The translations under genes and the position numbers were made by a program. Shown here one piece after another: positions 1 to 64,000 of a stretch of DNA of 64,000 nucleotides (position 1 is its first letter; each line of letters begins with the position of its first letter). The notes below the pieces were generated by a model that was given only the letters and a program-made list of their open reading frames with translations, ran no database searches and had not been told where the DNA came from. The stretch covers positions 6,512,501-6,576,500 of the forward strand of contig OZ019759.1 in assembly GCA_947034885.2 (NCBI GenBank), in the 5' to 3' direction. This DNA is from Thuidium tamariscinum. Taxonomy: Eukaryota; Streptophyta; Bryopsida; Hypnales; Thuidiaceae.

Positions 1-129
1 CATGTTGTGCTTTGAATTCACAAGTGGTCAAGAGACTGCATGCTTACTTTTCCAATAGATAAGCGACCTTGAAAACATTGAAGAAAAGCACATGAAATGA
101 ACTAGCTCACTACAGAACATGAAGCATGC

Positions 130-640
130 CTTACCTGCAAGGTGTCCATGAGGAAGAAGCGCTTCATGCAGCAGCCTCCCACGACAGCTTCCCACCTCTC
201 CCGACCTCACTTCGGGATACTCCAACGACGTGATCAAGCGCCAACGCCACGTCCAAGCGTCGACGACACAGCAGGGCTCTACGAGCGTACTCGAAGTGCG
301 CACCGTAATTCAGACTCAACGTAGCAACGGCTCCAGCGCAAGAGTATCAAGTTTGAAGTCAAGTCTGTGTGCACATCAATGCACATGGACCAATTCCCCA
401 AGCGCACATTAAAGACAAACAATCGGATACAAGGCAGCGACGACTCGAGAGGCAGACGGAGGAGCGACAAGATCAAATACAAGGCGCGTGAGCAGCGACG
501 ACTCGAGAGGAAGAGAAGTCGGAGAAACGGAAATGGCAGGCAGGCAGCAGCATCGAGAGGAAGGCCCAACGGGAGCCGCCCATACACGTGGAGCGGCACA
601 CTAATTACAGAGTGAATGTCGCTTCCACAGGGGGGCGCAA
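130..640. other. GC-rich patch with a short direct duplication; no recognised gene
   Basis: This stretch is visibly richer in G+C than its surroundings. It contains a direct duplication: the string CAGCGACGACTCGAGAGG occurs near 441 and again near 493, each with related flanks. Open frames exist on both strands (up to 167 codons on the minus strand), but their translations are rich in Arg, Ser and Leu, match no family I know and look like by-products of the repeated GC-rich DNA. I see no splice or start context that favours one frame. It could be a transposon remnant or the edge of a gene lying to the left of the window. Confidence 0.35.
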
Positions 641-2090
641 CATTCATTAAAATCAATGCCATGATGACAAGTCCTGTGGTAGGGGTCATGATGGTGATTA
701 GAGCATCATTACCATAATTGTATGGGTTTAAGAATTGGAAGTTTAGGGTTTTGGAAAATGACATGTCATAATTATGTGGCATCCAAAAGCTTACAAAAAA
801 AAAAAAGTGCGTATTTTGATCATAAAACTAAAGAAATCATCATTAAAAAATGCATATGTTTTAGCTTGAAGTGTTTACAAATCCTTTGTTGGGGTTTGTG
901 AAAAAGTGCCAAGTTTTTTATTACAAAAATATGAGTGACCACTAATGTTTGCTACAATGCTTGGGTCCATACTATAGAGCTATAAGTTTAAACTATACAA
1001 TTAAAAAATTTTGAAAAATAAATAATTCAGTATTCACTACCAATTATATAACTTAACATACCACTTGTATAATGCTATTCATAATTATACATTGAAGGTA
1101 CACTTGCTAGTATTTTGAATTAGAAATTACTTGGATTACCACAATTAAAGTTATGCATATCCACAAATCGACAATTCAAGAAAGATGCAAGTGCTAGGAA
1201 AATCAATATGAAAATAATCTCTTTTAGAAATGTAATTAGATTTAAAGGATCAAAAAGCGAAGTGATGATTGAAATGTTGTCCTTATTTTACCACACCCTA
1301 TATTATTGGCTAAACAGTTTGGTTTGTAGGTGTTACAAGTCCTTTTATTTTGTGCACCCTATTTCTTTTTAAACACTTTGTGTTGTTGGTGTAAAATTCT
1401 CTCTAATTTGAAATTCACACCCAATTTTCTTTTACCAAAAAAGACTTTTATTCATAGGTGTTATATATTCTAGTTTTTGCTCCTTATTTTTTTAATGAAT
1501 CCCTTAAAATAGTAAAATTAGTGTTAAAAATGTCTCAAAACTTTTTAGAGCACCCTATTCTTATTTAATCGTAAAAGGATTTCAAGTCCAATTTAAAATT
1601 GAAATACAAAGTTTCTATTGTAGTAAAGCAACATAAATTTTATATACCAAAGTGTATAAATTTACTTCAATTGACACAATTCAATTATTTTGGCACCATT
1701 GTCTTTGACACACTGAAGGTGACATTAACCTTCTTCATCATTCAACAATTACATCACAATCATTATAGACAATTGAACATGATTACCTCCAAATCTTTAC
1801 AAAGTCATATAAAACAAGGGTAAGGCCAAATGTCTCAAATCAAATAATTGCATGAAAATTATTGTGCTATTCATAGAGTCCATCATGTAGGACTAAAATG
1901 TGCATGTTCAATACCGATACATTAAAATAATCATTACGAAATCATTCAACATAAATTTGTTTTAATTTTCTTAAATTCATTTGATGGTATGTACAAGGAC
2001 CCTAAACTAGGCATGGAAGTGTATTTAAGTTCCGCAAAAACTTATATATTATTAAGCCATTACAATGGATTCAACTCTAATTTGGAATTC
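641..2090. other. AT-rich non-coding stretch
   Basis: No open frame with coding character and no clear repeat. The sequence is made of A/T-rich words and short homopolymers. Nothing functional is recognised. Confidence 0.5.
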
Positions 2091-3205
2091 ACACCCAAAT
2101 TGTCATAGAACATGATTGTTCTATGACATTGCAACCTCCACATATTTTTTTTGGCCCCTATTCACGTTGATTTTCAATTGTACATGGCATTTCGCAATGC
2201 ATGTGAAAAGAATGGCAGGGTGCCCTTTCTTGAGAATCCAAATAAAAAATAGACAAATTCAACTTGAAAGTTGAAATTTGTCATAAAATATGATTGTTTT
2301 ATGACATTGCAACTTACACATATTTTTTCTGGACCCTAGTCATGTTGATTTTTAATTGTACGTGGCATTTGACAATGGGTGCAAAAAACGGCAAGGTGCC
2401 CTTTTTTGAAAAAACAAATAAAAAATTGAAAATTTCAACTTGAAAGTTGAAATTTGTCATAGAAAATGATTTTTCTATAACATTGCAACTTACACATTTT
2501 TTTTGGACCCTAGTCTCGTTGATTTCCAATTCATAGCTTGCATTTGGCAATGGATGCAAAGAATGGCAGGCTGCCCTTTTTTGAGAAAACAAATAAAAAA
2601 TAGACAATTTCAACTTGAAAGTTGAAATTTGTCATAGAACATGATTGTTCTATAACATTGCAACTTACACATATTTTTTTTGTCTCCTAATCATGTTGAT
2701 TTCCAATCATATGCGGCATTTGGGAATGGGTGCAAAGAATGGCAGGCTGCCCTTTTTTGAGAAAACAAATAAAAAATAGACAATTTCAACTTTCAAGTTG
2801 AAATTTGTCATAGAACATGTTTGTTCTATAACATTGCAACTTACACATATTTTTTTTGTCTCCTAGTCATGTTGATTTCCAATCATATGTGGCATTTGGC
2901 AATGTGTGCAAAGAATGGCAGATTGCCCTTTTTTGAGAAAACAAATAAAAAATTGACAATTTCAACTTGAAAGTTGAAATTTGTCATAGAACATGATTGT
3001 TCTATAACATTTCAACTTATACATATTTTTTTTGTCCCTTATTCACGTTGATTTCCGATTCATAGCTTGCATTTGGCAATGGGTGCAAAGAATGGCAGGT
3101 TGCCCTTTTTTGAGAAAATAAATAAAAAATTGACAATTTCAGCTTGAAAGTTGAAATTTGTCATAGAACACGATTGTTCTATAACATTGCAACTTATACA
3201 TTTCC
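2090..3205. repeat. Tandem satellite, about 176-bp unit, about six copies
   Basis: The marker word TTGAAATTTG recurs at about 2271, 2448, 2622, 2798, 2974 and 3151, a spacing of 174-177 bp. Each unit has the same order: an inverted repeat around TTTCAACTTGAAAGTTGAAA, then a hairpin-forming stretch (CATAGAACATG...TGTTCTAT), then a T-rich tract, a GTTGATTTCCAAT block and a TGGCA..GCCCTTTTTTGAGAAAACAAAT block. Copies differ by scattered substitutions. A frame of 99 codons across 2314-2613 is just a translation of the repeat. A unit near 176 bp is in the size range of nucleosome-length plant satellites; that is a size comparison only, and six copies are far too few to argue for a centromere. Confidence 0.9.
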
Positions 3206-5900
3206 AACATAGCAATTTATAAATTCATGATGTTAGGTTTGCATTTAGAATAAGAATCCTATAATTACATTATTTGTAAAGAATTATATAAACAAGTAAA
3301 GATTTGTTATTTTCAATGACATAAGATAATGGACAAAATTATTTACTTATTTGAAAGAAGCTTTAATTTATATTGGCCTACGGATAAATGATGAATGAGA
3401 AGAATGAATATTAATCTTATATTTTAAAGCAAATAACATGATTGTAGCTATAATTCAACGAAGTTAGAAAGTTAACTACTTTACAATCATTTATTTTTTT
3501 CGAAATCAAAATTATTTGTTTAGTAAATAAGAATTGGAAGGATAGTAAGTCTATTGAATATTAACAATACACATTTTCATTATTGGCAAGTAAAACTAAT
3601 GGTAGGTATAGAATCTGAAGTTAGGCCTTTAATTAAAAATACCACAAAATTAAGCTCATAATCTTATTAATAAATATGAATTCACTAATTCTATTGTTTT
3701 CATCAAAAAAACCTCATCTAATCATGAATTTTAGAAAAACTTGAATCCCAAAAAGGCCCTACTATCCTGAATAATATACCTAAAGTCCAACAAGAATAAA
3801 ATCAATATTGTAACCCAAACCCTCATAATCATTCAATATTTAGGCACCCTAATTTGAAATATCATAGTCTCATGACCGGCCCTTGAAATAAAACACTTAG
3901 AATTCCCTGAATCTCATATCGAAAACCAGGAATCCTAATTTATAAATCTTTGATATAAAACCCTAGATAGTACAATCTACAACCTTTACGCCATTCAAGA
4001 ACATGAGAATGTAGACCCTAATCCTCTAAACCGTTATACCAATGACCATTTCATTGTCAATCGCAACCCGTAGAACCAATAATTTGAAAGAGTAGACCCT
4101 AAACCTTGAACCCTAAACTCTAAGGCCATAGAGCGTCTTCCCTAAGACCGTGGATGCCATACCCTAAGATCGTGGATGCCATACCCTGAATCCTAAAACC
4201 GTGGAACCTCCTAGAATGATCCTAGAAGTGATGGACCTCAAAGGAAAGTGTGGTCAAAGGTCAAATTGTAAGGTGTAACCGTGTAATTTGTAATTGTTTA
4301 GGTTGAATTTTCCAATGATTGGAACCCTAATTTTCAAACTCTTTTTGTAAACACTAGGGCATACATCCTCAGGCATCCTCTTATTGAAATGAAGTTTGAG
4401 CAAGGGAGATCTTCGTTTCGTAGAGAATCTACACCTTTATATAGTGGATCCAAGATTCTAAATTAATTTCCATTTAATCATTTATTGTAATGTCATGTAT
4501 CCATTGCATTTGTTTTCTCTATAATAAAATGTAGATGGTGAATTTAGTAGTATTGATAAAGAAATTCACTGAATAACATGTAGTCATTCTGTACAATGGG
4601 AAATATGCTTCAAACCAAAATGTATTTGACTTTCACATAATTGGTATAGATGAGCCTATAAGATAATGAAACACAACATAAATAGTGGTTAATATTAATG
4701 AAGATAAAAGACACGGAAGTGTTCATTGTCATTGTGACGAGTATATTTGATAGACAGTATGCCGCAAGTCCCCTACTTCAATGCTACAGATTCAAAGAAT
4801 CTACCAAAGATTCAAAAGAGAAGGCCACGTGCATCTTCTGCAGGGTCTTCAAGTTGTGCTAATCTCGAGAGTGAAGTCAACAGTTACAGTAATTGTAAAC
4901 ACGCAAATTTAACTCTGTGACTTTGCAATAGATTGGATTAATGTGAACATGAAGAATCCAGTAAGCAATTATAGTGAGGGGTTCACATTCAGAGATGCTC
5001 CTCGAAGGCAGTGTTGCGCAAACTCCAAGAAAGCGGTCAACATTTGCTTTAGGAGACCGCATCCGGTGAGATCCTCCCCTTGGTCAATGCAGTCTTCACT
5101 TGAGGAGGGCAGTCAACAATTTCAAACGTACAAGATTCGCATCTCATATAGAAATTCGAGGCGGGAAGCACGGATATTGAATCCTAATGAACTAGTGTCA
5201 AGCCCCCAAGCTAGCTAGGAATTTCTCTTTTGCACATGTGAAGTCGTGAACATGCTTGCTGAGGCTGAGGAGTTTGGAGCTCGTGCATTGCAACGTGTTA
5301 AGCACTTGGACGTGCGGTCACAAGCTGTCTTGTTAATTCACTATTACAAGGTATGATTTCTTCAACTTCCATTGCTTCGGGTTTCATAATCTTGAGGCTT
5401 CGGTAGTGTAGTTGGAGTTTCTGCATGTCAACAAACAATAGGAACAAGTAGGATATGAGGACGGCAATGCAATGCTTCAGTAGTTTCTTGTATCCAAGCT
5501 TATGTTGAACAGTGGATTCATATCCCTTGATGAATGCATAACCATTAGTTGCTTATTGAGCAGTGTTACAGACCATGAGCATCTAGCTGGATTTCATCAC
5601 GGCATATTGCACATAGAACACAACTACAAATAACTTTCAAATGCATTGTCAATTGCCGACATGTATTTGGAGATCAATACCTAGGAATTGAAAGCTTTTT
5701 TTGGTTACTGTAGAAGATGATCTAGTATGGTTGTCCTTATGATGGTTGGTCGTCTACCTTTGGCTTACTAGTACATACCGTATAAGAATCCATAATACGA
5801 AGTACTGAAGACCTCACTCCCATACGAAGATCAAAATAATATACGAGTGCATACATTATACGAAGATGCAGTATAGTACGATAGCACGTGCGAACGTATT
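3206..5900. other. AT-rich non-coding stretch; some CCCTAAA-like words
   Basis: No recognisable gene. Between about 3960 and 4330 the words CCCTAAA, ACCCTAAT and ACCCTAGA occur scattered, and a unit of about 22 bp (CCCTAAGA followed by TCGTGGATGCCATA) is repeated near 4140-4190. A frame at 4943-5218 (91 codons) has no family match. From about 5770 short words such as CATACGAAG and TATACGAAG recur, leading into the palindromic array to the right. Confidence 0.4.
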
Positions 5901-5906
5901 TGTCCT

Positions 5907-6251
5907 ATTCGGAGATCTCTCGATAGATGAGCCCTAAACTTTAGCTATATTTTCAACCGGATATCTCTCGATAGATGAGCCCTGAACTCAAGCTGTATTC
6001 CCATCCGGAGATCTCCCAATAGATGAGCCCTAAACTCTAGCTATATTTTCATCTTGAGATCTCTCAATAGATGAGCCCTAAACTCAAGCTATATTTTCAT
6101 CTGGAGATCTCCAGCCCTAAATTCTAGCTGTATTTCCATCCGGAGATCTCCTGATAGATGAGCCTTAAACTCTCGTAATGTTTCTTTCCAGAGATCTTCC
6201 AGGTGGTGAGTTTCAATCTCCTGTAGTGGTTCCATCGGGAGATCTCCGGAT
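5907..6251. repeat. Left 48-bp tandem array with palindromic GGAGATCTCC core
   Basis: The core GGAGATCT (or a close variant) starts at about 5911, 5959, 6007, 6055, 6103, 6142, 6190 and 6239. The spacing is 48 bp except for one shortened step of 39 bp. The rest of each unit reads ATAGATGAGCCCTAAACT, then CTAGCTATATTTTCAT. The first copies are degenerate, and the copies nearest the gene approach the perfect palindrome ATCGGGAGATCTCC. Its orientation is opposite to the array downstream of the gene. Confidence 0.85.
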
Positions 6252-6840
6252 AGTTGGATCACATGCTCTCGCACTGAACGTATGGGGATATCTTCCAATG
6301 GTTGGGTGGTAACACCTCCGAATGGCTCCATCGGGAGATCTCCGGATGATTATGTCTGATCCAAATGCACTAAATGCATTCGAAGTTCTAACGACATGTT
6401 GAATGCTCTTAGTATGTTTTCATGAAGATCTTGTCCGATTCCTTTACGGTTATACCGCTGAGTGGTTCCATCGGGAGATCTCCGGATAATTGATTTCTGA
6501 AGAATATTCTATGAACGTCCGTGCATTCTTAGATCAAGGGCACTCGACATATCCGAAGACTACTAGCTCTAGGCTAATTTTATAGATATCTCAAGAATGT
6601 ATGCAACATTATGTGCTACAAAAGGAATGAGCTCGTGAACTCCAAAAGTGAAAGGAAGTAGGATTCAATTTGGCCAATTGTATGTGCAGTGAATTTTGTT
6701 ATATGCAATTGTTTGACATTTCAAAATGTGAAGATTGTGTATGGAAGGGCAATGGCAATAATATACATTCCAGACCGTCTAACTTCTTTGTGCCTTGACG
6801 ATGTTTTCAGATCCAATAGTCATTCAAGAAACCTTCCAGT

Positions 6841-9800
6841 ATGGCTTTCGACGACAGTGATTCACAGGAAATGGACTTATCCTATGAATCCGTGGATGAT
6901 GCTGTACTCTCTTACTCAAGTAGAACTGTTGAGGAGAATGAGTCTCAGGAGTCCAGTGCTACATCCTCACCAGTCAAGAACGGTGATGTCGTGAAGTTGC
7001 TTTTGTTGGGATATGGTGAAGTTGGAGAAGGATGTATTGTGGATGCTCGTCCTCAAGGCGAGTGGCTTGGAGTTCAAATCCCCATGGAGCCTTGGGTATT
7101 TGTTCTGCTACGCCCTCGGACGATCAATCTAGAAGCTCAGGAACTTTGAGTTGACCCTTGCCAAAGGGGTTTTAGAACTTTAGCTGATGTTCTTGATCGG
7201 ACAGTGTTATGGAGAGTTGATGCTGTAATGAGGTCATCGAGAGATCCCCCGATGGATCATGATCACTACATTCGTCTAGACGACTGGATGGGTCTTGAGG
7301 TGCATCACAGAGATTCGGATGGTATGTTACTGGCGTCAGGTCGAATAATCTGCTTTAGGGCGGATGATCATTTCGAAGATGGAATAGTCGATGAGGGCTT
7401 TGTGGGTGTTACTGTACTGGACGTTTTCGTTGGTAACAAAGATACCATAATGAGTCATGCTCGGTGGCCCTTACTGCATTCTTGGTAAGATCGTTGATGG
7501 AGACTATTGACCACTTTTGGGCCCATCCCGAAGTTCAGGACCCCTTAGCTTATCTAGGTGGTCACAAGAAGTCCCCCTATTGCTATATTGTTCGTCGACC
7601 CAAGCTTGACCAACAGGATTCACAATATGTTCAAAAAACTGGGGAAGATGAAATACGGAAGGTTAGTTCACAAAAATGTTGCGCAAACCGATGTTTCCAA
7701 ATGTTTCATCATGAGAGTACGTTGAAGGTGAGGAAGACATTTTACCTAAAGTCATTTGAAGACCGTCGGGAATATGGGATCGTCGTGGGCGGGCAACTAC
7801 ATAGTGGGGACGAGAATCGGAAGCGTAAATATGTTACAGTGGAGGGAGCTGAAGTATGTACTACGGCGTGGTACATTATTCACGGAATTCCGAAGTCGAC
7901 CTACTACAGTTATATAGAGAAGTACAATGATGGTGTGGTCTCGAGAATGCACGGGAATAAAGGGATTAAGCGTCCCAGGATTCGAACCGTCCAAGTGACA
8001 GGAATGATAAAAGCAATCATAGATGAAACCGTTGATCAAATGCCACACCAAATGCGGGGCATTGGAAATGGAAGAATGGACACTTTGAAATTTTTGCCTG
8101 CTGGAAATAATTGGAAACGAGTTCAAGCTGATGCCAATGAGGTAGTTGAATCACTCGAAATCCGTCCGCTGAGTCTGTGAGTTTCATTATGCCATCGGGA
8201 GATCTCCGGATATATTATTACATCGGGAGAACTCCCGATAAAATTGTTTTGGAGGACAATCGTTCTTAGCCATTATCTTTTGTTGTTGCTTTTGATTTTG
8301 AAATGTGCTTTCATTCCATTGCAGTTAAATTCGGATTATGGTCTTCCTCAAGTGAGCCAGTCAACCATTAGTAGAATCAAAAAGAAGCACTTCAACAATG
8401 TCGCAGTTAAGCCTGTTGGCAGTTCGTTTGCGAAGTGTACTACTTGTGATCAATTATTGGCGTTCCTTTTGAAATCATCGAAAGGAAGTCCCGAGTTTGT
8501 GGAGTTCACGAAGCAGCGAACTGAGCATCTTAATCATCAAGCGTCTTGTCGTCGCTTGTATGGGTCTTGGCATGAAGAATCAAAACGGAACCCTCAGGAG
8601 ATGTTATGCGTTATTCATGATAAGATGGATACATCTAAAACGGCTCTTCCGAGGATGCGGGTGACAACAAAGGCCACTCAAGGTTTAGGTCAGCTTCTGT
8701 TGAGCATGACCGGTATGGTAGCTCATGGTCATGGTGATGGCACTTATACTCATTATACTCCGTCATGTTGGCCGGGGGACTCGAACTTTACGATCTCGTC
8801 CTTGGCCAGATTGTTTCGCCGATTGGAGGGTCCTTTAATTTGGGAGACAGGCAACCTCTTCCCTTATCCGTCGGCCAATTCAATGTTTGAGGCACTACTC
8901 AAAGGAAAATCTAGGTGTATGGACACCCTAAAATTGATAGATCCAGTAACTTGGCGTGGATCTATTCCCCTCCCTAAAAAATTGTATCTTCAGCTTGATA
9001 ACTCTGCGAAGGATAACAAGAACCAATATCTCATGGTGTTCTTATCTATGCTTACAGCAAGAGGAGTATTCAAGGAAATCCAAGCCGGTTTCCTTCTAGT
9101 TGGACACACTCACGAGGACATAGATGCTTATTTTAGCCATTTGTCTAAGGCTTTGAAGAGTAAGAATACGTTTGTTGTTGCTAACCTTATGAAAGCCTTC
9201 AAAGAATCTCAGGAATTATCATTCATGCCCGAGGTCATACAGGAGGTGGCAGATTTTAAATGCTTTATTAGAGGTTACTTATGCAGTGGCGCAGCTAGAA
9301 TTATCGGATTGGGAGAAATGCATCTTTTTAAATTCTATGTGGATGGTGATGGAATCCCCGTTATGAAGTATAAAAAATCAGCAGTGGATTCACAGTGGCT
9401 ACCGTTTGATAAACCTTCTCAGTGCTTGTGGAAGAAAGACCGGCATGGTCGACCAATGCTCCCTTGGGGTTGTCTAAAGCCGATGCCATTCAAGCCTATG
9501 TGGGGCAGCGAAGTTCCTAAGGAGATAGGAAATCGAGAGAAGGCTTTTGAAGTTGCACGAAAGGCTACACTGAACAAGGGTTTTATGCTAGTCGGACTCC
9601 AAAAGTACATTCACTACTGGCAAAATGGAAAGTCAAAATGTGAGGGATTTGCAACCGCATTTGGTCCATATGTGGATTACTGGAATCGTGTGGTACGTGA
9701 GCTGAACGAACCGGATTGCCTTCCAGCTCTAGTTGAAGGCTTTTGGCCAGAACATGATTGGAGGGTGTTGCAAGATGATGTATCTCGAGCAAGGTCGACC

Positions 9801-10253
9801 GTGAATCCCATGGATGTGATTCCAGAGGTAGATCAACCAGAACCTTATTGTGGCCCTGCAAATGAAGCTCCACAGGAAAGTTTCAATCCTTGGGTGGACA
9901 TACGTCCAGGCTCATGGGTTCTTCTTAGACCCGAAGACCCCTCCGTCTGTACTGTTTGGCAAGGAAGAGCGTTGTTTGACGTATGTAGAGTGTTCAAAGA
10001 TGAGAATAACGACAAGTTCTTGCTGCAGTACTGGAGACCAGATAATTCCAAAAGGACATTGGAATTGAGGTACCGGAATTGCTGGAGTGGTAAATGGGTT
10101 GTTGAAAATACAGCCCCCACTTGGATTGATGTAAATTGCGTAGTATATGCAAATTGGTCTAAGGTAGTAGACCCCAAATCTCGAACTATTCCTAAGAAGA
10201 GTAGGGAGGCTGCCTTAGCAAATCTGAATAGGGCAAATGAGGTGGATCCCTAA
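6841..10253 (+). CDS. DUF7869-like (putative RNase H-fold transposase) gene, three exons, one in-frame stop
   Basis: My model is exons 6841-7484, 7667-8141 and 8325-10253, about 1,015 codons with phases that agree. The second intron (8142-8324, GTAGTT..TTGCAG) is well supported. The first (donor GTAAGA at 7485, acceptor TTAG at 7666) is tentative. Exon 2 holds a Cys-rich start (QKCCANRC, near 7670). Exon 3 holds CTTC..H..C, then HDKMD, QLDNSAKDNKN and VGHTHEDID, the hallmarks I associate with DUF7869 proteins. The aspartates of these three motifs are plausible catalytic residues of an RNase H-like fold (inference). The last third has a GSWVLLRP..WQG region of unknown role. A TGA at 7147-7149 interrupts exon 1 in an otherwise continuous frame; CGA to TGA would explain it. 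Exon 3 is intact and ends at TAA, followed at once by another motif copy. Host domestication is possible but the flanking arrays argue for a transposon. Confidence 0.65.
8142..8324 (+). other. Intron carrying two copies of the palindromic motif
   Basis: A 183-bp interval with GT..AG borders that joins two open frames in phase (..ADANE then LNSDYG..). It contains CATCGGGAGATCTCCGGAT at 8193 and the variant ending ACTCCCGAT at 8221. The same motif lies in both flanks of the gene, so the motif is spread across the element and not confined to its ends. Confidence 0.6.
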
Positions 10254-10281
10254 ATGCTTACCATGGTAGGCTTATACTGGT

Positions 10282-11385
10282 CATCGGGAGATCTCCGGAT
10301 GGCATTGTCTATATGACATTGAATTGCCATTGTGCATTTTCATTGCACATGGTCCCGTATGACTATTTGTTCTTTTTAATTAGAGGTAGTTGTTGCTGAT
10401 TGTGACAACTATAGATGAAATTAACAATAGTATATGATGTTTGTTCCATCCCTTAATGGCAACCGCCAAAACTTATGTGATTATATTATTATAATATTAT
10501 CTACTGTAAGCTTCTGCTTCCTATAAATTGTCTAGTAATGTACACCCTACAAGACTTCAAAGATGGAATAAGGCATTGTTAATAACTGTGTATGATCATA
10601 TGTAAGCAATAAGTGCTTACAAAGCGCAAAATAAATAGAAGTTGCACTGTCTATGGCATATGAGAACCCGTTGTCCATTTGAATGTCACTTCTTGCTTTT
10701 GGATGTGAGCACTTCATCAGGGGAGTTCCAGATGAGCCTTACTGACATTTAAATTTTCATGTTTGAGTAATATGTAAAACTGCATAGGAAATCAGTGGAT
10801 ATGAAAATATCGTATTCATAATGACATCTTAACATCAGGGATTTCTAGCTGAATGATCATTACAGTTAGTACATCAAGAGATTTCCAAATGAACATTACA
10901 TTAGTACAGAGGGGAATTTTCAGATGAACATTACTTTACTACATCGGGGGATTTCCAGATAAGTATAAAATTAATACATATCACATTGGGTTTTTTGTAG
11001 ATGAACATTACATGAGTACATCTTAAGAGTGGGGGGGTCCAGATGAATATTGCATTAGTACATCGGAGGCTTTCCAGAAACAAAAGATCAATACATCGGG
11101 GGATTTCCAGATGAACATTACATTAGTACATAGGGGATTTTCGGGATGAACATTACATTAGTTCATTAGGAGATTTCCAGATGAACACTACATCATAACA
11201 TTAGTACATCGAGGGATTTCCAGATGAACATTACATTAGTAATTGGGTGGATGGGTTCGCATGTACATTACATTAGTACATCGGGAGATTTCCAGATGAA
11301 CATCAGTGACATTAGAACTCTCTGGTTTGAAATCTTTGGATAAATTGCCAACCGTAATTATATGCATCCGGAGATTTTTCCATAA
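10282..11385. repeat. Right array of ATCGGGGGATTTCCAGATGAAC units
   Basis: A single sharp copy at 10282-10300 is followed after about 400 bp by a degenerate tandem array from 10715 to about 11310, with a last isolated copy in the other orientation near 11364 (ATCCGGAGATTT). The usual unit is TACATCGGGGGATTTCCAGATGAACATTACATTAG; shown in parts, ACATCGGGGGATTTCC and AGATGAACATTACATTAG. I count at least twelve copies with small length changes. It is the inverted counterpart of the array left of the gene. Confidence 0.85.
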
Positions 11386-12455
11386 ATTACTTCTGGACTT
11401 TCCATAGTCCGAAAGTAGTTAAATATGGCATTAGGGTAAACCAGATACACATGAATGATTAGTGCACTTGAGTAATAGGCGCTACAATAGAACTTCAATG
11501 TCTTAGAGATGAGCTCAACACACAAAATAATGCTCAAAAAACCAAAGTCAAGCCAAATTGTAATGAAAAATAGAAGGGTTGAGAGTACCAAAAAGCTTAT
11601 TGAAGTAGAAAGATGGTTGCAAATGCAAAGGCACTTGAGCTCTAAAAAGATGGCATGTATAATGGTATAATGGTTTGTAATTTGAATAATGGTTTACAAT
11701 GGTATGATACGGTTGTAAAAGGTTGTGAAGCAAGGGGAGGGGGAGGCCTTATATATGTTTCCAAGGCCTCTTCCCCCCTCAAATTATTCGCTAATCTACC
11801 TAGGAAAATCAAAATTAACCTCTAAAATTCTACACTATTGTTGTGACCACTCTAACTTTTGAAACAGGGTTGCTAGCAAGTGAGCGTAGGAGCAGGAGCT
11901 TGTGAGCCTATGAGCTTGTGAGCGGGAAATTTATTTTGCAAAAAATTAGAGTTGACCACCTATGATCGTGGATTTTAGGGTAACAAAAATAAGATTTCAG
12001 TACCTATGGACGTGGCCTTTAAACGGGTTTAGGGTGAAAAGAAGATATAATGTCCATTTCCAAGATGTGATTATGGGAATCACTTTTTTTTTTTACTTCA
12101 TTTTCTATTTGCATATACCTATGATCTAGGACATTGTATATATAAAGAGTAGGGATATAAAGTCTATTTCAGAGAATAGAAGCACTTAAATTTATATTTT
12201 GGATTACCTTTTATTTAGAATATAGATTTTTTTTTATGTGGAGATAAATTCAGCAATTAAGGAATGTGAAGGCAAAATGAACACAACAAAGAAGATGTCA
12301 TGAATTATACACAAATCCAATCAATAGAAGGCATAGGAAATACAATAATTTGTTGCAACTCCTTCATTAAATAAGTCAATCTAAGTGTTGTTGAGATAAG
12401 AATGATTTTGAGAAGCATAATGAGAAGAAAGAACTAGGAGAGAATATGGATGATT
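11386..12455. other. AT-rich spacer between the DUF7869-like element and the ParB-methyltransferase gene
   Basis: No coding frame is convincing. A small tandem occurs near 11875-11930 (GTGAGC, GAGCTTGTGAGC words). The rest is AT-rich with T runs near 12087 and 12226. Confidence 0.4.
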
Positions 12456-12456
12456 T

Positions 12457-12481
12457 TGTCGGATCCGACGGAATTGTAAGT
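12457..12481. repeat. Palindrome with core GTCGGATCCGAC, 3' flank of the ParB-methyltransferase gene
   Basis: Core GTCGGATCCGAC at 12459-12470, followed by GGAATTGTAAG. The same 23-base word recurs at 14307-14329 inside an intron of the neighbouring gene, and related GTCGGGTCCGAC palindromes lie upstream of the gene at 18975 and 19745. Confidence 0.8.
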
Positions 12482-12693
12482 GTTGCCATTTTGCTACAGA
12501 TTTGTTTTTTGTTTTTTGTGGATTTAGGGAGAAGTGACACAAGCCATTGCCTTAGATGTTTTGGAAACAAAAATTGTATAAACACATCCAAGAATTCAAG
12601 ACTTCCAGAAGTAGCCATAAAACACACAAATCCAATCCAAATAAAACTCAATACACAATAGTAAGATCCAAGAGACTAGTCAATCTCAAGAAT

Positions 12694-14061
12694 CTAGGTG
12701 GCTGTGGACTCAGTCACTGAATCTGACCCTGTAGATGAATCTGAGGACTCCTGTCCCTCAGATGCAGAAGCATCTATAAACTGTAAGACATGAAGGGCAT
12801 AAGTGTCTTTGCGTCGTTTTGATTTGGAACAACCAAAATTTGCAAAGGCACTTGCCATCTGCTCAGCATAGGGTGGAAGCTCGAAAGGCTTCTCCGGACT
12901 GACGATAAGCCTTTGATTTTGTTCCATGACCTCTCTCAAGATCAATCCACAACCTCTGTAGAAATTGAAGACATTATATCAGTCTTAGCAAAAATGATAT
13001 GAAGAAAAAGAATAAAGAATGAAAGAAGGGTCCACTTACTTACTGGATTTCCCCTTGCGAACAAACTTGCGAGGCACAATAGGCACGTCCTGTACATCCA
13101 TTGTCAAGTCCACTGTTGTCTCCGGGGTTGGAGCCACTGCCACTGATGCTGACGACTTCTTCATGGGCTTCAAAATGGCATTGAAAACGTCTTTGTCCTC
13201 CTCAAGAGCTAAAATGTTGCGTCCAGTTCTTCTACAAGCCGTAATGCAAGCACCTAGAGCATTCATGTAATGAAATTGTGTCAGAGAGATGACAAAATTG
13301 TAAGAATGACATAGAATTGAAAACTATTCAAATTCAAGACACACCTGTGGATGCCGTGCAGTCCACAATGACATCGCCTTCATTGCTTGTGGCTTCAAGG
13401 AGGAGAGTGAAGAACCTCGGGTCTTTTTCACGTGGGCCTCTCCATGGCTTCTTCCCATTCATGGAGATGTCGTCTGCATGCATATAATTCATGAGCATGT
13501 CATCATTCTCGACATCCACCCCAGCCTTCTTCATCATCTGAGTACGCTTGAAGGCAAACTTGGATTCGCCATTTGATTTGAGGTCCTTCACAAGGAGAGT
13601 GACTCCAAACTTCTGTGTCTGCAACATATACAACACAAGAACATTAGAGAGAAATGAATGATATTAAAAAAAATTAGGTGACAAAAGCTTAAGGGGTTGA
13701 ATTCAATATACCGTCTTTGTGGTGTCCGTTGGTGAGGTGAGATGCATGCGGTTCATGCCTAGCCAATCTTTCTTCTTTTTGAAATCGAATGCCTTGCAAA
13801 CTCCTGCTAGATCTTCCCTAGATGCAATGCTAAACGAGTGAAACACGATGATGCATCCATCATCATGAAGATGTTCCACTGCAAGGTGCATGCGGATTGC
13901 AAAGTGTTAGCATCTAAATCTGCATTCTAGTTGGGCACCTCATTTGACGTGAGAGAGATTCCTGGCATAGGCAAGTTCTCTGGGCAGTCAATAAAGATGA
14001 CATCAACTCCAGCTCTTGCATTTGCCACACCTTCAAACATGCGAGTTTTGCCCACCGCCAT
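12694..14061 (-). pseudogene. Exons 7-10: beta-class amino-methyltransferase domain
   Basis: Exon 7 (13712-14061) carries VDVIFIDCPENLP, at the place of catalytic motif IV (normally D/S-P-P-W/Y/F), then LHDDGCIIVFHSF, the usual following strand. Exons 8-9 carry KDPRFFTLLLEA then GDVIVD, and CTASTGACITACRRTGR split by an intron at 13254-13344, at the place of motif I (normally DPFxGSGT), then LALEEDKDVF, the acidic residue that holds the SAM ribose. This IV-before-I order defines the beta class. Both IV (DCPE) and I (DCTASTG) depart from consensus, so catalysis is doubtful even apart from the breaks: TAG at 13927-13929, a 1-base frameshift near 13,890 and a GCAA acceptor. The last exon is Ser-rich and ends with TAG at 12694-12696. 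Confidence 0.7.
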
Positions 14062-14300
14062 TTGCAAAAGCATAATTCAATAGAATTTCAATATATTAGT
14101 ATTGCATAGTTTTCTGTTTTTGAATGCAAATTCATAACATTTAGTATAACATTTACAATTATTTGCTCATTTTTTTAAGAAGCTCAATCAAAATAGAAAA
14201 TATATTTGGTGATATGACCTACTATTTCTAGAGAAAACAAAACCATAGGAACGTGGAAAATTTTTGAAAGGGAAAGAAAGAACAAAAAAATAGTATATTT

Positions 14301-14329
14301 AATTCCGTCGGATCCGACGGAATTGTAAG
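14301..14329. repeat. Perfect 24-bp palindrome in intron 6 of the ParB-methyltransferase gene
   Basis: Positions 14301-14324 read the same on both strands, centred on GGATCC with core GTCGGATCCGAC. The bases after it, GGAATTGTAAG, match the copy at 12459-12481 exactly. It lies in the intron between the coiled-coil exon and the first methyltransferase exon. Confidence 0.9.
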
Positions 14330-14514
14330 CTCTACCTTGTTGTCTTACTAATTTTTAAAATATAGCAATCTATAAGTAGAAACTGCATTTGTAGACTATA
14401 GAGAAATTTCACCTCAATGTATTTTTATAGCCACCTAGGAACATAGTAATGATAGCATCCATGTCATTGACAATAGTACCACAAAATTTAAGCAAAGACG
14501 TTTGAAGAGATTAC

Positions 14515-15247
14515 CTTAACCAAGTAGTTCAAGACATCATCATAGGCGCCCTGTCTTTTTTCCTCCATATCCACGGCAACGTCTTCAATGCAGACATTAA
14601 GAATTAAATCCTCAGTCTTTGGAACATCATCATCGCTGAGGACCATGGCTTGTGTGACTCGCGAAATGACATCTTCGGTGAGCTGTGAGATGGTCACTTT
14701 CCTTGGTATTCCGCCTTGTGTCTGCCCTGTTTGATCCACAGTGGAGGAAGTCAAGACCTGCCCTTGCTCTTCCACCTTCTTCTTGCCCTTGGTCTTGGTC
14801 TTTTCTTCCTTCTCCTTCTCGGCTTCTTTCTCCGCCTTCTCTGCCTCTTTCTCCGCCTTCTTTGCTGATTTCTCCGCCCGCTTTTTCTCCTTGGCCTCCA
14901 CAATGAGTTGATTCTTCACTTCTTTCTTTCGGTCCACTGCATCCCTCTTGTTGATGGCCTTCTTCCTGGCATCGCCGTCCAAGCCCATGAACTCGTCAAC
15001 AGCCTCCAAATCTATGATCCCCTTGCCCTCCAATGATGCCCTGAGCTCAACCTCCGAATTATGAGTGAAGTCAAGTGTACAGTCCAAGTACCAGCCCGCA
15101 CCAGAGAGATGAGCAGTAGTATAAGTGCGCAACTAATGTGGGCTAAACATGCATGAAGGTGAGTTGCGGTCGAGGAACCCTGAAAGGAATTGAGGAAGGT
15201 CCAATTTGGCAATGGCCCCCTTTGCTTCAAGTTCTAACTTGAAATAC
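14515..15247 (-). pseudogene. Exon 6: hydrophobic start, Lys/Glu coiled coil, acidic end
   Basis: Starts after acceptor ATTGCAG with YFKLELEAKG and ends LVK at donor GTAATC. The centre is a long charged helix of repeated AEKEAEK units (about 14,790-14,900), a likely single-helix or coiled-coil spacer. It is followed by a Ser/Thr/Gln-rich hinge and an acidic segment. A TAG at 15133-15135 (..FSPH then LRTYTT..) interrupts the exon in frame. A spacer like this would separate the DNA-binding half from the methyltransferase half. Confidence 0.65.
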
Positions 15248-15476
15248 CTGCAATTCAACACGAATGAGTTATACAAATCACTTTTCATCACGAAAATGAA
15301 AGAGAAAGAACATAATATTATGTAGAAGTTGTACTACATTCCATTGAATCTAGAAAAGTGGCCAATACAATACAAATTTCAGGTATATAAAAAATGACAA
15401 GATGCTATAGAATTTCTATAATTACAAACTACATGATGATGTTACAAAATTTCAAGTAGCAAAGAAAATGACATAC

Positions 15477-17020
15477 TGATAAAGGACTCTGCGCACCACA
15501 GCAATAGAGCCTTCGTAAGATGAAAAAGTTTGCCCCTTCTTGAAGTACTTTTGCCCCTTGAAGTAATTCATGAAGCCATGTTCCCAAATCTTCTGCCTCC
15601 ATCCTTCTATGTACTCCGGCAGTCGCTCTGGTGCTGGTTGGGTGTTGTAGTTGATGGAAAGGTTGTCTTCCTTTACAATTTTGTTGAAGAAGTCTACTAC
15701 AGCATCCTCTATCTGAAACATGTACCACACTCTCAGTATGAAGGAATTTCTACATTTACAACATTGAGGTAGAATTGATGCAAGCAATATTTAATTAATG
15801 TCCACTTCAATTATTACAAAAAATTTGAATGTCAAATAGGCCCCAAATAATTGATATGCACATTTATTTATTGAATGGCCTAATTACTCAAAATTGATAG
15901 GCTAATTCAAAATTCTTTGTTATACTTTGTAATTATCTTATGAAGTATTTTTAAGATTTTCAATTCAAAAAATTCCTTTCTTGTATTTAGGACTTCAATG
16001 CCTAAAAGTACCTACTATTTTATGGTACAATAAGATGTATTTCATGGTACAAACATCATGACCACAAAGTAACTATGATCTTATAAAAAAATACCCCTTT
16101 TCATAGTAAGTCAATAAACATATGATCCATTGGTACTAAATTGCATCAAATGGATCCTACTGATAAAATAATCCTTCAATGTACTTCAATGTACACAAAC
16201 ACATAATATTAAGTAATTCGACACTTACCCCGGCATACCAAGTGCATTTGACTAGAAATTGAGGGAGGAGATTCTCTGACACTGGTTTTGGGGGCAACTT
16301 CCGTGCTTCACGAGAAAGTGAAGAAGAGTTCCACCATTTCAAGATCTTTGTTTTGTGTGCGCCTGTCATTTTGCACGTAGCCACCAACTGGAGCTTTTCC
16401 AAGGTCATTTCGGGCACCTCAAAGTTGCCCCAATGCTTTTCCACCTACAAAAAGATGAGAAGCATTTTTGAAGAGTGTAAGATTGATTTTAGAGCCAAAA
16501 AAAAAGGCAAACACAAAGATGTCAAATTAATATACCTCTGTAAGAAAGTCCACTCCATTCACTGGGTTGGCTACTGCAAGCAATTTAAACATCTTCACCA
16601 TGGCAGTTTTCGTGCGTTCCCTTGCTCCAATCCTCATTGCTTCAGCTGCCTCAACTGGTTTACTTTGTGTCTCCAATGTAGCCTCCATGTACCTTCTCAC
16701 AGCAGTATCTGCAGCTTGTGATATTTCTTGCTACAAAAGCACCACGGATAATTAGAAAATGACACCCATCATTATAGATTTTGGAAGCCAAAAATACACT
16801 TTTTCATAATTATTTGAATAAGCTTACCCTGAAGATGAACGATGTGAAGACCTCGGGCTGAACGGAATACCATTTCTTTGTGACCTTATTCTCCAGACAC
16901 CTCTTCCTTTCAGCAGGCTTGAGCAAAGCCGCAAACTTATTGATTGGTAACATTCCATACTTCTGAACTTGGTACAAGGTGTGTACCAAGTTCGTCTTCA
17001 CATGAGAATCTTCAACTGAC
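15477..17020 (-). pseudogene. Exons 2-5: helical linker region of the ParB-methyltransferase gene
   Basis: Four exons (16828-17020, 16536-16730, 16229-16444, 15477-15712) with consensus donors (GTAAGC, GTATAT, GTAAGT, GTATGT) and acceptors (CTAG, TGTAG, TGTAG, TTCAG) keep one reading frame with no stop. The peptide is mostly helical in character, for example VQKYGMLPINKFAALL and MFKLLAVANPVNGVDF, and has Trp-rich spots (KILKWWNSSS, GWRQKIWEH). I recognise no domain. In ParB proteins a helical DNA-binding region follows the ParB/Srx fold, so this could be its counterpart, but no helix-turn-helix can be pinned down by eye. Confidence 0.6.
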
Positions 17021-17136
17021 CTAGAAGACAATAAAGGTTTGTATTAGAACAAGGATCTTGAAAATCTTGAAACAAGGACAGAATTGAAGGAGATAATGTC
17101 TTTGAAAATAAAAACAAGATAAAATAGAACCCTTAC

Positions 17137-17825
17137 TTATTAATGTCATGCATAACCTGCATGACAAGCTCATTCTTCCCTTTCGTATCCAAGATGATGG
17201 AGTCCACATTGCAGTGCCACTTGCCGTGCTTCGAAATGAAATTCATCCATACAACACGACGATGGTTCCCATCACAAATGAAAAACTTCAAGTTCTTCAA
17301 GAACTTGCGCTCTGGAATTTCCTCCAACTTCTGACAGAAGATTCGGTTCTTCTCCTGCTAGATAGGATCCCAGCTGTTCATCTCCTGCTCCGTGAATTCT
17401 TCAGTGTTTCCTTCCTCATTAGTAGCTAATACGTAGAATACTACAGCTCCATCCATGTACCCTCCACCAGCAAAGTCTTGCTCTAGCTTTGCTATGTAAG
17501 AAGCCAAAGATGGTCTCACCATTGGCATTGCAACAAGCCTACACAATGGAATGTGCAAACAAAATGAGTCTTCGGGCTTCATCCGCAGTTGTGCAAGTAT
17601 GTTCACTACATCTCCTTTCTGAATTTGGCGGAGTTCTGCTTCCGTCATCAACTTCTCCTCCTCATGATCATGAATGACTACTTCCATGTCTTCATCTCCT
17701 TCATCTCCTTCTCCCTGATCTTGTTCATCTACTCCCTCTTCAATCTGTGGCTGCCTTATGTTTCGAGAGTCTGGAGTTTCGAAGATAGTTGCTTCGATCG
17801 TGTTTTGGGCAGGTGAAATATCCAT
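17137..17825 (-). pseudogene. Exon 1 of the model: acidic N-terminus plus ParB-like domain
   Basis: The exon opens after an acceptor (TTCCTAG) with ATG at 17825. Residues 1-60 are strongly acidic (EGVDEQDQGEGDEGDED). From about residue 85 the pattern IPLCRLVAMPMVRPS, with FCLH just before it, resembles the start of ParB/Srx-fold domains (the 'pleIP' region), and near residue 175 the string FFICDGNHRRVVW matches the ParB GxxR nucleotide-site signature. The exon ends ..MHDINK at a GTAAGG donor. An in-frame TAG at 17358-17360 lies between these two halves; CAG to TAG is the simplest origin. ParB domains fused to methyltransferases are familiar from phages and bacterial plasmids; a spliced eukaryotic gene with this fusion is unusual. 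Confidence 0.7.
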
Positions 17826-18044
17826 CTAGGAATACAATATCAATTACAATAAGCGACAAGTTTATAGAGAATAAAAGCACCAAGAATTGCAATAAAATGG
17901 ATAATACGGTCAAAATATAAACCTTTACTTCAAGAAGAAAATGGTACTTGCAAATGAGGCGTCCAGTACAACTACCAAAAAAGAACCCCTTAGTGAGTAG
18001 AAATCCTGATATCATATATGATGGTTTTGAGATTAGAACTCTAT

Positions 18045-18684
18045 CTAATCTAAAATTTGAATGTCTCCATCCTCATCAGACTCTGACGAAAGGATGATGA
18101 TTTCGTTAGATTGAAATAAGTCCATATTCACAATGCTCTCCCTAGTGTACAACTCTAAGAATTCAACACTGCTAGAGTTTGACAGCTCCATGTCTGTGGG
18201 GTACTCCATCTCTGAACTAAAAGATGAAAACCATGGGCCATCTCTCCTAATACCACTGAGTACACTATGCTCAAATGCGTCAACGGCATGCTCTGCAACA
18301 TCAAGGACGTCATCAAAACTCACCAAATTGGGGTCTGGATCACTCTGGTCCGTGGAAAAAGAGACACCAACTTCTGCCTTCTTTGAGGGTCCACCAAGTT
18401 CCATTGCATGGCCACTCTGCTCTGTAGGATTTTGGGGCCCTGAAGATGACACCTTCTGACATTTGCCCCTTCCTTTGCCAACCTGAACAATGAAGAAGAA
18501 AACTCTACATTCAATGGCAAAGTCAAGTTTCCAATTGCATCACCAAAAGAAATACAATTAAAGATAATAAAACAATGGGGAAAATAAGACATTATTACAA
18601 AAAATTTCAAGGGTCATGGTTTGCATACCTGTTGATTCGATTGTTCACTACCTTCACCAACACTAGTAGCTTCAGCAGTAGCCT
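18045..18684 (-). pseudogene. Two upstream exons coding an acidic Ser-rich peptide
   Basis: Exon 18630-18684 (acceptor TGTTCAG, donor GTATGC) joins in frame to an exon starting at 18482 (acceptor GTTCAG), giving ..SNQQVGKGRGKCQKVSSSGPQ and then about 135 codons rich in Ser, Asp and Glu ending GDIQILD and TAG at 18045-18047. No family is recognised. They could be the 5' part of the ParB-methyltransferase gene, whose next exon begins after an acceptor at 17826, or the end of a separate small gene. I see no good GT donor before the TAG, which keeps the question open. Confidence 0.4.
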
Positions 18685-18970
18685 GAACAAAACATATAAG
18701 GTAAGTACCACCTCTATGAAATTTTCAATGGAATAAATGATTCAATCATTTGGACTAAACCCATTAGAATAAAAAATATACAATTAGTGACAAACATAAA
18801 TGGTGTAAAACGTGCAACCACATGAGGTCTTCAAAGAAAAAAGAACTTTTCAAAAAACCAATCATAAAGTGCCAACAAAGTCAAACAGTGCTTAGTAGTT
18901 GATTCATAAGAAATAAGCAGGATTCAAAAGAAGGACAACGTTTGAGAGTAGTACAAGCTGAGAGAGAAAA

Positions 18971-19012
18971 TTAAGTCGGGTCCGACGGGCTTTTATGAAG
19001 AAGCTCGTGGTA
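18971..19012. repeat. Half copy of the GTCGGGTCCGAC palindromic repeat
   Basis: Core GTCGGGTCCGAC at 18975-18986, then GGGCTTTTATGAAG and AGCTCGTGGTACC, words that also form one arm of the longer palindromes at 19259 and 19705. The left arm is missing or diverged. Confidence 0.7.
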
Positions 19013-19258
19013 CCCAAATAATACGAACAATTTAATGAATCATTACCAATCCTGGCATTATGCAACACAAAATCAACCCAAGACATCAGCATTTCATAAA
19101 AAATCAAAACTTTGGGTACTCTTAGCTGAAGGCAACACTTCTGTTCCACCTGGAGTGTTCTTCGAAGTCAAATCTCTGCCAAGAATAAGTTGTAATTACA
19201 TTAAAAAACAACCAGAAGTACTTCTGGAATTGGATCTATGGTACGGAAAAGTGAAAGA

Positions 19259-19344
19259 GTTCTGGGGGTACCACGAGCCATTCGACAAATTCAAGTCGGG
19301 TCCAACTTGATTTTGTGGGGTGCCTTGTGGTACCCCACGAACTC
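19259..19344. repeat. Imperfect 86-bp inverted repeat of the GTCGGGTCC family
   Basis: Left arm GGGGGTACCACGAGCC, then AAATTCAAGTCGGG; right arm TCCAACTTGATTTTGTGG and GGTACCCCACGAAC. The arms are mirror images with several mismatches. It belongs to the same family as the better preserved palindrome 450 bp further on. Confidence 0.8.
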
Positions 19345-19704
19345 CTTCCCTGCAATGAATCAAACACGCAAAGTGGAAAAAGAGCAGGCAGCTCGCGCAA
19401 GCACCCGGGAGTTCTCTGTCTTCATGTCGCACATGATAATATCAACGGCCTCCGAGATCGATCGTACTACGGTGATTTCAAGTCCGGTAATCCAGATCTT
19501 CATGATAACTCTGGAGTCCAACGCCTCCTCTCTTGGATTCCCCGCGGACAACGAATCGAAGCTTACAAAAACTTTGCAACTCAATTAATACCAAAAACAC
19601 AGACATTCTTCATGAAACCTTACTACAACGAGTCCTGAGAAAAGCAACGCTGACAGATGCAGAGAACGTTGGAATTGACGTATTGTATGTAAATTGAAAA
19701 TTTC

Positions 19705-19796
19705 GGGATTTTTGAGGGTACCACGAGCCCCACCGAAAAATCAAGTCGGGTCCGACTTGATTTTTCGGCGGGGCTCGTGGTACCTTCAAAAATCCC
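19705..19796. repeat. Near-perfect 92-bp palindrome
   Basis: The arms (19705-19750 and 19751-19796) match at 43 of 46 positions. The left arm runs GGGATTTTTGAGGGTACC, ACGAGCCCCACCGAAAAA, TCAAGTCGGG; the right arm is its reverse complement with three differences. No loop is present, so the DNA could extrude a full cruciform. It is the best preserved of three copies upstream of the ParB-methyltransferase gene. Confidence 0.92.
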
Positions 19797-19984
19797 AATT
19801 TTTTTTTTCATGAGATGTGGAAATCAAAATCACCCGAAGTCAGGGAGTTCGTTGCGGATTCAGAATCTCCAACCTTGAAGTGTATGTGGCTCACCATTTG
19901 GCATTGACTGCGGGAATAGATATGTCTATCCAACTTCTCTTCCCCGACTGTGCGTGACTCCCAACAAGAAAGTGGAACGCTGAA

Positions 19985-20262
19985 AGCCCTAGATGCATGT
20001 CGATTTGGAGATCAGGTGTGAGCGCGCGTGGAGGTTTGTGGTGGCGCGCACGAGGATCTCAGGTGGTACGCCAGAATGTCAGTGTCTGCAGCGCGTGGTC
20101 GTGTCAGTGTCGCTCCTGTCAGGGGAGATGCGGTCTGAGGTGGCGCGCGCGTGGACAGGTGGTGGCGCACCCACAACGTCGTGCTGCTCAGGTGGCGCGC
20201 CCAACGCGTAGCACCTCCCTGGCATCCCAGCGGGTCACGTGGTGGTGGCGCATCCCAGCGCG
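19985..20262. repeat. GC-rich patch of degenerate GGTGGCGCGC units
   Basis: Words such as GTGGTGGCGCGCACGAGG, AGGTGGCGCGCGCGTGGA and CAGGTGGCGCGCCCAACG recur six or more times in under 300 bp, a sharp compositional island in AT-rich DNA. Open frames on both strands arise from this low-complexity repeat and are not credible genes. The patch ends exactly where the CACTA-type terminus begins. Confidence 0.6.
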
Positions 20263-20268
20263 TCCCGT

Positions 20269-20470
20269 CACTAGAACAAAACATGGTAAAGAAAAACCGC
20301 GCGCGCACTCAATTTTGGGTTTTTTTCCATGGTTTTGTGCGCAACTTTCCTTGCGCAACTCGCGCACGTTTGTCATAAATTTTTGTGACAATGAATCTTT
20401 TTTTGCGCAATGAACCATTATTGCACAGTGAATCGTTTCTTGCGCGCACGGACATTTCTTTTGTAGTACG
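20269..20470. repeat. CACTA-type left terminus and GCGCA-rich subterminal region
   Basis: After CACTAGAACAAAA the next 200 bp hold many short GCGCA/GCGCGCA words (GCGCGCACTCAATTTTGG, TTGCGCAACTCGCGCACG, TTGCGCAATGAACC, TCGCGCAGTGAAAA). CACTA elements typically carry clustered short repeats just inside their ends where the second transposon protein binds. That role here is inferred from position. Confidence 0.5.
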
Positions 20471-23400
20471 TACATCATTTTCGCGCAGTGAAAATATTAA
20501 TTTTGAATCTGTGAATTATCACACGTGTCCTCATAATGCCTGCTGACTGAGATTGTGTAATGCATGATGAAAATTATATATTTACTTGCTAGCAAGGTAG
20601 TGCTGATTTAAAAATTATATGAATCATGGATGCTGCCTACACATACATTTTTGCACTTGCATGTGCATATTTCCTGCTCATGGCCTACACATGCACTTAA
20701 ATCTTCATGCACAACTTCCCATTTCTTACCTTACAGCATACACATTACTTTGTCTGTAGTGTTTTATTCTGAAAGACTTAAATAGTATTAGTACAACCCA
20801 CTTCCTCTTAAACCGCTGTCAATTCTCATCAATTTTTGTTCTCATGTATGCACTGATGAATACATTGATACTGTGTTTGCTAAAATTCATGTTGCCATGA
20901 ACTGGAATTCATTGTCCATAAACAGGACATTCCTTCATCCGACTCAAGACACTACTCCGTGCACACCAAATAGCAACCTCATGCATGTTTTACTCTGACC
21001 ATGCCTGCATATGTTTATATGAGCCTACTTGGTTCAAATTACTTGAAACTACATGATGCACACATTCCCATCACTATTCACATAATGTGTGCGTGGTCAA
21101 AGCTCCACAAATACTTCTGTCCTCAAGACATAATCAGATACAAAATTTTATTTTCAACTTCATCCACATCCACCAGTTATGTCATATGTGTTCATAAATT
21201 TGCATTCCCTACTTATTTACACGCACAGCAACACTAAATTGTTCACTACCACACTTTTTAGACAATGCATGAACCGGAACCATGAATGCACACATGCTCC
21301 AATCAATTCAAGATTGAAATAATAAGATCTTCTTACATCCAAAATGTAACTGCATCCACACATGCGTTCTGCCTTTCCCTACCTAGCTTCCTCCTCTCCA
21401 TTCAATGCTCACTCCTCCCGAATTCATCATTACTCTGCAATCTCTGAAGCATTCGTCCGTGTACAAAAAGGACATTCTTCTGCGACGGTCTCCTCTACAA
21501 CACTGCACAAACAAGTGAATTCAATTATGTTTCTGCGCATTCAAAGACATGAATGAATGCTCCCCCTTCTCAATCTCCAACTTTCATACATTTCCAAAGA
21601 TTTCGGACATGGAACTTGCACTTACTACCTTCGTTCTGTACACGTCCTCCACCTCACTGACATAAACATCGTCCTTTAAAAATCCTTTGCATAGTCATTC
21701 ATTCACTTCATCCTCGTCTTCAATCCACCACAACTGATGTCATCCTGCCACAGAATCCAAAAACCACCGAATTTCTTACTTTCCTTTCACTCCCCACGTG
21801 TGACGCTCGTCATTGATGCATACGCAGAATACTTTCATGACTTCTCCAACTGTCACCTGCACTTTTCAAGTTCTCAGCAGCGTCTTCCTAATCATTTTCT
21901 CTCCCTTTCCGTTTTACCTGTCGCTCTTTTCATTAGTATAACAAAACACATGTCACTACTATCGAAGCATGATTCCAGCTGCTACTAACAAGTCATTGCC
22001 GCCATTTCACCTCTTCGAATTGCCGTGGAACACCTTCCTCGCAGTGTCTCTAGGGCTCTAAAGTACAACAACACTGAAACTGTTACGTCCTCCTCCGAAT
22101 TACAACGCACTTTCAATACCTTCGACGAAGACTGTGGCTTACCTATCGCTTCCTGCCTATTCCACTCCACCGACTCTGAGTCTTGAAAGAACATGCAAAA
22201 ACATTCACGAATCGTAACAGTGCGTGAGGCATACAAATATTGAAACACAACATTGCATCATCCATTACTCACTTGTCTTCTCTGAAGACCTACAAACACA
22301 TTTTCAGTGTATTACTTGGACACTGACTACAAGTGCTTCCTCGCCTTCATTGTGTTCGCTTTCAATAAGGGAGGACAGCAGTACCTGAAAATAGTGCAAC
22401 AAACTTCTCTCGCGACCATTCTTGTATCCACTGCCAACCCGTCCCCACACTCAATAGCATTTCCGATACTCCAATGCAACATGCTATTCTAACAGAGCAT
22501 TACAATGGCACAATGAATTACACAAATCACTCAATGAATTATAGTTGGCCTCCTTAGTTCCACATACCACTTTCTAAAAGAATGTTAAAATCGAACTGTG
22601 ACATACCCGAACACTTACTACCCGTGGTCTTCCTTCAATACATACACTTGTACTGTGCATCTCCTCCATACGTGACTTTCAATGATTCAGCAGCTGCCCA
22701 ATTTCGAAAAATCAATACTACTCATAATGTATCCTCTAATGTCTGGCGCTTCGCTTCTTCTTTTATCTCTTTATTCATGGCACCTCCTCCCCTGCTAAGC
22801 TCCTCTTACACGCGTTCACGTGCCCATAAACATGAAGGATGACCTCAATGCGGTCGACAGTGTTGCGAATAAACGCTTCACATGAACAGAACTAATAAGT
22901 GCAGCATTCTGCGGTTCACAGCATCTTCCGGCATTGAAGATGGCTACATAGTCAGCGACAATGCAAATGACACCGTCTGCTTCATATTAAATTATACATT
23001 GACATCTAACGTCCATGCACTTTGGAAACTTATTTGCTTCTCACCTGAAGAAGTACGCTTCCGAAACCCTCACCACTCCACATTGCCCACAACATAAACT
23101 CAACTTCCAAAAATTGTTAACCATGATACCCACTATCTCTAACACACCAGAACCCTCCACCACCAAAAAAAGGAATCACGAGGACGGGTTCTTTACATAA
23201 CGCTTCTTTATATAAAAAATATTGTTCTCATCATTGATCCACTTCTGCACACGCTGTTGCTCATACACTTCAGTACGATGACGGAAAAAACAAAAATGAC
23301 ACTCGGCGCTACGTCAGTGAACAAAATTGTAGAAACTTCCGCCTTTCACTACTTCTTATCCGTCCTACTAATTACTCCGTACAACATCATATCACATACA

Positions 23401-23900
23401 CACATGCTGACATTCCACTGCCACTACATGTCCAACTGATATTGCTATTTTCATTTTTATCGTCCTCCACTTCGTAGAAAATACAAACATTTTCTTCCAC
23501 TCACCAAGTGTAATACCTGCAGTAACAATAGCACATTCCGTTAATGTTCTGCACTTCAACAATTACTCCATATAACTGTACGTTCTAATAAAAGGCAGTT
23601 CACCATCGCCCGAAAGACCACCTTACCGTGCCTCCCAGTCCTCCAGCTCTGCCACACATTTCCAGAATCACATTGTCAGCCTCCATACTCTACCTGAAGT
23701 GGAAACGATCATGAACAACGAAGTGTGGAGACATGTCTACGTCAAATACAAAAAACTGCTTGGGCTTCCACTTACACAAATGCTCTCTCCTAACTCTTAG
23801 CCTTCGCACGCTCTCTCATGTTTTGTCATGTAATCTCCTCTAAACTCATTGGCAAGGACCACCGAATTACGCAACAAATTACAACATCATCCCTGTCATA
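20471..23900. other. Non-coding interior of the CACTA element, left part
   Basis: C- and A-rich on the plus strand, with very many CACTT, CTTCC and ACATTC words and no frame that looks coding. I see no repeat unit. Several plus-strand frames of 60-87 codons exist but have biased composition and no family match. Confidence 0.5.
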
Positions 23901-23976
23901 CCTTGGCACCTAAATCATCACATATATCCATTCACGTAAGTTCCACAAAGCTCCAAACTTGAATTACCAATGCACT

Positions 23977-24401
23977 TACCAACGACCGTCTCCGTCGCCA
24001 CGTACACTGCTTTGCGACTCATACATGGCATCATCGTCGGCGTCATCTGAAATGTAGTCATCCGCAATGCCCTCATGCTGTGGACCGTCTCCTCCCATCC
24101 ATGAATCCCCATCGCACACGTCCTCTCCATTGCCATGCGAGTCAAAGAAAACTTCGGAAAACTCCTCCATGTTCTGAAACTATTCCTTCGCTTCCTCTGT
24201 CCATGAAATATTACCAACACCTGCGGAAGAAAGAAGCGCCCTCACAGTTCCCGTTTCGCAAATGACAGTCGGTCCAGCACAGACCTCATCGAAACGTTGC
24301 AAGTATCCCCTCAACTCATCAGCGTTTCGAGGAAATGATGTCATTGAAAGCACGAATGTAATTACTAGAACCAACAATATATTACTCTTTCCTTTCGGCA
24401 C
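23977..24401 (-). pseudogene. Unrecognised acidic exon in the CACTA element
   Basis: One minus-strand frame runs through 24401-23977 with a single TAG (..WTEEAKE then FQNMEEFSEV..). The peptide has an ordinary globular start (NADELRGYLQRFDEVCAG) and a very acidic end (ISDDADDDAMYES) and finishes at a good donor (GTAAGTGC, 23971-23976). It could be an exon of the accessory CACTA gene (TnpA-like) or a late exon of the transposase transcript. No domain is recognised. Confidence 0.4.
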
Positions 24402-27400
24402 GTCCCTCGAATACTACAACTTCAAATAATAGTGCCAGAAAATGATAACCACAACGAACTTCAAGACCTCCAACTGCATCCGAAGGGGCTTCCTGTTTCT
24501 TCAGGCACAAGTCGTCCGACGTATTAGTACTTTTCCACGACACTGTAAGAAAGTTCCGCTGTCAAGAATTCATACACCTATGCCATCAATGCAGCAAGAC
24601 GGACTCATTGTCACATGCTTCATTTGTGTGGAAATGACTCTTATAGACAACAGAGATTGACGGAATGTTGTACTTCTCAATCCGTCTCAGACGAAGTGTC
24701 ATTCTCACATAACAGTATTCCTCTACGCTTTTGCCCGTCTACACAACACAACATTCCTTCCACCTCACAGGCATCCCAACCGAATGGCTTCCACACTTCT
24801 TTTAAGTGCTGCGTCCTCATAAGGGGTTTCACAGTTCATGTTTGCAAGGAAAACGAAACTATCATTATCTTCAATTTCTTATTATCATCTTCAGTCTCAG
24901 ACGGAAGAGGCGCACATAGAAATCAATGGGATAGTACACTGATGCATTCTGGACCTCACCTGAAGGTCGTGTACGTCTGCTCCGTTCCCTGTTCCGCCGA
25001 TTGAAATCTACTATTTCAATTCCTCCTTATCCGAATTTGCCCTTAATTTCCCATGCTGAAGCCAAGACCGGATTGCAACACGTTCACAGTACACGAGCGT
25101 ATTCAGTCCACAATGTGCGTGTCTACGTCGACCGCGTCCTCTACGCCACATGGGAGAGGAAAGTTTTCCAATAAATCATTTCCATCACTTCTAACCCCTG
25201 CCATGCATTCTCCACTTCATTAAAAACTGTGACTACTCTTCCCACATGTCACTTGTACAAAAGTGGCACCGACGGTGGCAACAGGTCTTCATCCTCCATT
25301 CTAAATACAATCAGACTGAAGTCACTAATTAAAGTGGATTCGTACATGTCTGCCATTACGTCCTCCACATCGTACTCGCTTTCTCTGACATTTCTTTCTT
25401 TCAGGAATGACGCTTTCCCATGCCTGTACTTCCTCTACCACCGACGTCTTCAATTTTTTTTGCACTTCAAAACGCTAAGCTATTCACTTTCACACTCAAA
25501 ATTGCATATTTCACATTCAATAAATATTGATTAATGGAATTAAGTATTTTGAACCATATACGCACATCTTCCCATACATCATTATTGTCTGTCTGCGACT
25601 TCACGATGACTTCAACTACATGCATGCAAGCGCTTCGTCATAGACATGAATACTAATTGCACAGTGGAAACCCATTCTCTTGATTACTTTTTCCATCAAC
25701 TATACTTGCAATTGGTAGGCGAATTACATGTACGCAATACATGGAGAACATTCTACCGTCCATTCGGTTTCACTGAATACTTGCTTTCACGTCTGTCATG
25801 CCCACTCAGCGACTTCATCACCTACTGATTCGTTGTCACTCTTTCATATGAATGAGTCACGACTGCGTACGTCATTTTCCAGGTCGAATGCATGAATAAA
25901 TTGAAACATTTCGAAGACCCTGCAAGTGACAGACAACATCATTGTAAATTTCTTTTTCCATTTCTAACATGCAACTGGCACTGCAGAATCCATATCACTG
26001 GCTAACACCTACCACTATCCTTCTTTTGTCCAGCTCGGTGTCCAATGAAATTCGTTGCTAGCTCCCACAGCTCAAAGATGTCACGCACTTCCTCAATGTT
26101 TGAAATGTTCTATCGTGCACACCAAAGGCGAATGAACATAGTCCACAGTGGGGTTCCACTTCCATGTCTTCTTATTATGGGTTAAGCCATTACTTCTCAA
26201 TTACTGTACGTCTTGGAACTATTCACATCATTCCAAATACAATTGAATGTGCATAGCTGTATTCTCTTCCATTGCATACATGAGAAACATACGCATTCCC
26301 TTCGAAAATCAGCCACAATTCATGGTCGCCCACAAGCTGCTATTCCTTGACTGTGGCATCCCATTCCTGAAGTCAACAATGGAACATCAACAGACATTCA
26401 ATCAACGGAATACAACGCTGCTCTACATACTCAGCGCCCTCCACATAACTATAACAAGGACCGTTCCACTACTAAGTGCAAGATTCCTTTCGGCATGTGA
26501 TGCTGTCCTTGTTGCAATTCTTGTCGATGCGGAATTAATGCTTACACTATCTACTTCTAAAATCTCTTTTTTATGCAATTACAAACAATGTAGTGAGGAA
26601 CTGTACCTATGTGCAAAACACGTAGGACCTCCGCCTCTTACTGCCCAGGAATACTTCTCGAACGCACACTGTATTCGTTGTCGTTCTCTCGTCTACAGAA
26701 TCTCTGCTCAACAACTGCCTTATTAGTTTTTAAAACATATTAAACAACTGCCAATTCCTATACGAATATAAAATATGCATTCCATCTTTGGAATAGGATG
26801 GAGCACGCCACTATAGCGGGTGTTCTTTCTCAATGACTACCTTCATGACTCACATTCAAATTCGTCTGCTTTGGGATACATCAAATAAGACCTGGAAAAC
26901 CTCTTTCGCTGATTACTGGTTCCTTTACACTACTTGGGACCTCCACGAAACACTTAATAGCGGAAAAGGGTACAACAAAACACGACGTCCCTCATCAAAG
27001 TAATGCACATCAATCATTATGTGCACATTTGGAGACCTAATGTCATGCACAACTCATTGTGAACACAGACTACTCAGATTTCCAAACTTTTCTTACCTAT
27101 TCATTGTACATGGCAAAGTAAAAGACTACTTGCACTACACAACCATTTTAAATACACAATGGCTGCAATTGAGTACACTCTTTCAGTAATCTCCAAAGGT
27201 TCCAGTTAGAACAAACTGTGACACACAACAAAGACTAACATGTGACAACGACATCGACGTGAAACATGCACGTCGTGTTCCGTACATTAAATTCTACCTA
27301 TTTACGTTCACAAAAGCCCTCTTCTAATTCAGTACTACCATGTCCCTGTCCTATACATCACGTATTTTAACTTCCTCTGTTTCACAGTACTTTGTACTCC

Positions 27401-29270
27401 AACCACTTCTTCGGCGATGCATTCTAAATTAAAGGAATGCATGAAAAAAAAGGGGACCCCACAGCCCTGATATGTACAAGCCACACAGCCCTCGTTGCCA
27501 TTACTCAAGATTAAAAAACTACTGAAACATTCTTCTTCTAATCCTACTAAAATACGGATTCATGAGGGAGGTGGTTTCAACCCTTCTTCAAGAAAACTAA
27601 ATAACCGAAAGGAATTCTACACACGGTTCATCGACACACTTCATTTACTGTGCACGTTCAGTGCCACGCGGACGACTGAAAGAAATCCGGCTGACACCAC
27701 AGACAAGAAGCGCTGCACTGTCTCATATAATGTTGTCCTAACGTCTGCTTCTCATTGTCACGACAATGTAGAAACATGTTTGAATGGAAGGACAAAGCTG
27801 TAAGATAGACTGAGTGCGCGGCAGCACCAATATTACAAACAGAAGGAAAAAACTCACAGGCCTCCTCACACATTTTTCCATCATCACTACTGCGGTGCAT
27901 GCACGTCCACCTTAGCCCTCATCTTCTATTACTTCTGCCTTTTCTTTGGAACGCAACAACATGCTGTTGAACTGAATAAAAATTGCTAAGCAGTGACATC
28001 ATATCCAAAACTACTACAAGAGTTGACGTCATTCAAATCTTAACTGCCTATAGTTACTGCCACTACCACTGAGAGACTTTTAAAATAACTTCTTTCACGT
28101 CTTCTATAATTCCAGAATGAAATAAAGTGGACACCTGTATATCAGAGATCATACCTCGTCGTCCACTGCTGCAGGTTTCTTTAATCGCACAGAAATGCCT
28201 ATAACTTCATAGCATAACAACAACGGCACCATGTACATTGACTCCAGTGGATTTAAAAGACTTCATTTCATTCTCATACCGTGAATTATGCTTTTGTAAA
28301 AACAGCAATACAGAAAATAAAACTTTATTTTTAATGGTCATTCACAGCTCAATCACTTCAGTTACCACACTGTTCAGAAAATCACACTTAACACACTGCC
28401 TCTATTCTCACTTGGCGACCTGTACGTTCTTTCGTAGCACCCAAGGACTACGTTTAACATCTTCAAAAAACTCCCACTGTAAGCTTCATTTAAACATCTT
28501 GACATTTACAAAGTACCCCTCCGCAGACTAATACGCTCACGTCCTTACACTTCATAATTCAATTAAGGACAGTGCTGGAAACAACTTGACTCGCAAATTC
28601 ATTCACACCATATATGCCCATTGCCGTCTTTTCAAGACATGCCATTTAATCTGAACATCTTCAAAGTGCGACAAATACCAATAAATTTCCTAATCAAGGG
28701 ACGACCTTCTTTCAATAGTTCGTTTCTACGCACGCTGTGCTGCAATCCTCAGTGAACCTAAATAAATGGGCTTCAACACATTCTACACTGCCTGACCACT
28801 ACAGAATGAAATGCAATGGGATTCAAAATGCTCGCTCACATGCAGCGAGAGCAATCATTCCTACAAACATTTTCGTGCTTCTGATATCGGTTTAGCAATA
28901 TTCATCTACTTCTACGACATTTGCAATGCATACTCCAGAGACGTAAAAACTCGAAGTCCACTTCCACATCATCTCAGGACATCAAGACCAACGTCCCTCC
29001 GCACTTGCACCATTTTCAATCTCAGTGAGCAGAAAGTACGTTGATAACTACTGATCGGTACAGTCGGTAATTCATAATATACTTGTAATCACTAAATCCG
29101 CCTTCCAATTACTCTATTTCACTAGAGCCGCTCGTCCTACTGCCTTGTAGGACAACGTACGACATCTGAAATTCCTTTCTTAATATGAAAATCTTTATAA
29201 CTGTGCATCCACCTACATGCAAGTATAAACTAACATTCGGGTTCACTCACTGGTTTCACAAAACAGCATA
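24402..29270. other. Non-coding interior of the CACTA element, middle part
   Basis: No supported gene. Frames up to 159 codons (26247-26726, plus strand) read as random Cys/Ser/Leu-rich peptides. A minus-strand frame at 29278-29493 preceded by an acceptor-like GGCCGCAG could be a small exon (contains MMPEKSEYLGDPKF) but I cannot link it to the transposase. Confidence 0.4.
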
Positions 29271-29580
29271 CCAAATTTCATTCCTCACAAGTAATGCCTT
29301 TCACGTTCTTGCGACGACTAAAACATTTAACTACCATTGTACTATACGCAACGTCAGTTCCTGAATTGAATGTTGACAAACATGCTATTCTCACTCTGAG
29401 TGCTGTATTTTTATCCTGCCTATTCTGAAACTTAGGGTCACCTAAGTACTCTGACTTTTCGGGCATCATCACAATACTTCCTGCGGCCCCCAAAAAAATG
29501 TATCATTCAATTTCAAAATCGTAATACTATGCTTCGCAATGACCAACTTCAGCACACGGTCCAGGGCAGACATAGACCTC

Positions 29581-32500
29581 TCAACATCGTCCGTTTCCTC
29601 TTTGTTGCCTTCGTCTTGCCCGCCTGCCCACAACTTGGGGCCTCTCTCCGTTTACCAGCGCATTCAAGCGCGCTACCTCTGCTTCAGGAACAGCGTCGCC
29701 AACAATTCTTATTCTTGGTCTGAACTCTGCTCCATTCAAGTTTTCAGGCAAGTGCAATCCTGCATGGGTTCCAGAAATGCCGAGAATTTGTTCGTCCTCG
29801 ATATCAACCACCCTTCTAGAGCGAGGTTCTTTTTGTAATACAATCTTCCATCCTCCATGACGCCAATCATCTATGAAGAAAACCTGGTCAAAAAGATCGA
29901 TTCAGTAGATGTCCTTCCCCATCACTCTTTCATGCTACTACTATGTCAGGTTCAATCGATCACTGCTGTGACTCTTTCATTCAAATAAGTTTACTTCAAA
30001 CTTGTTCAAAAAGCTCTGTTTCATTTTCTAAAAAACCCTATACTAATTTATTTGTTTTCGGTAAAACACATTCCAAAAGTATCATTTCTGTAGAAGACAT
30101 GTTAAGTACACGCGATTCAATCATTCGCTAACAGAGGTACTAAGATGCCCTTCTCTATGTACTGCTTCGTCATTCCTTACATACTTTTATTAAATTTCTT
30201 TCTCAAATCGAATATTTCAATCCAAAAAACATACCTGACGTACCGTCGCGGGAAGGACATACGGCTCCTGAGCACTCGGAACTCTGTCAAAGAACCGGAC
30301 TGTAGTGAATCCATACTCGTCTATCTTCGTTGATGAGCGCTCTGTTCCGTTATTACGAATCCACGAACCCTGCATAACAATCCTCCTTCTTGCACAATAA
30401 CGAACTACTATAATGTCTTTCAGAACTCCAACCATGCTGACACCCGCACACCGTCCCTCATCTGCACTAAACACACATGCTATCCCGTAATCATGTGTTG
30501 CATATCCCAATTCATTACCTTCTTCATGAACTCGATAGTGATTTCCATAAGCCCACATTTGCTTATAAGACTGAGCTTCCAAACTTGGCATTTCTGACAA
30601 TCTACGCAACTCAACATCCACGTTCGCTATACCATGCGTGCGAATTAGTGATGTTGTATAATCACTTAGCCAGTCCACAAAATCAGGCAAATCATCCCTT
30701 ATGTGGGCAAGGTAATCGACTTGCTGCCTCCTGGACATTCCTCTCGCGGCGGCTTCTCTCCTGTAAGATTCCCGCTCCATCTGCAGTGATTCCAAATTTT
30801 CATTGTATAACCTGCATAGCCCGGAAGTTATCAACTCTTAAAAACGTAGTAGCAATGCACATATGTCATGTCAATCTTCGACTGTCCTCCGCTTCGAACG
30901 ACACTATCTTCATTGCGTACAACAAATTAAAATAATTTCTCTGGAATTTAAAATCATTGAGAGGAATAGCAAAGTGCAGTAACATATTTGTGAAATGCTT
31001 ATGTCGATCCTCCCTTTTTCCTATTCCTCAAAACATAGCACTGCAAATGACGAATATGGTTCGGTCAAATACCTCCAAGGATCAGCTGTACAAGTTGAAT
31101 TTCGAATGATCCACGAATGAATAGCCCGACGCTCTTCACTTGTCAACAACTTGTCCTCTGCACTTCCCATAAGGACTTCTCCACAATTTGTCAGTTCTTC
31201 ATCATCATCCCATACTCTCCTTTTAGTATGCATGTATAGCTTGAAATACTCTGTATAGAAGCCCAATGCCTCTTCGTACATGTAGGCATTCGCTATACAA
31301 GCCTCGGGCCTTGACCTGCTTCGAATGAACTTTTAAAAAAAACCCAGGTGTCTTTCGACAGGATAACACCAAGCGTTGGCAATTGGACCACATTGTCTTA
31401 TTTGTTTCGGCAGGTGAATTGGCAAATGCCACATTATATCGAATGCGGATGGAGGAAACCAAACCTCCAACAAACACATTGTTTCAGCTGCATAAACCTC
31501 CAACCTTTCTAACTCCTCAACGCTCAAAACCTTCTTACACAACATGGTAAATAAACGACCAAGTCTTATAATAGCAGTCCTCGGTCCCGGATTCATGAGG
31601 TGTCTCAAGCAAACGGGTAAAATGAACTGTAGAAGGATATGATAGTCGTGAGACTTCATATTCCCCAGTTTATTTTTGAAAATATGTTTCTTCAGGTCTC
31701 CGCAGTATCCTGTCGGAACGGTGATTGCAGCTATTTGCTCCAAAAATATTCTCTGTTCTTCTTTTGTTAACACATATGGTGCTGGTGGCTTCACAAATTG
31801 ACCTTCTTCGGCGTCCCTTCTAACCCAAAGGTGAGGTTTAATTTGTTCTTCTTCCATGTCTCTTCGACTTGCTGCTGTATCTGTGATGCCCATAAGTAGC
31901 TTCACCAAGCTCTCACATATATTTTTTTCAATGTGCATCACGTCCAACAAATTACGTCGTGGCAATTTCTGCATTAAAAAGGAAACAACTCAGTTCTTCT
32001 TTTCACTTTCACGAAGCCTGCTCTAACACAGCTTTAATTATTACTAAAAGTTTCATAGACAATTTTATATTACAAACGCAAAAAATACAGAAGCCAAATA
32101 ACTTCAGTACTGTATTTACCAAACTATGATTATGGAGATTGAAACTCACCCGCCAGTATGCAAGCTAAAACAACCCCGACACGCGTTTCACGCTATGCCG
32201 TTTCCCTAGAAAGTCTGGGTGCCGGTCTGTCCCCCCCTCACGAACGAACTGCTCACTTCGTCTTCCATTACGGATAATATCATTGCCAGACATGGGCTCC
32301 ATTTCTGTCTCCAATTCAGCCCCATAATCAAATGCAGCAAAGTCCTTTCTAAAGTAATGATCGGCTTGCAGGAAACGTCTATGACAATTACAATACACCA
32401 TTTTCCTCAAGACTTTGGAATAACGTGCTACTGTGTTCGGTCCACAAACCGTACAGGCTTTAAATCCCTTCGTCATCATGCCTGAAACCAATCCATAACC

Positions 32501-34184
32501 AGGGAAATTGTGCAGTGTTCACATTAGACAACCACGAAGACCAAAATACGCATCGGCACCCTCTGCTCGTGCATCCATGGTTCGAACCCCCTTGGGCTTC
32601 CACAGCTCTTGCAGCTCATCAATAGCTGGCTGTATAAAAACGTCAAAGGCATGTCCGGTGATAAGTACTTTCGAGGAAATTAGTAAAGTGAGCATCACAA
32701 AATACTTTTTGGTCACTAACCAGGGAGGAAGGTTGTAGTTGAAAAACATCACCGGCCAGATGCTCGATGTGCTCCTCTTTTCAGACCATAGATTGAAGCC
32801 ATCAGTCGCCATCTCCAAATGTAGGTGTCTAGGGTCAGACCGAATCTATTCTCCATTGACTCCGGTTCTAACTCCGTGTCTACGCATTTCCATTGAGGTG
32901 AATCAGCTGTGTGTCGCATTTTCCCATCTGTACTGCGATTGTGAAGGTGCCAAGTATTTAGTTCCGACAATTTTTTCGAAGCAAACATTCTTTGCAACCT
33001 AGGTATCAATGGGAAATGCCTCAGTACCAAAGAAGGTACTCTAGAACGACCACATTGTTTGTAACGACTACTACCACATTGGGGGCAGCTGTCCTCCGCC
33101 TCCATCAATCTTTGGAAGAGAACACAGCCTTTTGGACACGCGTGAATTATGTTATACGACAACCCGAAATTCTTCAACACTTTGCTGGCCTCATACTCCG
33201 ACTTAGGTAAGACGTTCTGAACGGGTAAAATACTCTTACACAAGAGCATTAGAAGCTCATTGACAAACACATTCGAAACATGATGTGTGCGGCAGCAATT
33301 CAAAATCAATAGGGTGGCACTCAACATGGACAGTGATGCACCCTCAAACAAAGGCAGAGTGGCTGCCATTTCGATTGCCGAATTCTCACCAACTTTGCCA
33401 TTCGGAATCTAGCCAAACAATTCCTCCATGTCGTCTTCTTCATTGTCCGAGTTTGAACCGTCGTCGCTACTCGACGATGAGGGCTCTTGAAATAGCGGGT
33501 ATACATTTTCGGGTGCATCCTGAAATTCTTCACCCTCATCATTTACCACTGGTGCTTCTTCGGACCCTGCTGAAACTTCAAATGCTGCTGCTGAATCGGA
33601 AGTGCTTCCTCCATTGGAATTCTGTCCAAGTCCTCCATTGCTCAACGACTCATTCTGTGTAACCTCCACTGTTGCACGATGAATTACGTCTGCTCTTACA
33701 AAAGCATGTCTTACCATGCGGGCAACCCCCACACCTCCATCCAGTGGAATCTCTTGAATGGGCTCCTCCAGTCCAAGAAATGCCCTTGCATTCTCACCAA
33801 TACTAGCCTCCCATTCCTCATCCGAAGAGTCCTCTTCTTCTCCCTGTTATAGAAAGAAAATGATCATTACAAAGAATACAGTGAACCTTCAGTATTGCAA
33901 TAACATGTTTTGCATGTCTACCATTTCATAAAGCTCTCCTAAAAAATACTTACAGGTGCACATCCCCGAAGAGCACCATGTTGTCCCCTGAGCTTCAAAT
34001 GACTCACAACAGTCCTTCTACTGCATGGTTTCCTTCGACCGCCACAAATGTTCCACGGGCATCTATATGTGCTAATGCCTTCCCTCGCTGCTCTGTCTTC
34101 GTTCCTCCTGTACAATTTCAAGTCACTGGCTTTGATGCGCTCTGGATGAGTCAAAGGTAATCTTCGACTACCCTCCATTTCCAT
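29581..34184 (-). pseudogene. CACTA transposase gene: TNP2 (Transposase_21), DUF4218, DUF4216
   Basis: Minus-strand exons by my reading: 33956-34184, about 32153-33843, about 31021-31969, 30238-30811 and 29581-29883. Exon 1 has RCPWNICGGRR, the zinc-finger-like transposase-associated domain. Exon 2 is TNP2: IHACPKGCVLF, CPQCGSSRYK, RHFPLIPRLQRM, ADSPQWKCVD, ATDGFNLWSE, NYNLPPWL, CHRRFLQADH. Exon 3 has NLLDVMHIEKNICESLV then the DUF4218 block (ILLQFILPVCLRHLM, VWFPPSAFDIMWHLP). Exons 4-5 are DUF4216 (VSMVGVLKDIIVVRY, EYGFTTVRFFDR, VFFIDDWRHGGWKIVL). TNP2 cuts and joins the element ends. The frame is broken by TAG (33409-33411), TGA (about 32516, at a usual Trp), TAG (about 32190), TAA (about 31345) and a frameshift near 32,840. 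Confidence 0.9.
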
Positions 34185-34887
34185 ATTCGATTATCGAGTA
34201 ATACTGCACTGAATTACGACTTCCGCATTCAACTTACAGGTTTACACCGAAAGAAGTCTGAACTTTGTAATGTATAATGAAAATTCCATGCTCTTTCCTC
34301 GCAGAAGTACATAGTTTACCTTCATAAAACTGAAAATACTTTAAGTCGAACTTCCAAGTAATGCAATCACAAAAAAATTTCATCAGTGTCCTTTGAAATA
34401 AAGAAATGAAGCCAAATGCTTAGTACAGAAACATATTTCACTGTGCTTGGTTTGGGTTCATAATCGCACTGTTCAGCCACCATTCACTCAGGTCCTGCAC
34501 TGCTCATAACTTCCCGAGCAGTGAACGCCCCTTTATCCTTCTGCTCATAAATTACAAAATTCAAAACTAATGCGTAAAAACATTTAAGGAGTAACAAGCA
34601 CATGCCCAATTCGTAAACAGTATAACCGTGCACTGAATTCAGTGGTTAATGAAAAGTTGTACATTATATTTCTCGACAAACTACGCTTGTTTTCTCATGT
34701 GCCGTTCTTACGTTCTAATCATCTTCTCCATTCTACCTTGTTCTAACAGTACACGAACCGCCCTCTATTCGCCTTTACACGAAAAAGTACAACCTCGGAA
34801 GACAATTTACTGCTACTTCAATACTACGATTGATCCATACTTTTTATAAAACATGTTGCAGGACTTCAGTACTTGAAAATTTGTCGT

Positions 34888-35285
34888 TCAACTTCTTAAA
34901 CCGCTGTCTTCCTGTTGTTGAGCACCACAAACTTGGACGTAAAGGAAGTTATTGTATTCCTCCTCCCAAACATCAAAAGGATATTCACCATTGTATAAAC
35001 AGGACATGCTATACGTGTTCTTGTTATAAATGTCGTCAACGGTGTCTTCCCAGAACTGCTTGCCATCGGTGAAACCTGTGCTATCCATTCAAAGTGCTCC
35101 TTATGCTGTAATGTCAGATGCTCTAGATATTGCTCCTTTGATGACTCGAAACTTTCGAAGCTCTCGAGGACTGAACTTGGGCTCCAATCCTGCGATGTTC
35201 CAATCACTGTAATATGTGGAATGCTTTCATCGACTGACTCCTCCGCCATTATATAGACTTCTTCCTTCAATAATGTTGTGGACAT
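34888..35285 (-). pseudogene. Unrecognised open frames upstream of the CACTA transposase
   Basis: Two overlapping minus-strand frames look coding in composition: 34896-35285 (starting MSTTLLKEEVYIMAEE, acidic, Ser-rich) and 34888-35088 (FWEDTVDDIYNKNTY, GEYPFDVWEEEY). The second follows the first if one base or a small intron is removed near 35,080. It may be a separate small CACTA gene or 5' exons. No family is recognised. Confidence 0.35.
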
Positions 35286-36984
35286 TAATTTAAATTTGTT
35301 TTACTAACTCCACCAATCTAGAAATTGAAGTAAACAGTCTTGGGTTTAGGGTATATGTTGCCTCATATTTTTTTTTCACCACCTGCAACAGAAGTCATGA
35401 TATTGTGACTTGTGTCAAAATACTTTAATGCATAGCTCTTTCTCACTGTATCAAAGTAGTTTAAACGTGACATTGTAATACAATATAGGTCAACCACCAT
35501 TCACACAATTTTTCGACTCCTTCGTTCAAAAATTCGGCATTCTTCATACACATAGACTCTGACGTCGAGCACACTGTATCATATTTTTTTATTTTTTTTT
35601 CAATTACAAACGGGCAAAGGCATTGCACTTCAAAGAAGCAAAAAGAACTCCTACGCGACAAAGCTGGACACATGAACAAATAGCTAACGTATGAAAACAA
35701 GACATACTCTTGTATCGAATTCCATACCACAGAAGTTTTCTATTCTTCGAATATTAGGTTACCCTGTTTCAGGCGGACGCTTCAAATTGTTCTGACAACC
35801 TAGGATTCCCCCAGTGTCAACCACAAAATAAAATCACCTTGACTGGTCCATGTGCTTCAATACTATTATATTGATTCTCACGAGGTTTCAAGATATCCAG
35901 TTCAGTCGGATACAACGACTACGTAAATTGTATACAGCAAACGAAGTCGCCACAGTCTTCACATTCCACTTCAGTTCATTCAGGGAAGAAATTACAGTGC
36001 ATATAAACCCCCATCATTCTCAAAATACATTTTCCAATGCTGTCCACAGGCCGCTATGACTGCTACACTTCCGGGTACAATTAGAGACTTACCGAAGCGC
36101 TTTAGGGTGACCACTACGTCGGCTTAGTTGTCATGCATGAACTTTCGGGCTTCTGAAAACATGGATTCAAACTTCATGACCTGCATACAGATGCTCTGAA
36201 TGAGAAAATCAAAATTCGCTGCGCGTGAACAGAATTTCACATAAAGGAAACAGTACAATCACATGTGAAGATGAAGTCTTACAGAGTAGTTGTGCTTCCT
36301 CACTCCGGCTAATGAAAATTGGACATTCAGTTCAATTGCGCTTGTACTAAAATTGTTTTCTAAAGTAATGGTAACGAAACAGACCATTAGTTGAAAATGA
36401 AGCTAACATAAAGAAAACTACACTGATGCGCGCGCGTTACTAATACACCGAGTTCAACAATTACACATTACATCAATACATGATACATGGTTCTTTACTT
36501 TGAACTCCGGCAATCTTGTGATCAAATACAGTCCTTCGACTATAAAGCACGGCGTACTCTAATTGCAACTCTCAAGTGAAACGACCGACGAAAAAATGTC
36601 GACTGCCAACTTCCTGTCCTATGGAACTCATGCGACTCCGTGCCTTGCTTCTTCTACTCACATTTCCCAGTGCTATTCTGAAAAAAACATTCTCATTCCG
36701 ACTAACGTTATGCTTCTACTTAGAAAAGGACAGGGTTGTCATAACGGACGAGTCAAGGTCACCGGACATCCCGGACGGATGGGCGAGGTGGACCGGACGA
36801 ACGGACGGTCCGGACGTACCGGACGACTCCATTTTTCAAAGTAGTGGGATTTTTTTGGGTTGACACGTCAACTTAGAAAGCGAGATCCAGGGCGCGGACA
36901 CGTACATGAAGGGCGCGGACTTCACCATAACATTGTCAAGGCGTGGACGCGTATAGGAAGGGCGTGGACTTCACCGTCAACTTC

Positions 36985-38150
36985 AGGGCGGGGACGTGAG
37001 ACAGGGCGGGGACGTGAAAAATGACAAGGCGCGGACGTCAACTTCTTTCTGCTTTTGCAATTGGAGTTTTGAGAATTTGGAGGCATGCAATATACCATTG
37101 GAAAGGTATTCAAAATACCTTTCCAATGGTATATTACACGCCTCTAAATTCTCAAAACTCCAATCGCAAATTGGAAAACAAATCTACTACTAAAATCCAC
37201 TATGCAGAGAGTCCATGAGCAGGTGCGGACGCAAGGCTGGGCGGGGACGTTAGGGCGGGGACGCAAGTCAGGGCGGGGACGCAAGTCTGGGCGGGGACGC
37301 TAGGGCGCACACGTCAACTTTCTTCTGCTTTTGCGATTGGAGTTTTGGGAATCTGGGGGCGTGTAATATACCATTGGAAAGATATTTTGAATACCTTTCC
37401 AATGGTATATTACACGCCCCCAGATTCTCAAAACTCCAATCGCAAATTGAAAAACAAATCTGCTGCCAACATCCACAATGCAGTAAATCCGAGGCAGGGC
37501 GTGGACGCGAGGCAGGGCGCGGACGTCAGGGCGCGGATGTGAGGCAGGGCGGGGACTTCAGGGCACGGACGCGAGGCAGGGCGGGACCACAAACTGTGTG
37601 GGTGTTTTCAAATGGCCTTAGCCTTGGGATTCCTCTTCTTCACTAAACCCGCCTCCCTAAAAGGCCACATTAATTACTGTCAACTCATTTTTGCACGGTT
37701 GACTAGATCTCCAAGTACGTGGAGGTCAAATGGACACATTAAGAACTCCACCTACCAACTACAACTTGCACAAGGGTGGAGGCCTTTGAGAGCTAAGTGC
37801 ATTTCTCTCTCTTGTGGCCTAACTCCTCAAATCTTCTTTCTCACAAGACCTTGGATTCTTCATTCTTGAATTGAATCTTTGGGAACTTGGTGGATAAAAT
37901 AGTTCTTTTGTTTGTATTTGTTTTCCTCAATTTGATTCTTGAAGGCTTTGGATGGGGTTATTAGAGGGTGATGTAGCCCTTGCTATTTATTTATACCAAA
38001 GCTTGCATATGTAGGTTATTTTTTGACTTTCTCTTATAGTAGTTTTACTTAATTATTTATTGTGTAAATTCTAAAGAAGGGATTTAGTGAAGGGCGTGTC
38101 TTTTTCCATTGCTTTTTTTAAGTAATTTGAATTAATGGGTTTTTTTAAAG
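36985..38150. repeat. Left inverted arm of the hAT element, with two nested hairpins
   Basis: Pairs with 39350-40407. Outer part: GC-rich spacers built from GGGCGGGGACG and GGCGCGGACG words, with two internal palindromes of about 115 bp, near 37056-37171 and 37334-37446. Each runs GATTGGAGTTTTGAGAAT, then ATATACCATTGGAAAGGTATT and back. Inner part (37600-38150): plain sequence ending GGGCGTGTCTTTTTCCATTG, matched closely by the right arm. Confidence 0.9.
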
Positions 38151-39349
38151 TGTCCCTTTAAAAGTTTTGGTATTGAGTTGAAAATTGAAGTAGCAAGGTG
38201 CTTGGATAGAAACAAGACATAGAAAGGTAGGCCCCAAAATTAAGAATGCATGCCTTTTCCAATCCTTTTAAAGATTGAGGTAGGCGAATTATTTAATATG
38301 GCCATTTCAGCATCATGGACTTCTAGATTTGGTCTCTAGTACAAATATGACCTCGCAACATGAAAGTAATTTCTTGATTTTAGGGAGAAGAAGAATCTCA
38401 TTGCCCCAAGTCCATTGAAAAGGCTTGTGAAGGTTTCTTCTATACTTTTATCCATTAATGCTGAAGCTTATACCTAGCTTTGCTTGATTCAAGTTATTGT
38501 TGGAATAGAAAAGAAGGAACAAGACGAGAGGCACTTGAATTATTTTATTGAATGGATTGAATTCATTTAAATTTTTCTTTGAATGGAAAGAAAGATTATA
38601 TGTTGCCTAAGTTTGGTTCAACATCTAATTGTGAATATAAAAAGGATGGAACTAAAGTGGAGGCATTTTAATCATTTAAATTTATTTCTTTGTATCATAG
38701 AAATCAATGTTATTTCATATTCTAGATAACTATACAATTAATTGTGTCAATAGGATAAATGGAAAATATTAGTTTTACCTAATTTTTGTCTTTCTTATTG
38801 CAATTGTAAGAAAGGTTGTCTTTTATTCAAGCTAAACTCAACTTTCAATAGAATTTTATTGAAAAGAAAGAAAAGAAGTATTGAATTTAAGTTTAGAGTA
38901 TCTAAGACTTTCTTTTGAAAATTTGGAAAAAAAATAATATCCATTGTGACCTTCAAGGATTGAGATAATAAAATTGTGTGATTAATCCTTCATTCAATCA
39001 TTAAAAAATTAAATTCTAAATTCCCTTCAACAATATAAATGCTACATGGAAAGAAAAATGGGGAGAGAGTGCCCTTGGTCCCCATTGTATCATTTTTTAA
39101 GACATTCATCCAAAAAAAAAAAAAAATTCCTCAAGAACTAAAAACTCTACTTCAAGATTTTAAGAAATACAACAAAGTCACCTCCTCCTCTCTTCCAAAT
39201 CCCTCCTTCATGCATTCAATAACTAAATGAACAATCTCTAGGGGAACTCAATTGTACACCGCCCTAAAATAAATGAAGAACAAGGGCCTCCACTATTATT
39301 AATTAATTCTTCACACTTTCTAAAGTAAAATAAAGAAATGGTAAGGAAA
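38151..39349. other. Unpaired centre of the hAT element
   Basis: About 1.2 kb of AT-rich DNA between the two arms. No open frame of note and no similarity to a transposase that I can see. It would be the loop if the arms paired. Confidence 0.6.
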
Positions 39350-40407
39350 AAAAAAACATTCATTCAAATTATTTAAAAAAGCAATGGAAAAAGACACGCC
39401 CTTCACTAAATCCCTTCTTTAGAATTTACACAATAAATAATTAAGTAAAACTACTATAAGAGAAAGTCAAAAAATAACCTACATATGCAAGCTTTGGTAT
39501 AAATAAATAGCAAGGGCTACATCACCCTCTAATAACCCCATCCAAAGCCTTCAAGAATCAAATTGAGGAAAACAAATACAAACAAAAGAACTATTTTATC
39601 CACCAAGTTCCCAAAGATTCAATTCAAGAATGAAGAATCCAAGGTCTTGTGAGAAAGAAGATTTGAGGAGTTAGGCCACAAGAGAGAGAAATGCACTTAG
39701 CTCTCAAAGGCCTCCACCCTTGTGCAAGTTGTAGTTGGTAGGTGGAGTTCTTAATGTGTCCATTTGACCTCCACGTACTTGGAGATCTAGTCAACCGTGC
39801 AAAAATGAGTTGACAGTAATTAATGTGGCCTTTTAGGGAGGCGGGTTTAGTGAAGAAGAAGAATCCCAAGGCCAAGGCCATTTGAAAACACCCACGCAAT
39901 TTGTGGTCCTGCCCTGCCTCACGTCCGCGCCCTGACGTCCGCGCCCTGCCTCGGATTTACTGCGTTGTGGATGTTGGCAGCAGATTTGTTTTTCAATTTG
40001 CGATTGGAGTTTTGAGAATCTGGGGGCGTGTAATATACCATTGGAAAGATATTCAAAATATCTTTCCAATGGTATATTACACGCCTCCAGATTCCCAAAA
40101 CTCCAATCGCAAAAGCAGAAGAAAGTTGACGTCTGCACCCTAGCGTCCCCGCCCAGCCTTGCGTCCGCGCCTGCTCATGGACTCTCTGCATAGTGGATTT
40201 TAGTAGTAGATTTGTTTTCCAATTTGCGATTGGAGTTTTGAGAATTTAGAGGCGTGTAATATACCATTGGAAAGGTATTTTGAATACCTTTCCAATGGTA
40301 TATTGCATGCCTCCAAATTCTCAAAACTCCAATTGCAAAAGCAGAAAGAAGTTGACGTCCGCGCCTTGTCATTTTTCGCGTCCCCGCCCTGTCTCACGTC
40401 CCCGCCT
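39350..40407. repeat. Right inverted arm of the hAT element, with two nested hairpins
   Basis: Reverse complement of 36985-38150 with few differences and some missing GC-rich spacer. Its nested palindromes lie near 39994-40111 and 40224-40339. The inner 550 bp match the left arm almost base for base, so the arms are either recent or kept alike by conversion. Confidence 0.9.
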
Positions 40408-40586
40408 TGTTGAGTTGCGTCCGCGCCCGTGGTGTCTAGGTGGCATGAACTTAAATCCACGTGGATTTTTTATTACCTTTTAAAAAAGTCAGCTATGTAT
40501 TGACCCTATCGGACGGGCGAGAGCTCTATCGGACGAATGGACGGGTGAATCGGACATCCGCTCGGTATGACAACCCTGGAAAAGGA

Positions 40587-41345
40587 CCAACACATTGCTC
40601 ATGAACTGCAAGGGATTTCAAGAGAAATGGTTTACCTCGATGAAAGAACACTGCAGTGTTCTTTCAGTAATATGTGCCTAGGGTTCAACCGCAGGTTCTC
40701 TGGATTCTAATGTTTTTCAGGAAAATAGCATTCCATAAAATGTATGCACCTACGCAATGAAATTCAAAAAGGATTCACAAATTACCTGCCTTCAATATAC
40801 ACTAAGCACTGGAATGATTTCAATCCATTGCACAGCACCCGCGCCAAGCCGATCGTGGAGCAAGGTATCCACAAATCACGCAGTCGCTCCACTTCCTCCG
40901 TGTCTATTTATGAATACAAATGACGAGAAAACATAACTTACTGGAAACCCTACAGCGGCTTCCTGAAAAGCTCTTAACTTCTCCAGATTCCAACACATCA
41001 TCGGCAGGTCGCTAGGAAGGTTCATTTCGCAGGATTTTTCTCCCAAGTTATTACGAAGTTACTCAGTATCGCGACCTGTCGCATCTTATATTAGGCAACA
41101 CAAACAAGTGGCGCCTAATCCTTAAGTGCGGTGCTGCACTGCCCAACGTGAATTCGTATTAACTAACTGCTACAATTCCTCAACGACTGAAGTAAGCAAA
41201 AGTTGTTGTTTATGGCTTTCCTTTCAGAAAACTGGACAGGGCCCATTGCATTAGATATAAAAGGTAGTAAACACAAGGCCGGTAAGTTCTGTTTTACTAA
41301 CCAAAGTTGTCTGCTACGCGCAACTCTGTTACAGTATGCAATCTT
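40587..41345. other. Right-hand remainder of the CACTA element
   Basis: Composition resembles the CACTA interior and differs from the AT-rich DNA that follows. It has no gene. It contains a perfect 26-bp palindrome at 40641-40666 centred on CTGCAG, and near 41320 a GCGCAACTC word like those inside the left terminus. Confidence 0.4.
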
Positions 41346-44300
41346 ATAAAAAATTTAAATAAATTAATGTTCTTTGCAAAATAAATAAATTACATACATA
41401 TAAATATTTATTTATTTATTTGTTAAATATATTTATATATATATATAATATTTAGTTTTATGTAAATAAAAATATATAAAAGAGTCTACATAAATCTTTA
41501 TGGGTTCAGGCTTAGGCCTAGGTTGAATAAAAGTAAAAAAACGTTGAATTTCAGAACGCCTAAACCCTTTCAAACGCAAATACTATGTTGTTGAAAGTCG
41601 GAATGTTCTTCACCCAACGTACACCTGTACTCACAAAGATCTCTTTGGCGGTACTAAGTATAGGAGGTTTGGTTTCCCTGAGCAAGGGAACTCAAGGCAT
41701 TTAACTAACTAAAAAACAAACTTCATGAAGGTATACATTTTAAAATGTTTACAGAAAATTATAATTCAAAAAAATAAAAATAAAAATAATAGTATAGAAG
41801 ACAGTGATATTTCTCATCTACCAATGGAAATTGAATAGATTTAACAATAATTATTATATAATAAACTTCAATATCAAATATGAATTCTACACAAATAGAA
41901 AATTTAATTCTTTCAACATTTTACAATCAAGCTAATCAATCATTCACGCTAAACTTCAATTACGTGGTACATGTTCTCTATCATTGCTAAATGAGTTCTC
42001 ATCAATCCCATTTTAATCAGTAGTTAGCTCTAGGTATAATTTGGATCATCTTCAACAACAAGGGAGTAACCTAACATTGGCTTGTTATTTTTTTTTAATT
42101 CAATTAGCCCTTTCTTGATTTTTCAATCACATAATCATTGGAAATAATAAGGTTTGCATTACCATTGTGAGTCAAGACAACAATACTTAAGAAATTCACA
42201 AAGATCTTTCTATTTGAAATTGAAATCTTAAAAAACATACTCTTTCTGTGAACCCTACTTCTATGAGTGGAAAGCAATGTGTGATAAAAGAAATCACATT
42301 ACTAATGCATTATTGTTTTATTGAATTCAAAGATTGGTAGGCCACTATAACTCAATTATGCTTCTGGTGATTTCTTTCTATAATATCTACGTCAGCATCT
42401 TAAAAAAATTGTAGTAATCATTCCACTATTTTTAGAGGTTAGTTTCACAAAACTTTCACTTTTATATTTCATTCACAAGGGAAACCAACAAATAATTTTG
42501 ACACATACGTTAATTGCAAATCAATTCACTTGTTCATCAAGAAGTACAAAAAGAAAGCCCACATGTAAGAGTTGAATTCATGAATTTATGTGTTCATGAA
42601 ACCAATTACTACTTGCACTTTCACTAATATTTTTAGACATAAAACAAAAATGTTGTTTTCGTTAACATACAGTACTTCTCATAATACAAGCAAGTACTTA
42701 TTAAAATGAATTTTTAGAAACTTTCATTTTCCATGAGCTTCACCGATGCACATAGTGATTTATTGGATGCTTTTCTCGAGGACTTAAATTCATGAGCAAC
42801 TACTCTGATGTATATCAACTTTTTAATATTTTCTATGAAGTTTCCCATTAATTTTTTGAAATGTTCGATATGTTTCATATTTCTATTCGTTTATTGCTAT
42901 TCATAACTGAGTGCACATAACATCTTCAATATTCATTTTACATTTATCACTTCTACATTTTAATTCATTCAATAGGAATAAGGTTTAAATTATAAAAAAT
43001 ATTGATGACTTAGAAGTTGTTAAGCAAAGGGCAATTCAGAGTACAAAAGATTCAACAAAAGAGAAAGAATTTCTCATACCTAAAAGCAACTTACAAGAAT
43101 TTTATTAAACATTTAGTATACATATCTGGTGCTTCTTTCAAAGTCCTCTATGCAATAATTACAACTATATTTTAAAAACATCTTTTCCAACAAATCCCTC
43201 TATATTTTTTCAAGGGAATAAAAAAGGTTATAATCTGTAATTTATAAAGAGTTACAGTACCTTGCCACCTCCACGTACATTGCAATAATTTTTAACCTTT
43301 TTAAAAAAGCAAGAAATTAAAAAAAAAATAACTGTCATAAGTAAGTGTTCATATATTTTTCAATTGGCACTGCCTAAGACACAACTATTACTGCCCAAAA
43401 ATAAGTGAATACCTGGAGAGATAACTTAGAGTAACCTTCAAACACCACGTGCGAGAATATTTTGGACCCCCTATTTTGTATCCTACAATTTAAATTTTTT
43501 GAAATTCAAGAATACTCTCCTACTTTGATAGTTCGTAATGAAGATTATTGAAATTCGAAAAATGTTGATTATAATTAGTTAAAAATTTAGAAAGCTACAA
43601 AATACACTGTAGAACTGAAAATAATTTTCACACACCTATTTTATATAAGAAAAAAATGTCTACAAAATGAACAGAAAATTGTGAAAAATAGTTTTTCGGT
43701 GAATGATTTTTTTTCTTCAATATTGATGTCCTATTCATTTTAATGGATTTTCTATAAATATTTGAGTTGATAAAAATCAATTGTTAGTCTTGCATGAACC
43801 TACTCTAATAATCATTTCATATGTCATTTGAATTCAAATTTTGGGCAATAGAAGTCTATAGTCACTGTTAAGTACATCTCAAAATTATAGGTTGAAATCA
43901 TAAGTTATAAAAATGTATATAGGGTATTCAACAATGACTTTAACACACATAGTTCGTTTTTATACAATAAGTTCTCTCCCTGGGAGTAAATACTACATAT
44001 AATTTACAGTAATAACAACTTCTCAAACAAATACTCATATAATTCGGGGCATTCGATATTGCATGTATAAACTCAATTGCAATAAGAAAGCTACTGTTCG
44101 AATAGAACAGTAGAGAACTACAAATAAATTCAGAAATTGGAAAAACTAGACAAAAAAACGCAACTTCTTCGTCCTTGTAATAGTTCTCTACAATCTTTCA
44201 ATAATCAAATACATGCATTTCTTTGCTCAGAAATGGAAGATTTAAATATTTGTACTCTCTAATTAAACCATTTGAGGTTTACAATTGTTTAGATTATTCA

Positions 44301-46098
44301 TAGAAGTCTTTGAAAGGGACATAGAAATTAAAATATAATTGACATTCCTACTTTTATGGTTTAGCTAAAATACGGATGTTACACTTTTAATTGTTTTTCA
44401 TCTATTAAGTATTACCTTCATACAAATGACATCCCTAATTCTGCTTAATTATTTTCTGCATTTGTGTATTTGAATTCTACTATACACAATGATGTATTTT
44501 GAAATTGATTCTTCTTTTACGTTTCATTATTAAAGCACATCAAAGTTTTACACATTTCTTTGATTCACTTAGATGTAACTATTTTAAAGCAATAACACTA
44601 TATTCATACATATGGTTACTTTGATTTATCATAGATAATTTCAAAATTCACTCCAAGGTTGATCACAATTATAATCAATTCATATAGCACCATTTCTGAT
44701 TATATATATATTATGGTTAAATACAAATATTTATAGAAAATTAACTTAATTTACATAACAAAATGAAGACTCTATTATAGAGTCCTAATCCAGCTGGACA
44801 TATTCATATGGTAAAGTTCATTTCATTATTGAAAAGTTATCTTAAAAGAAAGGCTCCCAATTCAAAATGCAATGACAAATATGTTTTGGAATTCTGAGAT
44901 TTATAAATTGACATTGAAAAAAATGCGTAATACATATCCTCAGATATACCAATTTATTGAATATAGTTTTAACTCTAAAAGAATTGTAGAGTATTAACTT
45001 TTCCGCAAAACATCAACTTCAAAGTAAAAAATTATTTTTAAATATTTTTGGTAACAACCCTCTAAAATTCTCTATTAATGAGTCTATTTTAAAGTCCACG
45101 TCCAAACGGACTTACTCAAATGGTGAAGTTCAATTCTTTATTGAGAAGTAATAGTAAGAGAAAGGCTCTCAATTGTAAATGGAATGAAAATGATGTCATG
45201 TGAAATTGAACATTTCAAAATGGCTTTTGAAAAAAATCCATACTACTTATCATTCATATCTACCAATTCATTGAATATAGTTAAACCTTCAAAATAATTG
45301 TTGAATAGGAAATTTTTTGCTAAAAGTCAACTTGAAAGTAAGAAAATAAGTTTATCTATTATTTTTGACGAGCCCTTTGTAGCGCTCTCTCTAGCAATTC
45401 ATAAACAACCTCTACAATAAAATCTTTAATAAGGTACAACATATTCAAAATGCTAGTACAAAAATTGATAATGAAAATATATTAAGATCTTCATACATAT
45501 ATTAATCTTTCTTTGTGCACATATTCTAACTCAAAAATAGATGGATTATATTTCAGAGTGTTGAGTCAATTGGAAGTGAATATACCGTTTCTGAAAGTTC
45601 TCCTAGTCCAAGGTCTACATGTAAAGAGTGCACTTTTGTTATCAAATATAATATAATGAACATGTAAACTCTTAACGTACTTTGGAATAGAAAACATGTT
45701 AATTGCAACTTTTAAATATAGAGAAAACTCTTCAATATAGGCACACGTGCTTCCAATTTCTTTTATTGTTAAATTAGAATTTTTAATTTTTAATTATTTA
45801 TAATATATACAAGTTTCTCTTCATAAGATTTCTCTTATCATTTACTGTCAAACCTAAATAATTACAAATTTTTCTATATTCACTGTAATTGAGCTGGTTT
45901 CCTTCTTGCAACGACAAATGATACATTACAGTTGTATAAATTTTACAATTTTTAATTTTGTACTCTCAGAATTTATTTATTTAAATGTCGTTTTCTTACA
46001 AATATAATTAAAGAAATTACAGTTCATGTATCTTAAGACATTTAAACCATTACTACTGTTGCGGACAATTTATGGCTTATAGATGATTGCTTGGCAAC
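41346..46098. other. AT-rich non-coding DNA
   Basis: No coding frame. A low-complexity tract of TAAATAAATA and TATATATA words lies at 41390-41480. A diverged direct duplication of about 300 bp with 312-bp offset lies at about 44770-45058 and 45080-45370 (shared words TTCATTGAATATAGTT and AGAAAGGCTC). Confidence 0.5.
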
Positions 46099-47966
46099 TA
46101 AGGGTATGTTCCCACTTGGTCTTATAGCAGCAATCTTAAGATAAAATTCGGATTGAAATTGGAAAGGTGTTCCCACTCGTCATTGTGTGTCAGTCTGTTG
46201 GTTTGGTAAGAGCGCTGTTTCAGGTAGTAATGAAAAAAATGATTCAAAAAGAAGGTGATGACTGTGTGCTTCCACATGTTCAAAAAATGAAAATGTGCAG
46301 GGTCTTTGGCCTGTGTTACGTAATGGGCCCTCTCGTGGGCCATTTAGTTCTTAGAAAGACTTGTTTGGTAAGGCTTGCTTGATGGGGCAGGGATAACTAA
46401 CCCCTTTGCTCCGCAACTTGGGTAAAATGTTGTAATTTCTTTATTTTTCACACTATTTTTTTTCGTCAAATTTTGAATTCATATTTGCAATCATAGACCT
46501 TGATTAGGTAGGAGGCTTTGCAAGTAGGGGTGATGAATGGCCAAACTAGGGGGGGGTTTATTTTCATTGCACCTCTGGTAAAACATGGTAATGCCAAGCG
46601 AGGGGCCCAATCCACCCAAATCTATTTGATGGTGATTGTCAATTTAAGTCAAAACAAGTTTTCAGACCAATGGTAATATGGCCCTTTTTTAAAGAGGATT
46701 ATTAATTTTTTGGCTCCTTTATTTTGGGGACTTTAAATGAAGTAGACCATACTGAAGCATGCAATTTTGAATATATATAATTCTTGTATGCGATTTTTGT
46801 AAGGTGGAAGCATCAAAACTATCAAATTATAGAATTCCACATAGTTAGAGTTCATTTTTTTTGAACAATTTTTTTTTGGTTGTAGCAATTGAAAATCATG
46901 TATTTAAACTAAAATTTGGATGTTTTATGTAATTTCCATTATTTTCCAAAGTGTTCGCTCCCTAGATCACTAAAACTATTCAATAAATGCACCCAAATCT
47001 GAACCTTGCTAAAATCAGTATTGAGCCAATCAGATTTTGGTATGTATCCTGAATTTGTATGAGTAAATTTGAATCAAGCATTTGGTGAACATATGAACTG
47101 AAGTCTATGGATGATTTTGAATGAGTGCAGGATCTATTGCAAGAGATAGGTCCAGTATTAAGTGTTTCTTGCTTATAACTTTTAATCACCTGGAAAAAAA
47201 ATCATCAATTTCAAGCACATAGGTGAAAAAAGAGAAAAAAAGTATTAGAAAATGCCAAACTAAGATAATGCCCTTCCACATTGTTGGCATAAAGCTTCTA
47301 AACTCTCATTTCATGTGTTGTACAAAGTCAAGATATAAGGGAGACACGCACAATATTGCACCTGTATTTTGTGGTAAACCCTAGACTCATCCAAAAACGT
47401 CCTCAGACTTCAATTAATGTGTGTGCCAAATGCTTGATTCTAATTTGTTGATGTAAATTAAGGACACATACCAAAATCTAATGGGCTCACTATTGATTTT
47501 AGTATGATTTAGATTTGGGTGCCTATATTGAAAAATTTCAATGGTATAGGGAGCCAACACTTTGGAAAATAATGAAAATTTCATGTGACATTTGAAGAAT
47601 CTTCTTTTTTTAGAATATTCATTAATTACTTTCACTCATTAATAACAGGAAAAAGATTAATTCTAGGAATAACCTCCAACTACGTTGAATTTCTTATTTG
47701 GACGGTTCTGTTTTTTTGGTTTTTTGGGACACAAATATTTAGACAGTTCCCCCGAAAGGTCTACCAAATACCTGTGGAGGCTAGAAGCAGTCTCTCCGGA
47801 AACATCTCGGGAAATAAAGGGAAAAAAGAAAAGGCAGGTTGCTGTCAGACCCAAGTATGGCAGTTCCAACCTTAATTGTTATAAAAAAAACATTCTTTCA
47901 TATTTTGACGAGCTCTTATCTAATAACAAATGGATTTTGCTAACACCATGTGGGAACATACCCTAA
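46099..47966. mobile_element. PIF/Harbinger-like non-autonomous element, 1.86 kb
   Basis: Element 46102-47963. The ends read GGGTATGTTCCCACTTGGT and, from the other side, GGGTATGTTCCCACATGGT, 18 of 19 identical. Both are flanked by TAA (46099-46101 and 47964-47966), the 3-bp TWA duplication typical of PIF/Harbinger. No transposase frame is present. It contains an inner inverted repeat of about 150 bp (46920-47070 against 47450-47600; shared words TTATTTTCCAAAGTGTT and CACCCAAATCT). The family assignment rests on end sequence and target duplication only. Confidence 0.75.
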
Positions 47967-50900
47967 GCCATCGATGCTGGACAATTGCATAAATTTTCAT
48001 TTTTATTTTTCATTCATTCTACTATAAGGAAAGATTTGAACATGGTGAACTTCATTTAAACAGAAACATCCCATTACTTACACACCTCTGTCAATCTGAG
48101 TACGTATTCTCAAAAGTACAAATGTGGTAGATATTTGAAATATACGTGCGTAGTTGATGTCTAAAATGTATAGTAATCCAATATATTTGAGTTAGTGCAA
48201 TTTGAAATCTAAATCTATCATATATTTTAAATACCTGTAATTATTTGAAATCTCTATATATTTTAACCCATCTTACATGTTAGTTTCTTCTAAGACCGTG
48301 CAGTCTTAGAAAGGGCATTTGTAATTCTGCCATTTTAACGAAATATCCCATCAATTAAAACATATGTCTAATTGAAATTAATTGCATAAAGGTTTCCTAG
48401 GGAAACTGTGACTACTAACATTATTTTGTACATGAATTCCATAAACATTCGCACTATTCCGTAGTTAGAACCTATGTGTTCATTTCTTTTTGTGCCAAAA
48501 CTTTTGCATTTTTCCTCAAAATGATTTATAATTTATAGAGAAGTTACTCTGCACTACCATACACCTTTGGAAATTTATGATATAACATTACCATAAAAAC
48601 TCTTCAGGAAGATAATCAAATAGTAATGAAAATTAAGCAATTTCAATGCTAGAGATTTTTTGTACTCGAGTAATTGAACTAATTTTTCGTTCCTCCTTTT
48701 TGTCATGGTTTTCTGAAACTTGTTTTTTAATATTTAAAGTATATTTAAAAATCTAGAAATCTTACTCTTAGGTTATGTACAAATGTTAGAGGGGGGATAA
48801 TGTTTTTAAGATTTTCAAACCCCTTCTCTGTATTTTGTTCATGACTTTTAGGTCAACTTCTTAAGTTTCAAAAGTATTTCTGTAATTATTAATTTCATTG
48901 AATATCCAACATCTTCCAAATTGAAGTTGTTTAGGAAAATATTTTGTACGATGCCTAAATGACATGTGGAAATTTTTATTTTGAAATGTCCACTATGAAC
49001 ATTGCAAGATATTACCAGGTCAATTATCAGAGTTGTTTTGGTATGCCTATGAAACTCACATGCCTACTCTTTAGAGGGTTACATTTGTATGATCAAATAT
49101 TCAAAATCATGTGTTTTCATTGCATTCAGTTTACAATGCAAATTGTTCATACACTCAAAAAATTTCAAAGAATTTCAAATTGTAATATACAAAAATAAGG
49201 CAATACAAATATTTTATTTTTAAGTGCTAAATTGCATACCACTCATTTATAAAATTGAAATATGCCAATCACATTGGTTAACCCTTAAAGTTTTTTGAAA
49301 ATATTTCCACCAAAACAAATATGAAATTGTGATTTCTAATAGGAGGGCAATTTCTTTAATTTACATTTATTTTTCCACATATTTTAGGATAGGATCTTCT
49401 CATATTGTAATATTGTAACTTCTAGAGAATTAGACTTCTATGTATGTTTCTTGGGGTTTAGATACATGAACATGTACTAGCAATATACATTCCAACAATT
49501 AGTCACCTAAAGAGCCCTTTCGCTTTGTAATTTCTATATTTCTTAACTAATTCTACAAAGCTTCTACAGAATTATTTAATAACTTATCTAGAGTGCCATT
49601 TCCTTGAGGTTTGGGGTGAGAACTTTTTCAAAATAATTAAAATATTTTCTTTTCTATCTATGTAGTTGTTACAGAGCTCACATAATTGGTTATTTCTACA
49701 TGAAAGATTCCAGAATTTTTGGCAACATAGTTGTGGTGGCAGTCTCACTTCAAATCTTCTTTTTCTTTTTGTGGGGAATTTCCATACAATATTAGTGCAA
49801 ACGGTATCTTTGAGGACCAATCATTTATAAGACTTTTGACTTCACAGTTCAGGGTTTATACGTGACATGTTTTCTTTCTTATTTAAATGGGTAGGCTAAG
49901 TAGATGAAATAAAAAATAATCTTTTGAAAATTGAGGAAAGCTTATATTGAAATTGGTGTATTTCATTTTCATATAACTAAAAAACTTTTAAAAATTCCAT
50001 TTTGATGAATGAGTTACAAGTTATGGAGATTTCCAGGTTACTATGGGGCCTCTTCTAGAATCTATACATAGCAAATAAATTTGAAATGCTGTTTTTCATC
50101 CAATTTCTTATAATTTTGGAGAAAAATAGGAAACACTTGGTTTTTAAAATGTACCACCACATTACAACAATTGGTATTGTCTTCCTTTAACTCTAAGAAA
50201 AAATGTCATTATTTAGTTTATTTGGTCATGGCCTTCTTTCTTTTTATTCACTATCTTTTCCTATTTTCTGTACAATTCCAAATGATTTGGAAATTTTAAA
50301 GTATGCGAAATACATTACAGCAATAAAGAATTTCAAGAGTTATAATCCATTTAGACCTTTGTCCATATGAATATGGTCTTCCGAAGTGCACTTGCTTAGA
50401 ATTTCACTGTATTAAAAAAATGATTTAGGTCATTAGAAACGCTAAAATCTACCAATATACATGGCGAAGATTGCTGAAAGTTCTTTTACATATACTTCAA
50501 ATTCTGTTCCCGAATCTTACATGATTATTTTTTTCTTTAGATGTTTTTTCTTTAAATTCGGTATTTCTATAATACATAGACAGTTTTGAAGCAATGTATT
50601 TTAAAACATTGATCTCCTAAAAGCTTTAGGGTCAGTGGACCTCGTACTTATAAAACTGTTAAAAATATGAAGGAGTACTAATTTAATGTTTTCCGTGAAA
50701 GAAAACGTGTTTATAACTTTTCCTGCTGCGCACACCCCATTACCCACAGTTCAGTGTCCTCTGCGAAGTGAATGCCACAGATTGCTCAAGCTTTTTCATC
50801 ACAACAAATGGAGTGTTTTTGTATAGTTGTTTCAGGGTTTTGGTTCACACAACCATTCTTTGTATGCTCAGTGCAGAAGAATGCAATGCAGCTAGGGCGC

Positions 50901-51598
50901 TATTCTCAATCACTGTCGGGCTTCAAAGATAAAAGTTCAATACTGTTCCTGCAAAGAACAGCACAGACAGTATACAGTTCCCCAGCGGAACCTCGTTAGG
51001 ATGGCAGAAGAAAGGCCCTCCATTCTGTGCCTGTCTGTAGTATTGAACTTGATCTCCCGTGTTCTGTTTTGTTCTGTATCTGTTTTTCTGGTGAGATGCG
51101 TTGCTGTTTTTTTTTCACCTACTGCGATGTGTTCGCGTGTTGGTTTAGGGTTAGAAAATGCAGTTCCAAGCGTCATATTAGAATCAAATATGCAGTCATG
51201 ACCAATGGAGTAAATGAATATCTGATTCGACAGAAGTCACTCCCTTCACACACATGTAATGGAGTGAATCATTACATTGTATTTCAGGAAATCATAGTGA
51301 ATTTTACATAATTATTGAATAATCGATAAACGAAAGAGCGTGAAGTGAAATCCCAGTGATTGCACGATGGACTCGACATTCTCAAATGAGATTTGTCGAA
51401 TGTTTCTGGAGTCCCTGTTCCTCTTCTGCGTCCACAGAGCCATTCTCTTCCGTGTCATTCTGGGTCGCTACTCGTTCCTTACCTCAGAGACTGAATTCCA
51501 TTTGCCTATTGCCGGCCTTCATCTCGCGTCGGAACTCCCTTTTCGTAAAGTGAGGGACGTGGGGGCGTTACAGTTTGATTGCATTTTTTTGAGCAGCA
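47967..51598. other. AT-rich DNA upstream of the first B3 gene
   Basis: No gene recognised. A small hairpin (TTCTAAGAC/GTCTTAGAA) lies at 48288-48311. G+C rises after about 50,730, and 50,770-51,590 probably holds the promoter and 5' untranslated region of the B3 gene; I can name no specific element. The 114-codon frame at 51367-51711 overlaps the first exon in another phase and is not the coding frame. Confidence 0.4.
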
Positions 51599-52333
51599 AT
51601 GGCGATAAGCGCATCTTTCGAGAGGACAATGACGAAGTCATCACCGAAGTGCTTGGTGAGTTCGCTAAAACGGCCTTCATGCACTTCGACTTCTACCCTC
51701 CATTTCCATGATGTATTGTTCTTACATCCGACGATACTTCTTTGTTTTCCAGTTATCGCTTGCAGCTTCAACGTTTCTTATAAAAGCCATTGTTACTGAA
51801 GTAGGGGATATGTTGCAGTCACCTGTCAACAAAAATGCAACTCCAAATCGTAGTGAATGCATTGCAGGAGAGCTTTGTAAGTTTCCTTGTACTTACTGGT
51901 ATTTGTTTGGTCGCAGACCCTTCCCGCCGCTTTTGTGCGTGAATTTGGTGACAAATTCCATGCAAAAGTGGAAGTGAAAATGGCGGGTGCAACGTGTGTT
52001 TGGAATGTCAAAGTGAATGTTTACTTTATGAAGAATGAACCGCATGTTTCCTTTGGAGGTGGTTGGAAGCAGTTCATGCGCTACAACTCCATTTTTCAAG
52101 GTCAGAAACTGAAGATTACTCTAATAGGGACGTCTCTTTTCAAAGTCACTCGAGTCAGCGGGCATGGCGAATCAGAAAGTGCGCGAACCAGGACTGAAAA
52201 TCGTGCCATCCGCCGCAGCTTACGGCTTTGTGGGGTCAGTACTCCGGTGTCCGCACCCATCGCCTTATATCAAGGTGATTTCAAACTCAGTAATGTGCTT
52301 GCGGGAAACCAGACGAACATATATGTGGCATAA
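51599..52333 (+). CDS. B3-domain DNA-binding protein, two exons
   Basis: Exon 1 is 51599-51655 (19 codons, ..ERTMTKSSPKCL), the intron 51656-51916 (GTGAGT..TCGCAG), and exon 2 51917-52333, ending at TAA; 157 residues. Residues 8-100 form one B3 domain: FERTMTKSS, then LPAAFVREFG, CVWNVKVNVY, GGGWKQFMRYN and LFKVTRV, the usual beta-strand landmarks of REM-type B3 domains. B3 domains bind DNA in the nucleus and act as plant transcription regulators; the target here is unknown. The C-terminal 55 residues are basic then neutral (RRSLRLCG). The exon structure and both splice sites are conserved in the paralogue at 60382-61055, which shows that this frame, and not the longer overlapping one, is coding. 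It looks intact. Confidence 0.85.
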
Positions 52334-55300
52334 GCAAATTGTTTTCAAGAAGTTCAGCGAAATGGCACCGAAATCGTGTACATAGGTCACACATTTCCCG
52401 TCAAAGAAGGGTGTCTTGGAGAGAAGTTCGTCACATTTTCAGAGGGAGATTAGTGTGTCACATTTAAATAGTGACTCACTGACAACGTTTCTTCCTATCA
52501 GTTGCTCAGTGCTTTACCTTTTTCTTTGATTCCAACCCTGTGACAATTTCCAAAGTCACTGAACAATTTGTGGATTGCAATTACAGTTTCATTTTCACAA
52601 CCAATGTGCACATTGAACAATTTCATGTGGTCATAATTTTTTTGCAATGAAAATCGTTAGTAACTCCTGTGAATTTGCTATAGAGATGTGAAGAATCCAT
52701 GTTTCTGTATGTTGTGTTTGGTTTAGGTTTCTCGTCTTGTCTGTCCATTTTTTTTAAACAATTGCACAGTGCTTGCTTTAATTTTCATTCATCGGAGGTC
52801 AATGAGATATTATTTTTAATCGAAGTATATCACTTTGGAGGGTTCATTATCAAATATGGTTTAAATTACCTGCGCATGTTCCTTAAATTTGAACACTGAG
52901 ATAAAGCCTCTGTCAGAATTGCAGTATGCCTGTGATTGTTTTTTTTTGGACTAGGAGGACTTCAGAATTCAAAAGCTAATCAAAGTTTTATACAATAGGC
53001 ACTTCAGAATGTAGGTTGTAATTGTGTTCAACTACAAGATATTCATTGTAAATGAAGACACGGCATATAGGCCTTATACGAGAATTCTTCTTCCACCTGG
53101 CTTCTTGCATTTACACTGTCGGGTTTGAACGGTTGTCTGCAATCACTGCAGCTGTAAAGTAGAACTACAGATTTAGCCTGTTACGAATGACCTTTTTTCT
53201 AAATAAGTTGTATTGAGAGATAGCATTGCCAGAGGATGTCAGACCACTCTTGAATTCCGGGTTTAGGGATACAAAGCCGTTGTATTGGGCATCCACATAT
53301 ACAGATGTTACATTTCAGTAGGTCATTCCCTGGTTCACACCTCTACCGTTCGTCAATTACCTCAAATTATTCGATCCCCTAACTAAGGGCAAAAATGTGA
53401 GTGCATGACGTCCTCCTGCTGAAGGCGGTTAGGGTCTGTAATTCAGGATTTCTGGAAGTCTAGACTGTTAGATGGAATGCAAACGGAAGGAAGGTAGTCT
53501 GGTCTGTATTATTAGGCTTGCGATCTTCAGGGACATCCACAGTGCACCACAATTAAGGTTCTGAGAACCATTTCCATCTCATGATGTATAATTTTTTAAT
53601 GTGGCTTTGGTCTGGTACTTGTATAACCTATGAAGCTTTACCATGGCCAATTGGCCCAAAAGCTGCTTCTACATCCAACCAGGAAAATCAATGTCCCTTG
53701 AATTTTAATTAAAAAAAATTCCCTTCTAAAATCCAATATATTCTTCAAACAGAAATGCATATGCTGATACATTGACTATTAATCTATGCATATAAAATTA
53801 AAAACGCAATACCAGATATTTAAAAAAGACATGGCATATGAATGCGTCGCTCGTTTTGTTCTTCTGTAACCGTACACTTTCAAATGAGGGGATGCAGTGT
53901 GGCATATGCAAATAAAGAATTAGAAAAATTTTAATACTACAATTTCTTCTATAATAATTAAATTTTAAAATATTGCTATTTCAGAGCGCATTTGTGACAG
54001 TATTATACAATGACAATGAGGTCACTAGAACTTTAGAAAGGGCTTCAAATAATGAAGCAGACCACATGTTGTTCACAAAGGTTGATTCATAAATCCACGC
54101 TATTTGCCATTTTTTTTAAATCATAAATGTTCAAATTTTGCAAACACTTGAAATGTATTGTAGTCTTTTTTTTCTAAATTATCTAATTCTGAAGACTCAA
54201 AATGAAATGCACGAAAATTTAGATGAAATTGCCAGACGAATTTGAAATAAGGAAAAATATTAGATGAATTCATGTAATTTTAGATGTTAACCATAGTAGG
54301 CATCCTAGAAATGGATGAATGTTGGAATTTGGAACATCCCTATAACATTTTAAATCACAAGTAAGGCTATTCTCCAAAAATGAAAACAAACAAACAGATG
54401 CATACTTTTCTTGTCATTAGTATATAGCAATAAATTGCATAATTAACAAGTTTTGGGGTGATTGCCGCTTGGAGGAATGGCCGGTGCCATGGCAGATATA
54501 TAAATGTCAGTATCAAAAGCATATCGTTTAAGACAACTTCTCCCCACTGAACAAGGTCCATTTAATCTTGCATGAATGAGGTCCACCTCATCTCAAAAGA
54601 ACAAGGGGGCCAGCTCATGTCAAGCATCAGGGCAACTCATTGCAAGTGAGTCAGGCCGCACTGCAAATTTCAAATGTGGGTTTCGTATGGAACGGGTGAA
54701 TTGACCCTGTATTGCCCCATCGGGGCAAACCCTGCAATTTTTAATTTTTAGTAAATTTATTTTTTTTGCAATTTCTGAGGCCCTCAATTAGGGTGGAAGA
54801 GCAGTAGAAGAAGTCCTTCATTTTGTATTAACATTATAAGATGTTGTTGCACATTTTTGGAATGGATATGGTACTTATGTTTTAGAAAATACCAAACACT
54901 AAATTTCTTCACTACTAGTCAATTTTAATTTTATAATTTATTTTATCTTCAAGAATGAAGTTGACAATTTTTGACCTATAATTTCACCAAAAACAAGATA
55001 TATATTGCTTAAGTAATCATCCCTAAATAGTTACTTAAGTAGTGGTTGATTTAAAATTGAACCCTAATTTGAACTACTAATACCTGGATTATTTAATTTT
55101 TTAAACAATTCCAAGTGGGAAGATGTATGAAAAGAAGATTGACTATTGCTTTTAATATACCTTTTGGGAAAAAATTCTAAAAATGTTATTAAAAAAATTG
55201 AACATAGGTGATGTCATCACCCTAAACCTACAAACAAACCTCTAATTAAAATTTGTTATATTACATTGTTTGAGGTTTTCAATTGACATGAACCTCACAG

Positions 55301-56560
55301 CCTTACTCTAGAAAAAGAAAATACAAAATTGGATTCTAAATTTTCTTTACCATAATTATCATGAAAATAAAAAACAAATAATGTATTACAAGACTATATC
55401 TAAAGTTGAACACAATGGTAACCTTATAATAATAAAATAGATATTATGCGATTTTGGAGTTTAGGTGGTTTTCACACTAAACCTTTGAAAACAAAATAAT
55501 AGGCAATGCATTAATGTGCACAATTCTCCATTTTCTGAGAATCCAATATTTGTATTCAATATTAATTCAAGAAATCTATCAAGATCGTGCTTTTATAGTT
55601 CTATGGATATAAATAATTACTTTAAATAATATGGAACCTAACTCTATAGACACTTCTTTATTTGAAAGTTGTGTTAAACTTCTCTAAATCACTACATGAA
55701 CTTCTTTGTGATAAAGGATAATTTTCCCATATACATACTTAGTCTACAAAATATTACACACTTCATTGGAATTGAATTTATATACTTTATAAGAATGCTC
55801 AATTCCTTAAACCAAGGTGGCGAACGAGAGTACCTAAGTAAATATGTCTAATTAATTAAAAAACAAAGTTTCACTCATTTCTTTGTCTAACATTTGTCAA
55901 AATGAACAAAAGGGGGGGGGGGGTCCCAAAGGCCAGTTGGCTTATCCTTCCACGAGACTAGCTCCCGGTTGGTATGACCAAGACTGGCCTTTGGGGTTGC
56001 ATGGTCATTGCATTCGAGTGCTCTTATAGTAGCCCATCAAGACAAAGCCAAACATTATGGGATATTAGTACCCAATGTAGGTCACTGTAGAGTTCTGTAT
56101 ATGCCTTCAATGACAAGTTTTGATAAATTAAAAATTAGCTACATATGTGTAAATTGATGTCTATTCATGAAGGAAGTAGATATTTGTTTTTTTTCCTACT
56201 AGTTTCAAGTGTATCCTATAATTATGTCTTATATGTCATGCATAACATTTTCCTCTTATGAGAACTAATTAACCATGCATGATGCTTCAAAAATTAATTA
56301 AGTTTAGTTGGAGGAGACAAATGGTCGTCGGAATTTCAAAGGTCACCATTGTACATGTACATTTTGTAGTAATTTTGAAATTTAATCATGGGTTCACACT
56401 CAGTTTGAATAATGCTTCAGAGATTTAGTCTACTTGTTGGTTATTTTCATATAGATAATCCTTGCAACAAGATGCTTAGTTACATCAATTGTTTGACAAA
56501 TTAGATCATTAAAAAACCCCAAAAAAAATCCTTTCTAATTAAATGAGTTTTCCAATGGCA
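52334..56560. other. Non-coding DNA between the B3 paralogues, left part
   Basis: No coding frame. A short stem (TTGCCCC ATC GGGGCAA) lies at 54712-54728. At 55909-56003 a run of twelve G is followed by a hairpin whose arms are CCCAAAGGCCAGT and ACTGGCCTTTGGG; it could be a small MITE, but no target duplication was found. Confidence 0.4.
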
Positions 56561-57092
56561 ACCTCATAGTAAAGAAAGGGAAATTGTATGCACTCTCTAG
56601 TTAAATGGACCCTCAAAGAAAATAAAGGGAAATGGAATGCACTTTCTAGTGAAATGGGACCCTCAAAGAAAAAAAAGGGAAATGAAATGCACTTTCTAGT
56701 TAAACGGGACCCTCAAAGAAAGAGAAGGGAAATACACTTTTTTATAAAATGACGTTCCCAATGGGTACCTCAACGGAAAAAAAAGGGAAATGCACCTTTT
56801 TATAAAATGAGGTTCCCAATGGGAACCTCAAAGAAAAGAGAACGGGAAATGCACCATTAGTCCCTCAAACAGAAAAAAAGGAAAATGCACCTTTTTAGAA
56901 AACGAAGTGCCCAATGGAAACCTAATATATAAGAGAAAGGGAAATGCACCATTGGGAACCCCAAATGAAAAAAAAAGAAAGGAAAATGCACCATTTTATG
57001 AAATAAAGTTCCCAATGGGAACTTCAAAGAAAGAAAAAGCAAAATGCACCATTGGGACCCTCAAAGAAAAAAAAAAGGGAAATGCACCTTTG
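56560..57092. repeat. Composite minisatellite (GGGAAATGCAC family)
   Basis: GGGAAATG or a close variant starts about every 37-58 bp (56577, 56628, 56685, 56727, 56785, 56843, 56880, 56938, 56981, 57040, 57076). Two unit types alternate in the right half: a long one with TTTATAAAATGAGGTTCCCA and TGGGAACCTCAAAG, and a short one with ACCATTGGGACCCTCAAAG. Each ends in an A/G-rich tract. The left half uses GCACTTTCTAGTTAAATGGG instead. Confidence 0.85.
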
Positions 57093-60000
57093 TTATGATT
57101 TTTTACAATGATCACATGGTCTTCTAGTTCGTTGAATATAAATTTGTAACGATCAAAAATATACATTTTTATCTTTTTATTTCTGTAGTTTCACTAAAAA
57201 AAATGTTTCTTGATTTCAAAATTTCCATCAAAAAATTGTATAATACTGTTTTGTTTTTTTTATGTACCCTAGAATTGGAAATAAAAGAAACTTACTTTGC
57301 TTGTTTGCAAATGTAGTTTCATTTCCTTTTTAAATTTGTTGATCATTTTTTTTTGACATCATAATGCAATGAAAGCAGATTTCATTGCTTATTATATTCT
57401 TTACTGTATTATAGAACTTGGTCAATTATTCACTCAAATAATACAAAGACACATTTCCTATTTTTCAACTTTTGGAACATGCAGACTAATTCTATTAGTT
57501 CACAAATAGTTCACAAATAGTTTTACTGTCATTATTATAGTGCCTTTCATTGAGGGTTATTCCAATTATGTATTGGCATGTATACAAAGAGAAATACATT
57601 AAAATGCATTTGCTTTCAAATGCTTAAAAGGAAGATAAAAGATTTTTTTTAAACCTTTGCTTGTTGTACCAGAAATTTCTCACAAATATGAAAAGTTCTA
57701 AATGAAATACAAAATGCATTTTTTTTTCCTAAAAGAAAGCTTCAATTTTTTGTAACAATTTAACTTCCTCAAAAACGCAATAAGATCCCTAAAAGTTTTC
57801 TCACATAGCAAATTACTTTATTTTGCCTGAAGTTATTTGAAAATTTAAAATATAGTAAAGTAAGAAAATGCGACATTCTTTGAAGTCTTAAAAGTTCTTT
57901 GTGATAGTCATTAATAAAATAGAGACTTCAGTAAAATGAATACATAGTATTAAATTTGAATAATGAGTCAATTAAATTAATTTCAAATAGTTAAACATAA
58001 CAGAAATATTTATTCATTCAAAAATTTGACTTAGTTTTCAATTTTTATTAATTTTTTATTCATTCATGTTCTAGGAATGCCATTTTGAAGTTCTAATTAC
58101 TTTTTAGTCTAGGGAAGTCATTAATATTTTTACCCTAAACCATTATTAAATTAATTAAATTATTATTAAAATTATTGAGTTATTATTATTAAAATTATTG
58201 AGTTATTATTATTAAAATTATGAGTTATTATTATTAAATTAGTAATAATGATTGCATAATTATCTCCCAAGCTAAGTCATTCTGTACCTTCTTCTCAGAG
58301 AAATGGAGGAAAATATTTTGGTGAACCCTTTAATCAATTAAAAAATTTCCCCTTTTTTTATGAATGAACATAAATGAAAGTTATGAGTATTTTTTGGCCT
58401 TAAAAAAGGCAACAAACTTTATAGGTGGAGGTAGATGAGTAATTTCAGTAGAACAACTACAATTGAATGAAAATGAGATAAATACAAGACATAATGCAAA
58501 ACAATGTCTTCAAACAGCACAAATTATAAACCGCATGCTCATAGAATGGGTTTGTAAATACGGTATTCACCAAACTTTGTGGAACTACATGCATCTGATA
58601 GCAGAAAATAAATAAAAATTTACCAACTTTGAGTGGTCATATCTTAGAATTCGTATGGTCCAACTTGATAAAAATTTTGCCTCATGATTATAGACAAGTG
58701 AAGTATGTTTGCTATTGTTAGACTTAAAAAAGAAGAGCTCCTCTGATTTTTTGGATGAATGTAACAAAAATTGCAGTTTCATGTGGGTTCTGATGGAAAA
58801 ATGGTCTTGGTCCTTTTAGAGGTTAATGAACTATTTCACAATTGGAATTCTTGTCTTCAAATTGCAAGTTACAATTTTCCAAAAATATGCAATTACTTCT
58901 ATTTTTGACTTCCATAATATTGGGTGTTCATACAAACTTATTCGTACTTCAAAAATTATCTTAAAAAAGGGTTGCTGACAACTCAAACATCAGAAAACAA
59001 TTATGATAATGCCCGAAATACAGTTTTACACATATCACCCAACACATTATGATCAAAACAGGTTTAGGGGACCGTAAACAACATGTAAGGCAATATGTGA
59101 CACAAACACAATTGCATGATACGCAGAAAAACAAGAAATTAACATAGCAGTCATTTTCCACCATAGTGACAGTCACATTCTCTGCAGACTTGTGAATCAC
59201 CGGGGCCTGATTAACTTTGAATACAAATCAACGTGAACCTCAAATCACAAAGCCTTGCACATTCCTTGTCTCTAATATAAAGCAACATACATCTGTGCTA
59301 CTAAGAATTTCATGTTCAGATCATCTTCATCTAGTGCAGCCCAGCACATTTGTTTCATTCCACAGTCTGTGCACATAGCATGTGTGAGAAGCCCTTGAAA
59401 TTAGCAATTGTAAAAAAGTTCTGTCGGTTGCTTTCACAATTTATTTGAACGATTGAAAGTGTGAGAGCAGACGAATGCAAAAATCATGAGTCAAAAGTCG
59501 TGTACAGTTAAGTGCAAAGAACACAGCAGAAATTGGAATTGTAAGCACTTACTATTGGGGCTCACTAAATTCTGGTGTTCTACTACAGCAGGACATAATT
59601 TATAAAAGCAACAAGCACCATGAATTACAATGTCTAAAGGAGTTGCACTCATTCTAGTACTTATGGAATACTGTTTTATCATATGCCCAATGTCATACCA
59701 CTAGTCTGTCAATACCAGAATGTTTGAGATGACCTTTTTACAATAGTTCTCTGTATTGGTTGACTTATGTACTGTGATATTCGTGTGTTTTTTAGTCAAA
59801 ACTGAGGCTTTGCGAATTGCTGTCTAAACAGTGCTTGTCTCGTGAAGCGGCAGCCCGGCAATATAGAAAGCATTTTCTCTCAGAATTCAAGTTAGCCCTG
59901 GGAACCCATTTTCAAGACACATGCCTGGCACTATAAATTTCCTTCGCATACCGCGTGGATTAAAATAGTAACGACTGTTACTGAAGAAAGCGTCACAAAT

Positions 60001-60381
60001 ATGCATATTGGTTACAAAAAAAGAGCAGGATTCCAATTCAGGAATCTTCGTGTTCGGTTCTCAAGACCGCCACATCCTCTACTCTGTACTACTCGTGTAG
60101 TTAAAAAAAGGTAATGCACTGACGAACTCGGAGAACCCTAAATTTACATATGTAGCAGGCCGCGAACAAAATGCAAGTCAATCATACTCGGCAGTGAAAT
60201 CTTACTACTTACAGATGTGTACAGGAAATCTTCAACCCGGCGAAAACCTGTAAATGCTCGCCTTCCTCGAAATTGACTTCGTGTGAAGAACCCGCGAACT
60301 TGGATTTACGGAGCACCAGAGCGCTCTTCTTGGGCACTACGTCGTCTTCAGCAAGTCCTCCGATTTGTGAACTTCCTCTAA
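57093..60381. other. Non-coding DNA between the B3 paralogues, right part
   Basis: No coding frame. A low-complexity TTATTATTAAAATTATTGAG tract of a few units lies at 58140-58240. The last few hundred bases before 60382 lie 3' of the minus-strand B3 gene and are somewhat richer in G+C; they may be its 3' untranslated region. Confidence 0.4.
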
Positions 60382-61055
60382 TTAGGCGCCACGCAGCCGT
60401 GAAGATTGGCGAGTCGCCGGCAAATGCTGTGTGGGGGCACGCGCTGCCGCCAGTGCTCCGACTCCTACTCGGCTTACTTCAAAAACATTTTCCAGGGACA
60501 GGGTAAATTGGACAATCTGTCCTTCGGAGATGCCATTGTATCGCATAAATTGCTTCCATCCCGCGCTGAAAGAAACGTGTGGTTGGTTCTTCATGAAATA
60601 GACTCTGACATCCACGTCCCAAATGCTCGTCCCACCAACCATCTTCATGGACACGACAGACTCGAAGCGGTGGCCGAATTGACGCACGAATTCAGCTGGA
60701 ATAGTCTGGTTGATCGGCAAAAAAAACACTTAGGTCAAGGAATTCATTAGCATCACGAGGGAAGTGGAACAGAGTAACATTTAAAAGAAGTAATTCACAC
60801 AAATTACAACGTCCCTAACACATAGAAACAGTGGCTTCCTAAACTTGGGACCGTGACCTCACTCTATCGTGACCTTCCATTTCGACGTTTTCTTCTGACA
60901 ATGTTGTCCTACTTGGGAAGAAAACGAGAAGAAGGTGGACACAGTAGACTTTAACTTCTATCGCTCGCAGAAAGGGACCAACATCGCCATGAACTCACCA
61001 AGCACTTCGGAGAGGACTTTGTCATCTTCCTTACAAAGGATCTCTCGGTAGCCAT
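60382..61055 (-). CDS. B3-domain DNA-binding protein, two exons, paralogue of the gene at 51.6 kb
   Basis: On the minus strand, exon 1 is 60999-61055 (19 codons, ..SFVRKMTKSSPKCL), the intron 60706-60998 (GTGAGT..ACCAG), and exon 2 60382-60705, ending at TAA; 126 residues. It is nearly all one B3 domain: IPAEFVRQFG, SIWDVDVRVY, SAGWKQFMRYN and VFEVSRV. The protein lacks about 30 residues of the C-terminal tail of its paralogue but shares the SSRLRG motif before its stop. Exon 1 has exactly the same length and splice phase in both genes, so they arose by duplication; they now face each other. Function: probable nuclear DNA binding; target unknown. No sign of decay. Confidence 0.85.
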
Positions 61056-64000
61056 TTCGAAACAACTGAATTTCTGGAATTGTAAGTGGGAGGACAGTGA
61101 AAGCCTCTGAGAGATGATATGAACTCGCCAAGGAAACCGAGCGGCAACGACTAAGACAAAAATAGAAAATGGCTATGGCGGACGCGAGACAGGAGAAATG
61201 CTGATATGGGGGAAATTGTGAGAATGCAATGGAAGGAAGGGGCCGCAATGTCCATTTACCCAAATTTTCGCTCCTCTTGTGTCACTGAATTTTGCACATC
61301 CAATCTCCTATGATTGTAGGAGGTCACATGTACCGATTCTGCTTTGGCGGCGGTGAGCGAAGTGAAATTTGCGTAATGAAAGGAAATGACAAATGCAATT
61401 ATGAAGATTGCACAACTAATTCGGAATTGACAACACAAATTCACAGAACTCACGACCAATTGCATCGAATGTCGCTGACGCTGCTCCAGCTTGAATCCTT
61501 ACTATTCAGGGCAAAGTGAATCGCACATACCTAAAACCTCCATTAGGACCTGTGCATATCGTCAGTGTCTTCTCTTGTTGATGGCGTCCAATACCACGAC
61601 AGCCACAGAAGAGTTCCAATTCTCTATGGCGTCAGTTACGGCGCCCTAATTTCCAATTCCTCTAGTTTAGCCAAGCAACGATACTATGAGTGAAAAGGGA
61701 CAGTGCAGACAGAATGCACAGAATGAGTTGTTGGAGAAATGTAAATCCTGAGGAAGCCATAGAGTTTTGAGGTTTCAAAATGGTTTTCCATTTGTTCCAA
61801 AAAAAAAAGAATTTGAGGGGGCGAGAGCACCTCCACATCCGGGTAAGTCTGAGTTTTAACACAATCAAATTCACTGAATTTGATTACCAAAGTTGACGAT
61901 TTTGCATTAATTGAGCACGACAGTACTACAAAGTAACACCATGGTCATATTTTTGAACTCAGTTTTCTTCTCAAAATACCGTTACCGTCACTAATGACAT
62001 CATGTATATGTATATGTTATTTTTTAATTTATTTTAGCAAATGGGAAACCCAATACATTCAGCAGAGAGTTCTTTTAACTTATACTTTATCGCTCACTAA
62101 TTTTGAAGATTTTGATAACTTCATAATATATACTTGCAACAACAATGAAGTCTTCAGCAACTACCAATGTCAGAAGCTACCTTGTACAACAATCAAAAAT
62201 TGAAATTAAATCTTTTTTAATTAAGACGAATGCAAACAATCCATCAGGAATTTGTTGAGAAGCTGTTAGACAAGAATTCTTTTTATAATCTAAGGTTCTG
62301 TACACTAAAAGCTACCACTTCAGGTCTGGTTGCATTTATTTCATGGGCTTCTATGGAGAGAAATATTTCATTTTTATTTTTCAGAGAGAGAAGAGTGGTT
62401 GCTGCATGCAACGGAAGTGGTTTCATAATTTCCAGAGCAATATTGAATTATTTTTCATTTTCTTCAAATTGCAATTCTACGTAACTATTTCTGACTACAG
62501 TCTTCAGAAAATGCAAAAACATGTAATCTATTAACCCCTAAAGCAATGATGCATTTCCAGGCTTGAGAACCACTCAAAATTGTCATGTTTCCTACTTCTT
62601 CCCAAGAAACCATTTTTTAATTTATTAGAATGTAACGATAGGATCTTTTGAATTACTTGTCTGAGACCAAGTAATAAAAATTTCATGAAGTTTGGCCGTA
62701 CTCATTGCAAGATTTTAGCATTCAAGGTTTCAAATTTTTTTTTTTTTTTAACTCTGACTTACAATTTCACAAGTGAAACATGTAGCAATGGAGATGAGTG
62801 TGAAAAATTGTCAATGATTATTTTATTTTCTACATCCACAGAAGCTACAAAAAAGACGTTGAAGTCGAATTCAACTATAAAACCTCATTTGTCCCTTTTT
62901 TTTAATGGATGTCTAAAATTTTGATATTTTTTACTAGTAGGAAAATGCATTTTCTATTTATGCTATTTTTTTCAATCATTTTTATGTAAAAAAACAGTAT
63001 TGTAATTTTTTAAAACGGAAGGTGGAAATAAAATTATATCAATTTGAAAATATATTAGAAAAATTTGTAATTTTCACTATAAATGAAGGATAGAATGAAA
63101 AAAATAATTTTATAATTGTAATTCAAAATCCATTTTTAAGAAATAAAATATGAATTATAAGCACACCATATTTTGTTATTTGGATTCTAACACATAGAGG
63201 TTTCACTTGCAAAATTATATTAATTTTTACCATATTTCAAAATTTCAATATAGAAAGCAAAAAAACTTGTCAAGTTTCGTCTTCTTAGTTCAAAATAAAT
63301 ACCAATAATGGATATTTTGAAATTCACAATCACTGTTGATAAAGGCGCATCCACTTTTCGCATATTACACATTCTTTTCTTTGATTTCGCATATTACACA
63401 TTGAAGCATACATTATATAGTACAATTTCTCTTATTAAAGTTTCTCTAAGGTGATGAACCTCTTAAACTGAATATGTCAGACATGTCCAGCACTGCACCA
63501 AATTATTAAGGATGTGAGTAAATTTGACCATCTCTACAGGAATAGAACTCTGTAATTGAATATGTCTAAGTAGGGTGGAACCGAGTGAGATAGGTAGGTT
63601 GTAATGTAGCTTCAATTTCATTGAAGTAAAGGAAAAAAATTTCAACATTAGAATAAAATACAGTAGCACGAGAAAATCTTCATGTAAATCGTGTCAATGA
63701 ATTATAGCAATATTGTAGCAGTCTTTTATTTTGATATTAGTGGACAGATAAATATAAAAAAATCAATTGAATAGTTCATTCCAATTGTGGCAAGAATTTG
63801 AGACAATAGCAGAGTACACAGTCAAGTGCATTGAAATGAAGTATGACTACAGTGTACATAGCATCGTATTATGGGTGTACTCCATGTTTTTAACACCTAA
63901 ACAACGAGCCGGTGGTCGTGGAATAGAGGAATTCTGATACCAAGGGAATCATTGGTTCAAAAAAATACATAAACAAACGTTGGAAGTCAAAGAACTGTCA
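61056..64000. other. Upstream flank of the minus-strand B3 gene and AT-rich DNA
   Basis: 61,056-61,650 is of mixed composition and probably includes the promoter and 5' untranslated region of the B3 gene; no element can be named. From about 61,650 the DNA is AT-rich with long T and A runs and no supported gene. Confidence 0.4.

Follow-up and report, generated by a model that had tools for sequence, protein, structure and literature searches.

The spliced gene at positions 12694-17825 is accessory cargo of a high-copy DNA transposon of ~16 kb and not a host gene. Its protein would be a self-recognising, VANC-like factor for a palindrome of its own element, a reading to which we give, from the sequences, a probability of about one half. 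What is new here is this palindrome, GTCGGATCCGAC, recurring in the non-coding DNA of the elements. The gene copy in the window, i.e. the whole stretch of 64,000 nucleotides that was analysed, is a pseudogene.

The gene lies on the minus strand and runs exactly from start codon to stop codon in ten exons, which confirms the span given in the preliminary description. The spliced structure proposed there is supported, the CDGNHRRVVW motif of the first exon is found at 17276-17247, and the coiled-coil linker corresponds to a K/E-rich, coiled-coil-like stretch in exon 6. That all GT..AG borders agree holds for 17 of the 18 borders in the window copy; the acceptor of intron 6 is AA, where other copies have AG. 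What had been taken for a plant gene is instead a gene of a DNA transposon, and its sequence is present many times in the genome. The features of the gene are:

12694..17825, minus strand: accessory gene (ParB-motif/methyltransferase-like), ten exons, decayed copy
17137..17825, minus strand: exon 1, acidic N-terminus and ParB-like motif; in-frame TAG at 17358-17360
17247..17276, minus strand: CDGNHRRVVW, ParB/Srx-like motif, aligned to the ParB box without significance
16828..17020, minus strand: exon 2
16536..16730, minus strand: exon 3
16229..16444, minus strand: exon 4
15477..15712, minus strand: exon 5
14515..15247, minus strand: exon 6, K/E-rich linker; in-frame TAG at 15133-15135
13712..14061, minus strand: exon 7, motif IV position (DCPEN); acceptor AA not AG, in-frame TAG at 13927-13929, 1-nt deletion
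13345..13612, minus strand: exon 8, reaches methyltransferase motif I (VDCTASTG)
13040..13253, minus strand: exon 9, remainder of the methyltransferase core
12694..12955, minus strand: exon 10 and stop codon
18045..18539, minus strand: upstream acidic open frame, open in copy L012 too

The acidic open frame is possibly an upstream exon or a small gene.

The window copy is dead, because it carries three in-frame TAG codons, the deletion in exon 7 (350 nt vs 351 elsewhere) and the lost intron 6 acceptor. Two of the TAG codons (17360-17358 and 13929-13927) stand where other copies have W, and the third (15135-15133) where they have Q. Recoding of TAG to glutamine was rejected due to the W at two of the three positions. 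All 18 borders are canonical in six of ten aligned copies, while one or two are lost in the other four (the window copy, L022, L013/14 and L011/12). The changes private to the window copy comprise 31 C>T or G>A and 8 of the reverse type, an excess that we count as a sign of silencing pressure.

Exon 1 matches 150 scored places in the genome. In L054, a copy of another subfamily, the gene is open across all ten exons, with 18 of 18 canonical borders, and encodes 1109 aa. The family protein, ~1,110 aa when intact, shows in its sequence the mark of purifying selection: dN/dS is 0.119 for L023 vs L054 and 0.151 for L023 vs L013/14 (0.096 in the ParB-like part and 0.093 in the methyltransferase part).

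The element that carries the gene begins in the window, where its features are:

11855..11864: left target-site duplication ACTTTTGAAA; these 10 bases recur outside the window, just after the element's right end (C11:6625106)
11865..11886, plus strand: left terminal inverted repeat, start of the element; CAGGGTTGCTAGCAGGCGAGCG in most copies
11865..19926, plus strand: portion of the DNA transposon (its left part) inside the window; other copies match as far as 19926

A 10-bp target-site duplication was found in all 12 elements compared at both ends, exact in 11 and with a mismatch in one. The terminal inverted repeats are imperfect, and the right end of the element was located; together with the target-site duplications, these repeats are the marks of a cut-and-paste DNA transposon. 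Elements with both ends tested measure about 16-20 kb, each with its own duplication. The ends of the window element lie 100.7 kb apart with an identical duplication at both, i.e. nested sequence has split the element. Outside the window, at C11:6620663-6622576, lies a transposase-like match of the right orientation, and the transposase-like gene is divergently placed, on the strand opposite to the accessory gene.

SWIM zinc fingers are common in plant Mutator-like elements (MULEs), and a SWIM match (PF04434, E 0.15, under its cut-off) lies in a frame downstream of the main transposase frame. In the transposase frames scanned there was no match to Pfam MULE, and the main frame was without any Pfam match; PF10551 matches 33 places in the genome, none of them on this transposase among the copies listed, and a PDB search with the transposase gave no significant match. 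The 10-bp duplication fits the MULE range, 8-11 bp according to an excerpt of PMC6446971.

Two other homes for the gene were considered. A DUF7869 element at 7437-10253 was rejected because the homology between copies starts at 11865. A giant element of 168-208 kb, suggested by facing repeat ends on C6 and C1, was rejected because the tested C6 end is part of a separate element of 19.7 kb, complete with a right end and a target-site duplication of its own, and because, in the pairs compared, the distance from transposase match to end is about 11-13 kb.

These data also bear on the nature of the locus. An ancient capture from a bacterium or phage as a host plant gene, with introns added later, would account for the introns with GT..AG borders. 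However, the copy number is high, the gene sits in elements with 10-bp target-site duplications, and the window copy is broken by three stop codons and a frameshift and has lost one acceptor; as a general account we consider it very improbable, and for the window locus it is refuted. Even less probable is an endogenous large DNA virus in place of a transposon, to which the prokaryote-like gene content and the repeat ends at first sight 168-208 kb apart would point. The four places with PolB matches all lie away from the listed elements, and the elements tested at both ends are only about 16-20 kb, each with its own duplication; there was no NCLDV capsid match either, in a search without a match anywhere, which proves little.

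The 12-bp palindrome GTCGGATCCGAC recurs in introns and intergenic DNA of the elements. The sites in the window are:

14305..14320: palindrome CCGTCGGATCCGACGG, intron 6
12456..12471: palindrome TTGTCGGATCCGACGG, beyond the 3' end of the gene
18975..18986: degenerate core GTCGGGTCCGAC, upstream of the gene
19745..19756: degenerate core GTCGGGTCCGAC, centre of a hairpin of ~72 bp

In the tested loci the core GTCGGATCCGAC occurs only in non-coding parts: neither the 11 coding sequences nor the single transposase frame examined contain it. Since the element copies share ancestry, the following counts are not independent of one another: in 150 kb of element loci GTCGGATCCGAC tops all 4,096 twelve-base palindromes (21 occurrences, the next 7) and the other 119 half-site permutations sum to 0; genome-wide, at up to 1 mismatch, it is found at 566 places vs 0 for the reversed palindrome; and of the first 50 listed sites, 35 have a listed element landmark no more than 20 kb away, whereas such surroundings make up 1.5% of the sequence. 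By eye comparison of both lists, nine of the other 15 listed sites are within 8 kb of an exon 1 match. The intron 6 site is 95% identical between two subfamilies, while the remaining windows of this intron average 73% and 3.6% of them are equally conserved.

The transposase or a host factor could bind the palindrome instead of the accessory protein. The palindrome would then be a recognition or enhancer site unrelated to the accessory protein, as would suit the palindromes in the intergenic stretch that separates the two genes and downstream of the main transposase frame, the latter probably in an intron of the transposase gene. Against this, the terminal repeats of the elements do not contain the core, and several subfamilies share sites located some 1-2.4 kb upstream of the accessory gene. 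We find this explanation somewhat unlikely.

For the accessory protein as the VANC-like factor, its two ends are of interest. The N-terminal DGNHR is invariant across 7 copies of several subfamilies, and the GxRR/DGxHR box, which we take to be the mark of the ParB/Srx family, is present. Pfam and PDB searches matched no ParB family and no ParB structure, and hhalign against five plasmid ParB proteins gave a probability of 0.3%, though aligned exactly on the motif (0.4% and 0.6% for unrelated-pair controls). Of the ParB-like domain described earlier the motif stands; the putative homology rests on this one motif and was significant in no test run.

The C-terminus has, on solid evidence from profile comparison, a beta-class amino-methyltransferase fold. 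An hhalign comparison with bacterial beta-class methyltransferases covers columns 18-237 at 96.4% and E 1.4e-9 and places motif IV ahead of motif I, in agreement with the order noted in the preliminary description. DpnA in the PDB is matched at E 4.5e-4 with one sequence and E 0.013 with a three-sequence profile, and the closest solved relatives are the adenine methyltransferases DpnA, MboIIA and CcrM. The suggested comparison with N6_N4_Mtase in Pfam gives E 7e-4, under the cut-off, when the domain is searched by itself; with the full-length protein the Pfam match weakens to E 0.28. The catalytic motif is not the (D/N/S)PP(Y/F) of the class: the DPPY position reads DC[PQ][ED]N (DCPEN, DCPDN or DCQEN) in all seven representatives readable there. 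In the same seven, motif I is D-C-[TS]-[AT]-S-T-G vs D-P-F-x-G-S-G.

The claim that the protein could write 6mA or 4mC keeps its fold and is weakened by this motif IV. As an active DNA writer, the protein would put these marks into GATC-centred palindromes of its own element. This would fit the aligned motifs IV and I, the adenine methyltransferases as closest relatives, the GGATCC/GATC at the palindrome centre, and the marking role suggested for algal transposon proteins of the same build in an excerpt of PMC12477816. On the other side stand DCPE, DCPD or DCQE for DPPY in 7 of 7, the altered motif I, and further motif I changes in the decayed copies L021 and L015/16, and we hold such a writer to be doubtful. 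As DPPY is consistently altered, binding is the likelier activity than base methylation, although methylation at the GATC centre is possible too. The motifs suggest a methyltransferase that in the moss lineage turned reader and no longer writes.

ParB is a CTP-dependent clamp on palindromic parS. By analogy the accessory protein would, as a dimer, recognise the GTCGGATCCGAC palindrome within its own element and load on it as ParB loads on parS. The loaded protein would mark or shield the regulatory DNA of the element, like VANC for VANDAL transposons, and the gene product may be a self-marking or anti-silencing device. More tentatively, and with less than even odds, this could be a ParB-parS-like transposon system, in which the retired-methyltransferase fusion would spread from palindromes in introns and the promoter region of its own and sister copies and block cytosine-methylation silencing, convergent with VANC. 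In its sequence traces, anti-silencing would look no different from autoregulation or copy clustering.

The escape of transposons from silencing is incompletely understood, and to our knowledge few element-encoded counter-measures are known. With this family come an intact protein, several diverged subfamilies and, as candidate target, one specific 12-bp sequence; the prediction, binding that base methylation may or may not accompany, is clear and can be tested in vitro.

Relatives were confirmed neither in viral contigs nor, in a single scan with the alignment of the ParB-like part, among bacterial and archaeal genomes, so the donor lineage was not found. Matches to plasmid methyltransferases were weak, with E 0.1 at best; none of the six inspected is annotated as a ParB fusion. 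Fold and motif order are those of DpnA, MboIIA, CcrM and the Lactococcus phage AM1/LW81 enzymes; unlike these, the moss protein has DC[PQ][ED]N for DPPY, 23% identity to the phage enzymes, and a methyltransferase part embedded in a spliced protein of 1,110 aa. Mobile elements with DNA-modification genes are described in excerpts of PMC5890265 (captured enzymes in DNMT retrotransposons and Dam-like enzymes of DIRS elements) and PMC12730594 (TET/JBP DNA transposons of fungi), with different enzyme classes and element classes.

No plant gene of this build had been known to the preliminary description, and the same build is in print for algae: according to an excerpt of PMC12477816, ParB-methyltransferase accessory proteins occur in algal DNA transposons, e.g. 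Sola1-1_Ec32 of Ectocarpus, and the algal protein of 1104 aa is proposed to bind and mark its own transposon. The moss gene is therefore a variant in a streptophyte, and would widen the algal class to this host and to another kind of transposon. As far as that excerpt goes, both share a large DNA transposon, an accessory gene opposite in strand to the transposase, a similar length (1104 aa vs 1109 aa in L054) and, compared by description, N4/N6 methyltransferase and ParB-like parts, the latter by motif only in the moss. The moss system differs in the streptophyte host, the transposase-like main frame without Pfam match and later frame with a possible SWIM finger, the 10-bp target-site duplication, the candidate target palindrome and, possibly, the altered catalytic motif.

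The VANC proteins of VANDAL (Mutator-like) transposons are, according to an excerpt of PMC5735166, likewise accessory proteins with a short motif repeated in introns and upstream regions of their own element. The VANC21 motifs are nine bases long, in the same orientation and in dense arrays, whereas the site here is palindromic and often lies within a long hairpin.

The accessory gene at 12694-17825, earlier described as a plant gene, belongs to a transposon: it has many genome copies, and lies inside elements with 10-bp target-site duplications. A search of the 363-Mb genome with exon 1 gave 299 candidates, and all of the 40 scored match. With the exon-1 protein of another subfamily there were 629 candidates, of which 150 were scored and 150 match at 57-100% identity; counting row by row, the matched part is stop-free in 104 of these. 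Homology between the window and the first-compared copies starts sharply at 11865, CAGGGTTGCTAGCA, and outside this boundary the flanks are unrelated. The right end was located using two 99.6% identical copies. The 10-bp duplication is present in all twelve elements with both ends in the comparison (11 exact, one with one mismatch); a thirteenth element, on contig C9, was excluded from the count as only one end was fetched. The window lies on contig C11, and in the window's element ACTTTTGAAA is found before the left end and again after the right end at C11:6625106, 100,742 bases from the element start. This match indicates that a single insertion was split by sequence nested in it; window bases after 19926 are within the interruption.

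The element consists of the left end, the accessory gene on the minus strand, an intergenic region and a plus-strand transposase-like gene, whose main open frame measures 744 aa in the copy L025. Element lengths, obtained from the end positions (n=12), are about 15.6-17.3 kb, with one of 19.7 kb that contains a 4-kb insertion. At L025 5298-9289, an element copy otherwise 99.6% identical has an insertion of 4 kb. The main transposase frame matches no Pfam family, the transposase-like gene contains a hint of a SWIM finger (E 0.15), and none of the 33 genome matches to the MULE family is on a listed copy of the transposase. At C6 24.96-25.65 Mb, element pairs are found in repeated units spaced at ~190-230 kb; the gap is nearly constant at 23.7 kb in three of four, and these units are probably recent segmental duplications.

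Neighbouring features in the window:
2100-3201: about six 176-bp units repeated in tandem, 89% matches
7437-10253, plus strand: open frames, of which the second has Pfam DUF7869 (E 1.4e-42); probably the gene of a different element, adjoining but outside this transposon
30217-33846, minus strand: CACTA/EnSpm-type remains in pieces, matching DUF4218, DUF4216 and, weakly, Transposase_21
36984-40409: large nested inverted repeats, foldback-like (581 bp at 98%, 280 bp at 98%, 1.25-kb centre)

The preliminary description had the ten exons right, and the gene lies exactly at its coordinates, on the minus strand from 17825 to 12694. It also described GT..AG borders and agreeing phases throughout, and this holds in part: 17 of the 18 intron borders of the window copy are GT or AG, but the intron-6 acceptor is AA in place of AG, and the frame is stopped by a one-base deletion in exon 7 and three in-frame TAG codons.

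In-frame TAG codons of the window copy (minus strand):
17358-17360: W in other copies
15133-15135: Q in other copies
13927-13929: W in other copies

Because other copies read W, Q and W at these codons, they represent decay, and recoding of TAG is ruled out. In a comparison with four copies of its own subfamily, 47 changes are private to the window copy; 31 of them are C>T or G>A and 8 are T>C or A>G, as expected for a cytosine-methylated, silenced repeat.

In the copy L023 the 1,110 codons include a single premature stop, and in L054, from another subfamily, all ten exons are open with GT..AG at every intron. The dN/dS between these two is 0.119, with dS close to saturation (about 2). For L023 and the copy L013/14 the overall value is 0.151, and the ParB-like and methyltransferase parts have 0.096 and 0.093, respectively. 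For the latter pair, dS falls along the gene (exons 1-5 vs 6-10) from about 1.3 in the ParB-like part to 0.08 at the C-terminus; the copies are thus probably mosaics, pointing to recombination between subfamilies. The protein is kept under selection by the element family.

The C-terminal domain is, judged by its sequence, a beta-order amino-methyltransferase, as originally claimed (profile to profile E 1.4e-9, 96.4%). DpnA, an adenine methyltransferase in the PDB, matches with E 4.5e-4 using one sequence and 0.013 using a three-sequence profile. Pfam N6_N4_Mtase gives E 7e-4 for the domain alone and 0.28 for the whole protein, neither reaching the curated cut-off, and phage enzymes show 23% identity over 90% (E 6e-3). 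In the profile-to-profile alignment the DPPY motif aligns with DCPE, and the position reads DCPEN, DCPDN or DCQEN in all seven subfamily representatives readable at that exon (L023, L013/14, L054, L059, L060, L061, L062); L058 has no match there, and L060 and L061 have stops near the altered position. The altered motif is read here as loss or alteration of base methylation.

Of the ParB-like domain originally proposed, the motif stands: DGNHR is invariant in seven of seven copies from several subfamilies, and when profiles are compared, it falls exactly on the ParB box of five plasmid ParB domains. However, that comparison has a probability of 0.3%, no better than unrelated pairs (0.4%, 0.6%), and this part has no ParB match and no other significant match in Pfam, PHROGs, NCBIfam, phage and PDB searches. 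Because of these results, "ParB-like" is used as a motif-based label, helped by the ParB-methyltransferase accessory proteins of algal DNA transposons (excerpt of PMC12477816).

With at most one mismatch, the palindrome CCGTCGGATCCGACGG is found at 566 genome places and its reversed form, a palindrome with the same composition, nowhere. None of the other 4,096 twelve-base palindromes is as frequent in 150 kb of element loci as the 12-bp core, GTCGGATCCGAC, with 21 sites (next 7). These sites are not independent, because the loci contain copies related to each other and also some host flank. All 119 other permutations of the half-site together give zero. Neither 11 coding sequences nor the one transposase frame tested contains the core, nor does the part of the window outside the element. 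Sites are found in intron 6, 3' of the accessory gene, about 1-2.4 kb upstream of it, and directly after the main transposase frame, there probably in an intron. Five further gene regions have little upstream DNA; one contains the core at one mismatch and four lack it. For 35 of the first 50 listed places, a listed element landmark is at most 20 kb away, against 1.5% of that sequence. Nine of the remaining 15 are less than 8 kb from exon-1 matches (five at C1:11.93 Mb, four on C2). Six have no assigned element: one is at C1:54.02 Mb, and five are at C1:12.00 Mb, where the C1:11.93 Mb cluster appears to be duplicated. Between two subfamilies the intron-6 site is 95% identical, against a mean of 73% in other windows, 3.6% of which reach this level.

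Many upstream sites are at the centre of ~72-bp hairpins, whose arms vary in sequence between sites while the symmetry is retained. In 14 of 35 distinct flank pairs, 16 or more of 24 positions are symmetric, vs 0.022% of random places.

Hairpins of ~72 bp in other copies, each with the 12-bp core and with similar ends (GGGTA..., ...TACCC):
L018: 2198, 2568, 3190
L019: 6619
L054: 6420, 6750, 7087
L057: 1164

Most likely, the accessory protein recognises the palindrome of its own element and, once bound, would regulate or shield that element. The outcome could be anti-silencing, autoregulation or copy clustering, which sequence alone does not separate. Searches of one open-access library turned up neither an earlier description of the palindrome nor one of a land-plant family.

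Sola elements have a 4-bp target-site duplication, in contrast to the 10 bp here. In duplication length the family resembles Mutator-like elements, for which an excerpt of PMC6446971 gives 8-11 bp. The nearest functional parallel is VANC, the anti-silencing proteins of VANDAL transposons, whose motif recurs in the introns and the upstream regions of the transposon that encodes them (PMC5735166, in part), as does the palindrome here. The family is of the same kind as the algal transposons. Its host is a streptophyte, in line with a LEAFY-family match found at one place, LEAFY being a streptophyte marker; its duplication length is different, and it has both an altered catalytic motif and a candidate site for the protein to target.
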